The position numbers were made by a program, and so were the translations under genes. The notes below the pieces were generated by a model, which made no database searches, was not told the DNA's origin, and saw only the letters and a program-made list of their open reading frames with translations. A stretch of DNA of 64,000 bases, taken from the NCBI GenBank assembly GCA_003151115.1, contig PLWS01000002.1:620001-684000 (forward strand), read 5' to 3'. Below are positions 1 to 64,000 of this stretch, piece after piece (positions within the stretch are counted from its first letter, which is position 1; every line of letters begins with the position of its first letter). This stretch comes from Vulcanimicrobiota bacterium (GTDB taxonomy: Bacteria; Vulcanimicrobiota; Vulcanimicrobiia; Vulcanimicrobiales; Vulcanimicrobiaceae).

Positions 1-717
1 GGCGAGCGCACGAGCTATGATTTCCAGCGCGACGGTACCCCGCAGCACATTCGGGAGGCGTGCGATGGGTCGTTAAAGCGTTTACAAACCGACGTCATCG
101 ATCTCTACCAATTGCATCGCGTCGATCCAAACGTGCCGGTCGAAGAGAGCGTGGGCGCGATGGCGGAGCTCGTGCGCGAAGGAAAGGTCCGCGCGATCGG
201 CCTCTCCGAGGCCGACGTTCCTACGCTCGAGCGCGCGGCGCGCGTGCATCCGATCACCGCGGTGCAATCGGAATACTCGCTCTTCGAACGAAACGTTGAA
301 GCCGCCATTCTACCGTGGTGCGAAGCGCACGGCGTAACTTTGATTGCCTACTCACCGCTTGGCCGCGGCATGCTAACAGGACGCTTGAAACGGACCGATA
401 TCGCGGACGGCGATTTTCGCGCGACGCTCCCGCGCTATCAAGGTGAAACATTCGATCAAAATCGTCGCATCGTGGAACGTATAGAAGCTGTCGCGCAACG
501 CGCCGGGGCGACGGCGGCTCAAGTCGCACTTGCGTGGCTGCTCCATAAGACCGGCAGCACGATCCCGATTCCCGGCACAAAGCGCATCGAATATCTCGAG
601 GAAAACGCCGGCGCCGCCGATGTCCACCTCACGCAAGCCGATATCGCCGAACTTGACGGGTTGCCGCGTCCGGTCGGAGATCGCTACCCGGAGGCGAAAC
701 CTACGTCAACGGCATAG
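1..717 (+). CDS. Aldo/keto reductase, C-terminal part (5' end outside window)
   Basis: Frame 1 is open from base 1; [27 protein letters not shown] and [12 protein letters not shown] motifs are typical of the AKR family. Confidence 0.9.
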
Positions 718-1163
718 CCAAAGATGCTAAAAATTGCTCCGCGAATGCCGCAGTTTTCTCAGTAGCTGCCGGGAAGGCGGCCGAGCTGCTCTGCCCGAGG
801 GCCGAAGTTTTCGATCATGTTACGTCCAGTCGCTCGGTGCCTGAACTGGTTGCAATTTGGTTGCAGTCGGCCGCAACCGCACGTGCCCAGGTGTGACCCT
901 GCGCGACCACAAAGCCTCGATCTCACGCTCGTCGAAGACCCATAGCGACCCTTGGTAACCGCTACTTGACCGATTCGATTCCGTTGGCGCTACCAAGTTT
1001 GTCCTTAGTTTACGGGCCTCTCTTCCTTTTTATAAGGGTGTGCGGGTGACCGTCTGGTGACCCCCGCGTTTGACCCCCACCACATCCCGCTAGATACATT
1101 TAAACTGTTGCTAAACCACCCCATCCACGAGCGTTTTAGAACTCGCCGCACGCGTGCCGGGTT

Positions 1164-1208
1164 CTGTTAATCAGCGGGTCGTTGGTTCGAGTCCAACATC
1201 CGGAGCCA
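1164..1208 (+). repeat. tRNA-Asn(GUU) 3'-half, att core copy 1
   Basis: CTGTTAATCAGCGGGTCGTTGGTTCGAGTCCAACATCCGGAGCCA, identical to 19924-19968 and 22351-22395; anticodon loop CTGTTAA, T-arm GTTGG-TTCGAGT-CCAAC, CCA end; no matching 5' half upstream. Confidence 0.9.
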
Positions 1209-1213
1209 TATAG

Positions 1214-1252
1214 GAGCCTGCCAAATAAGGGTTTTTGGCAGGCTCTTTATTT
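1214..1252 (+). terminator. Rho-independent terminator after att copy 1
   Basis: Perfect 10-bp stem GAGCCTGCCA/TGGCAGGCTC followed by TTTATTTGT. Confidence 0.75.
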
Positions 1253-1271
1253 GTCCCACAGAGCGATTTCA

Positions 1272-1295
1272 ATTTGGCTGCACATTTGGCTGCAT
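1272..1295 (+). promoter_or_regulatory. Candidate integrase arm-binding sites (left)
   Basis: ATTTGGCTGCAC-ATTTGGCTGCAT tandem 12-mers; same arrangement near the right end at 19779-19802. Confidence 0.6.
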
Positions 1296-1380
1296 AACGG
1301 ATGCACTTTTTCACCCGTTCCGGTGGACGGACGTGGATTCCGTTCGGGGTGGAACTCCGGCTGCAGGCGATACCTAGTAT

Positions 1381-1581
1381 GTGAAAGACTACAACCAACC
1401 CCCGCTCGCCGTCACGGTCGAACAGGCCGCGACTATGCTCAGCCTGAGCCGTGCGAAAGTGTATTTGCTCATGGACGAAGGGCGACTCGACTACATCAAG
1501 ATCGATACCGCTCGACGTGTCCCCGTCGATGCGATCTACGAATTTGTAGAACAGCATCGCAAACGCGCAACGGCTTCGTAG
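1381..1581 (+). CDS. Excisionase/MerR-like HTH DNA-binding protein (GTG start)
   Basis: VTVEQAATMLSLSRAKVYLLMDEGRLDYIKIDTARRVPVDAIYEFVE is a helix-turn-helix excisionase-family pattern; directly upstream of integrase. Confidence 0.8.
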   Translation: MKDYNQPPLAVTVEQAATMLSLSRAKVYLLMDEGRLDYIKIDTARRVPVDAIYEFVEQHRKRATAS

Positions 1582-1599
1582 ACGCTCGCAGGTATTACA

Positions 1600-2751
1600 A
1601 TGGCTGATCGCAGGCGCGGCCGATTTGAAGGCTCAGTGTATGAGCGTGAGTACCGGCGTCAAGATGGATCGATCTATCGGCGCTGGTGTGCTTGCGAATC
1701 CGTGCGGCTTGATAATGGGCGGGTTGTGCGGGTTACGGCAAGCGATCCAAGCAAATGCGCCGCTATCGCCAAAGTGCAAGAGACCAAGAAGGCCGTTCGC
1801 CAACGTCAGGAAAGGCCGGATCGGACTCGGACTACTCTAGCCGCCTATCTCGAACGCTGGTTAAAATCGTACGTCGAGAACGAGGTTGAAGAAACGACCT
1901 TCGTTTCATATCGAGGGATTATCCGGAAACACATCGTTCCGTATATTGGTCAAGTACGCCTGACCGATCTACGGACGCTGGATGTTCGAGCGCAAGTATT
2001 TGCCAAGCAGTTCGAGCGGGGCTGCTCCCCGCGGATCGCGCAGTTGTCATATCGCGTGCTGTCAATGGCTTTTAAACACGGCGTAAATCTCGGAGAACTT
2101 GACTGCAACCCGTGTGGAAAAATTAAGTCGCCACGCTACGTTGCAAAGAAGATCGCCCCACTTACCTTAGACCAATGCGAACGGCTTCTGAATTGTGCAC
2201 AGAAGACGCGCTTCTATGGACTGTATGTACTGGCCGTAACGACCGGCCTTCGACAGGGCGAACTGTTCGCGTTGCAGTGGAGCGACCTGCACGGGAAGAC
2301 GATCTCGGTGCGGCGTCAAGTGCGCAACATTAGCAACAAGCATCCGGAAATCGTCCAGCATACTAAGAGCCGCAAAGATCGAAATGTATATCTATCAGCG
2401 CTCGCACTAGCGGCGCTTACTGAGCAGCGTGAATCGCTCCGCGCAGAGGGACTTGGCACGGGAGACAACGATTTGATTTTTCCAGATCGCGACGGGAACT
2501 TGCTACGGCGCGAAAATTTCGTGCGGCGGCAATTCGTGCCGATGCTAAAGCGTGCGGAATTGCCGAAAATTCGCTTCCACGACCTCCGGCACACGGCTGC
2601 TACGCTGCTCTTTCAAAAAGACGTGCATCCCAAGATCGTTCAGGAGATGCTCGGGCATGCGACGGTGGCATTTACGCTCAATGTCTACTCGGCCTGGATA
2701 CCGTCAATGGGTGATCGCGCAGCGGATGCAATGGATTCGCTCTTTGCTTAA
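1600..2751 (+). CDS. int: Tyrosine recombinase / phage-type integrase
   Basis: 383 aa; TTGLRQGELFALQW (catalytic Arg I) and HDLRHTAATLLFQ...VQEMLGHATVAFTLNVYS (HxxR, LGH, Tyr). Confidence 0.95.
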   Translation: MADRRRGRFEGSVYEREYRRQDGSIYRRWCACESVRLDNGRVVRVTASDPSKCAAIAKVQETKKAVRQRQERPDRTRTTLAAYLERWLKSYVENEVEETTFVSYRGIIRKHIVPYIGQVRLTDLRTLDVRAQVFAKQFERGCSPRIAQLSYRVLSMAFKHGVNLGELDCNPCGKIKSPRYVAKKIAPLTLDQCERLLNCAQKTRFYGLYVLAVTTGLRQGELFALQWSDLHGKTISVRRQVRNISNKHPEIVQHTKSRKDRNVYLSALALAALTEQRESLRAEGLGTGDNDLIFPDRDGNLLRRENFVRRQFVPMLKRAELPKIRFHDLRHTAATLLFQKDVHPKIVQEMLGHATVAFTLNVYSAWIPSMGDRAADAMDSLFA

Positions 2752-3059
2752 GCGAAAGGCTCCTTGAGGGCTGAGCGGTGCTTTTTTGACGCTTTTTGTA
2801 CCTGCGCTGCCGAAGTTGCGCGAGAACGCGGCGATGCTCGCGTTGGTGAACATCACACCGAGATACCAAATTTTGGTTTGCCATCCAAACGACGCGCTTC
2901 TCTCGGCAATCTTTAACTGTACAGGGCACCGCAACTCGCGATTTAGGATTGCGTTTCTGCCTCGTCTTCGGTCTGACATCGATCTCGACAAGATTCAAGA
3001 GGCGCACTATTTCAGCGCCCGCGTTTTGCAAGGCGCTTAATTGTTCGGCTGAAATCGAT

Positions 3060-3641
3060 CTAGGCTTTGATTGAATCATCGCTCTCTTGGGCCTCTTGAT
3101 GCAAGTGCACTTTCCGCGAATTCATTAGAACATCGAACAGCGCAGCGCTTGAGGAACCCGCCTTTGCAGGCACTCCGTGAATTATTTCGCTCTTTCGGGC
3201 GGCCCAGGTTTCAGGAAATATACGTTCCATCTCTTCTTGACTGACTTCTTGGATCGTTTCCGTGCGAAGCGCCAATAAGAGTCCGCCGAGAAAATCGTCG
3301 TGGGTGTACGCATCAAACGAACACAGGACCAAATCAGGCTCGTTCAGCGACCGCACCTTTTCACGGTTTACCTTGCGTCGGTCGGAATCAGGCAGGGAAC
3401 TAAATTCGGCATAGCGATGCGTCGGTAGTTGTATCGGTGCTGGAAGATCAACAAGTTCCGTCACGTCGTGCGTCACCGAATCAACGATGGCTTTAGGGCC
3501 AGGAAATTTAAGGCCGCTTTGCACGTCCTGGAAACCGCCAATTATCCGCGAAAGATAAAACCCACCTGGCTTCAGCACGGCTCCGGCTATGGCTCCGATT
3601 TTTTGTTGTAGTCCATACGAGTCATCTACGTCGATCTTCAT
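3060..3641 (-). CDS. Hypothetical element protein
   Basis: In-frame ATG at MKIDVDDSYGLQQKI; no family recognised. Confidence 0.5.
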   Translation of the reverse strand: MKIDVDDSYGLQQKIGAIAGAVLKPGGFYLSRIIGGFQDVQSGLKFPGPKAIVDSVTHDVTELVDLPAPIQLPTHRYAEFSSLPDSDRRKVNREKVRSLNEPDLVLCSFDAYTHDDFLGGLLLALRTETIQEVSQEEMERIFPETWAARKSEIIHGVPAKAGSSSAALFDVLMNSRKVHLHQEAQESDDSIKA

Positions 3642-3898
3642 TTCCTTACTTTCTTGGATTGGAGTCCGGAGATGCTTTGTTCGGCCTCTTTGCAAGTTTT
3701 AAAAATGGCCGATCTCGCCCGCGCTTTTATCGCAGTGATCTTTGCTGCAACACTTTGATTCACTTGATCACCAAGCGGTTTCACGATCATGCTTCCGGCG
3801 TTTCGCGAGAGCATCCGGCCCTCAGTTATCGCGCGATTCCATTCGCGCGGGGTAATTGGACTGACCGAACCTAGACGTAATCGCATCTTCGCGCCCAT
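3638..3898 (-). CDS. Hypothetical small protein overlapping the next gene by 4 nt
   Basis: MGAKMRLRLGSVSPITPREW start; end overlaps start of 3060-3641 ORF. Confidence 0.4.
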   Translation of the reverse strand: MGAKMRLRLGSVSPITPREWNRAITEGRMLSRNAGSMIVKPLGDQVNQSVAAKITAIKARARSAIFKTCKEAEQSISGLQSKKVRK

Positions 3899-3995
3899 GT
3901 TGCTCCTTCTTGATTTGGTGGGGGCGGCATTCCCCGGGCAGGGTTTACCGCCCCCAAACGTAGCGACGGCCTGTGGTACGCCGCTTCGTACAAGA

Positions 3996-4007
3996 GAAAC
4001 TAGTTTC
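3996..4007. promoter_or_regulatory. 12-bp perfect palindrome, candidate operator
   Basis: GAAACTAGTTTC in the divergent intergenic region between 3898(-) and 4165(+). Confidence 0.4.
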
Positions 4008-4024
4008 AACGCACGGGCGAAACA

Positions 4025-4160
4025 CGGGCGAATTCATGCGAGCCACCTCGCGGCACCCTGAAGCGACTAATTTTTCTTCAGGAGGGCACCCAACGCGGGC
4101 GAATTCATACGAGCCGTCTCGCGGCATCCTGATAAGGATAATTTCTCTTGTGGAGGATAA
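4025..4160 (+). repeat. Tandem 71-bp leader duplication
   Basis: CGGGCGAATTCATRCGAGCCRYCTCGCGGCAYCCTGA...TAATTTYTCTTNNGGAGG at 4025 and 4096. Confidence 0.7.
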
Positions 4161-4164
4161 AATT

Positions 4165-4410
4165 GTGAAACACCAATCGATCGCACTTAGAGCAGTAGAG
4201 CAACGGACTTTAGCGGCACTCTGGCGCAACGTCTATGATAAGAACAACGAAGTAATTCTCCTTGTGTCCCAGATCGCAGCGGAAGTTCGCGTATCTGAGC
4301 GAGCGACCCGCGCCGCACTGAGAGATTTAGAGCGGTTCGGGCTAATCACCAAGCGCCGAAATAACGGTCCATTTCCGAACACATACCGTCTGCTCAGCCA
4401 ATCCCGGTGA
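4165..4410 (+). CDS. Winged-helix/HTH DNA-binding protein (GTG start)
   Basis: GGAGG upstream of GTG; SQIAAEVRVSERATRAALRDLERFGLITKRRNNGPFPNTYRL is a winged-helix pattern. Confidence 0.7.
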   Translation: MKHQSIALRAVEQRTLAALWRNVYDKNNEVILLVSQIAAEVRVSERATRAALRDLERFGLITKRRNNGPFPNTYRLLSQSR

Positions 4411-4416
4411 GAGGCC

Positions 4417-5217
4417 ATGCCAAGATACAAGGCGAGCCCCAACGCAACTGACGCGAATGGCCCGCTTAGCGTCACCATGCGTCAACGCGTAAGGAATTCC
4501 GATCTAAATCGCGACGAGAAGATTCTGCTGTTGGCATTGCTCGATCATGTGAACGTGAACAAGGACTGGAACCCGAGCACCCGGCAAGGCCAATGTTATC
4601 CGGGTAAGGAGACGCTGTGCTTCGAAACCGGTTATAAAGACAGGCAACTTCTCAACGCGCAATATTCGCTTATGCAGCGCGGGCTAATCAGCGTAGAGCA
4701 TCGGTCATTCGTCAAACCTACGACCGGCGATAAAACAAAGACGAACCTCTACACGACCAATTGCCTAGCAATTGACACATTGCCCGATGCTCGCCCTCGA
4801 AAAGCACCCGCAACCACTGCGGATGTTCCAGCCCCTAACGGAACGGAGCACCCGCAGCCAGCGCCGATGCCACCCGCAACCACTGCGGATACTCACCCGC
4901 AACCACTGCGGATGGCACCCGCAACCACCGCCGACAAACTAACAAGAGAACTAGTAAGTAGAACTAGCGTATTTGAACCTTTGCAAGAATCAACACCACC
5001 AAAACCACCAAAACCAGATAACCAGCCTCACCCTTCGCAGGTGAAAGATCGTTTTTTTGAAAGCGAGAGTTTGGCGCCCGTTCGTCCGCAACCAGTGCCG
5101 GTGCCCTTTACAGAATCGAAACGCAATGTCTGCCACAGATGCAAAGAGCAAGCGCCATTGCCCAATAGCGGCATGTGTGGTGATTGCACGGCTGACGTAA
5201 GGGCCAACTGGGCGTGA
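4417..5217 (+). CDS. Replication-initiator-like protein with HTH_36-type domain and C-terminal zinc-ribbon-like CxxC motifs
   Basis: NRDEKILLLALLDHVN...CYPGKETLCFETGYKDRQLLNAQYSLMQRGLISV resembles helix-turn-helix domains of plasmid/phage replication proteins; C-term CHRCKEQ...MCGDC. Confidence 0.6.
   Translation: MPRYKASPNATDANGPLSVTMRQRVRNSDLNRDEKILLLALLDHVNVNKDWNPSTRQGQCYPGKETLCFETGYKDRQLLNAQYSLMQRGLISVEHRSFVKPTTGDKTKTNLYTTNCLAIDTLPDARPRKAPATTADVPAPNGTEHPQPAPMPPATTADTHPQPLRMAPATTADKLTRELVSRTSVFEPLQESTPPKPPKPDNQPHPSQVKDRFFESESLAPVRPQPVPVPFTESKRNVCHRCKEQAPLPNSGMCGDCTADVRANWA
4808..4933 (+). repeat. Five iteron-like repeats CCGCAACCACTGCGG
   Basis: Start positions 4808, 4852 (degenerate), 4874, 4897 and 4919 (variant); exact copies are inverted repeats CCGCA-ACCAC-TGCGG; spacing 44/22/23/22 bp. 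Confidence 0.8.
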
Positions 5218-5330
5218 CGGGAACCCGCAGCATGGGACCCGAGAAAACCTGAGGCGTATTCTTCTGGAAAAAGTATTCACTGCGTGACGGGAACCGCAGG
5301 GTCCCATTGAAATCTCAGGCGTAATCTGGA
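5212..5330 (+). repeat. Imperfect tandem repeat (two units)
   Basis: GCGTGACGGGAACC(C)GCAG...GGGACCC/GGGTCCC...TCAGGCGTAATCTGG units at 5212 and 5282. Confidence 0.6.
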
Positions 5331-5438
5331 ATTGTCTGCGTTACGCGAAAATAGGCGATCATGGTTGCGTAGCCGCGCGGAAGTTAAATCTCAGATCGGG
5401 GGGGTGCGTTCCGCTCGGGCGTAATCTCGTTGCATTAA

Positions 5439-5479
5439 CTGCGTTACGGTGTACAATAAAAGCCTAAAACGTAACGCAG
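5439..5479. promoter_or_regulatory. Inverted repeat CTGCGTTACG-N21-CGTAACGCAG, candidate recombinase site
   Basis: Perfect 10-bp arms immediately upstream of the serine recombinase; further copies at 5336-5345, 6256-6265 and 19848-19857. Confidence 0.65.
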
Positions 5480-5482
5480 ACA

Positions 5483-6244
5483 ATGTGCCCTATCGACGGG
5501 TACGGCACAAGCAAAGGGGTTCAAATGCGCAGACGTAACGCTCCAAAAGAAAACCGCGCAACAATAGCATATATGCGCGTTTCAGTGGCGGAGTCGGCTG
5601 ATCGCGGATACTCGCTTGAGGCGCAACGGGAACGCCTGAAGGCGTTCGCTGTCTCAATGGAGCGCGGCGCTGTACAGGAATTCATCGTGGATGATGGTTT
5701 CTCGGGAAGTACGTTGGATCGCCCAGGAATGCGACGACTATTATCGATGGTGCGCTCCGGGGATGTCGGCTGTATCACGGTTACGAAACTCGACCGGCTA
5801 TCCCGATCCTTACGAGACGTGTTGGCGCTACTCGACCTCTGCAACCATACGGAAACGGCTCTTCTTTCGGCCTCTGAGGCACTCGATACATCGTCTGCGG
5901 TCGGAAAGATGCTGATTCATCTTCTTGCGTCCTTTGGCGAGTTTGAGCGCGGCAGAATCTCAGAGCGAACGAGTGATGTCTTGGCTTTTAAGCGTCGCTC
6001 AAAGGTCGTGTACGGGCCAACGCCTTACGGATACCGCCGAAGCAAAGATCGCCTTATTCCCGATCCCGTCCAACAGAAGGCTCTCGCCCTGATACGACGG
6101 CTCGACAGCGACGGGGCCTCACTTCGAACAATAGCGGCGGCTCTTACCAAGAAAAGATTTGCTCCGCCGAAAGGCAAGGCATGGCACGCACAGAGCGTCC
6201 GTCGTGTCTTGTTATCAAAGATGACCACAGAGAACGTCGCGTGA
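5483..6244 (+). CDS. Serine recombinase/resolvase family (start may be 5525)
   Basis: AYMRVSVAESADRGYSLEAQRERL, ITVTKLDRLSRSLRDVL, LLASFGEFERGRISERT and GPTPYGYRR, followed by a recombinase-domain fragment. Confidence 0.92.
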   Translation: MCPIDGYGTSKGVQMRRRNAPKENRATIAYMRVSVAESADRGYSLEAQRERLKAFAVSMERGAVQEFIVDDGFSGSTLDRPGMRRLLSMVRSGDVGCITVTKLDRLSRSLRDVLALLDLCNHTETALLSASEALDTSSAVGKMLIHLLASFGEFERGRISERTSDVLAFKRRSKVVYGPTPYGYRRSKDRLIPDPVQQKALALIRRLDSDGASLRTIAAALTKKRFAPPKGKAWHAQSVRRVLLSKMTTENVA

Positions 6245-6850
6245 TGCAGTAAGCCCGTAACGCAGTAAACGAGCACCGGCACTCAGTGCGGGTGGGGCCT
6301 ATAAAGGCGCGTCGGAGTTAACGTGGGTGACGGGGGTCAGTTGTATCAATCTTTTAACCTGAGCGGCTAGATACTGTGCCCTGATCACACCTTCGTTTGA
6401 ACATGACTCGTTTTCTGAATTGTCCGCGTTACGCCGAATGTTTATTCGGGCGCGATGCTCCCATACCGATGGGCTTCGCATGGTCGTGTCAGCGTATAGG
6501 TCGCCGCAAATCCTATTGTCGCATGGAAACCGCACCGAAACCACAGATTGCCTCGGGGAACTACAGTAGAGGCTCTTTGCGAGCGGCTTTTTCTCGCGCC
6601 ACGCCTAGGGATTCTTAACGCCTCTTCCCGTATCGGCGGCCCAAGAGCCGCAATCAACTGTTCATATGAATAAGCCATCAGAAACGCTTCGACCCTTTTG
6701 GCGCGGGGTCCGGGCTGATCAGGCCGAACTGAAGATGCCGAATCGGTTCGTGGCTCCCCCCATAGCTGAGGAGAAAGCGAATCATGGGCTGAAGGCATAG
6801 GTGGCCGTTCCGCTCATTTCACGGCTGCGAGTGATAAGGATTATTGAAGG

Positions 6851-8833
6851 ATGGCGAACGCGGACCTTAACTGGATTGCAAATTTTATTTGGGGAATCGC
6901 TGATGACATTCTGCGTGATCTCTATGTTCGAGGCAAGTACCGTGACGTAATTCTTCCGATGATGGTACTGCGCCGGCTCGACGCAGTGCTGGAACCGACA
7001 AAGCCGGCCGTACTCGACATGAAGGCCTCTCTGGATAAGGCCAAGATTACGAACCAAGATGCAGCTCTCCGATCGGCCGCTGATCAAGCATTTTACAATA
7101 CCTCGAAATTCATGCTTCGAGACCTGAAATCACGCGCTAGTCAACACCAACTTAAAGCTGATTTCGAAGCCTATCTCGACGGTTTTTCGCCAAACGTCCA
7201 AGAAATTCTTGACGCGTTCGAGTTCAGAAACCAGTTGCCGCGTCTCTCGAAAGCTGATGCGCTAGGTACACTCATCGAGAAATTCCTAGATACCTCGATA
7301 AATCTCAGCCCCAATCCGGTGTTGAACGCTGACGGTTCGATAAAGCACGTTGGTGTTGATAATCATGCGATTGGCACGGTATTTGAGGAATTGGTGCGCC
7401 GTTTTAACGAGGAAAACAATGAGGAAGCCGGAGAGCACTGGACGCCGCGCGACGTAGTGAAGCTCATGGCGCGGCTCATCTTCCTCCCTGTTGCCGAAAG
7501 CATCGAGTCTGGAACATATCTTCTCTACGACGGTGCGTGCGGGACGGGTGGCATGCTCACCGTGGCGGACGAAACTCTGCAAGAGCTTGCGGCTAAGCAT
7601 GGTAAACAGGTAGCGGCGCACCTCTACGGACAAGAAATCAATTCCGAGACCTACGCAATAGCCAAAGCGGACCTGCTACTCAAAGGTGAGGGCGAAGGAG
7701 CCGACAACCTGATCGGTGGCCCGGAATATTCAACCTTATCTAACGATGCTTTTCCGTCGCATCAATTTGACTTTATGCTCTCTAATCCACCCTACGGGAA
7801 GAGCTGGAAGGCCGACTTGGAGCGGATGGGTGGAAGGGATGGCCTAAAAGATCCGCGTTTCCTAATCGAGCATGGAGGCTCGGAGTATTCTCTGGTTACG
7901 CGGTCGAGCGATGGTCAGATGCTGTTCCTTGCAAACATGCTATCAAAGATGAAGCACGGCAGCCCGCTTGGGAGCCGCATCGCCGAGGTTCATAACGGTT
8001 CGTCACTATTTACCGGCGACGCAGGGCAGGGCGAGAGTAACATCCGCCGCTGGATTATCGAGAACGATTGGCTCGAGGCGATTGTCGCACTGCCGCTTAA
8101 CATGTTCTACAACACCGGGATCGCCACATATATTTGGATGCTCACAAATCGCAAAGCCACGCATCGAAACGGCAAGGTACAGTTAATCGATGCGACCGCG
8201 TGGTACAAGCCCTTGCGCAAGAATCTTGGAAAAAAGAACTGCGAACTCTCACCCCAGGACATCCAACGTATCGTCGATGTTTTCTTGCGGTTTGAAGAGT
8301 CCGCTGAGTCAAAAATATTCGACAACGCTGCATTTGGCTATTGGAAGGTGACGATCGAACGTCCGTTACGGCTATCACGAGTCGACCCGGAGCGGAGCTA
8401 CACTCCCAAGGAAATAAAGGCGCTCAAAGTGCAGAACGGCGTCGACGAGTCAGGACGGCCGGTGATTCGCAAGATAGTAAAAGGGCGCGACGCTAATGCC
8501 GATTCGCTGCGGGGACGATTCGACGTGATGATTGGTGGTAAGCCATGTGTAGTGGAATATGAACCCGACGCCGACTTGCGAGATTATGAGCAGGTACCCT
8601 TGCTAGAGACGGGCGGGATCGAGGGGTTTGTTCAACGCGAGGCGCTCCCGTATGCACCGGATGCTTGGATCGACGAGACAAAGACGGAGATCGGATACGA
8701 AATCAACTTCAATCGGTACTTTTACAAACCGTTGCTCTTGCGACCACTTGAGGAAATACGTTCAGAGATAGTCGCGGCCGAGAAAGACAGCGCGGGGCTG
8801 CTCACCGCGATCCTTGAGAGCGCGGTTCCGTGA
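6851..8833 (+). CDS. hsdM: Type I restriction-modification system methyltransferase subunit
   Basis: DGACGTGGMLTVADE (motif I) and LSNPPYGKSWK (NPPY motif IV); 660 aa; overlaps hsdS. Confidence 0.95.
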   Translation: MANADLNWIANFIWGIADDILRDLYVRGKYRDVILPMMVLRRLDAVLEPTKPAVLDMKASLDKAKITNQDAALRSAADQAFYNTSKFMLRDLKSRASQHQLKADFEAYLDGFSPNVQEILDAFEFRNQLPRLSKADALGTLIEKFLDTSINLSPNPVLNADGSIKHVGVDNHAIGTVFEELVRRFNEENNEEAGEHWTPRDVVKLMARLIFLPVAESIESGTYLLYDGACGTGGMLTVADETLQELAAKHGKQVAAHLYGQEINSETYAIAKADLLLKGEGEGADNLIGGPEYSTLSNDAFPSHQFDFMLSNPPYGKSWKADLERMGGRDGLKDPRFLIEHGGSEYSLVTRSSDGQMLFLANMLSKMKHGSPLGSRIAEVHNGSSLFTGDAGQGESNIRRWIIENDWLEAIVALPLNMFYNTGIATYIWMLTNRKATHRNGKVQLIDATAWYKPLRKNLGKKNCELSPQDIQRIVDVFLRFEESAESKIFDNAAFGYWKVTIERPLRLSRVDPERSYTPKEIKALKVQNGVDESGRPVIRKIVKGRDANADSLRGRFDVMIGGKPCVVEYEPDADLRDYEQVPLLETGGIEGFVQREALPYAPDAWIDETKTEIGYEINFNRYFYKPLLLRPLEEIRSEIVAAEKDSAGLLTAILESAVP

Positions 8834-10236
8834 TCGATGAACTGAGGCCGTATCCGGCTATGAAACCCTCTGGCAAATCGTGGCTCGGTCGCGTCCCCGA
8901 GGCGTGGATGATTTTACCGAACCGTGCGCTCTTTGGTGAGATCAAGGACCGAGGGCACGAATCGGAAGAGATGCTCTCTGTCTTGATTAGCCGGGGTGTA
9001 ATTCGACAGTCGGCGTTGATCGAGGATAGTAGCAAAAAGGACGGGTCGAACCAGGATCGGAGCAAGTATAAGCTTGTTGTTCCGGGCGATATTGTATATA
9101 ACAAGATGCGAGCGTGGCAGGGCGCAATCGGCGCGTCGGAGTTGCGAGGCATCGTCAGCCCTGCGTATGTCGTTATCCGATCTCGTGCAGTAGAGTCCGA
9201 TTCTCGTTACTTCCACTATCTTTTTAGGACCCCGTCGTTCGCGGCTGAAGCGCAGAGATGGTCATATGGAATTACTTCGGACCAATGGAGTTTGCGTCCA
9301 GAGCAATTCAAAGAGATTTACTGCTGCGTCCCCCCTATTTCCGAACAGAAAGACATCGTTGCCTTTCTCGATCATGCGGACCGGCAGATTCAGCGATACA
9401 TTAGAGCGAAGCGAAAGCTCATCGCTCTTCTGAACGAGCAAAAGCAAGCCACCATCGACCGGGCAGTTTCGCGCGGCCTAGATCCGAGCGTGCGCCTGAA
9501 GCCGTCTGGCCTCGAGTGGCTCGGCGACGTACCAGAGAATTGGGAGGTGAAGAAGTTACGCTTCTTGTTTCGATACGTTAAGGGTCGCCGCGCCGGCGAC
9601 CTCACTAATGAGTACATTGGTAAGAACCCCGGGTCATATCCCGTCTATAGCGGCCAGACTGAGGATCAGGGCATAATGGGATACATTGACTCTTACGAGT
9701 TTGACTTCTCATCTCCGGTCATCTTCGTCTCGACGGTTGGCGCTCGAGCTATGTCTACTAGGCTTGTACACGGCAGGTTTAGCCTCTCGCAAAATTGTGC
9801 GCTAATCATTCCAAGAACCTCGGATGTGCATCCCCTCTTCTATGAGAATGTTTTCCAACGGCTGTTTGCTAACGAGAGGGCGAGCATTTCGTTGATCATG
9901 CAACCTTCACTAAGGTTTTCTGACCTCAACCGTTTTTATGTTCCGCATCCACCGGTAACTGAACAGGCGGAGATTGCTCGCTACCTCGCGCACGCCAGCG
10001 GGGACCTTGACCGCGCAGTCACATCCGCCACTCGTGAGATTGGACTGTTACAAGAATTTCGAACCCGGCTCATCTGTGACGTCGTAACGGGTAAGGTTGA
10101 CGTGCGCGAAGCGGCAGTGCCGCGCCATGATGAAAGCGAACCGGCCGAATCGCTCGACGAAGCCGAGAATATGTTTGAAATAGCTCGCGCCGAGGTGGGC
10201 GGCGACGACCATGAAGTCAACGAGTCTGTCGCATGA
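8830..10236 (+). CDS. hsdS: Type I restriction-modification system specificity subunit
   Basis: Two TRD-like halves, each beginning K-P-S-G-x-x-W-L-G-x-V-P-E-x-W; located between hsdM and hsdR. Confidence 0.93.
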   Translation: MIDELRPYPAMKPSGKSWLGRVPEAWMILPNRALFGEIKDRGHESEEMLSVLISRGVIRQSALIEDSSKKDGSNQDRSKYKLVVPGDIVYNKMRAWQGAIGASELRGIVSPAYVVIRSRAVESDSRYFHYLFRTPSFAAEAQRWSYGITSDQWSLRPEQFKEIYCCVPPISEQKDIVAFLDHADRQIQRYIRAKRKLIALLNEQKQATIDRAVSRGLDPSVRLKPSGLEWLGDVPENWEVKKLRFLFRYVKGRRAGDLTNEYIGKNPGSYPVYSGQTEDQGIMGYIDSYEFDFSSPVIFVSTVGARAMSTRLVHGRFSLSQNCALIIPRTSDVHPLFYENVFQRLFANERASISLIMQPSLRFSDLNRFYVPHPPVTEQAEIARYLAHASGDLDRAVTSATREIGLLQEFRTRLICDVVTGKVDVREAAVPRHDESEPAESLDEAENMFEIARAEVGGDDHEVNESVA

Positions 10237-13184
10237 CCACCGACACGACCGAAAAGGGGCTCGAAAGCCTAATTGTTGCTGGCCTGACTGAACGCGACTG
10301 GTGTGCGGGTTCACCAAATGATTACGACCGAGCCTGGACGATCGATCTTTCGCAATTTCGTGCGTTTTGCACGGAAACCCAAGAGCATCTGAGCGCCGCT
10401 CTAGATCTTGAAAACGATAGCCCCATTAGGCAAAAATTCCTAGCGCGGTTGCAAGGCGAAATCAGCAAACGAGGGATTATCGATGTGCTACGTAAGGGCG
10501 TTAAGCACGGCCAGCACGAGATAGCATTGTTCTACGGTGCACCTTCGCCCGGAAACGCCAAAGCCGAAGAACGTTTCCGGGCAAACCGTTTCTCGGTGAC
10601 GCGCCAATTGCGGTATAGTGGTGACGAAACCGCTCTAGCGCTAGATCTCGTACTGTTCGTCAACGGTTTACCAATCGCTACCTTCGAATTGAAGAACAAT
10701 CTCACGAAACAGACAGTTGACGATGCGGTAGAGCAATACAAGCGAGATCGCGATCCTCGGGAAAAGATTTTTGAGTTTGGTCGCTGCGTTGCGCACTTCG
10801 CCGTTGACGAGGCAGAAGTGCGCTACTGCACGCATCTGAAGGGCAAAGCGTCGTGGTTCTTGCCCTTCAATCAAGGGTGGAACGAGGGTGCCGGTAATCC
10901 GCCCAATCCGGACGGCCTAAAGACCGAGTTCCTATGGAAGCGTATCCTGACGCTCGATGGCCTGGCCGATATCCTCGAAAACTATACCGAAATCGTTGAG
11001 GAGATCGACAGGAAAACAGGCCGAAAAAAGCGTGTCTTGATTTTCCCTCGATATCATCAGTTGGACGTGGTTCGGAAGCTTCTGGCGCACAGCGAGCAAC
11101 ATGGCGCCGGTCATCGGTACCTCGTTGAGCACTCCGCCGGTAGTGGAAAATCAAACTCAATCGCGTGGCTTTCTCGGCAATTGATCGGTTTGCGGTCTGG
11201 GGAGCAAGAGATATTCGATTCTATTATTGTGGTTACCGATCGTCGGCTTCTCGATGATCAAATACATCAAACCGTAAAACAGTTCGCGCAAGTCGGTGCA
11301 ACGGTCGGACACGCGGACCGATCGGGGGACTTGCGGCGCTTCATCGAGAGCGGCAAAAAAATAATCATTACGACCGTGCAAAAGTTTCCTTTTGTCCTCG
11401 AAGATATTGGGAACGAGCATCGCGATCGGCGTTTTGCGATTATCATCGACGAAGCTCATTCCAGTCAGGGTGGCAAGGCAGCGGCGGCAGTTAATATGGC
11501 GCTGGGTGCTGGCGGCAATGCGGAGCAAGACGAGACAATCGAGGACACAGTCAATCGTATCGTGGCGTCTCGCAAGCTCTTGCCCAATGCAAGCTATTTC
11601 GCGTTTACCGCAACACCGAAAGACAGGACATTAGAAATATTCGGTGAGGCAGCGCCTAACGGCCCGAAAATTAAGCATACGCCATTCCATAGCTATACAA
11701 TGAAACAGGCGATTCAGGAAGGCTTCATTTTAGACGTCATCCGAAACTATACGCCTGTAAACAGCTATTACCGTCTAGAAAAAAGAATCGAAGGAGATCC
11801 GGAATTCGACGTTAGGCGCGCAAGGAAGAAGCTGCGACGCTATGTCGAGCGACATGACCATGCAATCCAGCTGAAAGCTGAGATCATGGTAGATCACTTC
11901 CACGAAAGCGTCTTGGCTGTGAACAAGATTGGCGGAGAGGCGCGAGCGATGATCGTGACGAGTGGTGTCGAACCCGCCATTCGATATTTCCACGCTATTA
12001 GCGACTACCTACGCGAGCGAAAGAGTCCTTACAAAGCCATTGTGGCGTTTTCGGATGAGCACGAATATCGGGGCAGATCTGTAACCGAAGCCTCCCTAAA
12101 CGGGTTCGCCTCCAACAAGATTGCCGACAAGATTCAAGAACATCCATATCGCTTCTTGGTTTGCGCCGACAAATTTCAGACCGGCTACGATGAGCCACTG
12201 CTTCACACAATGTACGTTGACAAGCCGCTTTCCGGGATAAGGGCGGTGCAAACGCTATCTAGGCTCAACCGAGCCCAACCTCAAAAATATGACACATTCG
12301 TACTCGATTTTCAGAATAACATCGACACAATCTCCGAAGCGTTCGAACCGTATTATCGGACGACAATTCTCAGCGACGGGACTGACCCCAACAAGCTACA
12401 TGATCTAAAAAGCGCACTTGATGACTCTGAAGTGTACAGCGCTTCCCAAATAGACGAATTCGTTGCTTTGTACTTAGGTGGGGCTGATCGCGATCGACTA
12501 GATCCGATTCTCGATGCTTGCGTCGCTACCTATAAAGAACAACTCGACGAAGATCGACAAGTGGAATTCAAGGGAAAATCGAAAATATTCACGCGCACGT
12601 ACAGCTTTCTAGCATCGATCTTGCCCTTCACAAACACCGATTGGGAAAAGCTCTCGATTTTCTTGAATTTTCTCGTGTTGAAGCTTCCGGCACCCAAGGA
12701 AGAAGATCTATCAAAAGGCATTTTGGAAACCATCGATATGGACAGTTACCGTGTTGAAATGTTGGCTGCTGAGAAGATAGAGCATGCAGATGCAGCCGGT
12801 GAGATCGATCCCAAACAACCGGGAGGCGTAGGCCGCAAGCCAGAGTCTCAGCTGGACCGATTGTCGAATATTCTAAAGACGTTCAATGATGAGTACGGCA
12901 ACATTGAGTGGAAGGATGCTGACCGTGTACGGGAATTGATTACTCGCCAAATTCCTCAGAAGGTCTCCGCTGATGCCGCCTACCAAAATGCGAGGGAGAA
13001 TTCTGACAAACAAAACGCTCGCATCGAGCACGACAAAGCCCTTGCTCGGGTAATTGTGAGCGTGATGAAAGACGACACCGAACTTTTCAAACAGTTTAGC
13101 GACAACCCACAGTTCAAGCGTTGGCTTGCAGACACGGTTTTTGGGCTCACTTACGAGCGAGAGCCTCAGCGCACCGGACGTTAG
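10233..13184 (+). CDS. hsdR: Type I restriction endonuclease subunit R
   Basis: HSAGSGKSNSIAWL (Walker A), IIIDEAHSSQGG (DEAH box), FAFTATPKDRTLEIFG, KFQTGYDEPLLHTMYVDKPL. Confidence 0.96.
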   Translation: MTTDTTEKGLESLIVAGLTERDWCAGSPNDYDRAWTIDLSQFRAFCTETQEHLSAALDLENDSPIRQKFLARLQGEISKRGIIDVLRKGVKHGQHEIALFYGAPSPGNAKAEERFRANRFSVTRQLRYSGDETALALDLVLFVNGLPIATFELKNNLTKQTVDDAVEQYKRDRDPREKIFEFGRCVAHFAVDEAEVRYCTHLKGKASWFLPFNQGWNEGAGNPPNPDGLKTEFLWKRILTLDGLADILENYTEIVEEIDRKTGRKKRVLIFPRYHQLDVVRKLLAHSEQHGAGHRYLVEHSAGSGKSNSIAWLSRQLIGLRSGEQEIFDSIIVVTDRRLLDDQIHQTVKQFAQVGATVGHADRSGDLRRFIESGKKIIITTVQKFPFVLEDIGNEHRDRRFAIIIDEAHSSQGGKAAAAVNMALGAGGNAEQDETIEDTVNRIVASRKLLPNASYFAFTATPKDRTLEIFGEAAPNGPKIKHTPFHSYTMKQAIQEGFILDVIRNYTPVNSYYRLEKRIEGDPEFDVRRARKKLRRYVERHDHAIQLKAEIMVDHFHESVLAVNKIGGEARAMIVTSGVEPAIRYFHAISDYLRERKSPYKAIVAFSDEHEYRGRSVTEASLNGFASNKIADKIQEHPYRFLVCADKFQTGYDEPLLHTMYVDKPLSGIRAVQTLSRLNRAQPQKYDTFVLDFQNNIDTISEAFEPYYRTTILSDGTDPNKLHDLKSALDDSEVYSASQIDEFVALYLGGADRDRLDPILDACVATYKEQLDEDRQVEFKGKSKIFTRTYSFLASILPFTNTDWEKLSIFLNFLVLKLPAPKEEDLSKGILETIDMDSYRVEMLAAEKIEHADAAGEIDPKQPGGVGRKPESQLDRLSNILKTFNDEYGNIEWKDADRVRELITRQIPQKVSADAAYQNARENSDKQNARIEHDKALARVIVSVMKDDTELFKQFSDNPQFKRWLADTVFGLTYEREPQRTGR

Positions 13185-13657
13185 CACCACACTGTACAGT
13201 ATCCCTAGGCAAATCCGGCGGGATATATCCTAACGCGCGCAAAACGTCCGGTCGCCTTCTACCCGAGCGCGGCATGGTTTGTTTTCGCCGTAGAATAAGA
13301 AAATACTCAAAGCATACAGGGGTCTGCCGTGTATTTACGGGAGCGCGGAGAGTGAATAACGGCGGCATGGTAAACGAAACGAAGGCCACCGCATTCGACG
13401 AAGCACCTGGAGCGGGTGCGAATCCGCCTGTTGGTTCGACGAAAAGCGCGAACGGATGCTCACACTCATATCCTTATTCATGGAGCCAACTTGCCGCGCG
13501 ATTTTGCGAGCGTTAATATGGAAGCGCGACGCCACGCACTTTCCGGCACTCCCCTATTTGACTGCGTGACCGGATTCCCGGATAATCGCGCCAGGGCGTC
13601 CGGGCCCATCCAAGGACCTTGGACCAGTGGATCGCGCCGATGGGAGTGGCGCATCGA

Positions 13658-14314
13658 ATGGCCGTAACTCAGCATCTGTGGGCGATGGCAACCGACCCGG
13701 CATGGCACAGCGCGATCGCAGCGTGGGCCATTTTCGTTGTGACGGCGATCGCGGCCGGCTATGGCGTACCGGCGGCCCTTGCGGCGGCGAAGACATTTCG
13801 GCTAGAGTCTGAGCCGGTAATTCTCGTTCGTCAATTGGGGCGCGAGGAGACACCTCCACACGATCCCGCGAGGCTCTTGAATGACTTCGTTGTTGATGGA
13901 ACTCCTTTGCTCCGCGATGGCGTCACCTTGCGGGAGGGCAGAGATAGCGACAGTACGCATCCAAATATGCAAGCCTCCTTGAACAAGAGCGTTGTTTTTG
14001 AACTGCACAACGCGGGTCGCTCGCCGGCGCTCCTGGTTGAGATTCCGTTCAAGGTAACGGTTCCGACGTTTCTCCCGGAACGCGACGCCGATAATATGAC
14101 CCCTGAAGTCGGAACGCAGCACGGTTCCGGATTGATCACACTTCCGGGAATTGGCGCCGGCGAGTCAGTTTATGTGCTGCTCCAGAACTTGAGTGGAAAT
14201 GAGGCAACGCTGACCGCTGAAGAAGTTGGACATTACGTTCGAATTGAAGATCGCGGGCGTAAAGCATCGGATCTCGCCGTCGTCGCCGTCCGCCCCTTTC
14301 ATTTGCACGCGTAG
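13658..14314 (+). CDS. Hypothetical membrane-anchored protein
   Basis: N-terminal TM segment IAAWAIFVVTAIAAGYGVPAALAAA, then a soluble domain; located between hsdR and the Shedu-like gene. Confidence 0.65.
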   Translation: MAVTQHLWAMATDPAWHSAIAAWAIFVVTAIAAGYGVPAALAAAKTFRLESEPVILVRQLGREETPPHDPARLLNDFVVDGTPLLRDGVTLREGRDSDSTHPNMQASLNKSVVFELHNAGRSPALLVEIPFKVTVPTFLPERDADNMTPEVGTQHGSGLITLPGIGAGESVYVLLQNLSGNEATLTAEEVGHYVRIEDRGRKASDLAVVAVRPFHLHA

Positions 14315-14341
14315 GGATGATCATTATGAAAGACACTTTCT

Positions 14342-15340
14342 ATGGATGACGGCGCAATAATCGAGCGGAAGTTAGCCCAGTCGGGCAACGTATCTTACGC
14401 CGAGCCTGTGGTAATCCACGAGACTACCGAAAAGACTACGAAATTCGTTCCTTATTCGGTCGCTCGTAGCGCCGGCCACGAGTTCAATGCGAAGATCGAG
14501 TGCCACCTGCGCAGCAAACTGGCGCCGACAAGCATTAGTTTTAACAGTGATGATCTGCGAAAGTTGTATGCTGCGCTGGCCCAATATCAAGCCGTTATGA
14601 CCGACGACTCTGATGGCACTTTCATAAGTTTCAGGATCAAAGACGGGCAGTTATCCGGCGCCGAACCGGAGTCTCTATTCGCTGGAGTCATGGCCCTTCT
14701 CGCAACTCCGTCGATGATTCGGCAAATATCTGAGCGACCTGGTAGCCTGACGGATTCCTTAAGGTCGGCGATGCGCATCGCTGAACTTCGGTCGGCCCTC
14801 GGTGAATTGCGCGCTTACCTTGATAACGACGAGAACAGGGAACACATATATCAAGCGTGGATCGAGCGACATAGTTGGGTGTTTGGTGCCGAGTACCTCG
14901 AAATGGACAAGGTTCGCTCCATCGCCGCTCGCGACAATGTGGATGTTATTGTCGCACGAGCCACTAATGGTTTTCGAGAACTTGTCGAGTTGAAGATACC
15001 CGGTATGAAGGTGCTTAACTATGATCAGAAGCACCGGAACTATTATTTCTCGGCTGAGGTCAGCGAGGCGATTGGGCAGGTTGCACGCTATTTAGAGAAA
15101 TTTGCGGAGTATGCTGCTAATGGACTTGACGATTTTCCGAACGTTATCGCGTTTCATCCAGTTGCAACAATTGTAATTGGTAGGTCAAATGAGTGGAGCC
15201 GCGATCAACACCGCGCTTTGCACAGTCTGAATGCCCACCTTCGAGACATCCAGATAATAACGTTTGACTATCTCCTGCGGCGGGGCGAAAGACTGTTGGA
15301 GATTATCCAATCACCCGCCAAAGATGAGGTCATTGTATAA
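14342..15340 (+). CDS. DUF4263 / Shedu-like anti-phage nuclease (SduA-like)
   Basis: C-terminal REHIYQAWIERHSWVFGAEY...DNVDVIVARATNGFRELVELKIPG...SAEVSEAIGQVARYLEKF matches the D..ExK (PD-(D/E)XK) layout of DUF4263. Confidence 0.75.
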   Translation: MDDGAIIERKLAQSGNVSYAEPVVIHETTEKTTKFVPYSVARSAGHEFNAKIECHLRSKLAPTSISFNSDDLRKLYAALAQYQAVMTDDSDGTFISFRIKDGQLSGAEPESLFAGVMALLATPSMIRQISERPGSLTDSLRSAMRIAELRSALGELRAYLDNDENREHIYQAWIERHSWVFGAEYLEMDKVRSIAARDNVDVIVARATNGFRELVELKIPGMKVLNYDQKHRNYYFSAEVSEAIGQVARYLEKFAEYAANGLDDFPNVIAFHPVATIVIGRSNEWSRDQHRALHSLNAHLRDIQIITFDYLLRRGERLLEIIQSPAKDEVIV

Positions 15341-15358
15341 GAAAGTGCGGAACTGAAT

Positions 15359-15499
15359 ATGACGCCACGTTACCCTTATGTAATTACTGCGCTGGTCTTG
15401 GCGGCATTCGCCGCCGGCGCAGGAAGTGGTGCGAGCGCAGTTTGGCTGGCGTTACCTGTCGGCTCCTTGCAACCCGATTGGCGTCGCACTTACAAATAG
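15359..15499 (+). CDS. Putative small membrane protein (46 aa)
   Basis: MTPRYPYVITALVLAAFAAGAGSGASAVWLALPVGSLQPDWRRTYK; absent from ORF track because of length. Confidence 0.3.
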   Translation: MTPRYPYVITALVLAAFAAGAGSGASAVWLALPVGSLQPDWRRTYK

Positions 15500-15581
15500 T
15501 CAAGTTGCGGTGATTTGCGCAAATGAAGCGCGCGTCTATCTCAGGGACCGGTAAGAGCATCGGAAGGGGCGCGGCATCTGG

Positions 15582-16283
15582 ATGAGCATTCCGACGATCC
15601 TGGGCGGGGAGATACTCTTAATGTTCGGGCTCTTTATGGGATCAATCGGAGCCGCGCTTCTGGGACTGGAATCCTTAGGCGTTCAGGATTTGCTCGCGAA
15701 CATGAATGCCGGTGAGCAGTTTATCACGCGCTTAACGCGAATCGGGTTCACAGCCTATTTAAACAATGTGGTCCTATTTTTCGTAATCAGCGCGGTCGGT
15801 GCTATAGGGATATATGTGATCACCAATAGCGTGGTCGACGCGCTATTGTTTGGGCCGTTGACCTACTTTCTGTGGCGATTGTCGACATGGTTCAATGATT
15901 ATACAATGATATGGGCTACAGCCGGTTACAAGTTCATCGGGAATGCTACGAAAGCCTTACCGTTTTTCCCGTGGGGCCTTCTTGGGTATATCCTGATAAT
16001 GGCGCCGGCGACGATCATACTCGTCGCTGTGTTTTTGTTCAGAGTTTCCGCGAGGTTCGCCACTGTGATCCCAGTGTTTTTTGTCAACGAGCGGCTCATC
16101 ATGCCATGGCTGGAAAAATGCCTTCAGGCCACCGCCGAATGGCTTGAGACACAGCAGCGTTGGCACTTGAAGCGGTTCGCGTTCACGGGGATGTTATTAC
16201 TAGTTTGTGGATTCATGTATCAACTCTTCGGAACCATAATTCTCACCATTGCAAGCACTTCGCAGCCCCAGGTACCAAAATGA
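15582..16283 (+). CDS. Hypothetical multi-pass membrane protein
   Basis: 233 aa with about five hydrophobic segments; no family recognised. Confidence 0.65.
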   Translation: MSIPTILGGEILLMFGLFMGSIGAALLGLESLGVQDLLANMNAGEQFITRLTRIGFTAYLNNVVLFFVISAVGAIGIYVITNSVVDALLFGPLTYFLWRLSTWFNDYTMIWATAGYKFIGNATKALPFFPWGLLGYILIMAPATIILVAVFLFRVSARFATVIPVFFVNERLIMPWLEKCLQATAEWLETQQRWHLKRFAFTGMLLLVCGFMYQLFGTIILTIASTSQPQVPK

Positions 16284-16392
16284 ATTTTCCACATCCGTTG
16301 TTGGTTGCGGGGGCGACGTGGATGATCTGACGAGCAAGGTCGACGACATTGAAGCTAGGGTTAGCGATCTCGAAAGCCGTTGAATTCTGAAC

Positions 16393-16438
16393 GCGACATA
16401 GCCGCCTCGCTCCCGGCACAGGGGGGGGCGGCTGTGTC
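16393..16438 (+). repeat. Stem-loop repeat upstream of AbiTii-like gene (copy 1)
   Basis: GCGACATAGCCGCCTCGCTCCCGGCACAGGGGGG...GGCGGCTGTGTC hairpin; the 34-bp element recurs at 17563-17596. Confidence 0.65.
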
Positions 16439-16478
16439 TTCGGCAGCCCTTAATCAAACCGTTCGCGAACATGGCACA

Positions 16479-17504
16479 ATGACCGAAAAGCAGAGCGAAT
16501 ACTGCATAGGGCTCGTGAAATCGGCCTTGGATGATCTCGAAGCCGAAAATGCCCGCTTAAGCGCCGTCATACGAAAATGCCTTCGCATCGCGCGTTTGCG
16601 AAACGACTTTGATAATTTGTGGTGGCTCAATTATGAATTGTTAGACTTGAGCACGGACAATCGCATCGCAGTGCAAGAATTTGCATCGAAAGAACTTTCT
16701 CCCCATTACACTCGCGACCTATTTGAACAGCGCGCCAAAGAGTACGAGGACGCTTTTGTTGCAGAGCGCAAGTTTCCCGATTTGCAATCCGCAGCTACGA
16801 AAAAGCCAAAACTATTAAACCAGAATGAAAGCATAGAAATCATCGAATCACGGATCGCGTCGCTTGAGGCAGACTTGTTCGGACCCCCGGCACCTCATAA
16901 TCAGGGAGTCGCTCGTATGCTGCGACAACAACAAATTAACAACCTCAAAAAAATTGTGGCGCGCGTTTCTCAGCGCGTTCACACGTTCTTAAGTCTAACG
17001 GAAGCGCAGTTGCTCGCCGGCCAAGTTAATGCCGACATATTCGAAAGGAATAGAGAATACGTTGACTCCCAGCTAAAGAAAATTGCGCCCGATGCTCTCG
17101 AAAAATTCGCTGCTGTTTATAAACGGGTTGAAGAGGGCGAAGAGGAGGCAAAAAGTCAGGCGCTGCTGTCGTGCAGACGTATTCTAAAATGCGTTGCGGA
17201 CGCTGTATATCCGGCATCCAACGCCGCCGTCGTCGGCTCTGATGGTCTATCCCGAGTATTGACGGAGGACGGGTACATTGCACGACTTTGGCAATTCGTT
17301 TTTGAGCGTCTAGGGCAGACGACATCCAGCAAACTCATAAAGGTTCAGATCGAGGACCTCGGCCACCGCATAGATCGTGTATACGATCTAGCGAACAAAG
17401 GTACTCACGTCACTGTGTCAGATTTCGAACTGGACCAATGCGCGAGCCAAACATATCTTCTGGTCGGTGATCTTTTACGCATCCACGATCAAGGCGCGGC
17501 CTAG
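16479..17504 (+). CDS. AbiTii-domain protein with possible HEPN-like C-terminus
   Basis: N-term VKSALDDLEAENARLSAVIRKCLRIARLRNDFDNLWWLNYEL resembles the AbiTii domain; C-term RVYDLANKGTHVTVSDFELDQCASQTYLLVGDLLRI. Confidence 0.6.
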   Translation: MTEKQSEYCIGLVKSALDDLEAENARLSAVIRKCLRIARLRNDFDNLWWLNYELLDLSTDNRIAVQEFASKELSPHYTRDLFEQRAKEYEDAFVAERKFPDLQSAATKKPKLLNQNESIEIIESRIASLEADLFGPPAPHNQGVARMLRQQQINNLKKIVARVSQRVHTFLSLTEAQLLAGQVNADIFERNREYVDSQLKKIAPDALEKFAAVYKRVEEGEEEAKSQALLSCRRILKCVADAVYPASNAAVVGSDGLSRVLTEDGYIARLWQFVFERLGQTTSSKLIKVQIEDLGHRIDRVYDLANKGTHVTVSDFELDQCASQTYLLVGDLLRIHDQGAA

Positions 17505-17562
17505 TATCGTTAGCAAGGTTCCCAAGTGCGTACGTATTTGCCGCCCTAGCCACTCGCGATAA

Positions 17563-17596
17563 GCGACACAGCCGCCCGGCTCCCGGCACAGGGGGG
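17563..17596 (+). repeat. Direct repeat downstream of AbiTii-like gene (copy 2)
   Basis: GCGACACAGCCGCCCGGCTCCCGGCACAGGGGGG; near-identical to 16393-16426. Confidence 0.65.
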
Positions 17597-17716
17597 CCTC
17601 GTTTTCCCGGCTCCTGGCTCCTATCCCCTCGTGACGGTGCCCTCTCCAATCGGCTGACGCATCACCTCGCGACCCACCATGCTGGTCAATCGGAACTGAC
17701 CACCATTTGACCACGA

Positions 17717-17980
17717 CTACCGTTGTGTCTTTTGAAGAAGTCTCTTAAGAAATTGCACTGGTTCAATGTTGAGGTATGACAGAACCTCGATAAGTTCTAC
17801 TACGTCAAGTCGCCGCTCGCCAGTTTCAATTTTCGAAACGAATGACTGCGGCTTGCCGAGCATTCTCGAAAGCCGAACTTGTGTGAAGCCAGCCTTCATC
17901 CGCTCTTCGGCTAGCATCCTTCGAAGGCGCTTGTATCGCTCCGAATAAATCGATTTGGTCAACGGGTGTTTCCCACACAC
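17717..17980 (-). CDS. XRE-family HTH regulator
   Basis: MLAEERMKAGFTQVRLSRMLGKPQSFVSKIETGERRLDVVELIEVLSYL. Confidence 0.9.
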   Translation of the reverse strand: MCGKHPLTKSIYSERYKRLRRMLAEERMKAGFTQVRLSRMLGKPQSFVSKIETGERRLDVVELIEVLSYLNIEPVQFLKRLLQKTQR

Positions 17981-17999
17981 TCATTATCAAACCTGATTC

Positions 18000-18023
18000 A
18001 GTATATCCCAATATAGGATACTA
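18000..18023. promoter_or_regulatory. Candidate operator between the divergent XRE gene and the 18099 gene
   Basis: AGTATATCCCAATATAGGATACT, an imperfect inverted repeat in an AT-rich divergent promoter region. Confidence 0.4.
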
Positions 18024-18098
18024 ATTAAGAGTTGGGAATCTACTTGTCTGACGTCTAGGGATGCACCAGAAACGACAATGTGGAGGCGGACACGACAA

Positions 18099-19187
18099 AT
18101 GAATAATGACTCTTTTAGTTCTCTGATTGTTTTATGCCTTATCGTGTCATTGGTCGGCTTCGCGTCGGCAATTACGCAAAGCCGACGCAAACTCAGATCA
18201 GGGTGGCACTTCGCGACCGCGTTCATATGTTTTGCGGCGGCCATGGCCATGATATTCGGGGTCGCGTGGAACCCACCTAACGACGCGATCTCGCGCTTAA
18301 ATCAAACCAAAAGGTCGCCGCAGACAGTTGTTAGGAAAATGCCACATCCCGCCCCGGATACTGCATCCGCATGTGTAGATGCTCCCATGCTATTCGCCAC
18401 CGCTAATACCAGTGACCAGCACCATCATACCGCTGATATCGCCCGCCAGTTTGATAAAGCCGCAGATGAATACGGCCAGTGCGCACGCCTGCCAAAACAG
18501 AACGGTGGGGCTTCCGATGCGGCGTACGAGTTTTCGGAAAGTGCAGCCACGCGCATGACCGCCGCCCAAGAATGGGACCTCATCGGAGATTTACCAAAAA
18601 GTCTAAAAGAGCACTATGTGGTTCTTAATCAAGCGCGCGAAATGTATAGGAGCAATCCAGATCATCGCCAAGCGAATGACCTCATATCTGGCGCGCAAGA
18701 CGAGATCAAAGACTTGCAAAGACGAATCAAATTATCGCACGCCGATAACCCCAGATTAGCCAAAGCAATCGCTTATTGGACTCATGCGTCAAATGCACTT
18801 CTGGGAGCAGACCTCGATGCTATAAAGGCGGGACGACTCGCCGACGCCGGTGATAAGGCGGAGGCATCTCGGATACTGAAAGAATCTACTCTATACGTTG
18901 GCGACGGATTAGCGCAGTTTCCAGAGGATTCGGGAAAGTCCATTCTTGGGGATAACCTGCCCGACGGATGGGAAGACGTACAGGGCGATCTGTCTGATGC
19001 CTTCGATCAAACAACAATAGCATTAAATAAACTCAGGGAATACTTGGATACGAATTACCCTTCGGCGCTCGCAGATTCTAAGGATGCATTTTTATTGCGA
19101 GCGGATTACCTCAAGAGTGCAACTACGCAAGCGCGTAAACATGTAAGGGATTTAGGCGGTAATGATAAGGATATTCCAAGTGTGTGA
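18099..19187 (+). CDS. Hypothetical protein with two N-terminal TM helices and a helical C-terminal region
   Basis: SSLIVLCLIVSLVGFASAI and FATAFICFAAAMAMIFGVAW, then helical soluble sequence. Confidence 0.6.
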   Translation: MNNDSFSSLIVLCLIVSLVGFASAITQSRRKLRSGWHFATAFICFAAAMAMIFGVAWNPPNDAISRLNQTKRSPQTVVRKMPHPAPDTASACVDAPMLFATANTSDQHHHTADIARQFDKAADEYGQCARLPKQNGGASDAAYEFSESAATRMTAAQEWDLIGDLPKSLKEHYVVLNQAREMYRSNPDHRQANDLISGAQDEIKDLQRRIKLSHADNPRLAKAIAYWTHASNALLGADLDAIKAGRLADAGDKAEASRILKESTLYVGDGLAQFPEDSGKSILGDNLPDGWEDVQGDLSDAFDQTTIALNKLREYLDTNYPSALADSKDAFLLRADYLKSATTQARKHVRDLGGNDKDIPSV

Positions 19188-19301
19188 TTCCGCCTTTTGC
19201 TGATCACGGAGCCGCGTCGTCTGTGCCATTTACCGCATTACACTACAGGGTAAATTGTGAGCAGGGGCATCTGGTCAATTGACTCCGTTACGAAAAATCG
19301 G

Positions 19302-19745
19302 CTACGGTTTCAACTCACGCTCAATTTGCCGTCTTAATTCATCGGCTCGGTGAGAAAAATATGTTCCTAACAGCGTCGGTCGTGATTCGATGAATAATCT
19401 ATCGAATGCCGCAAGAACGGCGCGACGCTCCTCCGAATCGGTGCTGCTGCGAAAAACGTAACGGACTATTCGCGCATCAACCTCTAAACCCAGAAGGTAC
19501 CCATAAGCGGGCGAAATCGTCCCGTTCTGAACACACGCCGAAACTTGGCCTTGCGTTCCGATAGCCCAGGCGGATCGCTGAGCATGATCACCAACCGATG
19601 CGAGGTCCGTCGGATGTTCCACGGCTTCGATTATCTTAACGCGGCCCGGGCACGCGCTTACCGGCGCGGCATACTCGGACGCTTTGACGACGGTTCCGAC
19701 GCTGCTACAGGCGACGAGAGCGGCGAACGCAAGCGAGGCTTTCAT
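19302..19745 (-). CDS. Hypothetical secreted protein
   Basis: MKASLAFAALVACSSVGTVVKA signal-like N-terminus; ORF-track N-terminal extension through the tRNA region rejected. Confidence 0.5.
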   Translation of the reverse strand: MKASLAFAALVACSSVGTVVKASEYAAPVSACPGRVKIIEAVEHPTDLASVGDHAQRSAWAIGTQGQVSACVQNGTISPAYGYLLGLEVDARIVRYVFRSSTDSEERRAVLAAFDRLFIESRPTLLGTYFSHRADELRRQIERELKP

Positions 19746-19778
19746 GCATAAAGCATACCACGGTGGGGCTATAGCCGG

Positions 19779-19802
19779 ATTTGGCTGCAGATTTGGCTGC
19801 AT
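19779..19802 (+). promoter_or_regulatory. Candidate integrase arm-binding sites (right)
   Basis: ATTTGGCTGCAG-ATTTGGCTGCAT, matching 1272-1295. Confidence 0.6.
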
Positions 19803-19923
19803 ATAACATGGACGAACTATATAGCGCGCGTGGACAAGGGTGGATCGCGTAACGCAGATAAACCCTTTACGTATGGACGTTTTAGTGCACTCTATGGACG
19901 CGGGCGGGTTGCTCCCTGTCGGA

Positions 19924-19968
19924 CTGTTAATCAGCGGGTCGTTGGTTCGAGTCCAACATCCGGAGCCA
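19924..19968 (+). repeat. tRNA-Asn(GUU) 3'-half, att core copy 2
   Basis: Identical 45-bp core; upstream sequence does not form the 5' tRNA half. Confidence 0.9.
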
Positions 19969-19973
19969 CGTAA

Positions 19974-20013
19974 AAGCCCGCCAAATCGAATGTTTGGCGG
20001 GCTTTCTATTTTT
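19974..20013 (+). terminator. Rho-independent terminator after att copy 2
   Basis: 12-bp perfect stem AAGCCCGCCAAA/TTTGGCGGGCTT followed by a T-rich tract. Confidence 0.75.
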
Positions 20014-20018
20014 CGCCG

Positions 20019-21932
20019 ATGCCTCATCCATCACAGACGCAAGTGAGTAAGCAGGGGGCCCTTTTCGGCTCCGGAAAACTGACCGTACCGGGGAAAGGGC
20101 TTCTGCTTATTGTGATTGGCGTTCTTTTTGCGTTGGCTTCGCTGCAGAATGCGGCGACGAATGACAACCTCGTTGCCGCCGGACATCTCACGCGTTCGGA
20201 GCTGCGGGTTTCGCTTGATGCGCGCGTTGCGTTATGGCATCCTGATGACGCCGCGGGTCCCGGCATCCCGATCGAAACCTTCGCCGAGAACGGTAAAACG
20301 CCGCAAATTCCTGGTCCGCTCATCCGCGTTCGTGCGGGAACCATCGTGATCGCCAGCGTGCGCAATTCGATCCCGAATACGACGCTCACGCTGCACGGAA
20401 TGATCTCTCGTCCGGCGATTCGCGATGGGGCAATTGCGATTCCGTTCGGGACGACTCGACTCGTCCGCTTTCGGGCATCCGCACCCGGGACGTACCTGTA
20501 CTGGGCATCCACCACGGGAAAGGATATCGCCAATCGGTTCGGCGCGGATTCGCAGCTTTCAGGCGCACTGGTAATCGATCCCGCGGGCACAAAAAACGTT
20601 CCAGCCGATCGCATCTTTGTGATCAACGAGTGGATCAACGTGACCAGCAAACGCGGATCTCCGAATTTCAACTACGAACTGGACACGATTAACGGCAAAT
20701 CGTGGCCGTACACGGAACGTCTTTCCTACGCGCAAAATTCAACTGTTCGCTGGCGCTGGCTCAACGCAAGTATCGGTACGCACCCGCTGCACTTGCACGG
20801 GTTTTATTTTTCCGTAGCGTCGCGAGGCGATGGCGTGATGGACGATCTCTACGCGAGGCGCTCCGATCCCGAGGTTACCGAGCCGATCGCGCCGGGACAG
20901 ACATTCACGATGGTCTGGCACGCCGATCGTCCGGGACATTGGCTGTTCCATTGTCACTTTCCATATCATGTGATGCGTCACGCGCCGATCGCGGCAATGC
21001 TGGCAAAAAGTCCCGTTCACGCGGGCGACGATTTCATGAGCCGCATGGGGATGGGCGGATTAGTCCTCGCATTGACAGTACAGCCCTCGAAGGAGCTCGG
21101 CATCGCCGATCCGCCGGCAAAGCGACATGTTCGCCTCACTGTTGAACGAGCGCCTGACGATCGAGCCGACACGCCGTCATTCCGGTACCTTGTAAACGAG
21201 GACGGCCAGACGCGCACCGAGCCGGGGGCCATCGGTCCCCCGATTTTTTTGACGCGCGGTCAGGCGGCCTCGATTGATGTTACGAATCTGCTGGACGAAC
21301 CCACAAGCGTGCATTGGCACGGCATGGAGTTGCAAGACAGCTATTACGATGGGGTTCCGGGTTTCAGCGGCTTCGGCAACCACCGTGCGCAGCTCATAGC
21401 GCCGGGCGCGACATTTGAAGCTCGGATGACGCCGCCGCGCGCGGGCACGTTCATCTATCATACTCATGCGGACGACGTGTGGCAGCTCCAGGGTGGTCTG
21501 GTCGGCCCGCTCATCGTGCTCAAGCCGGGCCGCACATTCGATCCGAACACCGATCACATTTTTTCCATGACCACGACGCATGCGTTCAGCCTCAACATGC
21601 TCGTGAACGGCTTGCCTCAGCCGCCGGCGCTAACGATTCATGTGGGCGTCCTGCAGCGCTTCCGCTTTTTAAGCATGCTGACGATCTTTCCTGACGCGCT
21701 CGTTTCGCTGAGCGCGGCGAACCACACGCTGCAATGGAGTCCGCTCGCCGTGGACGGCGCCGACGTTGCGCTCGACCACCGCGTGCCCAAATCTGCCGTG
21801 GAAACGATTACGATTGGCCAGACCAAGGACTTCACATTCTTGCCGACGCGCCGCGGGGAACTCGTCCTGCAGTTCTGGCCAGACGAAAGCCTGCCGCGGA
21901 ACGTCGTGACCGTTCCGGTGCACGTTATTTGA
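20019..21932 (+). CDS. Multicopper oxidase with four cupredoxin-like segments and non-canonical motif order
   Basis: THPLHLHGFYF and HWLFHCHFPYHVMRH precede SVHWHGMELQDSYYDGV and GTFIYHTHADD. Confidence 0.88.
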   Translation: MPHPSQTQVSKQGALFGSGKLTVPGKGLLLIVIGVLFALASLQNAATNDNLVAAGHLTRSELRVSLDARVALWHPDDAAGPGIPIETFAENGKTPQIPGPLIRVRAGTIVIASVRNSIPNTTLTLHGMISRPAIRDGAIAIPFGTTRLVRFRASAPGTYLYWASTTGKDIANRFGADSQLSGALVIDPAGTKNVPADRIFVINEWINVTSKRGSPNFNYELDTINGKSWPYTERLSYAQNSTVRWRWLNASIGTHPLHLHGFYFSVASRGDGVMDDLYARRSDPEVTEPIAPGQTFTMVWHADRPGHWLFHCHFPYHVMRHAPIAAMLAKSPVHAGDDFMSRMGMGGLVLALTVQPSKELGIADPPAKRHVRLTVERAPDDRADTPSFRYLVNEDGQTRTEPGAIGPPIFLTRGQAASIDVTNLLDEPTSVHWHGMELQDSYYDGVPGFSGFGNHRAQLIAPGATFEARMTPPRAGTFIYHTHADDVWQLQGGLVGPLIVLKPGRTFDPNTDHIFSMTTTHAFSLNMLVNGLPQPPALTIHVGVLQRFRFLSMLTIFPDALVSLSAANHTLQWSPLAVDGADVALDHRVPKSAVETITIGQTKDFTFLPTRRGELVLQFWPDESLPRNVVTVPVHVI

Positions 21933-22242
21933 GACGATTGTGATTCACAGGCGTACAGCCGGGATGAAGAAAGCCGTGCCTCGAGTCTACCGTCGTTTTA
22001 ACGCGCGAGCCACGATATGCGAGGAATGACCGCGATCTTTCACACTACGACGTCGTGTTCTGGGACAAAGACGGGAACATCCACATAACGTTTCGGCCGG
22101 CCGTGAAGCCCACTCGGCTGTTTGCAGACTGCGCTCCGGTCGGCGCAGCGCCTGCGGGCTTCATCATCAACTCCGCGACATCTGCACTAACACTCGTTTC
22201 CGGTCCGTGTTGACGAGCGTGCGATCCGAGCTCGCCCACATC

Positions 22243-22350
22243 TATGACCCCCGCGTTTGACCCCCGCCGCATCCCGACGCATGCGTCTAAACAGCTTTTA
22301 AATCGCCGCATCCACGAGCGATTCTAAACACGCCGCAGGCGTGCCGGGTT
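22243..22350 (+). repeat. Intergenic repeat family, copy fused to att core 3
   Basis: GACCCCCGCGTTTGACCCCCGCCGCATCC...CATCCACGAGCG...GCCGCAGGCGTGCCGGGTT; related to 1057-1163 and 27953-28023. Confidence 0.7.
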
Positions 22351-22395
22351 CTGTTAATCAGCGGGTCGTTGGTTCGAGTCCAACATCCGGAGCCA
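22351..22395 (+). repeat. tRNA-Asn(GUU) 3'-half, att core copy 3
   Basis: Identical 45-bp core. Confidence 0.9.
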
Positions 22396-22400
22396 AAATG

Positions 22401-22430
22401 CAAAGGGCCGCATATGCGGTCCTTTGTTCG
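22401..22430 (+). terminator. Terminator hairpin after att copy 3
   Basis: CAAAGGGCCGCA-TA-TGCGGTCCTTTG followed by TTCG. Confidence 0.6.
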
Positions 22431-22486
22431 TTCTGGGCGTCGATCATGACTCGGAATCGGTCGCGCTCTTCGTTATCCGGCGGCGC

Positions 22487-23035
22487 CTAATACCAAACGA
22501 TCTCCGCCGCGCGCCGCCCGTGGCTTTGGGGCTGTTCGTCGGGAAATCCCAGTGCGATAGGAAAGATCGGCATATGATCTTCGGCTATTCCGATTTCTTT
22601 CTTGGTGGCCGGCTGTTCGAGCCAAAACCGCGAAAACCCGATCGGACATGTCGCCAAACCGGCAGCATACGCGGCCAACATGAAATTCTGAGCTGCGAGG
22701 CAGCAGTCTTCCGCGGCTTGCCGTTCTGCCGAGATCGCGCAGATGATAACCAGCGCCGGGGCATCGTGAAAGATGTTTCCTTCCGGCGCATCGGGCAAAT
22801 ATGCTTTGGCACGATCCGAAAATGACTTGAGAATTTCTGAACCTTCAATAACTGCGAAAGCCCAGGGCTGACGATTCATCGCGCTTGGAGCTTGAATGGC
22901 GACGTCGATGAGGCGTTCGATTGTTAGGTGATCGGGAACCTCGCTGGTGTACCGCCGAATGGCACGGCGGCCGTAGATGGCCGACATGACGTCCATCCAG
23001 GGCTCCGCTTTGATCTGCGTTTTCACTTCGTGCAT
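22487..23035 (-). CDS. Nitroreductase family protein
   Basis: IYGRRAIRRYTSEVP, AIQAPSAMNRQPWAFAVIEG, DAPALVIICA, NFMLAAYAAGLATCPIG. Confidence 0.9.
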   Translation of the reverse strand: MHEVKTQIKAEPWMDVMSAIYGRRAIRRYTSEVPDHLTIERLIDVAIQAPSAMNRQPWAFAVIEGSEILKSFSDRAKAYLPDAPEGNIFHDAPALVIICAISAERQAAEDCCLAAQNFMLAAYAAGLATCPIGFSRFWLEQPATKKEIGIAEDHMPIFPIALGFPDEQPQSHGRRAAEIVWY

Positions 23036-23104
23036 GATATGCTTTCCTTTTTTAGGCTGCGGTGTAGCCTTCGTGCTCCGCCGGTAAAGACTGCAACTTT
23101 ACCG

Positions 23105-23794
23105 TCAACTCGTCCCAACTTTAGGGTCCTCTTCCTTTAAATACAGGTAACGTTGAAACCAGCCGGCCGCGAGCTGCGCGACGGCATCAAGCGCTCCCGG
23201 TTCTTCAAATAAATGTGTAGCGCCCGGCACGACGTCATAGCCGTATTGACAGCTGAGCCGCGGCAGAATCTTCTCATGCAGATGTGCGACTGGAAAATCC
23301 AAGCCGCCGACAATCATGAGCAGGGGCGCATGCAGCTGCTCTAACCAGGAGCCGGCGAGATCGACGCGACCGCCGCGCGAGACGACGGCGCTCGTTTCAT
23401 TCCGGCGCTGAGCGGCAGCGATAATGGCCGCAGCAGCCCCGGTGCTCGCCCCGAATAAGCCCACGGGGAGATAAGTTACGGGTTCGTACGAATGCGCCCA
23501 GTCAATCATTCTTACGGTGCGCTCCGCCAGCATGGGAATATCGAAGCGCAGCGATGCCGTTCGCGTGTCGATGGCCTCTTCCTCAGGCGTAAGCAGATCG
23601 GCAAGGAGCGTTGCAAATCCGCTATCGTTTAACAGACGAGCCACATAGCGATTGCGGCTGCTGAGCCGGCTGCTGCCGCTGCCGTGCACGAAGATGACCA
23701 ATCCTTGCGCATTACGCGCGAGCGTTAGATCCCCGCTCAGCTCGATGTTGCCGGCAGGAATGGTGACTGGAAGAGCGCTTGTGCTAGACACCAC
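23105..23794 (-). CDS. Alpha/beta hydrolase (dienelactone hydrolase-like)
   Basis: LVIFVHGSGSSRLSSRNRYVARLL, GLFGASTGAAAA, VPGATHLFEEPGAL. Confidence 0.82.
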   Translation of the reverse strand: MVSSTSALPVTIPAGNIELSGDLTLARNAQGLVIFVHGSGSSRLSSRNRYVARLLNDSGFATLLADLLTPEEEAIDTRTASLRFDIPMLAERTVRMIDWAHSYEPVTYLPVGLFGASTGAAAAIIAAAQRRNETSAVVSRGGRVDLAGSWLEQLHAPLLMIVGGLDFPVAHLHEKILPRLSCQYGYDVVPGATHLFEEPGALDAVAQLAAGWFQRYLYLKEEDPKVGTS

Positions 23795-25127
23795 TTGGAT
23801 ATGTTTCCGGGACCTCGCCGGCTTCCCAAAGCGCAGTCCGCTCCAGAGGTTCCACAGCGCGCGTGCGATTGTAATGGAAGATAGCGTCGAATTGATCGGC
23901 GATGCGCGCTTCAAGGTAATGGCTGTAGAGTTCAGTTTCGGGCCGATAGATGACGCCAATCGCGCGCTCCAGTAAACGGCCTTGCAGCGCTGGATACACC
24001 TTTACTGCCGACCCTAGATCGAGATAAAAGTTCGGAATCTCGACTGCTTGGAAGAGGCTTTCCCAGCTGCCCGCAACGGGCGGACGCACGGTCTTGCGTT
24101 CTGCCTCAGCGTGCCAATTCGATGCCGCAGTCACGGTGCCCGACGCGGTCGTAAAACCGATGAGCCGGCACGCGGAAGGATAGCCTTGGCGCACCAGCTG
24201 GCCGATGTTGATTTCCCGCCCAGCTCCCATCGAGGTCGCCCGCGCATCGCCGACGTGCGAGTTGTGTGCCCAGACGACGATCTTTGCCGGAGTTCCGAGT
24301 TTGTGCTCGAGGTGTGCCGACAACTGCTCCAGGGTTTGGAACATGAATCGATCGCGTAGGTTCCACGAAGAGATCTCGGCGTTGAGCATAGTGCGATAAT
24401 ACTCTTCGGCGGCGGCCACGACGCGTGCATTTTGCTCGGCGAAGAAGCGCTTTTCGCCGGCGCGCGCTCCATTCGCCTCGACCCGTGCAAAAGCGCGGCG
24501 CTGCATATCCAGCAATTGCTGCAGCACTTCGTTCTGGCATGAAGCCGTCAGACCGTCGCCCACCGAGTATGCATAGGCTTCGGTGTCGGCGCCAAAGCGG
24601 TCGAAACACGCATACCGTTGCTTTGCGCGTTCTGCCGCTGCCGGATCCGTGCGCTCCAGATACTCGATAACGGCTCGGATGCTGCCATACAGGCTGTACA
24701 GATCCAGCCCGAAGAAGCCGGCTTTGGTTTGCATTGGCAGAGAATCATTGAAGGACCGCAGCCAACCGACGAAATCTAGAACGTCGGCATTACACCACAT
24801 CCAGGTCGGAAAGCGCCGGAATCCTTCGAGTGCATTTGCGGCTTCTGCGTCCTCCGGCCCACCGCAAACATAGCGATGCACGCGGTATGCGTCGGGCCAG
24901 TCGCCCTCAACCGCTACGGCGGCGAACCCGTGGTCGCGAATGAGCCGCTTGGTGATCTCGGCGCGAACTCGGTAAAATTCATGCGTTCCGTGCGTGGCTT
25001 CGCCGATGAGAACGTATTGCTTATCGCCGGCGGCGGCAACGACCTCATCGAAATCTGCCGCATCACCAGTCAACGGATGTACGAGCGCCCGCAAGCGATG
25101 CGGATCGTGAACGGTCGTTTGTCTCAT
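23784..25127 (-). CDS. Erythromycin esterase-family protein
   Basis: LIGEATHGTHEFYRVRAEITKRLIRDHGFAAVAVEGDWPDA; VVWAHNSHVGDARAT. Confidence 0.92.
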   Translation of the reverse strand: MRQTTVHDPHRLRALVHPLTGDAADFDEVVAAAGDKQYVLIGEATHGTHEFYRVRAEITKRLIRDHGFAAVAVEGDWPDAYRVHRYVCGGPEDAEAANALEGFRRFPTWMWCNADVLDFVGWLRSFNDSLPMQTKAGFFGLDLYSLYGSIRAVIEYLERTDPAAAERAKQRYACFDRFGADTEAYAYSVGDGLTASCQNEVLQQLLDMQRRAFARVEANGARAGEKRFFAEQNARVVAAAEEYYRTMLNAEISSWNLRDRFMFQTLEQLSAHLEHKLGTPAKIVVWAHNSHVGDARATSMGAGREINIGQLVRQGYPSACRLIGFTTASGTVTAASNWHAEAERKTVRPPVAGSWESLFQAVEIPNFYLDLGSAVKVYPALQGRLLERAIGVIYRPETELYSHYLEARIADQFDAIFHYNRTRAVEPLERTALWEAGEVPETYPSGV

Positions 25128-25792
25128 GCTGCATGTTTCCCGGTCGGGGCTCTTGCCAAGAGGTCGCGTACCTCCGTATCGTCGACCTGCCGGAAGTTTG
25201 AATAATATGCTCCGACCGCGTAAAACGGGTCGGGTGTTAGGACGCAAACCAGTTCATCGACGAGGCTGCTAAATTCGTTTTGTGTCTGTGCGGGAGCGAC
25301 CGGCACTGCGACGACGACCTTTTTTGGGTGCCGGCGACGCACCGCGTCGATCCCGACGCGCATTGTCGATCCTGTGGCGAGCCCATCGTCGACAAGAATG
25401 ACGACTTTTCCCAATAAGTCCGGCTGCGGCCGTCCCTGCCGATAAGCTAGTTCGCGACGGCGTACCTCTTGCAATTCGTTTTGAAACGCGGTGTGAAACT
25501 CGTCGCTTGTTATCCCAAGGGCGTCAACGGCGTCGCGATTGACTGCGTATGTACCGTCGCCGGCGACGGCCCCCATGGCCAGTTCGGGGTGATAGGGCAC
25601 GCCGATCTTCCGGACGACGAAGACGTCCAACGGAGCTTTAAGTGCTCGGGCAACCTCGTAAGCGACCGGCACGCCCCCACGCGGCAATGCCAAGACGATC
25701 GTTTCCGGCCGCCCCGCATACGCCATCAACTTTCGAGCTAGCAGGCGGCCCGCTTCGAATCGGTCGGTGAATTGCGGAGACATATTCGTCAT
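25124..25792 (-). CDS. Phosphoribosyltransferase family protein
   Basis: LALPRGGVPVAYEVA and VILVDDGLATGSTM (PRPP-binding motif). Confidence 0.92.
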   Translation of the reverse strand: MTNMSPQFTDRFEAGRLLARKLMAYAGRPETIVLALPRGGVPVAYEVARALKAPLDVFVVRKIGVPYHPELAMGAVAGDGTYAVNRDAVDALGITSDEFHTAFQNELQEVRRRELAYRQGRPQPDLLGKVVILVDDGLATGSTMRVGIDAVRRRHPKKVVVAVPVAPAQTQNEFSSLVDELVCVLTPDPFYAVGAYYSNFRQVDDTEVRDLLARAPTGKHAA

Positions 25793-26247
25793 ATAGCCAT
25801 TTTGATGCGATTGGTAATGGTCTCGGCGAGCTGTTCGACGAAGCGTTTGAGGCTGGCTCTTGCTACATCTCGCAGGATCGTGGCGTCAATCGTTTTGCCG
25901 ATGCCGCCCAACGGCACACTGTATTTTCCGTCCAGGCGCAGTTCGCAGGTATCTGCAAGGGTATGCAGGAGAGCAATCACACCGTGAAAATGCGGGAAGA
26001 ATCTCTCATTGGTGGAGGGTTCGATCGCGATCTCGAGCTCGTAGCGACTATTGCCCTCGCTCAGCGTAACTCTTATCGGCGCGGAGACAGATGCGCCCAA
26101 CAGACCGGACCAATCAGCTTCCAACGAAGCCGCGCCGGGGTGCGCTTGAAGATCTTCGAGGGTCGCAAGCAATATCTGCCAAGCCAACCCGATCGGAACG
26201 CGTACGCTCGCGCGCTCGGAAACGGACGTTCCCTTCATAACTTTCAT
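25789..26247 (-). CDS. SRPBCC/polyketide-cyclase-like protein
   Basis: 152 aa; overlaps PRTase start by 4 nt; fold inferred loosely from layout. Confidence 0.45.
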   Translation of the reverse strand: MKVMKGTSVSERASVRVPIGLAWQILLATLEDLQAHPGAASLEADWSGLLGASVSAPIRVTLSEGNSRYELEIAIEPSTNERFFPHFHGVIALLHTLADTCELRLDGKYSVPLGGIGKTIDATILRDVARASLKRFVEQLAETITNRIKMAI

Positions 26248-26390
26248 GCGGCCGGCTCTACCTCCGGAGTAAAGCGTCGCATATCGCTACGAAGGCCCTG
26301 GGAACGTTCCGAGAACATTCCTCGAAGCCGGGTTTTAGCGCGAGGATCACCCAATGAGCGCGAGCAAGCACAGCCGGGCGGAGAAGCTAC

Positions 26391-26963
26391 GTGAATTCTG
26401 GTACATGGACGGACTTGCGCAGCGCCATCTACGGCCGGCGCGCAGTACGCCTATACAAAAGTACGCCGATCGATCGAGACACGATCGAAGCGCTCGCGCA
26501 CGCTGCCATACAAGCGCCAAGCGCGATGAACCGCCAACCGTGGGTATTTGCGGTTGTCGAAGGTAAAGAACGGCTCCAACGCTTGTCAGACAGCGTTAAA
26601 CATTATCTGCTTACCCTCCCGACGCCAGACTTTCCAATCGAGCGCGACATGTTGATGGATCCCGGCGTCAATATCTTCCATGGCGCCCCCGCGTTAATCG
26701 TCGTTTGCGCGACATCGAATGACGCCCAAGCGGCGGAAGACTGCTGCCTTGCGGCGGAAAATCTCATGCTGGCGGCGTATGCCTCCGATCTCGCAACGTG
26801 TCCGGTCGGCCTCTCGCGTCAATACCTTGTGAAGCCCCAAACAAAGCGCGAACTCGGCATTCCGCAGGAACTCGTACCTGTTTTTCCGGTCGTTGCCGGA
26901 TATCCGGACGAAGAGCCGCAGAAAAGCCACGGCCGCCACACTCCGACGATCCTCTGGCTCTGA
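26391..26963 (+). CDS. Nitroreductase family protein (paralogue of 22487-23035)
   Basis: IYGRRAVRLYKS, AIQAPSAMNRQPWVFAVVEG, AAEDCCLAAENLMLAAYASDLATCPVGLSR. Confidence 0.9.
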   Translation: MNSGTWTDLRSAIYGRRAVRLYKSTPIDRDTIEALAHAAIQAPSAMNRQPWVFAVVEGKERLQRLSDSVKHYLLTLPTPDFPIERDMLMDPGVNIFHGAPALIVVCATSNDAQAAEDCCLAAENLMLAAYASDLATCPVGLSRQYLVKPQTKRELGIPQELVPVFPVVAGYPDEEPQKSHGRHTPTILWL

Positions 26964-26994
26964 CCGAATGGCCGGCGGGTGCCTGATTTAGTGT

Positions 26995-27900
26995 ATGTGG
27001 TGGCTGCCGGTCGCATTATGCGCGCCAATCCTGTGGGCGATCTCCACGCACATCGACAAGTTTTTGGTCGAACGCTATTTCAAAGAGCGGAACGTCGCGG
27101 TATTAATGGTCTTTACCGCACTGCTTGGTCTATTGCTGATTCCTTGGATCGCGCTATTTGCACCGGTATTTCGACTGCCGCTAGGAAGCATCGGCACCAT
27201 CGTTCTCGCAGGGCTGCTCTACATGGTGGCAATGGTCTTTTACCTGGGAGCCCTGCAGTCGGAAGAAGCCTCTGTTGTTGCTCCGTTTTTTCAGGCCGCA
27301 CCCATTTTTGCATACGCCCTTGCCTATTTTGTCCTGCATGATACGCCATCGCCGCATCAGCTCTGGGGCGGCGGACTCGTGATCGCCGGAAGCGCGATTT
27401 TATCGTTGGATCCGGAGCATTTCGGGCGGCCGAAGATTCGTCTTATCACGCTCATGCTCGCATGCGCGCTAGCGCTCGCGATAAGTTCCGTCATCTTCAA
27501 GCTTTTCGCCATTCACGATGAGTTTTGGACGACTACGTTCTGGACATATGCGGGGGAAGCGCTTTTCGGCGCTGGTGTGCTCGCCATTCCGTCGCTTCGA
27601 GGGGAATTCATGATGCTGCTGCGACGCAGCACCAGGGCGTTGCTCGCGATCAATGGAGCGAACGAAGTCATCAATTTGGGCGGCGGGTTAATCAGCCGGT
27701 ATGCTCTGCTGCTTGCGCCCTTAGGACTTGTTCAGGCGATCAGCAGCACGACAACGATCTTTGTCTTCCTTTTTGGACTTTTGTTATCTCGGTTTTTCCC
27801 GGCTTTGGGGCGCGAGAATCTTGCGCCGAAAACTCTGCTCCAAAATGGGACCGGGATTATCATCGTCGCGTTTGGCATCACGTTAGTCAACGTTCGCTAG
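26995..27900 (+). CDS. EamA/DMT-family transporter
   Basis: 301 aa, about ten TM segments, EEASVVAPFFQAAPIFAYALAYF. Confidence 0.8.
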   Translation: MWWLPVALCAPILWAISTHIDKFLVERYFKERNVAVLMVFTALLGLLLIPWIALFAPVFRLPLGSIGTIVLAGLLYMVAMVFYLGALQSEEASVVAPFFQAAPIFAYALAYFVLHDTPSPHQLWGGGLVIAGSAILSLDPEHFGRPKIRLITLMLACALALAISSVIFKLFAIHDEFWTTTFWTYAGEALFGAGVLAIPSLRGEFMMLLRRSTRALLAINGANEVINLGGGLISRYALLLAPLGLVQAISSTTTIFVFLFGLLLSRFFPALGRENLAPKTLLQNGTGIIIVAFGITLVNVR

Positions 27901-27952
27901 CATCTCCGCGTTGATTAGGCGTGGCAACCTTGAGCGCCCCGCTTCGCAAGCC

Positions 27953-28023
27953 TTTGACCTCCGCGTTTGACCCCGCCGCATCCACGAGGGGTTCAGAACT
28001 TGCCGCAGGCGTGCCGGCTTCTA
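27953..28023 (+). repeat. Intergenic repeat family, copy without tRNA core
   Basis: GACCTCCGCGTTTGACCCCGCCGCATCCACGAGGGGTTCAGAACTTGCCGCAGGCGTGCCGGCTTCT. Confidence 0.65.
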
Positions 28024-28584
28024 GGGAGCGTTAATACTAATTGGTGCGTTGAACTGCGAATAGCGAAGCGTTATGAGACCACCATTAGACGTTTTAACAA
28101 CAGCTTGAATAGGTAGATGTTTCGTATTAATCCACATGTCGACCACCGCCGAGCCGGTCTTCTGCACGAGGTGATACGTGCGCGCCTGCACGCCGCCGAC
28201 ACTCTTCATGCCCGTGTACGTGACCGCGTAGTCTTTCGCGAGATTTCCTTGTAGGCCTAAAGTTCGGATCGATTGCAGTCGCGCTTGAAGCGGTGCTGCC
28301 ATCCCGGCCGGCATGGGCATCGTGCGACCGCTCGTCGAGAACCACGCGTTCGAACCGATGAAAACGGCGACCATGCCGTTCGAAAGCGTTTCTCGGACAC
28401 GGTCGGGCCACACGAAATCCATCGAGATCGATGCGCTCGCCATGGCGAGGTCCGCGTGAAACGTCTTGAGTGCGTAGAACGTTTTTTCGACCTTCACCAG
28501 GTCGGACGTCGGGCTGGCAGCAGCCGCTAGCGGCGTGCATGGGATCGCGAATGCAAGGACGAGCCACGCGAGGCGCTTCTTCAT
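28021..28584 (-). CDS. Outer-membrane lipoprotein-sorting (LolA-like) secreted protein
   Basis: Signal peptide, then LVKVEKTFYALKTFHADLAM and VDMWINTKHLPIQAVVK. Confidence 0.6.
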   Translation of the reverse strand: MKKRLAWLVLAFAIPCTPLAAAASPTSDLVKVEKTFYALKTFHADLAMASASISMDFVWPDRVRETLSNGMVAVFIGSNAWFSTSGRTMPMPAGMAAPLQARLQSIRTLGLQGNLAKDYAVTYTGMKSVGGVQARTYHLVQKTGSAVVDMWINTKHLPIQAVVKTSNGGLITLRYSQFNAPISINAP

Positions 28585-28627
28585 AAGATCCATCTCCCGT
28601 TCGATTCAAAACAAGGGTAACGACGCG

Positions 28628-30742
28628 TTATGGAACGACTGCGATACCGAAGGCTCCATTCAAGCACGTGCAATTCAGATGGTTGATGTAGGAGCCCGGC
28701 GGCGGCGGCGTCGAGCCCGTCACGGGCGCGAACTCGTATACATCGTTCGAGTTCCCGGCAGCAACGTACAAGTTCTTGGAAGCGTCGACCGCAATCTGTG
28801 ATGCTTGATTGATCTTGAACAGCAAGGTCGAGCCAAACAGCGTCGTTTGTACGCTCGTGCTACCGGGTGCGTAGACCGTGATCGTGTTGGTCGTAGACTG
28901 TGCGACGTAAACTCTTCCGTCCGAAGCGACCGCGATGCCAACCGGTGCCGCCATGCCCGCGGTGATCGTCAAGACGGAGATGGGCGCTTGGTTCCCGCTG
29001 CTGCTTGCAGAATAGACGGTAACGCTGCCGGCGCCGCAAACGCTGCCGATTCCGCCGCCGCAGTTGTTGACCACGTAGATCAGTCCGGTGCCGTCGCGGC
29101 CAACCTCATACGGGGTGCTGAGCTGGGTGAGATTTCCTTGGATCTGGATCCCCGGCACGGCATTTCCGGTCGCTCCTGAAGCAAAGAAGTCGACGGCATT
29201 ATTTTTGTAATCCGTCAAGTCAAGAGCGCCGCCCGAATCGACGGCGGGCGCCCATACGTTCGTGTCCGTGCTCAGATTCGACGACGGCGTCGCGTTGCCG
29301 TTTGCGCCGTAGACGAACGAAAACAGACTCGTTAAGCCGGCGGTCGAGCTCGGCACATAGACACGGCCGGTTGAATCCACCGCAATGCCCGTCGGAGCCG
29401 TGTTCGAGACGAAGTTGATCGAATTGATCAGCGACCCGGAACCGCCGCTTGAGCCCGGCGGCCAGATGTAGATACTCCAGAATCCTGAGGAGGCGCCTCC
29501 GCTCAGCACAAACATCGTGCCCGCTGCCGCGCTTGGGGGAGTTGGCGATGGCGATGGTGATGGCGATGGCGACGGCGATGGCGTGATGATGGTTAGAGTA
29601 TACAAAACCGCCACTGCATAGGGCGTGGTGCCAGCTGCGAAGGAACCCGTCAGCGTGAGCGCGCCGGTCGTCGAGTTGATCGCGTAAGCGGAAACGCTTT
29701 TGTCGCCTGCATTGGTAACGAACAGGGACGCGCCGACGGGATCGACCGCCGCTCCAACGGGCGAGTTTCCCGCCGGGGCGGGCGTGCCCACCGCCGTGAG
29801 CGCGCCATTCCCGCCGATGGCGTAAGTGGAAACGGTGTTGGAGCCTGAATTGGTAACGTACAAGTGCGCGTTCAAGAAGACGGGCTGAACCGCCACTCCA
29901 ATGGGCGCGGCGCCCGCCGCGAAGGGCGAACCGCTCACCGGCGTGAGCGCGCCGCTCGTCGAGTTGATACTGTAGGCGGAAACGGTGTTGTCGCCTTCAT
30001 TCGTAACGTACAAGAAGTTGTTGTCGTGGCTGACCGCCACTCCGGTGGGCGAGTTGCCCGCCCTGAAGGGCGAACCGGTTACCTGTCCGAGCGCGCCGGG
30101 CGCAATACTGCCGAAGTTATTGATGATATACGCGGAAACGTTGTTGGAGCCAAAATTGGTGACGTACAAGAACTTGCCGGGATCAACCGCCGCTCCATAG
30201 GGAAAGCTGCCCGCCGTGAAGGGCGAACCGGTCACCGCCGTGAGTGCGCCGGTTGCCGTGTTGATGCTGTAGCCGGAAACGTTGCTGGAGCCGTTATTGG
30301 CAACGTACAAGAGGTTGTCGGTGACATCAATCGCCACTCCTAAGGGCGACGTGCCCGCTGTGACCGAACCGACCTGCGTGAGCGCACCGGTCGTCGGGAT
30401 GACCGCGTAAGCGGAAACGGTGTTGGAGTTCTCATTGGTAACGTATACCTGTCCGATTCCTAAAAAGGAATCGAGATAGGCCGCTATTCCGTGGGGCCCG
30501 GAGCCCACTGTGAAGGGCGAGCCGGTCACCTGTGTGAGCGCGCCGGTCCCCAAGGTGACGCCGTAAGCGGAAACGTTGCCGGAGTTGGAATTGACGACGT
30601 ATGCGTACTCGACGAACGTCGTCCCGGGGGGAAGCCCAGTACCGGAACCGGGGCAACCGGCCAGTGTGATCGCCGCAAGCCCTAACAAGATTAGAGCGGA
30701 CCGCTTTATGAGCAACATGCGAGTTCTCAAAGACCTAGTCAT
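28628..30742 (-). CDS. Beta-propeller (YVTN/lactonase-like and NHL-like) lipoprotein
   Basis: Lipobox ITLAGC; repeated VYVTNxxSNTVSAYxINxxTGALTxVxGSPFxAGxxPxGVAV; SPSPSP linker; NHL-like second half. Confidence 0.85.
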   Translation of the reverse strand: MTRSLRTRMLLIKRSALILLGLAAITLAGCPGSGTGLPPGTTFVEYAYVVNSNSGNVSAYGVTLGTGALTQVTGSPFTVGSGPHGIAAYLDSFLGIGQVYVTNENSNTVSAYAVIPTTGALTQVGSVTAGTSPLGVAIDVTDNLLYVANNGSSNVSGYSINTATGALTAVTGSPFTAGSFPYGAAVDPGKFLYVTNFGSNNVSAYIINNFGSIAPGALGQVTGSPFRAGNSPTGVAVSHDNNFLYVTNEGDNTVSAYSINSTSGALTPVSGSPFAAGAAPIGVAVQPVFLNAHLYVTNSGSNTVSTYAIGGNGALTAVGTPAPAGNSPVGAAVDPVGASLFVTNAGDKSVSAYAINSTTGALTLTGSFAAGTTPYAVAVLYTLTIITPSPSPSPSPSPSPTPPSAAAGTMFVLSGGASSGFWSIYIWPPGSSGGSGSLINSINFVSNTAPTGIAVDSTGRVYVPSSTAGLTSLFSFVYGANGNATPSSNLSTDTNVWAPAVDSGGALDLTDYKNNAVDFFASGATGNAVPGIQIQGNLTQLSTPYEVGRDGTGLIYVVNNCGGGIGSVCGAGSVTVYSASSSGNQAPISVLTITAGMAAPVGIAVASDGRVYVAQSTTNTITVYAPGSTSVQTTLFGSTLLFKINQASQIAVDASKNLYVAAGNSNDVYEFAPVTGSTPPPPGSYINHLNCTCLNGAFGIAVVP

Positions 30743-31042
30743 GCGACAAGCTCCTGAGAATAGAATCAAGTAAAAAAACGTCGGCATCGTGCCGGAAACT
30801 CGCAGTATGGAAAGCGTGCTTTCCATACTGGTTAACGTGTCATTATCCCCTAGAGAAGAGAAGAGGCTGGGAAGGGGATCACAACATACTCGCTCACCTG
30901 GCTACGCTTCGGACCCCAAATTTTGACCACAATTGCAAGACGCGCGTGGCGATTCGCTTGGCGCCACTTGCATCCAAGGGTGCTCGCTGCCGCGTAGTCC
31001 TACTAAGAAGAGGCGCAGTCATCGTGCTCTAATCTGCAGGCC

Positions 31043-32272
31043 ATGCCAGGGTCACAATGGCTTCTGCTCGCGATCGCCGGTATTACGATGAGCCTCGTTG
31101 GGATTCGCCCACGCGCGATTCCCGAATGGATGTGGGCGCTAGCCGGTGCTGCGCTTGTTATCGCGCTCGGTTTCGAGCCTGTTGGCGCCGCTCTGTCCGC
31201 AATCGCGCGGCAGTGGAATGTTCTGTTCTTTGTCCTTGGTTTGATGGGATTGTCGGCAGCGGCTGAGGAGAGTGGAGCGTTCACGTGGGTCGCCGAAGTG
31301 ATGGTGGAGCGCGCGAGAGGGTCGCGTCGCAGGCTTTTCGTGCTCCTGTTTCTGAGCGGAGCAGTGCTCACATTCCTACTCTCCAACGATGCAACGGCGA
31401 TTGTGTTTACGCCGCTCGTGTATCGCGCCGTAGCCAAGCGAGGCGGTGACGCGCTGCCGTTTCTCTTCGGCTGCGTCTTCGTTGCCGACACCGCATCCTT
31501 CGGGCTGCCATTTGCAAACCCGGCCAACATCCTCGTGTTGCCGCAGCCGCAAATCTTGTCTTACATCTGGCATCTTGGACCGCCGCAACTCGCCGCGATC
31601 GCAATCAATCTGCTGCTATTTTTGGCGATCTTCCGCCCACAATTGCGCGGCCACTATGAGTTCGACGTCAGCGAAGCTCCGAATGCAAGAGTCGTGCGAA
31701 CGCTCATTGCCATGTGTTGCGTTGTGGCGGCATACATTGGCGCGCTTGTCTTCGATTGGCCGCTCGGTCCTGTTGCGTTAGCTGGAGGGCTGATAACGCT
31801 GGCCGTGGCGCACGTTGGACCGATCGCCGCTGTCCGACACGTCGGCTGGAAAACGTTCGTATTACTGGCGGGTCTTTTCGCCTTGGTCGACGCGATCGCG
31901 CGCGCCGGGTTCGTCGATCGGATCTCCCACGCCCTGGGAACAACGGCGAGTTTCGGAAGCCTTCCCATGATCGCTGCCGCAACTGCCGGCGCCGCCCTGC
32001 TCTCAAATGTATTCAATAATCTTCCGGTGGCCGTCGCATCTTCATACGTGGTCGCTCACGCGTCCTCTCATCTTTTTGCCTATCCTTTGATCGTGGGAAT
32101 CGATCTCGGCCCAAATCTGACGACCACGGGATCGCTGGCGACGATTCTCTGGCTTGCGATCCTGCGCGAGCGTGGGGTTCGCATCAGCGCGCTTGAATAT
32201 CTACGTTTGGGAGTAATCGTCGTGCCGCCCATGATCGTGGCGAACGTACTCTGGCTCTGGCTCATTCATTAG
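31043..32272 (+). CDS. ArsB/SLC13-family membrane permease
   Basis: 409 aa polytopic; LLSNDATAIVFTPLVYR; GIDLGPNLTTTGSLATILWL. Confidence 0.85.
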   Translation: MPGSQWLLLAIAGITMSLVGIRPRAIPEWMWALAGAALVIALGFEPVGAALSAIARQWNVLFFVLGLMGLSAAAEESGAFTWVAEVMVERARGSRRRLFVLLFLSGAVLTFLLSNDATAIVFTPLVYRAVAKRGGDALPFLFGCVFVADTASFGLPFANPANILVLPQPQILSYIWHLGPPQLAAIAINLLLFLAIFRPQLRGHYEFDVSEAPNARVVRTLIAMCCVVAAYIGALVFDWPLGPVALAGGLITLAVAHVGPIAAVRHVGWKTFVLLAGLFALVDAIARAGFVDRISHALGTTASFGSLPMIAAATAGAALLSNVFNNLPVAVASSYVVAHASSHLFAYPLIVGIDLGPNLTTTGSLATILWLAILRERGVRISALEYLRLGVIVVPPMIVANVLWLWLIH

Positions 32273-32282
32273 GAGGTCTCCA

Positions 32283-32741
32283 ATGCTTACGGCCGCGCTT
32301 TGTTTCGACGGCGTTGAAGACGATGCGATCGTCGCTGCGGCACAGGCTTTTTTGCAGTGCTGCGCGCGCATCGAATCGTGGTGCGCTTATGACGATACGG
32401 CAGAACGTACTCTAGAAGCCGCTCTCGCACGCCATCACGGCCCGCCTCCTCCTCGCCCTCCGCATCATCCAAGCCTCGACGCTGAGCAGGCCGGCGCGAT
32501 TGCGAACCACGGCGTTGAGCTGTTGCGACGTGCGGGCTTTACGGCAACACCGCGGACGTTTGCCGGACGCGATGCTGGACATGCGCTCGCGACACAGAGT
32601 AGCCCCGAGATCGTTTTGATTATCGCTGCAGGACATCGACCCGAGCTCGGTCCGAAATCCGTGGGCCACGTCGCACGTTTCATGATCGATCACGCGCGAG
32701 GACCGGTACTGGTCTTGCGGCTTTCGATCGCTAGTAGCTAA
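32283..32741 (+). CDS. UspA-like small protein
   Basis: C-term IVLIIAAGHRPELGPKSVGHVARFMIDHARGPVLVLR resembles USP ATP-binding ends. Confidence 0.5.
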   Translation: MLTAALCFDGVEDDAIVAAAQAFLQCCARIESWCAYDDTAERTLEAALARHHGPPPPRPPHHPSLDAEQAGAIANHGVELLRRAGFTATPRTFAGRDAGHALATQSSPEIVLIIAAGHRPELGPKSVGHVARFMIDHARGPVLVLRLSIASS

Positions 32742-32890
32742 GCGATCTTGATCGTCACGCAGGTGCCGATGCAGCTCCAATCGTTATGCCGATTCTCGCG
32801 TGCCTAAGGCGATGGCTCATCGCGCGTCATACATGTTGAATCTAGACCGAACAATGTTTGGCAGGCGTGGGTCGTTGGATTATCCGTGGG

Positions 32891-33079
32891 CTAATGATCG
32901 ATGAAGCCGGATGCTTCTTTCATCGTTGGATCAAGGCGTAGGTCTTCGTTGGCAAACTTGCGTTCCTGGTGACCTTGCGCCGTTGTCACGCGAACGATAA
33001 TTTCGTGCGGATGAACTTCTTTGACCGTGCCCTCCTCATTCGTCCCATCGATGAAGACTCTATCGCCGGCTTTCAACAT
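32891..33079 (-). CDS. Small hypothetical SH3/KOW-like protein
   Basis: MLKAGDRVFIDGTNEEGTVKEVHPHEIIVRV. Confidence 0.4.
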   Translation of the reverse strand: MLKAGDRVFIDGTNEEGTVKEVHPHEIIVRVTTAQGHQERKFANEDLRLDPTMKEASGFIDH

Positions 33080-33273
33080 TTTCTTACCTTCCTACAGTAA
33101 CCCCAAAGCCTGGCGATGGCTTCGCGTCACCTTCCCATGGCACCCGTATGCGTCGCCAACCGGGGATAGTCGAGAAAAACGGTAAAGTCCCGGCGATGGA
33201 ACTCGGCACGCTTGCTGCGATCTGGCGCAACCGCGTCAAGAGTTTAGCGAATCGGCGCCATGTTAGGTAAAAA

Positions 33274-33519
33274 ATGACACGGCCTCGCATCGTTGGAATC
33301 GTGGCATATACAATCGCGTTTTATCTGGCGATCACCGCATTCTTCGGATACCGGTTGGGGCTAGAGATACACGCAGCGAAATCCAACCCGTATGTGGGGA
33401 TCGCTTCGCGTATCCTGGGCACGCAAGCAACTGAGAGCTATGTAATCCAGCAGGCAGGCTTACCGGTTTTTATCACCGCCTCGCCGGCCTTTTGGCTCGC
33501 CTTGCACCTTACCGAATAA
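33274..33519 (+). CDS. Small membrane protein
   Basis: 81 aa with two hydrophobic segments. Confidence 0.45.
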   Translation: MTRPRIVGIVAYTIAFYLAITAFFGYRLGLEIHAAKSNPYVGIASRILGTQATESYVIQQAGLPVFITASPAFWLALHLTE

Positions 33520-33529
33520 TCGCTCGCGG

Positions 33530-34009
33530 CTATTTGCCGTGCGTGATGACGATCTGCGTCTTGTTGTCTTTGCCGGTGATCATCACCAGCGTTTGATTCG
33601 GCGTATCCTCCGCTGTCGTGAATTCGGCGATCGAGCTGCCGCCCTGGCTCACGTTCATTTTTTCAGAGCCTTTGGGCATATGCGCTTTGTACCACGCATA
33701 GACGGCCGGGAATTGGTCATTCGTTGAAAACGACGCCATGCTGCCGGATCCGCTGCTCGTCGTCACGCTGATCGAGCCGTTCTCTTGGCTCTGCGTCGCG
33801 CCGGGGTAGAGCGGCGCACCGAGTTTAGAAACGTCGACGGCGCCCTGTCCGACCGTAACTTTGCCTTCCTTTGATTCATAGGTCGTGGTGCCGCCGTTCT
33901 TGGTCACCGTCGCGGTGCCGTTGGCGGTTGTATACGTCGTTTTTTGTCCGCCGCCGCACGCCGCCAGCGCGGCGACGGAAAGCAGACATAAGACGGTGGA
34001 TATGCGCAT
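33530..34009 (-). CDS. Hypothetical lipoprotein
   Basis: MRISTVLCLLSVAALAACGGG lipobox. Confidence 0.75.
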   Translation of the reverse strand: MRISTVLCLLSVAALAACGGGQKTTYTTANGTATVTKNGGTTTYESKEGKVTVGQGAVDVSKLGAPLYPGATQSQENGSISVTTSSGSGSMASFSTNDQFPAVYAWYKAHMPKGSEKMNVSQGGSSIAEFTTAEDTPNQTLVMITGKDNKTQIVITHGK

Positions 34010-34080
34010 GTACGATTCCTCCGAGGCAATCTGCGAGTTTCGTGCCAGGGGAAAACTCCGATTTCCTTCAATCCCCGGGG

Positions 34081-34503
34081 ATGAGAAGAACTATTTTTTC
34101 CGTCATGCTGTGCGCCGTCTGCGGCTCGGTAGCGGTTCCCGCCGGCGCGCAGTCGCGCTCTTTGGTTGGAACGTGGCGCTGCCCGGTCATGATAAGGAGT
34201 CCGTATCCGCTAGCCGTTACGTCTTCGCTGATCTTCGGGTCGCGCGGTCAGTTCAGCGAATTGGATCAATCCGCGGTTGCGACGTCGCGCGAAGTCGGTA
34301 CGTGGCGAAGCCTGGGCGGCAACACGATTCGGATCGTCATTGACGATTGGGATCCAAAGCAGATGTACAACGTTGCAGAAAGGGGCTACGTCCCCGTCCG
34401 CAAGCCACCCAACTCAATCGACCAGGTTATCTTCGGCTCCGCAAGTACGATGACGTTCCATGACACGACACTGGGTGGCTCCATGAATTGCCGGCGCAGC
34501 TAG
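34081..34503 (+). CDS. Hypothetical secreted protein
   Basis: MRRTIFSVMLCAVCGSVAVPAGAQSRSLVGTWRC signal peptide. Confidence 0.6.
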   Translation: MRRTIFSVMLCAVCGSVAVPAGAQSRSLVGTWRCPVMIRSPYPLAVTSSLIFGSRGQFSELDQSAVATSREVGTWRSLGGNTIRIVIDDWDPKQMYNVAERGYVPVRKPPNSIDQVIFGSASTMTFHDTTLGGSMNCRRS

Positions 34504-35288
34504 CGGAAACCGCGCAGCGGCAAAGCCTGCCGCTGCAGCCAGTTGTCCGGTGCATATACGGCGCGGGCGTCGAGCGCGTGCAGCGTATAGGCGTGCCGCG
34601 GTCGCTCTGAAGTATTCGGAGCGCTGTAATGCGGAAGCAAACCGTTGAAGACGACGAGCGTGCCCGCTTCGACCTCGACCGGGACGGCTTGGGTGAGGTC
34701 CGGCCACGGTGTGGCGTCGAGCTTTTGAAGTTCGGCCTTTCCGCCGCGCACGACGAATTGGCTGCGCAGCGGCGACCGGTGTCCGCCGGGTTGGACCCAC
34801 AGACAGCCGTTAGTGCGATCCGCGTCGTCGAGTGCGAACCAGAATGCTGTGACGCTGACCGGGTCCGTGCGCAAGAACGCCGCGTCCTGATGCCAATCCA
34901 CCACACCGCCGACCCGCGGCTGCTTAAAAATGTACATGGATTGATAGAGCGCCGGTTCGGGAAGTCCGGCCCGGTTGGCGATCTCCGCCAGGCGCGCGTC
35001 GTGCGAAAAACGATCGAAGACCGGGTCGAGGTCGTGCATCGCGTGGCCGATCTTGTTGACCGTCGTGCCATCCTCTTCGAAAAAACAGCGAATCTTGTCG
35101 CCCGAGGCTAGGAAGTACTCGTCGGACTTCTGCGCCTGATCGCGCGTGCTGAAGATCGAAACGTCCGAACGGTCGCACTCTCGCGCAATTTCCTCGGCTC
35201 GAGTCCGTAACACGGCCAGCTCCTCGCGCGACTTAAAGCTCGGAAATATGGCATAGCCGTCCTCCAAAAAGCGGTCCATGCCGCTCAA
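34500..35288 (-). CDS. Phytanoyl-CoA dioxygenase (PhyH)-family protein
   Basis: VVDWHQDAAFLRTDPVSVTAFWFALDDADRTNGCLWVQPGGHRS (HxD) and LLPHYSAPNTSERPRHAYTLH. Confidence 0.9.
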   Translation of the reverse strand: MSGMDRFLEDGYAIFPSFKSREELAVLRTRAEEIARECDRSDVSIFSTRDQAQKSDEYFLASGDKIRCFFEEDGTTVNKIGHAMHDLDPVFDRFSHDARLAEIANRAGLPEPALYQSMYIFKQPRVGGVVDWHQDAAFLRTDPVSVTAFWFALDDADRTNGCLWVQPGGHRSPLRSQFVVRGGKAELQKLDATPWPDLTQAVPVEVEAGTLVVFNGLLPHYSAPNTSERPRHAYTLHALDARAVYAPDNWLQRQALPLRGFR

Positions 35289-36268
35289 TATTCGACGCGC
35301 GTGCCGCGCCCCCGCGCCTTTGCCCGCGAAAAGAGTTCGCGCGCCGCCGCGGCATCCTCAATCGCCATTCCGACCGATTTAAAAAGCGTCACGTCGGCCT
35401 GTGTGGTGCGGCCGCGTACTTTTTCGGTCACCAGTTCGCCGAGATCGCCGAGAATGTGCTCCGGCGTAATGACGCCCTCGGCGATCGGCGCGCGCAGGTC
35501 GTCGGCTTCGTTCAAAACGCACTCGCGATTGTCGACGAAGACGCGCGCGCGCTTTACGGCCTGCGAGTCGAGCTCGCGAAACGGAGGCACCGAAGATCCG
35601 GCCGCGCTCACGTGCATTCCGGGTTCGAGCCATGCACCCTCGAAGACCGGCGCGGTCGCAGCTGTGAGCGTGCAGACGATCTCGCTTTCCCGCACCGCAT
35701 CGCGGGGAGAGGACGCGACCTCGATCGGAATGCCGTGCCGGGCAGACTCCTCGCGCGCGAATGCGTCCGCGTGATCCCGCGTCCGGCTCCAAACCTTTAC
35801 GTGGGCGATCGGGCGGATCGCGCGCATCGCTTCCAGGTGAGTGCGGGCTTGCGTACCCGAACCGAGCAGCGCCAGCCGCGTCGCGTTGGGGTTGGAAAGA
35901 ATGCGCGTCGCGAGCGCGCTGACCGCGGCAGTGCGAATCGCCGTGACGGCGCCGGCGTGAACGATCGCCAGCGGGCGGCCGGTTTGCGTTTCGTGCAGCA
36001 GCACGGAGCCTTGATGGCTTTCGAGCCCGGCGGCACGGTTTTCCGGAAAGACCGCGATCACCTTAACGGCAAGCGTATCCGGATCGCCTAAGTAGGCGGG
36101 CATCGAGCCGATCGCACCGCGTCCGTCCGGCAGCCACGCGATCAGGCGCTGAGGCTGGGCGAACTTGCCGGCTGCGACCGTTCGGAATGCGCCTTCCATC
36201 ACGGTGATGCAGTCGGCGATCGAGAGCAGCTCGTAAACGTCGCGCTCGCCGAGAACGATCACTTCCAT
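35285..36268 (-). CDS. Ornithine cyclodeaminase/mu-crystallin family protein
   Basis: RLALLGSGTQARTHLEAM; VCTLTAATAPVFEGAWLEPGMHVSAAGS. Confidence 0.92.
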   Translation of the reverse strand: MEVIVLGERDVYELLSIADCITVMEGAFRTVAAGKFAQPQRLIAWLPDGRGAIGSMPAYLGDPDTLAVKVIAVFPENRAAGLESHQGSVLLHETQTGRPLAIVHAGAVTAIRTAAVSALATRILSNPNATRLALLGSGTQARTHLEAMRAIRPIAHVKVWSRTRDHADAFAREESARHGIPIEVASSPRDAVRESEIVCTLTAATAPVFEGAWLEPGMHVSAAGSSVPPFRELDSQAVKRARVFVDNRECVLNEADDLRAPIAEGVITPEHILGDLGELVTEKVRGRTTQADVTLFKSVGMAIEDAAAARELFSRAKARGRGTRVEY

Positions 36269-36335
36269 TGCTGAGGCGTCCAGTTAAATGAAAGAGCGGC
36301 CGTTTCCGGCCGCTCTCTATCGCTTTCCAGAGCGC

Positions 36336-36677
36336 TTAGCGTCTCTTGCCTCGCGCGCTCTTCCTGCGTCCGCCTTTCTTGCGTCCGCCGGTTTTGCGAG
36401 CGGCTTTCTTCCGGCCGCCCTTCTTGCGTCCGCCTTTCTTGCGTCCGCCTTTCTTACGTCCGCCGGCCTTTTTGCGGCCGCCGGCTTTTTTACGTCCGCC
36501 GGCCTTTTTACGGCCGCCAGCTTTCTTGCGTCCGGCTTTACGGCCCGCGCTCTTGCGCGCGGCTTTTTTGCGTCCGCCGGATTTTTTGCGGCGGCCGCCG
36601 CGACGTGCGGTGCCGAGCCCTGAAGACTCGGAATCGTCGCCCATCGTGCCGCCGTTTTGCATCAGATCGGAATCCAT
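36336..36677 (-). CDS. Histone-like lysine/arginine-rich repeat protein
   Basis: (GGRKKA)n and (GGRKKG)n array, 113 aa. Confidence 0.7.
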   Translation of the reverse strand: MDSDLMQNGGTMGDDSESSGLGTARRGGRRKKSGGRKKAARKSAGRKAGRKKAGGRKKAGGRKKAGGRKKAGGRKKGGRKKGGRKKGGRKKAARKTGGRKKGGRRKSARGKRR

Positions 36678-36809
36678 TCATTCCTCCCTTAGTACTGGCG
36701 CTTTTTTATGCGCTCGTGCTGCATCATAGAATGTTTTTTTGCAAAATGCAAATGCTCGAAAAGGGCAAGGATTTGGCGCGAGCTTGACCGGGGCGGTATA
36801 CTAAGGCCC

Positions 36810-38936
36810 GTGAAAAAGCCCTTGATTATCGTGGAGTCGCCGACCAAGGCGCGCACGATCAAGAAGTTTCTTCCCGCCCGCTATATAGTGAAGGCTTCGG
36901 TCGGCCACGTCCGCGATTTGCCCAAAAGCACGCTAGGCGTCGACGTGGAGCACGGCTTTGCGCCCAAGTACCTCACGATCAAGGGCAAAGGCGACATCAT
37001 TAAGGAGCTCAAGGCGGCGGTTAAAACAGCGAGCGAGGTCTATCTCGCCACCGACCCCGACCGCGAAGGCGAGGCGATCGCCTGGCATCTGGCCGAGCTG
37101 CTCAAACTCGAGCGCCCCAAACGCATCGAACTTCATGAAATAACGAAAGACGCTGCGCTGGCCGCAATCAAGAATCCGCAGCCGATCGACATCGACCGCG
37201 TGAACGCGCAGCAAGCGCGCCGCATTTTGGACCGCCTGGTCGGTTATAAAATCTCGCCGCTGCTTTGGGCCAAGGTTCGCGGCGGACTCTCCGCCGGGCG
37301 CGTCCAGTCGGTTGCCGTAAGGCTGATCGTCGATCGCGAACGTGAGATTCTGGCGTTCGTTCCGCGCGAGTACTGGTCGGTTGCCGCGCTGCTGTCCGGG
37401 CGCAGCGAACCCGAGTTCGTTTTCCCGGCGGAACTCTTCGCTCACGACGGCGAGAAGATCGACGTTCAAACGGAAGCCGAAGCGAGCCGCGTCGTCGCAG
37501 ACCTGGAGGGCGCGCAGTACCGCGTCGCTTCCATCAAACAACGGGAAGGACGCCGCAATGCGCCGGCGCCGTTCACGACCTCAACGCTGCAGCAGGAAGC
37601 TTCCCGGAGATTGCGCCTGCGCGTGCGGCGCACCATGCAGATCGCCCAGGGGCTGTACGAAGGCGTCGATCTCGGCGCCGAGGGTACGGTGGGTTTGATC
37701 ACCTACATGCGCACGGATTCCACGCGCGTCTCCGATCAAGCGCGCGAGGCCGCCAAAGAGTTCATCGTCAACACGTTCGGCGAAGCGTACTACGGCGGCC
37801 GCGAGCACCGCGTGCGCGAAGGCGCGCAAGACGCGCACGAAGCGATTCGCCCCACGCTCGCCCACCACACGCCGGAAAAGGTCGCGCCGTTTCTTAAGCG
37901 CGACGATCTGCGGCTGTACACGCTGATTTGGGAGCGCTTCATCGCCTCACAGATGTCCGCCGTCGTCTTCGATCAAACGACGGTCGATATTTCGGCCAAG
38001 GCGTACACGTTCCGCGCGTCGGGCAGCGTGATGAAGTTCGCCGGCTACACCAAGTTGTATGAAGAAAGCCGTGACGAAGCGGCCGCGACCGCCGATGCGA
38101 AGCGGCTGCCGAAGTTGGAGCAAGACGAGACGCTCGCCTTCCGCGGACTCGAGCCGAAACAGCATTTCACCGAGCCGCCGCCGCGCTTCACGGAAGCTTC
38201 GCTGGTCAAGGCGCTCGAAGATAACGGCATCGGCCGGCCGTCGACGTACAGTACGATCGTCGAAACGATTCAGGCTCGGGGCTACGTCACGCAAGCCGAG
38301 CGCCGGTTCGCGCCGACCGAGATCGGATTTGCCGTCAACGATTTGCTCGCCGAGCATTTCCCCGACGTCCTCGATTTGAATTTCACGGCGCAAATGGAAG
38401 GCGACCTCGACAGGGTTGCCGACCGGAAAGCCGACTGGGTCGAACTGCTGACGAAATTCTACGGGCCGTTTGCAAAAGAGCTGGCGGCCGCGGAAGAAAA
38501 ACTGCCGAAGCTCGAATTCAAAGACGAACCTACTGACGAGATCTGTCCGAAGTGCGGCCGCCCGATGGTGATCAAGACCGGCCGGTTCGGACGGTTCATC
38601 TCTTGCACCGGCTATCCCGAATGTAAGACGACGCGTCCCATCCTGAAAGACACCGGCGCGAAATGTCCCAAAGACGGCGGTATGATCGTCGAGCGGCGTT
38701 CGAAGAAGGGCCGCGTGTTTTACGGTTGCGCGAATTATCCACGCTGCGACTTTGTTTCGTGGGACCGCGTCGTTCCGGAACGCTGCCCCGCGTGCGGTGG
38801 AGTCGTCGTGGCGAAAATCCGCCGCGGCGGCGTCGTCACTTTGGAGTGCCGGACCGACAAGACCCATGACGTCAGCTCCATCCCGGCCGAACTGCAGCCG
38901 ACGCAAGAAGTCATAGCCGCGCCCGCCGCTTCGTGA
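36810..38936 (+). CDS. topA: DNA topoisomerase I (GTG start)
   Basis: KKPLIIVESPTKARTIKKFL, GLITYMRTDSTRVS, C-terminal Cys4 zinc fingers. Confidence 0.97.
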   Translation: MKKPLIIVESPTKARTIKKFLPARYIVKASVGHVRDLPKSTLGVDVEHGFAPKYLTIKGKGDIIKELKAAVKTASEVYLATDPDREGEAIAWHLAELLKLERPKRIELHEITKDAALAAIKNPQPIDIDRVNAQQARRILDRLVGYKISPLLWAKVRGGLSAGRVQSVAVRLIVDREREILAFVPREYWSVAALLSGRSEPEFVFPAELFAHDGEKIDVQTEAEASRVVADLEGAQYRVASIKQREGRRNAPAPFTTSTLQQEASRRLRLRVRRTMQIAQGLYEGVDLGAEGTVGLITYMRTDSTRVSDQAREAAKEFIVNTFGEAYYGGREHRVREGAQDAHEAIRPTLAHHTPEKVAPFLKRDDLRLYTLIWERFIASQMSAVVFDQTTVDISAKAYTFRASGSVMKFAGYTKLYEESRDEAAATADAKRLPKLEQDETLAFRGLEPKQHFTEPPPRFTEASLVKALEDNGIGRPSTYSTIVETIQARGYVTQAERRFAPTEIGFAVNDLLAEHFPDVLDLNFTAQMEGDLDRVADRKADWVELLTKFYGPFAKELAAAEEKLPKLEFKDEPTDEICPKCGRPMVIKTGRFGRFISCTGYPECKTTRPILKDTGAKCPKDGGMIVERRSKKGRVFYGCANYPRCDFVSWDRVVPERCPACGGVVVAKIRRGGVVTLECRTDKTHDVSSIPAELQPTQEVIAAPAAS

Positions 38937-40255
38937 AACTGACGGTCGCCGGCGGCGGCCTGGCGGGCTGCGAAGCCGCGTGGCAAGCCGCGCGCGCCGG
39001 AGTAGAAGTCGATCTCTACGAAATGCGTCCCGGGAAATCGGGGCCCGCGCATAAGACATCGCATCTGGCCGAGCTCGTCTGCAGCAACTCGCTGCGCGGC
39101 GCCGCGCTCGAAAACGCCGTAGGATTATTGAAAGCCGAGCTCGCGATCCTCGACTCGATCGTGATCGCCTGCGCGCGTGAAGCAGCCGTTCCCGCCGGCG
39201 GAGCGCTTGCCGTCGACCGCGGCGTCTTTTCGCGGCTCGTCGAAGAGCGCATCGAATCGCATCCGCGCATCACGGTGCGGCGCGAAGAGCTGCGCGCGAT
39301 TCCCTTGGACCAGCCGGTTATCGTCGCCTGCGGTCCGCTGCCAAGCGAGGAAATGCTGCACGCGATCGACGCGCTCGCGGGCAAACGCTTACATTATTAT
39401 GATGCCGCTTCGCCGATCGTGTCTGCCGATTCAATCGACGAACAGCGGATGTACCGCAAATCGCGTTACGACAAAGGCGACGGCGCGGATTACCTCAACA
39501 TCCCGCTCGATCGCGAACAGTATGCGCAACTCTTGCATGATTTGCGAACGCTGCCCAGGCACGAAACCAAGGAGTTTGAGGAGGCGCGTTACTTCGAAGG
39601 GTGTCTTCCCATCGAAGAGATGGCCGACCGCGGCGACGACACGCTGCGCTACGGACCGCTCAAACCGGTCGGCTTGCGCGATCCGCGTACCGATACGACG
39701 CCGCATGCCGTCGTGCAATTACGCAAAGAAAACGTGGAAGGCACCGCCTACAATCTCGTCGGCTTTCAAACGCGCCTGAAATGGCCCGCGCAAAAAGAAA
39801 CGTTTGGGAAGTTTCCGGGTTTGCAAAATGCTGAGTGGCTGCGCCTAGGCGTGATGCACCGCAACACGTTTATCGACTCGCCGCGCCTCCTCGATTCGCA
39901 CTTGCGATTGCGTGGAACCCAGGCGCTCTACTTCGCCGGACAGATCACGGGTGCGGAAGGCTATGTCGAAGCGGCGGCGTGCGGCGCGATGACAGGTATC
40001 CACGCGGCGCGCGGGATTCTGGGTTTGCCGCCGGTGGATTTTCCGCAGGGCACGGCGTTCGGCGCCGTCGTCGCGCATTTGCAGAACACCGAAACGCATG
40101 ACTTCCAGCCCGCGAACGTCACATGGGCGTATATGCCCGTGCGCGCGGATGCGCCGCGCGGTAAGAAAGAGCGGCGCCACTTCGCGGCGCTCAAGGCCCT
40201 CGAAGCAATGCAAGCGTTTTGCAACCCGCAAGGCCCAGCCCGGGTACATGCCTAG
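38933..40255 (+). CDS. trmFO: Methylenetetrahydrofolate-tRNA-(uracil-5-)-methyltransferase
   Basis: VAGGGLAGCEAAWQAARAGVEVDLYEMRP; KSRYDKGDGADYLNIPLDREQY. Confidence 0.96.
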   Translation: MKLTVAGGGLAGCEAAWQAARAGVEVDLYEMRPGKSGPAHKTSHLAELVCSNSLRGAALENAVGLLKAELAILDSIVIACAREAAVPAGGALAVDRGVFSRLVEERIESHPRITVRREELRAIPLDQPVIVACGPLPSEEMLHAIDALAGKRLHYYDAASPIVSADSIDEQRMYRKSRYDKGDGADYLNIPLDREQYAQLLHDLRTLPRHETKEFEEARYFEGCLPIEEMADRGDDTLRYGPLKPVGLRDPRTDTTPHAVVQLRKENVEGTAYNLVGFQTRLKWPAQKETFGKFPGLQNAEWLRLGVMHRNTFIDSPRLLDSHLRLRGTQALYFAGQITGAEGYVEAAACGAMTGIHAARGILGLPPVDFPQGTAFGAVVAHLQNTETHDFQPANVTWAYMPVRADAPRGKKERRHFAALKALEAMQAFCNPQGPARVHA

Positions 40256-40258
40256 GCA

Positions 40259-40786
40259 ATGAAAATCCGGTCCACCACCATTCTGGCCGTGCGCAAGGAC
40301 GGCAAACTCGCTGTCGCTGGCGACGGACAGGTCACCGTCGACAAAACGATCATGAAGCACGGCGCGCATAAAGTGCGGCGCATTGCGGGCGGCAAAGTGA
40401 TTGCCGGGTTCGCGGGTTCCGCCGCCGACGGCATAACGCTGCTCGAAAAATTCGAAAAGAAACTGAGCGAGTTCAAAGACATTACACGCGCTGCCGTCGA
40501 GCTCGCCAAAGATTGGCGGCAAGATCGCGCGCTTCGTCGGCTCGAAGCGCTGCTGATCGTCGGCAACGCCGACCACTTGCTCGTGCTCAGCGGAACGGGC
40601 GACGTGATCGAACCCGATGAAGGCGTTGCCGCCATCGGAAGCGGCGGACCCTACGCGCAGGCCGCCGCGGCGGCACTGCTGCGCAACACGGATCTTTCGC
40701 CCGAAGAGATCGCGCGCAAGGCGCTCGAGATTGCCGGTGAAATCTGCATCTACACCAACTCGCACGTCGACGTGGAAACGCTATGA
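40259..40786 (+). CDS. hslV: ATP-dependent protease subunit HslV
   Basis: [42 protein letters not shown]. Confidence 0.96.
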
Positions 40787-42222
40787 ACGGATCGACCCAA
40801 GCGCTCGAACTGACGCCGCGAAACATCGTGGCCGAACTCGACAAGTACATCGTCGGCCAGGCCAAAGCCAAGCGCGCCGTCGCGATCGCCATGCGCAACC
40901 GCTATCGCCGGGAACGCGTGCGCGAAGATTTGCGCCCGGAGATCATTCCGAAGAACATTTTGATGATCGGACCGACCGGCGTCGGCAAGACTGAAATCGC
41001 GCGGCGCCTGGCTTCGCTGACCGGCGCGCCATTCATTAAAGTCGAAGCGACCAAGTACACGGAAGTCGGATATGTCGGTCGCGACGTCGAGTCGATGGTG
41101 CGCGACTTGGTCGAACAAGCGGTGCGCATGGTCAGCGAAGAGCGCCGCGCCGATGTGGAAGAGGTCGCGAAGAAGATGGCTGTCGAGCGCGTGATCGACG
41201 TACTGCATCCTGAAACGCGCCCGCCGTCGGCGCAAGGGCAGCCCAACGCGTTCGCGGCGACGCTCGGCTCGATCTTCGGCAACAATTTCCAAGCTCAGCA
41301 GCAGCAGAGCCAACCCGCGGCTCCTACGGCTGCCGCAACCGCGGAGACGCAGCACACGCGCGACCAAGCGCGTTCCGACGTCGAGCGCGGATTCTACGAC
41401 GTGAGGCTGCTCGAAATAGAAGTCGAGGAAGCTTCGAGCATTCCGTTCGGCGTGATCGGTCCCGGAATGGATCAAGGCGGCGGCGACCTTGGTGAAATGC
41501 TCGGCGGAATGCTGCCGAAGAAGCGCGTGCGCAAACGCGTCACCGTTTCGGAAGCGCGCCGCATCTTCGAACAGGAAGAAGCGGCGAAGCTGATCGACAT
41601 GGACGCGGTTAAGCGCGAAGCGTTGCGGCGGGCGGGCCAGAACGGCATCATTTTTATCGACGAAATCGACAAGGTCGCCGGACGCGAAGGCGCGCGCGGG
41701 CCGGACGTTTCGCGCGAGGGCGTGCAGCGCGATATCTTGCCGATCGTCGAAGGCAGCACGGTCAACACGAAACACGGTACGGTGAAGACCGATCACATCT
41801 TGTTTATCGCGGCGGGCGCATTCCACATGAGCAAGCCTTCGGATTTGATTCCCGAACTGCAAGGGCGCTTTCCCATCCGCGTCGAGCTGGATTCGCTGAC
41901 CGCCGAAGATTTCAAGACGATCTTGACCCAGCCGAAGAACGCGCTGACCGAGCAGTACAAGGCGCTGCTGGCGAGCGAGGGCGTGGACGTCGACTTTCAG
42001 CCCGACGGTATCGAACAGCTCGCACAGTTCGCGATGCAAGTCAACGATCAGAGCGAGAACATCGGCGCGCGCCGTCTGCACACGGTGCTCGAGCGGCTGC
42101 TCGAAGACGTGAGCTACGATGCGCCGGAGAAGCACGATCCGGTCGTCGTCAACGCGGAGTACGTGCGCGCGAAGCTGCAAGACATCGTCAAGAACGCCGA
42201 CCTGTCCAGCTATATTCTCTAA
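40783..42222 (+). CDS. hslU: ATP-dependent protease ATPase subunit HslU
   Basis: [34 protein letters not shown]; ends SSYIL. Confidence 0.97.
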
Positions 42223-42230
42223 GGCGCCTT

Positions 42231-42800
42231 GTGATCGCGACGCTTGAGACGCCACGGTTGATCCTGCGTCAATGGCGGGACGCCGATCTCGACACCTGGG
42301 CGGAGATGAACGCCGACCCCAGAGTCATGGAATTTTTCCCCGAACTGCTGGATCGCGCGCGCTCGGACGAATCTGCAGCCGGAATGCGGGACCGCATCGA
42401 TCGCGACGGCTACGGCCTTTGGGCAGTGGAGATCAAGGCGACCGCCGCCTTTGCCGGACTTATCGGCATCAATGAAATGGCCGGCGACATTCCCGTGACG
42501 CCGAAACGCGAAGTCGGATGGCGCTTAGCATTCGATGCGTGGGGTCACGGCTACGCGACCGAAGGCGCGCAGGCGTCCTTGCGTTTTGCATTCGACGAGC
42601 TCGGCTGGCCGGAAGTGGTGGCGGTTACCGCCGGAGTCAACGAACGATCGCAGCGCGTGATGCAGCGTCTGGGAATGATCCGCGACCCGGCTGCCGATTT
42701 CGAGCACCCGCGTGTGCCCGAAGGCAATCCGCTCCGCAAGCACGTGCTCTTTCGCATTCACCGGGAGCGCGTGGCCCGCGCTGTGAATACGCACGCCTGA
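42231..42800 (+). CDS. GNAT-family N-acetyltransferase (RimJ/RimL type)
   Basis: LETPRLILRQWRDADLDTWAEMNADPRVM. Confidence 0.88.
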   Translation: MIATLETPRLILRQWRDADLDTWAEMNADPRVMEFFPELLDRARSDESAAGMRDRIDRDGYGLWAVEIKATAAFAGLIGINEMAGDIPVTPKREVGWRLAFDAWGHGYATEGAQASLRFAFDELGWPEVVAVTAGVNERSQRVMQRLGMIRDPAADFEHPRVPEGNPLRKHVLFRIHRERVARAVNTHA

Positions 42801-43318
42801 TGGCCTACCTGCGTCCAATCATGACCGAAAGCGAGCCCGTTTTGCGCCGCGTCGCAAAGAAAGTGGATCCGAAAGAGATTAGCGATCCGCTCTTTCAGCA
42901 GATGATCGACGACATGTTCGAAACGATGTACGCCGCGCCGGGAGTCGGGCTGGCCGCGCCGCAAATCAACGTCTCGAAGCGGCTGTTCGTGATCGACACC
43001 GGTGAAGACGAAGAGCATCCCGGGGGCACCAAGCATGCCGTTATCAATCCGAAGATCGAATCGGCGAAAGAAGAAGTGGAACTGCACGAAGGGTGTCTTT
43101 CCGTTCCGGGGTTTATCGGCGACATCGTGCGTTACGAGCGCGTGACGGTGACCGGACTCGACCGCCAGGGGAAGAAAATCAAACTCGAAGGCGGAGATCT
43201 CTTCGCGCAAGCTCTTCAACATGAAATCGACCACCTCAACGGCGTGCTGTACATCGACAAAGCCAAGAACATCCGCAAGCCGGCGCCTAAGGAGGAACAG
43301 GAAGAGGAAGAGATGTGA
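42800..43318 (+). CDS. def: Peptide deformylase
   Basis: GVGLAAPQI, EGCLSVPG, QHEIDHLNG. Confidence 0.97.
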   Translation: MAYLRPIMTESEPVLRRVAKKVDPKEISDPLFQQMIDDMFETMYAAPGVGLAAPQINVSKRLFVIDTGEDEEHPGGTKHAVINPKIESAKEEVELHEGCLSVPGFIGDIVRYERVTVTGLDRQGKKIKLEGGDLFAQALQHEIDHLNGVLYIDKAKNIRKPAPKEEQEEEEM

Positions 43319-44223
43319 AGACGCTCTTCTTCGGAACCAGCGATTTTTCAGTGCCGAGCTTGGAAGCCGCCGCACGGCGCACCGAGCTTCAGGGCGTCGT
43401 GACGCAGCCGGATCGCCCCGCGGGGCGCGGACACAAGCTCACGGCGCCGCCGGCAAAAATTGCGGCGGAGAAGCTCGGCATCCCGGTTTATCAGCCGGCT
43501 TCGCTGCGCGATTTCGCCGCGGAGCTCGCCGGCCGGCATTTGGATTTCTTTATCTTAGCTTCGTACGGAAAACTGATTCCGCAATCGCTGCTCGACGTGC
43601 CGAAGCTCGGATCGCTGAACGTTCATCCAAGCCTCTTGCCGCAGTACCGCGGCGCTACGCCGATTCAAAGCGCGCTGCGCGACGGCGCCTCGGAAACGGG
43701 CGTGACGATCATGCTGATGGATGCGGGACTCGACACCGGCGATATCGTGCTGCAAGAGCGTACGCCGGTTCTTCCCGGGGAAACCTACGGCGAGTTGCAC
43801 GACCGGCTCGCGCGCTTCGGCGCGCAAGCGCTGATACACGCCATCGACGCCGGGCGGGGTGGTGCATTCCCGCGAACGCCGCAAGATGGGAAGGCCACAA
43901 CGACACGCCCGCTGCGCAAAGAAGATCTCACCATCGATTGGAATTGGGAAGCGCCGCGCATCGTCAATTTCGTGCGCTCCCTTTCCCCGAACCCCGCGGC
44001 GCGCGCGGTTATCGCGAAGACGCCCGTGAAAATTCTGCGAGCCGAAGTCGCGCAATGGGAGCGCCCTTTGGTCGAGCCCGGCACGATTGCGAGCATGATC
44101 GGCGACGGGCTCGGCGTGCAAAGCGGAAACGGCGTGGTGAACGTGCTCGAAGTGATAGCGCCCAATCGCGGACCGCAGACGGGTGCGTCTTTCGGCGCGC
44201 AGTTCTTGCGCGCCGGCACATGA
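43315..44223 (+). CDS. fmt: Methionyl-tRNA formyltransferase
   Basis: LFFGTSDFSVPSLEAA; NVHPSLLPQYRGATPIQSAL. Confidence 0.97.
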   Translation: MKTLFFGTSDFSVPSLEAAARRTELQGVVTQPDRPAGRGHKLTAPPAKIAAEKLGIPVYQPASLRDFAAELAGRHLDFFILASYGKLIPQSLLDVPKLGSLNVHPSLLPQYRGATPIQSALRDGASETGVTIMLMDAGLDTGDIVLQERTPVLPGETYGELHDRLARFGAQALIHAIDAGRGGAFPRTPQDGKATTTRPLRKEDLTIDWNWEAPRIVNFVRSLSPNPAARAVIAKTPVKILRAEVAQWERPLVEPGTIASMIGDGLGVQSGNGVVNVLEVIAPNRGPQTGASFGAQFLRAGT

Positions 44224-45533
44224 CCGCGCGCGAGGTCGCGTTCCAAACCATCCGCGACGTCTTCCCGTTTGACGGATCGGCGGGCCGCGGCGCGCAGGAA
44301 GCGCTCGAGTATCGCGCCGGTAAGGAAAAGCTCGACGCCCGCGATCGCGCCTTTTGCACGCATCTGGTTTTCGGCACGATCAAGATGCGGCGTACGCTGG
44401 ATTGGTACTTGGTGCCCTACATCGGACAGCGCGGAAAAGCGCTGCCGCCCGCGATTGCCGAGATCTTGCGGTTCGGCTTCTACGAACTGTTGTTTAGCGC
44501 GGCCGCCGATCACGCGGTCGTCAGTCAGTGGGTCAATGCTGCCAAGAAACACGGACATCGAGGCACGGCCGGTTTGGTAAACGCGGTCCTCCGCGGCTGT
44601 CTGCGCGATCGTCCCGCTCCGCCGCAGCCGGCAGATTTCGAAAACGAAGACGAGTATTTAGGTACGCTCTACTCCTATCCGACGTGGATCGTGCGCCAGT
44701 GGCGCGCCGTCTTCGGATCGCAGTTGGAAGATGTGCTCAAAGCCTGCAACGAGCCGGCGCAGGCGGCGGTCACGTCCAATCGCAAACGGCAGAGCCGCGA
44801 AGAGCTCCAGAGCCGGTTCGCCGAACGCGGAATCGCCGCGCGGCCTTCGGCACTCTCCGACGATTCGCTGCTGCTGGAGAACGGCGCGGCGGCCGCAGCC
44901 GATGGTGAAGAGGCCGGGTGGTGGCTGCAGAGCGAGTCGTCGGCGATGGTCGTGGACGTGTTGAACCCGCAGAGCGGAGAGAAGATCATCGACGCGTGCA
45001 GCGGCCGCGGAAACAAGGCGCTGCAGATCGCCGCACGGCTGGACGGCCGGAACCCGCTGCTCTGCATCGATCGCGACCGGCGTAAGATCGAAACGCTGGT
45101 ACGTCGCGCGAAAAACGAAGGATTGGAAGTGACGGCGGTTGCCGGCGATGCGACGGCGCCGCTGCCGCAGCGAGTCGACCGCGTGCTGATCGATGCGCCG
45201 TGTTCGGGCTTGGGCGTTCTCGGCCGCCATCCCGAAGCGCGCTGGCGGAAGCATCCCGACGACGGCGAACGGTTGGCGCTCACGCAGCGTGCGCTGCTGG
45301 ACGCGCTGCTGCCGCAACTCTTTGACGGAGGCGCGATCGTCTACGCAGTCTGTTCGACCGATCCGCGAGAAACGACCGAGGTGATCGACTGGTGCCTGCG
45401 CTCGCACAACGTCGAGCGCGGCTTGATTCCCGGACATTTGGCGGAACTGCAGACGGCGCAGGGCGACGTACTGGTTCCTCCGGGTTTGCACGGCCGCGAC
45501 GGGTTTTACGTCGCGCGTTTGGAGCGCCGGTGA
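44220..45533 (+). CDS. rsmB: 16S rRNA (cytosine-5)-methyltransferase RsmB/Sun
   Basis: NusB-like N-term; IIDACSGRGNKALQIA; DAPCSGLGVLGRHPEARW. Confidence 0.94.
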   Translation: MTAREVAFQTIRDVFPFDGSAGRGAQEALEYRAGKEKLDARDRAFCTHLVFGTIKMRRTLDWYLVPYIGQRGKALPPAIAEILRFGFYELLFSAAADHAVVSQWVNAAKKHGHRGTAGLVNAVLRGCLRDRPAPPQPADFENEDEYLGTLYSYPTWIVRQWRAVFGSQLEDVLKACNEPAQAAVTSNRKRQSREELQSRFAERGIAARPSALSDDSLLLENGAAAAADGEEAGWWLQSESSAMVVDVLNPQSGEKIIDACSGRGNKALQIAARLDGRNPLLCIDRDRRKIETLVRRAKNEGLEVTAVAGDATAPLPQRVDRVLIDAPCSGLGVLGRHPEARWRKHPDDGERLALTQRALLDALLPQLFDGGAIVYAVCSTDPRETTEVIDWCLRSHNVERGLIPGHLAELQTAQGDVLVPPGLHGRDGFYVARLERR

Positions 45534-46198
45534 ATTTTTTCGAACGCGTTGAAGAAGCATGCGCCGCATTCGTCGAGCGCGCGTTCGCGAACATGTTTCC
45601 AAGCGATCTCGAACCGGCGCAGATCGCGCGTAAACTCGTTGCCACGATGGAAGCGCGCACCAAGCAAGCATCGGAAGGCGCCGTTGCTCCCGGACGGTAC
45701 GACGTGTACGTGCACGCCGACGATTACGAACGTCTCCAGGCGCACCGCGCGTATCTCGAGGCCGAGTGGACTGCGCTCTTGACCGACGTGGCCGAACGCG
45801 TCGGCATCGTCTTCCAGACGCCGCCGCGCATAGAATTGCTGGAGGGAGACGGCATGGTGGCAGGCGCCGTGGAGATCGCAACCGGGGGCGATCAGAGCGC
45901 GCGCGTGCATGGCGGCTTTACGCTGCGCGTTCTCGGCGGCGTCGCTTCCGAACCGCAATTCCGGGTCAGCGGCGCGGCGCGCGTCGGCCGGAGTCCGGAA
46001 AGCGACGTCCATCTGCCCGACCCCAGCGTTTCACGCAATCACGCGCTCTTCGACGTGCAAGACGGTGCGCTCGTCGTCCACGATGCCGGTTCGACCAACG
46101 GCACATACGTGAACGAAGAACGCGTCGATACCGCGGTGCTCAAACCGGGCGACGTCGTGGCGTTCGGAAAAGCGATGATGCGAGTGGAGCAGACATGA
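45530..46198 (+). CDS. FhaA-like DUF3662 + FHA domain protein
   Basis: MNFFERVEEACAAFVERAFANMFPSDLEPAQIARKLVATME; C-term FHA RVGRSPESDVHLPDPSVSRNHALF. Confidence 0.9.
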   Translation: MNFFERVEEACAAFVERAFANMFPSDLEPAQIARKLVATMEARTKQASEGAVAPGRYDVYVHADDYERLQAHRAYLEAEWTALLTDVAERVGIVFQTPPRIELLEGDGMVAGAVEIATGGDQSARVHGGFTLRVLGGVASEPQFRVSGAARVGRSPESDVHLPDPSVSRNHALFDVQDGALVVHDAGSTNGTYVNEERVDTAVLKPGDVVAFGKAMMRVEQT

Positions 46199-46617
46199 CG
46201 TTTCCGGCCCAGATGCGGATCGGCTCGCTCGAGATTTTGGCCGCGCTCGCGGTTTTCGGGGCGGTCGTCGGCCGGCACCGTTTTGCGGCAACGCCTGTGG
46301 GTCCGGAGCACATGCTCGCTCTCTTGAGCGTGAACGGCCGCATGGTCGAGCTCGATATCGCTCAAGGCCATGCGCCGCGCGTTATCGGGCGCTCTTCCGA
46401 AGCCGACGTCCCGCTGGCCGATCCCGAGACGAGCCGGCGGCATTCGGCGCTACAGGCCGCCGGGGGCGCGCTCTACCTGACCGACCTGGGAAGCCGTAAC
46501 GGCACTTTTCTTAATGGAAAACGGCTGGCCGGCGAAGGCATTGAACTCAAAGTTGGGGATCATGTAGACGTGGGGAACACGCGACTCGAAATCGTGGAAG
46601 TCCGGGCCCTCCCGTGA
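46195..46617 (+). CDS. FHA-domain protein (FhaB-like)
   Basis: VIGRSSEADVPLADPETSRRHSAL...DLGSRNGTFLNGKRL. Confidence 0.9.
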   Translation: MTFPAQMRIGSLEILAALAVFGAVVGRHRFAATPVGPEHMLALLSVNGRMVELDIAQGHAPRVIGRSSEADVPLADPETSRRHSALQAAGGALYLTDLGSRNGTFLNGKRLAGEGIELKVGDHVDVGNTRLEIVEVRALP

Positions 46618-47264
46618 ACGTCGCGGTAAGCGGCGACCGCGGATGCTGCCTTTCGCAGCGGTTTTCCGACGAGAGTTACCTTTTTGCCGTGGCCACCGGC
46701 TTCGGACGGATCGACGGCGAGCCCGTCGCTTCATTCGCGCTGACGAACCTGAGCCGCCGCATGCAGCGCGCGCGAGCACGCACCGTTGCCGCCATGCTCG
46801 GCGGCGTTATCGCACGCGTGAACGACGAACTGCACGCTCGCAGCGCTTCTCATGAGGATTACGTGACGGCCGGCGCTTCGATGACCGCAATCTTCTTGTT
46901 GCGCGAACGCGCATATGTCGCGCACGTCGGATCGACCGCGGCTTATTTGGTGCGCGGCGGTTCGGTGACGGCGCTGACCAAGAACGACGCCTTTTCCGAC
47001 GAGCTCGGCCTTCCCGTGCTGATCCGCGCGCTCGGGCTGACGCGCACGCTCGACGTGCCCGTATCGGCGTTCGCGCTGGCGCCCGGCGATGCACTGGTGC
47101 TTGCCGAGCACGAGCTGCCGGCGCGCGCGGAACGGCTCGTCGTTACGTTTACCGGCGCTCAGAAAGCGGAGGTTCCGGCATCCGCCGAGGCGCACACCGC
47201 AAAATCGATACTTACCGGAGTGCTGGCGACCGCTCTTTTCTACGCGGTGCTCAGCATAAGATAA
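46614..47264 (+). CDS. PP2C-like Ser/Thr phosphatase
   Basis: Genomic position and AYVAHVGSTAAYLVRGGSVTALTKNDAF pattern. Confidence 0.75.
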   Translation: MNVAVSGDRGCCLSQRFSDESYLFAVATGFGRIDGEPVASFALTNLSRRMQRARARTVAAMLGGVIARVNDELHARSASHEDYVTAGASMTAIFLLRERAYVAHVGSTAAYLVRGGSVTALTKNDAFSDELGLPVLIRALGLTRTLDVPVSAFALAPGDALVLAEHELPARAERLVVTFTGAQKAEVPASAEAHTAKSILTGVLATALFYAVLSIR

Positions 47265-47359
47265 CCGCACTCGTTCCCACCGCGATAGCGCTTGCGTTTG
47301 CGGCGCTCGCGCTTTCCTTCGCTCCGCCTAAAACGATCGGGCCGCCGTGGCTGCTTGCG

Positions 47360-48487
47360 GTGCTCGCGATTCTGTGCGTCGTATGGGTGGCCGCGCAGCC
47401 GCGCGGCTCGGCGCGCGACAACGCGCTGCCGGCATTTGCGATCGTTCTCTCCACCGTCGGATTGCTCGCGGTGGCGCGGATCTCTCCCGAGCTCGCGCAC
47501 CGTCAACAATATTGGCTGCTCGTCTCGCTGCTGCTGGCGGTCGGCTTCGGCCCGGTCTTTACCAACTTCCGGCGCATGGCGGCGATCAAGTACCTTTGGG
47601 TGCTGCTCTCGCTGGTGCTCTTCGGGATGCTGCTGGCTTTTGGTAAAGAGGTCAACGGCGCGCGGCTGTGGATCCAAATCGGACCGATTCAATACGAACC
47701 GGTCGAACTGATCAAACTCTTCATCGTGTTTTTCCTGGCCGCGTACTTGGCAGAGACGGCCGACGTGATTGCCGCCGCCAGGCCGTGGTCGATTCGCGCC
47801 AATCTCAAGTATTTGGGCCCGCTGATTCTCGGCTGGGGCCTCTCGATGGCGATCTTGGTCTTGCAGCGCGACATCGGCATGGCGGCGCTGCTGCTCGCGA
47901 CGTTTGCGGTTTTGCTCTATGCGGGAACGCGGCGGATCGATTTGCTCGTCGGCAGCTGCGCGCTCTTCGTGGGCGTGGCGTTCTGGGCGATGCATCACTA
48001 CAGTTATGTCAGCACGCGCATCGCGGTCTGGCGCAATCCGTTTGCGGATCCGCTGGGCGCCGGCTATCAAGCTTCGCAGGGATATTATTCGCTGGCCGCC
48101 GGCGGTTTGTTCGGCACCGGCTACCGGCTCGGCCATCCCGGTTTTATTCCGGCCGCGGCGACGGATTACGTCTACGCGGCGATCAGCGAAGAGTTCGGCC
48201 TCATCGGCGCATTGATCGTGCTCGGCTTATTTTTGCTGCTCGTGTATCGCGTGCTCGCAATTGCGGCGAGCCAGCCCGATCTCTACGCCGGCCTGCTGGC
48301 GGTGGGTCTGTCTGCGACACTCGCTTTCCAGGTCTTCATTATCGTCGGCGGCGTTATCGGGCTCTTTCCGCTCACGGGCATTACGCTGCCGTTCATCTCA
48401 TACGGCGGCAGCTCGCTCGTCGCCAACTTTTTATTGGTGGCCCTGGCGTGGGCGATGAGCGCGCAGCGATCTCCGGCGAGCCCGTGA
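47360..48487 (+). CDS. FtsW/RodA/SpoVE-family SEDS protein (frame open upstream to ~47261; true start uncertain)
   Basis: GKEVNGARLWIQIGPIQYEPVELIKL; ILVLQRDIGMAALL; GITLPFISYGGSSLVANFLLVAL. Confidence 0.93.
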   Translation: MLAILCVVWVAAQPRGSARDNALPAFAIVLSTVGLLAVARISPELAHRQQYWLLVSLLLAVGFGPVFTNFRRMAAIKYLWVLLSLVLFGMLLAFGKEVNGARLWIQIGPIQYEPVELIKLFIVFFLAAYLAETADVIAAARPWSIRANLKYLGPLILGWGLSMAILVLQRDIGMAALLLATFAVLLYAGTRRIDLLVGSCALFVGVAFWAMHHYSYVSTRIAVWRNPFADPLGAGYQASQGYYSLAAGGLFGTGYRLGHPGFIPAAATDYVYAAISEEFGLIGALIVLGLFLLLVYRVLAIAASQPDLYAGLLAVGLSATLAFQVFIIVGGVIGLFPLTGITLPFISYGGSSLVANFLLVALAWAMSAQRSPASP

Positions 48488-48547
48488 ATTGCTATGCTTT
48501 TGTTTGAATGGCAGGCGTAGCGCCCGAAGACGCGTGAAACCACGCTG

Positions 48548-50302
48548 ATGCCGTCGTTGCGGCGCAAACGCCTCGCGGCACCGGCGCTCTGCACGGTGCT
48601 TTGGCTGTTGTGCGCCCCGGCGGCTCACGCGGCCGTCTCCGGCTTCTTGAACGACGGATCGCGCACCGTGGAGCTGACCTCGCAGGTCCTGTACGCTCCC
48701 GGTTCTACCTCGGCTTCCGCCGTTTTGTCCGGCACGGCGGCGTTTTCCGCGAAGAACCCCAGCACGGGTGGCGGACTCTCAACCATCTGGATGCGCGTGC
48801 CGCTTGGTGCGGAAAAGAACGCGACCGGTCCATGGGTTCTCTCGCTGCCGCGAAACGTCACCGGCGGAGAGGCTTACGTGCCCGAACCCGCCGGCTATCG
48901 CAAGCTGCTGATTGGCTCGGCGGTACCGTTCAGCAGCCATGCCGAGTCGTATATGACGATCGGCGTCACGATCGATCGCACTGCCGCGCAAACGGCAAAG
49001 CCGGTTTTTCTGCACCTCCTCTACCATGCCGACTCGCCGCTCTGGGTGCGCGCGAATACGATGCGCGACCGGATCTCCCAAAGTTTTCTCTACCGGCTGG
49101 TCGACGGGCTCTTCTTTGGAATTCTGCTGGCGATCGGGCTCTGCAATCTGTACGTCGCCTTTGCGGTACGCGACCGCAGCGCGGCATGGTTCGTCGGCTA
49201 TGTCGGCGCGCTGATCGCAAACGAACTCATCACGACCGGACTGGGAAGCGCGTACCTCTGGCCTGGAATCGGATTCGACGCGCGCTGGCCCAGCGTGGTC
49301 ACCGAACTGTTGGCGTTCGGAACGTTCCTCGGATTAACGCGCTCGTTTCTGCAAACTCGCGCCGCCGCACCCAAATGGGACCGGCTGCTGATTCTCGGGT
49401 TCGTTGCCGTAGCCGTATCGGAAATCGCGCGCCACGCGTTTCCCGGCGGCGAACGGTTTGCGGCGCTGGTGATGCTCGTGCAGTTCGCAGCGATGATCGT
49501 CACGGTCGGCGCAGGCGTGGTTCGCATGCGGGCCGGATATCATCCCGCGCGATTCTTCGTTGCGGCTTTCGTGCCGGCGCTGGCGGGCATCATGGCCAAC
49601 CTCGCCTACAACCTTTTCGCGCCGTCGGGCAATTGGTTCTTCGCGGAGAACGGTGTCGAGTTCGGCGCGATGGCGGAATGCGTCATTCTTTCCTTCAGTC
49701 TGCTCGATCGCATCCGCATTTTGGACGTCGAACGCTCGAAAGCGCAAGCCGAACTGCTGCGGACGGCGCAGCGCAACCTGGAACTGAAGACGCTCGCGAC
49801 GCGCGATGCGCTAACGGGGATCGACAACCGTTTGGCGTTTTTTGAGACATTTGAAGACGAGATCGAATACGCGCGCCGTTCCGGCTTGCTTTTGGGCGTG
49901 CTGTACATCGATCTCGACGACTTCAAAGCCGTCAACGACCGCTACGGCCACCGTGTCGGCGACATCTTGCTGCAGATTTTTTCGCGCCGCTTGAAAAATG
50001 CGGTGCGCCCCGGCGACACGGTCGCGCGCATGGGCGGCGACGAGTTCGCCGTGCTCGTCACCGGCTTGAGCGAAGCTGCGGTCCTCGATGCGGTGCAAGC
50101 CAACGTCGTGCGGATTTTGGATACGCATATCATGGTGGAGGGTTCGCTGGTGACGGTGGGCATGAGCGTCGGCGCTGCGATCTTTCCGCGCGACGGTGAA
50201 GAGGCCGATGCGCTGATGGAATCTGCCGATCACCGCATGTATCACGCCAAGCAAGGAGGCGCGCAGGCACCCGCCGCCGAGGGTAAAACTAGCGACGTCT
50301 GA
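48548..50302 (+). CDS. Membrane diguanylate cyclase (7TM-DISM-like + GGDEF)
   Basis: DALTGIDNRLAFF; GVLYIDLDDFKAVNDRYGH; ARMGGDEFAVLV. Confidence 0.93.
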   Translation: MPSLRRKRLAAPALCTVLWLLCAPAAHAAVSGFLNDGSRTVELTSQVLYAPGSTSASAVLSGTAAFSAKNPSTGGGLSTIWMRVPLGAEKNATGPWVLSLPRNVTGGEAYVPEPAGYRKLLIGSAVPFSSHAESYMTIGVTIDRTAAQTAKPVFLHLLYHADSPLWVRANTMRDRISQSFLYRLVDGLFFGILLAIGLCNLYVAFAVRDRSAAWFVGYVGALIANELITTGLGSAYLWPGIGFDARWPSVVTELLAFGTFLGLTRSFLQTRAAAPKWDRLLILGFVAVAVSEIARHAFPGGERFAALVMLVQFAAMIVTVGAGVVRMRAGYHPARFFVAAFVPALAGIMANLAYNLFAPSGNWFFAENGVEFGAMAECVILSFSLLDRIRILDVERSKAQAELLRTAQRNLELKTLATRDALTGIDNRLAFFETFEDEIEYARRSGLLLGVLYIDLDDFKAVNDRYGHRVGDILLQIFSRRLKNAVRPGDTVARMGGDEFAVLVTGLSEAAVLDAVQANVVRILDTHIMVEGSLVTVGMSVGAAIFPRDGEEADALMESADHRMYHAKQGGAQAPAAEGKTSDV

Positions 50303-50311
50303 CGTCTAAGG

Positions 50312-50797
50312 ATGTCTAAAGCGGAAGGAAGAGGCATGCGTTCAGGAATCGGCATTCTCGTTGGAACGGCGCTCCTATCAGCGGGTTTAGCGGCCTGTTC
50401 GAACTCCAGCGGGAGCAGCACCACGACCACGAAGACCGCGGCGGCGACAGCTGCGCCTGCGATGAAGACCACCAAAGTGATGGCCAGTTCCAACGGCCTC
50501 GCGGTCTATACGACGAACTGCTCGACGTGCCACCAAAGCGACGGCAAGGGCGCGATCGGGCCGCCGCTCGCCGGCAATCCCGTAGTGACGGGCGACGCGA
50601 GCAAAGTTATTCACATCGTGAACGGCGGACTGACCGGCACGATTTCCGTCAACGGTAAAACCTATAACGGAACGATGCCGACCTGGAGGGGCGTGCTCAG
50701 CACCGGCGATATCGCCGCGGTGATCACATACATTCGATCGTCTTGGGGAAACAAGACCGGCCCGGTAACGTCGGCACAAGTCTCGTCGACCCCGTAG
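50312..50797 (+). CDS. Cytochrome c lipoprotein
   Basis: Lipobox LAACS; NCSTCHQSDGKGAIGPPL haem-binding CxxCH; GTMPTWRGVLS. Confidence 0.9.
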   Translation: MSKAEGRGMRSGIGILVGTALLSAGLAACSNSSGSSTTTTKTAAATAAPAMKTTKVMASSNGLAVYTTNCSTCHQSDGKGAIGPPLAGNPVVTGDASKVIHIVNGGLTGTISVNGKTYNGTMPTWRGVLSTGDIAAVITYIRSSWGNKTGPVTSAQVSSTP

Positions 50798-50877
50798 CAT
50801 AACCGCAGCGAGGGCCTGCACGCTCCACGTTTATTTGGCGCGCGGCGCGGGGAGCTATGCGTCAAAGGAGCTTGACA

Positions 50878-51437
50878 TGAAACGAACCCTCCCCGCCCTC
50901 TTACTGGCCTGCGCCGTCGCCTTCACTGGAACTGGCGTGCAGGCCAAGCCGGACAAAGGCCACCCAAACAACGGTCACCACTATGGACAGCTGCGCAGAT
51001 TGCCGGTCGCAACGCTCGGAGACTCGCAGATCGCCTACGCCCTCGGACACGAGCAGCAGAGCATCGCGCGGCTCCGCTCCATGCGCAGAATCGACGCGAG
51101 TCGCGTGCGGATCATCCGACTCACCCCGGCACAGAAAGCGCGCTTCCACGTCTCTATGCTTAACGGCGGCGTTGCGTACCAGCCGTTCACGATGCTCGAC
51201 ACGAGCACGAATGTCGCGCAGATTTTCAACACGAATAATCCGCTGCTCCAGCAGCTCCAGCAGCTGATCGCCGGAATGCTGGTGACCAACGCGATCAACA
51301 ACACCTTAGGCGGTTCGAACGGCGGCGGCGCGACCGCGACGCTGGCGCAGATTCTTCTGAGCAACGGCATTCCGCTTAGCAGCCTGCTCGGCGTGTTCTT
51401 CGACCCGTCGGGAATTCTGAACGCAATCGTCGGTTAG
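50878..51437 (+). CDS. Hypothetical secreted protein
   Basis: MKRTLPALLLACAVAFTGTGVQA signal peptide. Confidence 0.65.
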
Positions 51438-52072
51438 GCGCAGATCAAGTCGGCGGTAAAGAGGCGCTCGACATACTCGTACATGGCCCGGTCGATGCGC
51501 GCCAAACGCGCGCGCGTCGCCCGCGGCCAGAACGAGTGAGCGTCGTTGGCTTCAACGTAAGCGCGAAGACACTCGGCAAAGTATTCGTCCGCTCCCGTTG
51601 CTGCGTACGGAGTGATGAAAGCTCGAGCTTCACTGAAGAGGCGGCGCAAGACTGGATCGACGCCCGAGCGGTAGACGCCGCCTCCCAGGGCGCAGTCCAG
51701 CGCATGGCCGAATTCGTGCGCTACGGTCATCGCGCTGCGCGAACGCAAGTAGACCGTGCGCTCTTCGACCACGAAAAGGCCCGCGGGCGGAGCGGGCCAT
51801 GCATCGACGTCGATCGCCAGGCGCCTCAGCGCCGGCGATCGCGCGCCGTAAGACTCATGCCGGCCTAAAGGCACGACGCGAATTCCGTGTCGGCGGGCGA
51901 ATCGCAGCGGGGCAATCCCGAATTTCAAGAGCGTGCGCAGCACACAGGCGTGTTCGTGCGGGCCGCCGTCCAGAAGAGCGAGCGCGGCCTCGCGAGCAGA
52001 GTGAAGCATCCGGAGACAATGCCCGGGCGGCGTGTCCGGCCGGTTGTCAAAACGTTGCGGCCAAATGAACAA
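51434..52072 (-). CDS. Putative zinc metallopeptidase, anthrax-lethal-factor-like (ATLF) fold
   Basis: SAMTVAHEFGHALDCALGGG (HExxH) and ATGADEYFAECLRAYVEA. Confidence 0.65.
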   Translation of the reverse strand: MFIWPQRFDNRPDTPPGHCLRMLHSAREAALALLDGGPHEHACVLRTLLKFGIAPLRFARRHGIRVVPLGRHESYGARSPALRRLAIDVDAWPAPPAGLFVVEERTVYLRSRSAMTVAHEFGHALDCALGGGVYRSGVDPVLRRLFSEARAFITPYAATGADEYFAECLRAYVEANDAHSFWPRATRARLARIDRAMYEYVERLFTADLICA

Positions 52073-52083
52073 TCACGCGCCTT

Positions 52084-52983
52084 GTGCAAGATGCCGGAAT
52101 GCCGCAACACCAGAGCCCGTGGCCGTCGCTTCCGTATGCCGAGTGGAAAGAAACGCTCGATACGGTCCACATGTATTCGCAAATCTCCGGAAAAATTCGA
52201 CTCGCGCTCTCGCCGCGGGAGCCCGAGTGGCAGCACACCGCGCTCTACGTCAACTCGCGCGGCCTGACCACGGGCCCGGTGCCGTATCGCGACCATACAT
52301 TCGAGATCCAGTTCGATTTTCTGCGCCACTACGTCGAGATCGCGACGAGTACCGGGTCCGGTGCTTCGATCCACTTGGAATCGCGCACCGTCGCGGATTT
52401 TTACGTCGCAATGATGCAAGCGCTGGCGCGGCTCGGGATCGACGTGACGATCAATCCGATGCCGCAAGAAGTTCCCGATCCGATTCCTTTGGACGAAGAT
52501 ACAAAGCACGACACGTATGAAGAAGGCGAGATCTCGCGGTTCTGGACGATTCTTTCACGGGTAGACACGGTACTGCGCGAGTTTCGCGCGCCTTTTCACG
52601 AGCGGCACTCGCTCGTGCAGTTCTATTGGGGTTCCTTCGATCTAGCGTACTTTCGTTTCACCGGGCGTCCGGCCAGCGCGCCGCCCGGCGCGAACCTGAT
52701 AATGCGCGAAGGTCTGGACGCCGAAATGATTTGCGCGGGCTTTTGGTTTGGCGACGCTCGTTTGGCCGAACCGGCTTTTTACAGCTACATGGCCCCGAAG
52801 CCCGATGGGCTCGAACGCGCGGTGATTCGCCCCGCGAACGCCGGCTGGAACAAAGATATCGGTGAGTTCATCATGCGTTATGAGGATGCGCGCGCGACGC
52901 CGTCACCGCGCGATACGATCCTGGAGTTTTTGAACAGCAGTTATGAAGCGGCGGCAGCGGCCGCTAAGGCGCGCACTGAGTGA
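52084..52983 (+). CDS. DUF5996-like protein
   Basis: WPSLPYAEWKETLDTVHMYSQISGKIRLALSPREPEWQHTALYVNSRGLTTGPVPY. Confidence 0.75.
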   Translation: MQDAGMPQHQSPWPSLPYAEWKETLDTVHMYSQISGKIRLALSPREPEWQHTALYVNSRGLTTGPVPYRDHTFEIQFDFLRHYVEIATSTGSGASIHLESRTVADFYVAMMQALARLGIDVTINPMPQEVPDPIPLDEDTKHDTYEEGEISRFWTILSRVDTVLREFRAPFHERHSLVQFYWGSFDLAYFRFTGRPASAPPGANLIMREGLDAEMICAGFWFGDARLAEPAFYSYMAPKPDGLERAVIRPANAGWNKDIGEFIMRYEDARATPSPRDTILEFLNSSYEAAAAAAKARTE

Positions 52984-53719
52984 CCGCGTCGGCGACGAGC
53001 TTGGCCGCGTTACTTTCAGAAGTCTGCGCGGTGGCCCGTTGTTCCTCGATCTGTGCGACAAACGGGGCGAACGGATCGTAGGTCGGGCCGACGGTTTTTG
53101 CATCGTATCGCGGATCGCGCGGAGTCGTTGCATGAGCGTTATGGACCCCGGCCGAAAAGAGATTCTTCGCGGCGGGAGGCTGAGCGAACGCAGGCGCGGG
53201 CGCGGGCTGCACGTTTGAACGGGGATTCGAAGAGAAAACCCACGCCCAATTATCGGGCGCTCCGGCGCCTTGTATTTCGCCGAGTTGTTCCGTCGCGATA
53301 AAACCGGAAATAACGTTGAGCGACTCCTTTTGCTGGGCTAAAACCGATTGAAGCTCGGCTCGCACGGCTTGCAGCTTGGAATCGTTTGGATTCTTTGCCA
53401 GCAGCGCGTCGACGCGCTTGACATTGGCGACGATCGGCGTGATCAAACTTTCCAGCCGGTTCATGTCTAAATGCGTGCGCGCTTCGGAGCGGGCCAGCAC
53501 GTCGTCGTGATACAGCGTCGCAAAAGCCGGCTTGCTCGACGCGATCAGATCGTCGTTTGAAAGCACCGCCGCGATCGCCGGACCGATCGTTTCGCGCAGC
53601 GTAGTACAAAACGGGGTCGAGCGCACGCTGCCGATAACCTTGAGCGGTGTCAGCGGCGCCGGGCTTGGCGCGGGCGATGCGGCCACGGTAACTCCGAGCA
53701 GCAGCGCAAGGAAGTGCAT
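52964..53719 (-). CDS. Hypothetical secreted protein
   Basis: MHFLALLLGVTVAASPAPSPAPLTPL signal peptide; upstream extension overlaps cfa and is rejected. Confidence 0.65.
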   Translation of the reverse strand: MHFLALLLGVTVAASPAPSPAPLTPLKVIGSVRSTPFCTTLRETIGPAIAAVLSNDDLIASSKPAFATLYHDDVLARSEARTHLDMNRLESLITPIVANVKRVDALLAKNPNDSKLQAVRAELQSVLAQQKESLNVISGFIATEQLGEIQGAGAPDNWAWVFSSNPRSNVQPAPAPAFAQPPAAKNLFSAGVHNAHATTPRDPRYDAKTVGPTYDPFAPFVAQIEEQRATAQTSESNAAKLVADAVTQCAP

Positions 53720-53753
53720 GAGAGTTTTTCTTCGACATCGAACACGGGGCGGC

Positions 53754-55064
53754 ATGCAGGTAGCGGCCGAACGTTTTGCAAGCGCGGACCCGAACGCGCG
53801 CCTGGCGGCGGCGGTTTTGCGCACGCTCTTCGGGGAGGCGTACGCGCGCGATTTCAACATTGCGTTGTGGGAGGGCACGTACGTTCCGGCTTCGCGGCAA
53901 GCGCGGTTCACGCTGCGCGTCAACGCCCCCGGCGCGCTGCGCAGCGCCTTTACACCGCCGGCCGATCTCAATGCCGGACGCGCCTTTGCCGCGGGATTGC
54001 TCGACGTGGACGGCGACATCGAGGCGGCCGTCGACGAGCTCTTCGATTTCGTGCAGCGGCCGCCGGCGCTGACCCTTGTGAAGCTTGCCATGCTGCTCCG
54101 CAGAATGCCGCGCGCGCACTTGCCCCAACTGAGGGAAGCACATTTGCGCGGGAAGCGCCATTCGCTCGCGCGCGATCGGGCGGCGATTGGGTTTCATTAC
54201 GATCAGCCGGTGGAATTCTATTCGTCATTTCTCGATCGCGATCTCGTCTACTCGTGTGCCTATTTCGACGAGGGCGTGACGAGCCTAGATGAGGCGCAGC
54301 ACGCAAAAATCGACCACACGCTGCGCAAACTCCGGCTGGCTCCGGGCGAACGGCTGTTGGATATCGGCTGCGGCTGGGGCGCGCTGGTGATACGCGCCGC
54401 AAAGGAGTTTGGCGCGCAAGCTTTGGGCGTGACGCTGAGCGAACGGCAGGCACGCGAGGCGAACCGGCGTATCGCGCAGGCCGGGCTCCAGGAGCGCGCC
54501 CGCGTCGAGCTGCTCGACTATAGGGAACTGCCGCGCGATGCGCTTTTCGATAAGATCGTCAGCATCGGCATGTTCGAGCACGTCGGTCGCGACAAGCTCG
54601 CTGAGTATTTTGAAACCGCATACCGCCTGTTGAAGCCGGGCAGTCTTTTTCTTAACCACGGCATCGCAATACGCGAGCGTAACGCGCGCAGCGGGAAATC
54701 GTCGGGCTTTATGGGACGCTTCATTTTTCCCGATGGCGAACTAGAGCCGGTTTCCGATAGCCTGCAATTTGCCGAACGCGCGGGGTTCGAAGTGCGCGAC
54801 GTCGAGAATCTGCGCGAGCATTACGCGCGCACCTTAAGGCACTGGGTGAAAAATCTCGAAAGCAATCGCGCGCAAGCCGTTGCGGCTGCGGGCGGACAGT
54901 CTTACCGGGCTTGGAGGCTATACATGGCGGGCAGCGCGCAAGGTTTCCGTACGGGCCGGATCGGCGTCTATCAGGCGCTGCTGGCGAAACCGGACGAAGG
55001 CGCGGTCATTTTGCCGGCGACGCGGCGCGATCTGTACAGCGCCGGCACTTCCCGCGCAGGCTGA
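53754..55064 (+). CDS. Cyclopropane-fatty-acyl-phospholipid synthase family methyltransferase
   Basis: HYDQPVEFYSSFLDRDLVYSCAYF; LLDIGCGWGALVIRAAKEFG. Confidence 0.95.
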   Translation: MQVAAERFASADPNARLAAAVLRTLFGEAYARDFNIALWEGTYVPASRQARFTLRVNAPGALRSAFTPPADLNAGRAFAAGLLDVDGDIEAAVDELFDFVQRPPALTLVKLAMLLRRMPRAHLPQLREAHLRGKRHSLARDRAAIGFHYDQPVEFYSSFLDRDLVYSCAYFDEGVTSLDEAQHAKIDHTLRKLRLAPGERLLDIGCGWGALVIRAAKEFGAQALGVTLSERQAREANRRIAQAGLQERARVELLDYRELPRDALFDKIVSIGMFEHVGRDKLAEYFETAYRLLKPGSLFLNHGIAIRERNARSGKSSGFMGRFIFPDGELEPVSDSLQFAERAGFEVRDVENLREHYARTLRHWVKNLESNRAQAVAAAGGQSYRAWRLYMAGSAQGFRTGRIGVYQALLAKPDEGAVILPATRRDLYSAGTSRAG

Positions 55065-55404
55065 GCGAAACGTCGCGCACCGCGATCGCGTGTTTGCGCG
55101 CGATCTCTTTCACGACGTTGGGATCGAGCGCGTAGTCGATGTCTTCGATCGCGCCGCATTCCTCGCAGCGGAAGTGCGCGTGCGCGGGGCCGGCGGTTTC
55201 GTAATACGCGCTCTCCGCCCCCGGCACCGAGATTTCGGAAACGAGCCCGAGTTCGCGCAGACGCGCGAGCGCCCGGTAAACCGTGGTGAAGCCGATGCCC
55301 TGCCGTTTCTTTTTTGCAAGCGTAAAAACGTCGGCCGGCGCCAGATGCGCTCCGCGCGTCTGTTCGCGTACGATCTCGTAGACGAGCCGGTAGTTTTTCG
55401 TCAT
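55006..55404 (-). CDS. Fur-family transcriptional regulator
   Basis: MTKNYRLVYEIV; GIGFTTVYRALARLRELGLVSEI; HFRCEECGAIEDI; CRRC. Confidence 0.92.
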   Translation of the reverse strand: MTKNYRLVYEIVREQTRGAHLAPADVFTLAKKKRQGIGFTTVYRALARLRELGLVSEISVPGAESAYYETAGPAHAHFRCEECGAIEDIDYALDPNVVKEIARKHAIAVRDVSLSLRGKCRRCTDRAASPAK

Positions 55405-55478
55405 GCGCTCGAAATTGTACCACACACGCGGCTAGGGCTGCCGCGCTTCGCCACGAAAGCGCGAACCGGAGGTACCTG

Positions 55479-55640
55479 ATGTACGAAGTCACCGTAGACG
55501 AACTGGCCGGCCTGTTGCGCGAAGCCGAAAGCGCGCATGCCGAGTATGAGAAGCAGCTCGGCCATGCCGACGCCGACTGGCCCGCATGGTACGCGCGCTT
55601 CATTTTAGAGAAGCTCGAAAAAGACGAGGTCGACCTGTAG
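55479..55640 (+). CDS. Small hypothetical protein (53 aa)
   Basis: MYEVTVDELAGLLREAESAHAEYEKQLGHADADWPAWYARFILEKLEKDEVDL preceded by GGAGG; absent from ORF track because of length. Confidence 0.6.
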   Translation: MYEVTVDELAGLLREAESAHAEYEKQLGHADADWPAWYARFILEKLEKDEVDL

Positions 55641-55682
55641 GACAGGAGCCGGCCAGCGGGCGGTATATATTAAAATTATCAC

Positions 55683-57470
55683 ATGGCACCCTACCAGGCC
55701 CCGCTGCGGGATATGCAGTTCGTGCTGCGCGAGCTGGCCGGACTCGACGAGATCTCCAAACTCCCCGGATTTGAAGAAGCCGCCGGCGTAGCCGATCCGG
55801 TGCTCGAAGAAGCCGCTTCTTTTGCGGCGGGCGTGCTCGATCCGATCAATCAAAGCGGCGACAAAGAAGGCTGCACCTGGCGCGACGGCGTTGTCAGCAC
55901 ACCCAAAGGCTTTAGGGAGGCTTACGCGCAGTTCGCGCGGGCCGGCTGGATCGGTCTGGCCGTTCCACCCGAACACGGCGGCCAAGGATTGCCGGCGCTC
56001 CTTTCGGGTGCGACGCTCGAAATGTGGAACGCAGCGAACGTCGGTTTTGCAAACGGTCCGCTGCTCAACCAGGGTGCGATCGAAGCGATCGAATTAACCG
56101 GTTCGGACGATCAAAAAAAGCAGTTCATCCCGAAGCTGGTCTCGGGTGAGTGGACCGGCACGATGTGTTTGACCGAGCCGCAAGCCGGCTCCGACTTGGC
56201 GCAAGTCCGCACGAAGGCCGTTCTCGACGGCGATCGCTATCGCATAAGCGGCCAAAAAATCTTCATCACGTTCGGCGAGCACGACATGGCGGCCAACATC
56301 ATTCACTTGGTGCTCGCGCGCCTGCCGGACGCGCCGCAGGGCACCAAAGGCATTTCCATGTTCATCGTGCCGAAATTCCTGATCGGTCCGGGCGGCGAGC
56401 TCGGCGAGCGCAACGACGTGCAGTGCGCCGGCATCGAACATAAACTCGGACTCAATGCAAATCCGACGTGTACGCTCAACTACGGCGAGCACGGCGGCGC
56501 GACCGGCTACTTGATCGGCAAGCCCAACGAAGGCTTGAAGAACATGTTCATCATGATGAACGCGGCGCGTTTCAGCGTCGGCGTGCAGGGCCTCGCGATC
56601 GCCGATCGCGCATACCAAAGCGCGCTGCGTTACGCTAAGGAGCGCGTGCAATCGCGCGACATCGCTTCGCGAAGCCCCGAACCGCGTCCGATCATCGAAC
56701 ATCCCGACGTGCGCCGCATGCTCATGACGATGAAGGCGCAGCTCGAAGCGATGCGCGCGCTCGCGTACGTGACGGCGGCCTCGCTCGACCTTTCGGCCAA
56801 GCACCCGGACGCGGCAGTCCGCCAGGCGAACCGGGCGTTTTTGGAACTGATGATTCCCGTCGTCAAGGGCTGGTGCACGGAAACCGCCGTGGAGATTTGT
56901 TCGACGGCCCTGCAGGTATTTGGCGGAATCGGCTATGTGGAAGAGACCGGCATCGCACAACAGTATCGCGATGTGCGCATCACCACGATCTACGAAGGGA
57001 CGACCGGTATTCAAGCGCTGGATCTGGTCGGGCGAAAAATAGCGCAAGATATGGGCGCGACGGCAAAAACCGTCATTTCGCAGATGCGCAAGGACGCCGA
57101 GGGCCCGATAGGACCGGATCTTGCCAAGGCGCTCGCGTCGCTTTCGGAGACTTCGGACTGGATAGGGATGACGGCGATGGGCGACTTGCATGCCGCGGTT
57201 GCCTGCAGTGTACCGTATTTGAGACTTTGGGGCATTACCGCGGGCGGTTGGCAGATGGCCCGCGCGGCGAAGATCGCCCAAGAAAAAATTGCGGCAGGGG
57301 ATGCCGAAGCCGAGTTTTACAAAGCGAAGCTCGCCACCGCAAAATTCTACGCGGCCCATATATTGAGTCAGACGGCATCGCTCGCCCGCGAAGTGATCGA
57401 CGGTTCGGCCGACGTCATGACGCTCTCGCAGGCGCAATTCGACCTGGATCGCAAAGGAGCGATCGCATGA
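55683..57470 (+). CDS. Acyl-CoA dehydrogenase
   Basis: MCLTEPQAGSDLAQVRTKA; ALQVFGGIGYVEETGIAQQYRDVRITTIYEGTTGIQALDLVGRK. Confidence 0.95.
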   Translation: MAPYQAPLRDMQFVLRELAGLDEISKLPGFEEAAGVADPVLEEAASFAAGVLDPINQSGDKEGCTWRDGVVSTPKGFREAYAQFARAGWIGLAVPPEHGGQGLPALLSGATLEMWNAANVGFANGPLLNQGAIEAIELTGSDDQKKQFIPKLVSGEWTGTMCLTEPQAGSDLAQVRTKAVLDGDRYRISGQKIFITFGEHDMAANIIHLVLARLPDAPQGTKGISMFIVPKFLIGPGGELGERNDVQCAGIEHKLGLNANPTCTLNYGEHGGATGYLIGKPNEGLKNMFIMMNAARFSVGVQGLAIADRAYQSALRYAKERVQSRDIASRSPEPRPIIEHPDVRRMLMTMKAQLEAMRALAYVTAASLDLSAKHPDAAVRQANRAFLELMIPVVKGWCTETAVEICSTALQVFGGIGYVEETGIAQQYRDVRITTIYEGTTGIQALDLVGRKIAQDMGATAKTVISQMRKDAEGPIGPDLAKALASLSETSDWIGMTAMGDLHAAVACSVPYLRLWGITAGGWQMARAAKIAQEKIAAGDAEAEFYKAKLATAKFYAAHILSQTASLAREVIDGSADVMTLSQAQFDLDRKGAIA

Positions 57471-59443
57471 ACAGAGTTATCACCCTCGACAATCCTCCGG
57501 TCAACGCGCTCTCTTTCAAATACTCGGAAAAGATCCTCAAAGAAATCGAGGACGCGCAGAAAGATCCGTCCGTAACGAGCATCACCATTACCGGTGCAAA
57601 TGGTTTTTTCAGCGCCGGCGTCGATGTCAACGATTTTCAGAAAGCTTGGGACCCGAGCGGCACAACCGTGCGCGACGTCATCGAAGCGATCGAGCGCAGC
57701 GACAAGGTTTTCATAGCCGCCATCGACGGCATCGCACTGGGGGGCGCGCTCGAACTCGCTTTGGCGTGCGACCGCCGCGTCGCGACGAAGCGTTCGAAGC
57801 TCGGGCTGCCGGAAATCAAACTCGGGCTCATCCCCGGTGCCGGCGGAACGCAGCGTTTGCCGAGGCTGATCGCGCCGCAAGAAGCGCTGCAGTTGATGCT
57901 CAAAGGTGAGACCGTCAGCGCCGACCGCGCCCTCGAACTGGGCCTCATTGATGAAATTGTTGACCCCGGTGTCATGGTGAGCTTGTCGAACCACCCCGAG
58001 CAGCTCGCCGGAGGCGAGCAAGTCGAAGGGCTCAGAAAACGCCGCGTCTCCGAAATGCGCGTGCAGCTGCCGGCAACCGCGCAAGCCTTCGCGCTTCCTT
58101 ATATTATTGCCGAAGCGCACAAATCGGTGCCGGCGGAAGAGAGCGGCGGGCTGGCGGCGCACAAGCTGATCGACGCCGTGCAGGCTGCATTCGAATTGCC
58201 TTTCGCGCGCGGGTTGGCGCGCGAGTACCGGCTCTTCGATGAACTCGTCGCCTCCGCGCCTTCGCTCTCGCTGCGGCACCTATTTTTCGCCGAGCGCGAG
58301 CTGTCGAAGATTCCCGGCCTCCCGCCCGCCGAACCAAGCGAGATAAAAACCGCCGGTGTGATCGGCGGCGGCACCATGGGAACTGGCATCGCGATCACGT
58401 TCGCCAATGCGGGCATTCCCGTGACGATCGTCGAGCCCAACGCCGATCAAATCGGCAAGTCGCGCCAAACGATTTTCGGCATGTTCATGCATCAGGTGAA
58501 GCGCGGACGCATGACACAGGAAGAAGCGTGGAAGCGCGGCCAGTCGATCGCGTTCAGCGACGACTACGCGGCCGTGGCCGATTGCGATCTGGTGATCGAA
58601 GCCGTCTTCGAGAACATGGCCGTCAAAAAAGAAGTCTTCGGCAAACTCGACGCGATCGTCAAGCCGGGTGGGATCTTGGCCTCGAACACGTCGACGCTCG
58701 ACATCGATGAAATGGCGGCGGTCACCAAACGTCCGGGACAATTCCTCGGTTTGCATTTCTTCGCTCCGGCCAATATCATGAAACTGCTGGAGATCGTGCG
58801 CGGCAAAGAGACGTCGGCACAGACGCTCGCAACGGCCTTCAAACTTGCCAAACAGCTGCGCAAGGTCGCGGTCTTGTCCGCGAACGCGTTCGGCTTCATC
58901 GGCAACCGGATGTTCTTCGAATACACGCGCGAAGCGGTCGCGCTTGCCGAAGAGGGCGTGCCGCCGGCGCGGATCGATGCCGCGATGAAAAAGTTCGGGA
59001 TGGCAATGGGACCCTTCGCGACATTCGATCTCTCGGGCATCGACGTGTTCTGGCACGTCGCGCAAGGGCGCCCCGATTTGGAGCTGGCGCGCACGCCGAT
59101 TCTCGACCGCCTCTACGAACAAAAGCGTCTCGGCCAAAAAACCGGCAAGGGTTTTTATAAGTACGCTGAGGGCAGCCGCGACGCGATTCGCGACGAGGAG
59201 ATCGAGCAACTCTTTGCCGAGCTCGCAAAAGCAGCGGGCGTAAAACAACAGCCGGACGTAAGCGACGAAGAGGTCGCGCGGCGCATCGTCGGCGCACTCA
59301 TCAAATCGGGCGAAGAGATTCTGCGCGACGGCGTCGCGTTGCGCCCCGGCGACATCGATATCGTGTGGATTTACGGATACGGCTTTCCGCCGTATCGCGG
59401 CGGCCCGATGTGGTACGCGCAAGAAGCGCTTACCCATGCGTGA
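57467..59443 (+). CDS. Enoyl-CoA hydratase / 3-hydroxyacyl-CoA dehydrogenase bifunctional protein
   Basis: [59 protein letters not shown]. Confidence 0.95.
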
Positions 59444-60617
59444 AGCCGCGATCGTCGCGGTTGCGCGGACGCCGATCGGCAGAGCCTTTCGGGGCGCTTT
59501 CAATCAGACGCATGGCGCGACACTGGCGGGACACGTCGTGCGCTCCGCAATCGATCGCGCGCAGCTCGATCCGGCGGAGGTCGACGACGTCGTTTTGGGC
59601 GTCGGACTTCCCGAAGGCGCGACGGGAAATAACCTCGGACGCATTGCCGCTTTGCGCGCGGGGTTGCCCGTCAGCGTTCCCGGGACGACAATCAACCGCT
59701 ACTGCGCATCGGGACTGCAGGCGATCTCCGTCGGCGCGCAACGCATCATCGTCGACGGGGCGAGCGCGGTCGTAGCCGGCGGCGTTGAATCGATCAGTAT
59801 GGTGCAGACCAATATGAACGTCGAATTCTTCACGGAAGACTGGATGCTGCGCCACGACCCTGACGTCTATATGCCGATGCTGCAGACGGCAGATTTCGTC
59901 GCAAAGAAATACGGCGTATCGCGGGAGCGTCAGGACGAATATGCGTTGCAAAGCCAGCAGCGCACGGCAGCCGCCCAAAAGGCAGGCGCGTTCGAAAAAG
60001 AGATTGTGCCGCTGGAGACTTGGAAATACGTCGAAGACAAAGAAACAGGCGCCGTTCACGAGGAGCGAGTGACGTTAGCGGCCGACGAAGGCAATCGTCC
60101 CGATACGACGCTCGAGGGTCTGGCGAAACTCAAGGGTGTGCTCAACCCGGAGTCGAGCGTAACCGCCGGAAATTCGTCGCAACTTTCAGATGGCGCGGCC
60201 GCCGTTCTGGTGATGCATGCGAAGCTCGCCGACAAGCGCGGGCTGAAACCGCTGGGATTCTATCGCGGCATGGTCGTGGTCGGCAACGAACCCGGCGAGA
60301 TGGGGATCGCGCCGGTCTATGCGATTCCGAAACTTTTGAAACAGCACGGCTTGAAGATCGACGACATCGGCTTGTGGGAACTGAACGAAGCCTTTGCGGT
60401 GCAAACGGTGTACTGCCGCGACATGCTCGACATTCCGAACGAACGTTTTAACGTCAGCGGCGGAGCGATCGCGATCGGTCATCCGTACGGCATGTCCGGC
60501 GCACGCATGACGATGCACGCGTTAATCGAGGGGAAGAAGCGCAAAGCCAAGTACGTCGTCGTAACGATGTGCATCGGCGGCGGCATGGGCGCAGCGGGAC
60601 TTTTCGAAGTCGCCTAG
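59436..60617 (+). CDS. Acetyl-CoA acyltransferase (thiolase)
   Basis: [58 protein letters not shown]. Confidence 0.95.
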
Positions 60618-61068
60618 CGGCTCGGCGCGGGAGACGGCGTTGCGCACATCTTCACGGCCCACAACGGATCCGGCTTGAGCGCAATACCGCGGCTGAGTTC
60701 CGCGGCCGCTTGTTTTGAATAGAGCTGGAAATGGGGGCTGACGAACGTTAGCGCTTTCATCGCCGCTGCGAGCAGAATCTCCAGATAAATCTTCGTACAG
60801 ATGCGCGAGGCTGATGCCCGTCGATGCGAGCCATCCGTCCATCGGGTACCGTCCAGACCAATCGTAGTACGCTTCCTCGGTTAGGCCCGCCAGATGCGAG
60901 GCATTTTCCGGCAGTAGCTTGCGATTGTCGTAGCGGCTCTTGAGCTGCGCGATCTCGTAGCGGATGCGCAGCGCGCTCACACGCAAGCGGCCGACGTACT
61001 TGTCGGCCGGCGCGTTAGCAGACGGCGCCGACGCGAGCGTCAGACTCCAGGAGCAACAGCGCGGTCAT
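60618..61068 (-). pseudogene. Possible frameshifted gene
   Basis: RIRYEIAQLKSRYDNRK...SLAHLYEDL in one frame; [58 protein letters not shown] in the next. Confidence 0.4.
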
Positions 61069-61128
61069 TATTTTCACCGCCTGGACTATTCCCTAAGAGG
61101 TCGCGGGTTCTAACGAAGAAGCCGGGGG

Positions 61129-61455
61129 TTGCTATATCGGCTCCTGGTCGTGATAGACTGTTCGAAAGGACCGAAAGTGAGCGCGCAACCGTTGGAAATC
61201 CGGATGGCGCACCTTGAGGGTGCGTATGAGCAGATAAGCCACAGACTCGGCACCATCGAACAGCGGCTGGGTTCTATGGAGTTGAAGTTTGAAGCTCGCT
61301 TCGGCCAAGTGGATGGGCGGTTTGGGCAGATCGACGCACGGTTCGTTCAAATCGACGCGCGGTTCGCGCAAATCGATCAGAAGTTCATCTGGCTGTTCGG
61401 CCTGATCGGCTCGTCCTGGATTACCACGATACTGGCGGTACTCTACCACCGCTAG
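61129..61455 (+). CDS. Coiled-coil protein with 7-aa tandem repeats and C-terminal TM
   Basis: RFGQVDGRFGQIDARFVQIDARFAQIDQKF then IWLFGLIGSSWITTILAVLY. Confidence 0.7.
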   Translation: MLYRLLVVIDCSKGPKVSAQPLEIRMAHLEGAYEQISHRLGTIEQRLGSMELKFEARFGQVDGRFGQIDARFVQIDARFAQIDQKFIWLFGLIGSSWITTILAVLYHR

Positions 61456-61459
61456 TCCC

Positions 61460-63178
61460 CTAAGACATCGCCGGTTCTAACGAGCGCAGCCGCGCAATCT
61501 CCTCGCGCAGGGCCTGCGCTTCGAGATGATCGTATGTGACGGCGGCATTATTGACGAGCGGAACGAGCGCGCGTTCGTCATCGCCGTCGAGGTCGGCCCC
61601 GTCATCGTGCGCCCCGTAGAGCACGAAGCCTGCCAGCTCTCTGCGGAACACGAGTGGAATCGCCAGCACCGGCGCATCGTGGCGATCAGGATGCTCGGCT
61701 TGCATTGGCACGTCGCCAACGCGCACCGGCGCGAGTTCCGCGCTGATGAAAGCGACCAGCGGATCCGATGACGAGAGCGTTTCGGCGGGAGCATGCTTCC
61801 AGCCGCAGTTCTGTTCTAAGACGAATCTGCTGCCCCGTCGCATGTACAGCGCGGCGCCGGTCAAGTCGAGAACCTCAGCGGGAAGCTGCGTTAAATAATC
61901 GGGAATCGACGCGGCATCGTCGACGTGCACGATGGCTTTTGCCGCGCGAGCCAATCGCATTTCAGCGACATGCCGCTTTCGAAAAACCACACGGTCGACG
62001 CCCGCGTCGATGCGTCCGCGCAAAGCGTGGAAGAAGAAGCCGAGTACGAGCGCGACGACGATGTCGACGGGCAGACTGAAACGCGCTTCCATCGTGCGCG
62101 ACAAAAACAAGTCGAGTAGCGCGAAGATGCCGACGATCGCGGTCGTCAGCAAGCCGTATGCCAGCGTCCGGCTGACGACGAAATTGATGTCGATGACCCG
62201 TTCGCGAAAGATTGCGTAAGTGACCGTTAATGGAAAGATGATCTGAGACGCATCTATCACGGTGTGAAAGGCATATGACTCGTACGCCGGCCAAAGCAGC
62301 GCATCGATCGCGTCAACGATAATCCATAGGATGAACCCGGCCGCGATCCAATGCAGGCGCTGTCGCAGCCGAAGCGCGACGTGCATATAGGCGTAAACAA
62401 GTCCGGCCAGCGCGAGCGCCGCCGCTGCGATCTCGCAAAACGCGGCGAGCGCAGGCCAGCTGCCGTTCCCAGCCAGCTCGGGGTGCGCCAATTGCGGCGC
62501 TACTTCGATAACGCCGAGAAGGAACGTGACGCCCAAAGCGGCCCAAATCCAAGGCGTGAACGCGCGCCGCGCAAGGCTGAACGCAAACAAGACTAAGCCT
62601 ATTTTGGGGAGTATGATACCGAATGTTATGAAGCCCAGAGATAGCGCCGCGTCCGTATTCCAATCGCTTGAAAAACGCGACGTGGAAACGGAGTTGGGCG
62701 GCGAGCCGCCGGCGGTTAGTGAAAACAAAAAGAAGCCCCACGTGATTGGGCTCGGCCGCAGGAGAACCAGGAAAACACCGATCAGCATCGGGATGAAAAA
62801 CACGACCTCGCGAATGATGATGAACGCAGAAGCCGTAGCCTCGGGAACTGCCACGAGCGTCGCCCGGTGATAATTGCGGCCGTGCCAAAAACCGATCTGC
62901 GCCGTATCGCCGGGAGAGGGCAGATAGCCGCCGATAACCGCCGAGCGTTGGGGTGACGTCAGCCGCGAAAGGTCGAGGCGATCTCCCGCGCGGATCCCTG
63001 CGCGCGACGCAGGCAGATCCGGCGTCACTATGGTCGCGATCGTCCCATCCGTCCGAAAACCGATGTCTCCATTCGGATAACCCATTGTCCGAACGAGATC
63101 CGGCAAGTTCATAACGCAGAAAAACAGCGCCAAGCCGATGACCGTAAAAATGCGCAAAGCGGCGTGAGAAGGCTTCAT
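61460..63178 (-). CDS. Membrane sensor protein: PDZ-like N-terminus, 7-8 TM helices, GAF-like C-terminus, no kinase domain
   Basis: TPDLPASRAGIRAGDRLDLS; multiple TM segments; ALYMRRGSRFVLEQNCGW...APVLAIPLVFRRELAGFVLYG. Confidence 0.65.
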   Translation of the reverse strand: MKPSHAALRIFTVIGLALFFCVMNLPDLVRTMGYPNGDIGFRTDGTIATIVTPDLPASRAGIRAGDRLDLSRLTSPQRSAVIGGYLPSPGDTAQIGFWHGRNYHRATLVAVPEATASAFIIIREVVFFIPMLIGVFLVLLRPSPITWGFFLFSLTAGGSPPNSVSTSRFSSDWNTDAALSLGFITFGIILPKIGLVLFAFSLARRAFTPWIWAALGVTFLLGVIEVAPQLAHPELAGNGSWPALAAFCEIAAAALALAGLVYAYMHVALRLRQRLHWIAAGFILWIIVDAIDALLWPAYESYAFHTVIDASQIIFPLTVTYAIFRERVIDINFVVSRTLAYGLLTTAIVGIFALLDLFLSRTMEARFSLPVDIVVALVLGFFFHALRGRIDAGVDRVVFRKRHVAEMRLARAAKAIVHVDDAASIPDYLTQLPAEVLDLTGAALYMRRGSRFVLEQNCGWKHAPAETLSSSDPLVAFISAELAPVRVGDVPMQAEHPDRHDAPVLAIPLVFRRELAGFVLYGAHDDGADLDGDDERALVPLVNNAAVTYDHLEAQALREEIARLRSLEPAMS

Positions 63179-63290
63179 AAGATCCTCCGAGCGTACGTTC
63201 TTAGCGAGCGGGCGGTTAGCTCCCGTTCGTCAACCTTGCTTGGCGGGTAAGAAGCAGCATCACCGCCTTTGCTTTGGGAGGAGTTACTAG

Positions 63291-63587
63291 ATGACAGTTT
63301 CCATCGGGAAAGTCGCCGCCGGCGCAATTTTCGCGGCGGCTCTTGCGATGACACCGGGTCCGGCGTTCGCGCAGTACGCGCAGGCGACCACGGCCGCCAG
63401 CCCCGCTGCCAGTCCGGTCGCGAGTCCGGCCACCTCGACCACAACGACGGGAGCGACGACGACCACTTCGGCCGTCACCAACAATCCGCAAACCGGATGG
63501 TGGGGATTGCTGGGTCTGGCCGGGTTACTCGGTTTGCTGGGGATGCGCCGCGACACGTCGGTCACGACTTACGATACGCGTCCTTAA
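63291..63587 (+). CDS. WGxxGxxG-CTERM-like secreted protein
   Basis: Signal peptide, Thr/Ser-rich linker, C-term GWWGLLGLAGLLGLLGMRR. Confidence 0.65.
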   Translation: MTVSIGKVAAGAIFAAALAMTPGPAFAQYAQATTAASPAASPVASPATSTTTTGATTTTSAVTNNPQTGWWGLLGLAGLLGLLGMRRDTSVTTYDTRP

Positions 63588-64000
63588 CTAGTCGACGATC
63601 AAAATCACGGGTTCGGGCGTAAGCGATCCGATTTCGCTTGCGCCGCCGAGCCCGGCTTTTTTTAGCGCGTGCACGAGTTCGGTGGAGCGTTCGGGCGGCA
63701 CTGCGAGCAGCAATCCGCCCGACGTTTGCGCGTCGCACAGCGCGAGCCGCTGCGCCATGCTAACGCTATCTGAAAATTGGACACCGTTTTCCAAAGCCAG
63801 CCGGTAGTTCGTCCGCGTTCCGCCGGGAACCGCATCCGCTTGCGCGAGGCGGTCAACTTCGTCGAACAGCGTAACGGCGTGCGCCGAGATCTCGGCGCCC
63901 GTTCCGCCCGAAGTCATCTCGCAGAGATGGCCGATCAGTCCGAACCCCGTGACGTCCGTGGCGGCATGCACCTCAAACTGTGCGGCGATCTCCGCCGCTT
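63588..64000 (-). CDS. selD: Selenide, water dikinase, C-terminal part (truncated by window edge)
   Basis: HAATDVTGFGLIGHLCEM and LALCDAQTSGGLLLAVP; frame open to window end. Confidence 0.9.
   Translation of the reverse strand, partial: AAEIAAQFEVHAATDVTGFGLIGHLCEMTSGGTGAEISAHAVTLFDEVDRLAQADAVPGGTRTNYRLALENGVQFSDSVSMAQRLALCDAQTSGGLLLAVPPERSTELVHALKKAGLGGASEIGSLTPEPVILIVD

Follow-up and report, generated by a model that had tools for sequence, protein, structure and literature searches.

In an uncultured bacterium, a mobile element appears to have its replication origin inside its own initiator gene, in the layout known from phage lambda. The element is integrated at a tRNA-Asn gene and lies in the 64,000-nucleotide stretch of Vulcanimicrobiota DNA that we analyzed (the window). 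Inside its rep gene, five copies of a dyad-symmetric repeat follow one another at spacings that fit the DNA helix rather than the codons, and end where the most AT-rich part of the gene begins. We read positions 4805 to 4996 as a theta-type origin embedded in the gene that encodes its own initiator, Rep, with a probability of roughly 0.8; on this reading Rep would bind the repeats, the adjacent DNA would melt, and the excised circle would replicate. An initiator gene with an internal iteron origin is an already known kind of gene. Related elements, among them a syntenic module in another genus of the same family (genome G017), seem from their sequences to repeat the in-gene layout with quite different DNA. 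The first-pass annotation had proposed a lambda-O-like origin here, and at the level of sequence comparison that proposal is supported. The features concerned are as follows.

1164–1208, + strand: left attachment repeat, the 3′ half of tRNA-Asn
1381–1581, + strand: excisionase-like HTH_17 protein (xis), from profile matches
1600–2751, + strand: tyrosine integrase of the element, from profile matches
3060–3695, − strand: rep-module protein without an assigned function, 32% identical to a counterpart beside the G017 rep
4165–4410, + strand: small winged-helix gene immediately 5′ of rep; one precedes the G017 rep too
4417–5217, + strand: Rep, a winged-helix (HTH_36) initiator-like protein with a disordered linker over the array and a Cys4 C-terminus, from Pfam, PHROG, AlphaFold2 and Foldseek
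4805–4825, + strand: repeat 1, CACCCGCAACCACTGCGGATG, core 4808–4822, frame 1
4849–4869, + strand: repeat 2, variant, core 4852–4866, frame 0
4871–4891, + strand: repeat 3, core 4874–4888, frame 1
4894–4914, + strand: repeat 4, core 4897–4911, frame 0
4916–4936, + strand: repeat 5, variant, core 4919–4933, frame 1
4937–4996, + strand: A-rich stretch immediately 3′ of the array, a candidate DNA-unwinding region (the gene's 40-nt AT peak is at 4934–4973)
5083–5103, + strand: repeat 6, outlying and weak, core 5086–5100, frame 0
5483–6244, + strand: serine recombinase of the rep module, with Resolvase and Recombinase domains (Pfam)
19924–19968, + strand: right attachment repeat, the identical 45 nt, end of the element

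The five CCGCAACCACTGCGG-like copies inside this 266-codon gene have cores starting at 4808, 4852, 4874, 4897 and 4919, spaced 44, 22, 23 and 22 bp apart, exactly as first annotated. Copies 1, 3 and 4 are perfect, and copies 2 and 5 are indeed variants, differing mainly in the right arm. A sixth, weaker copy at 5086 (CCGCAACCAGTGCCG) had been overlooked. The shared unit of about 21 bp, CACCCGCAACCACTGCGGATG, contains a 5-5-5 dyad, CCGCA-ACCAC-TGCGG. That 5-bp inverted arms flank ACCAC had been stated in the first-pass annotation, and the dyad proved real: 83% of its cells are complementary over the six copies, and none of 300 column shuffles did as well. The array is far beyond chance even with the protein sequence held fixed, since the gene has five copies in 150 bp and 1,000 protein-preserving shuffles of synonymous codons gave at most three (up to two mismatches allowed). 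The motif CCGCANCCANYGCSG has nine matches in the 2.56-Mb genome, six of which lie within rep.

The most AT-rich 40-mer of rep, 4934 to 4973, starts where the last main repeat ends. Its AT content of 0.68, against a gene mean of 0.46, is at the 99th percentile, so the AT-rich sequence noted earlier after the array is the AT peak of the whole gene. The peak lies on the 3′ side only, the 5′ flank being average, and it is the coding strand that is A-rich. The window thus has helically phased repeats beside an AT-rich element, as expected of an iteron origin. In five comparison genes, the best 40 nt beginning no more than 40 nt 3′ of the array likewise ranked in the gene's top tenth.

The protein encoded by rep looks like an initiator. 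Against Pfam HTH_36 (PF13730) Rep scored 22.5 bits alone and 27.3 bits with its frame neighbors (cutoff, 25), and this N-terminal domain, which also appears as a winged helix in the predicted model, is the one that marks HTH_36-type replication initiators. Rep also weakly matched PHROG families annotated as replication initiation (O-like), the best at 28.5 bits; the matches to PHROG 1032, 270 and 391 span the HTH and linker region. AlphaFold2 predicted a confident winged helix at about residues 16 to 120, a disordered linker at residues 129 to 235 (pLDDT below 50), and a moderately confident C-terminal end with two CxxC motifs (CxxC...CxxC, Cys4). The array codes for roughly residues 130 to 174. 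The HTH domain, the disordered linker and the Cys4 C-terminus are thus supported; the array had earlier been placed between an N-terminal HTH domain and a zinc-ribbon-like end. Foldseek searches of the PDB returned general winged-helix proteins first (TFIIE), then the initiator domains 5kbj, 4pql and 4pt7, and also the DnaD N-domain 2v79. HTH phage proteins were matched among the BFVD viral models, one of them a phage replication protein O and another a GpO N-terminal protein. No close relatives of Rep were found among the genome contigs, viral contigs or phages searched, and the plasmid search gave a single weak match, RepC-like.

We envisage that Rep binds the iterons, which are dyad-symmetric and about 22 bp long, through its N-terminal winged helix and probably as a dimer. 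Iterons lying on one face of the helix would allow an O-some-like complex to form and to melt the A-rich stretch next to them. Through its C-terminal part Rep may then recruit a host helicase or primase, after which the excised circle could replicate. The linker peptide would simply follow from the DNA sites, and the iterons would be free to change in sequence without regard to the reading frame.

The same protein might instead act in autoregulation or, like TubR or ParR, in partition, without any origin function, and the array would be its operator or centromere. Winged-helix regulators are near in fold, Foldseek gave a weak match to TubR (4asn), and in-gene repeats can serve repression. The array lies about 390 bp into the gene, however, away from the promoter, and the A-rich AT peak comes right after it, as in the lambda origin; the PHROG matches are to replication initiators. 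A centromere would also call for a TubZ- or ParM-like NTPase, and none was recognized in the neighborhood; specifically, no TubZ GTPase gene was found among the Pfam-examined genes at 1381–6244 and 13619–19187, or by eye in the open reading frame lists. We consider this explanation unlikely.

In the annotated lambda record, gene O starts at 38686 and the iterons start at 39034, 39054, 39078 and 39101. Their spacings are 20, 24 and 23 bp, and they fall in all three reading frames (0, 2, 2 and 1), so that a site read in several frames is a property of the textbook case as well. The 40 nt 3′ of the fourth lambda iteron have an AT content of 0.78, with the same polarity as in the window rep. Common to both genes are an N-terminal winged helix, dyad iterons about 20 to 24 bp apart that lie mid-gene in several frames, and an A-rich tract directly 3′ of them (PMC7466680). 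The window iterons differ in being G+C-rich and of other sequence, and their carrier is an integrative element, not evidently a phage, that has no recognizable gene P (helicase loader).

Rep nevertheless stands outside the lambda O family. Mid-gene iterons followed by an AT-rich tract were tested as a mark of that family and are present in the window rep. However, Pfam Phage_rep_O (PF04492) matched neither Rep (E ≤ 0.1) nor its G017 homologue (E ≤ 0.5), although lambda O itself scored 123 bits against it; hhalign of A1 with lambda O gave no match, and Rep has a Cys4 C-terminus unlike that of O. We rejected membership on the failure of the Pfam model. The RepA_N family of pSK41 (PF06970) was rejected too, as neither Rep nor the G017 homologue matched it and the similarity is only one of fold, to the initiator domains 5kbj, 4pql and 4pt7. 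The origin of pSK41 is nonetheless a precedent: it lies centrally inside rep, its Rep boxes are bound by the N-domain, and the linker is dispensable (PMC5703833). In the initiator of pPR9, a pfam13730 N-domain together with an origin is fused to the C-domain of pSK41, and this hybrid supports autonomous replication; its N-domain is thus of the HTH_36 type, as in the window Rep (PMC5703833). Both are staphylococcal plasmids with another C-terminal domain, whereas Rep belongs to an integrated element of an uncultured phylum. The O-like initiators of PHROG 1032, 270 and 391 resemble Rep in HTH and linker, with weak scores. On its sequence, Rep is best filed with the HTH_36 initiators, and by analogy it would work like lambda O or pSK41 Rep while lying outside the O family.

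We looked for the same layout in other genomes; the comparison draws on the one clearly syntenic homologue and on other HTH_36 initiators. In the G017 module, rep is 28% identical over the aligned region and has a small winged-helix gene upstream; the module also contains a counterpart of the 3060–3695 protein, a serine recombinase and, next to tRNA-Thr, a tyrosine integrase. Its rep linker contains four units of about 22 bp (TAGGTCGCCGCACGACCTA) spaced 24, 21 and 23 bp apart, unrelated in sequence to those of the window. The HTH_36 initiator linkers of four further genomes of this family also have arrays: four copies of GACCTGGAACAATT in frames 0, 1, 0 and 2 in G018, five copies in frames 1, 1, 2, 1 and 0 in G042, and copies spaced 24, 24 and 23 bp in G073 and 24 and 24 bp, in frame, in G075. 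All five arrays occupy the same place in the gene and are unrelated in sequence. Pooled with the window array, a set partly chosen because an array had been seen, they have spacings of 21 to 24 bp, or double that, in 17 of 19 cases, and spacings that are multiples of 3 in 7 of 19, about the third expected if codons were irrelevant. Array spacing is phased to the helix, not to the codons. The dyad was not significant in two of six arrays (L013 and L068).

These frames speak to the possibility that the DNA repeats exist only through duplication of a proline-rich linker peptide. The linkers are rich in Pro, Ala and Thr, and in-frame 15-bp arrays do occur in the L014, L095 and L096 initiators. The five main window copies, however, are read in frames 1, 0, 1, 0 and 1, giving the two peptides first reported, PATTAD and HPQPxxM, and the copies in G017, G018, G073 and G042 occupy two or three frames. 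Only the seven spacings noted above suit a peptide repeat, the array is lost in synonymous shuffles that preserve the peptide, and the linker is predicted to be disordered. We rejected this explanation on the frame and shuffle tests and hold it to be very improbable. The homologues kept phased, mostly dyad-symmetric repeats in the linker while peptide and repeat sequence varied, which agrees with the initial suggestion that the DNA site rather than the peptide is conserved.

As an unbiased check, we took from the phylum the 14 genes with the best HTH_36 matches, without regard to arrays. Nine had a linker array (two of them weak, and three with an in-frame 15-bp period), one had an array directly downstream, and four had none in or beside the gene. 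The homologue L003 scored 31 bits against HTH_36. LexA genes caught by the HTH_36 search served as controls and contained no phased arrays of at least three copies, although in many of them two copies matched in frame, usually 69 bp apart. In a background scan of about 155 kb, arrays of at least three copies turned up at rep genes, at one site upstream of the rep of G018 and in a single lysine-rich repeat protein, but nowhere else. Scanning viral contigs with the initiators of G018/G075 and G017 gave no match, and a further scan of genome contigs brought in no new loci.

Some further arrays were seen. In L095 (genome G111), whose HTH_36 rep is on the − strand, about 15 copies of the palindrome TTGGTATACCAA are spaced 15 to 18 and 54 bp apart, all in frame, and encode the peptide GIPKIGIPEIGIP; DNA repeat and peptide repeat cannot be told apart there. 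The site upstream of the G018 rep (L074:8641) is a second phased array, GTGAACACCTTAGT, with spacings of 46, 48 and 27 bp and a sequence different from that of the array within the gene. At 36341–36534 of the window, 15/18-bp repeats in a region encoding a Lys/Gly/Arg-rich repeat protein are a true peptide repeat, because all spacings are multiples of 3.

The window thus supplies a concrete, testable pair of candidate origin and initiator from the mobile elements of a phylum that is largely uncultured, and the frame test shows that in such linkers it is the DNA site that is under selection, not the peptide. Spacing phased to the helix and not to codons is a simple signature that could find similar in-gene origins in metagenomes. 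A broader proposal, to which we give even odds, concerns the integrative elements of Eremiobacterota/Vulcanimicrobiota. Their initiator DNA-binding domain and in-gene origin would together evolve fast as a specificity cassette, DNA-level selection for sites in helical phase taking precedence over the coding frame of the linker; frame-blind repeats in HTH_36 linkers could then locate the origins of uncultured mobile elements straight from sequence.

The rep-bearing element spans about 1209–19968 (18.8 kb), between the first two window copies of the 45-nt 3′ half of tRNA-Asn (1164–1208, 19924–19968 and 22351–22395). The intact tRNA-Asn(GTT) lies 5.9 kb to the left of the first of these, at G000:C6:615248–615323. 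With one intact gene and three 3′ halves, several elements have accreted there in a tandem island. A conserved right-end segment of about 106 bp is present at 1058–1163 and 22245–22350 and recurs in other genomes of the genus. Besides xis, the integrase and the rep module, the element carries defense genes. A type I restriction-modification-like cluster (hsdM/S/R) was recognized by eye in the open reading frame list at 6851–13184. Beside this cluster, the gene at 14342–15340 encodes a Shedu protein (SduA_C, 64.7 bits), and that at 16380–17504 encodes a protein resembling AbiTii (23.6 bits, below the cutoff). We noticed no relaxase or phage structural gene in 1209–19968 and recognized no helicase, helicase loader or primase gene in the element.

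That the array is a resolution or integration site of the serine recombinase, encoded about 270 bp downstream of rep and also beside the G017 rep, is barely plausible and was rejected on gene order: the G017 recombinase lies divergently on the other side of rep with the array still in the linker, we noticed no comparable recombinase next to the other arrays, and an inverted repeat at 5440–5479, directly upstream of the recombinase gene, is a more natural site. This perfect 10-bp inverted repeat, CTGCGTTACG...CGTAACGCAG around TACAAT, is likely the operator or recombination site of the recombinase. In the leader of the small winged-helix gene, 4014–4158 is an imperfect tandem duplication of about 72 bp, each copy of which carries CGGGCGAATTCATRCGAGCC..CTCGCGGCAYCCTGA and a GGAGG.
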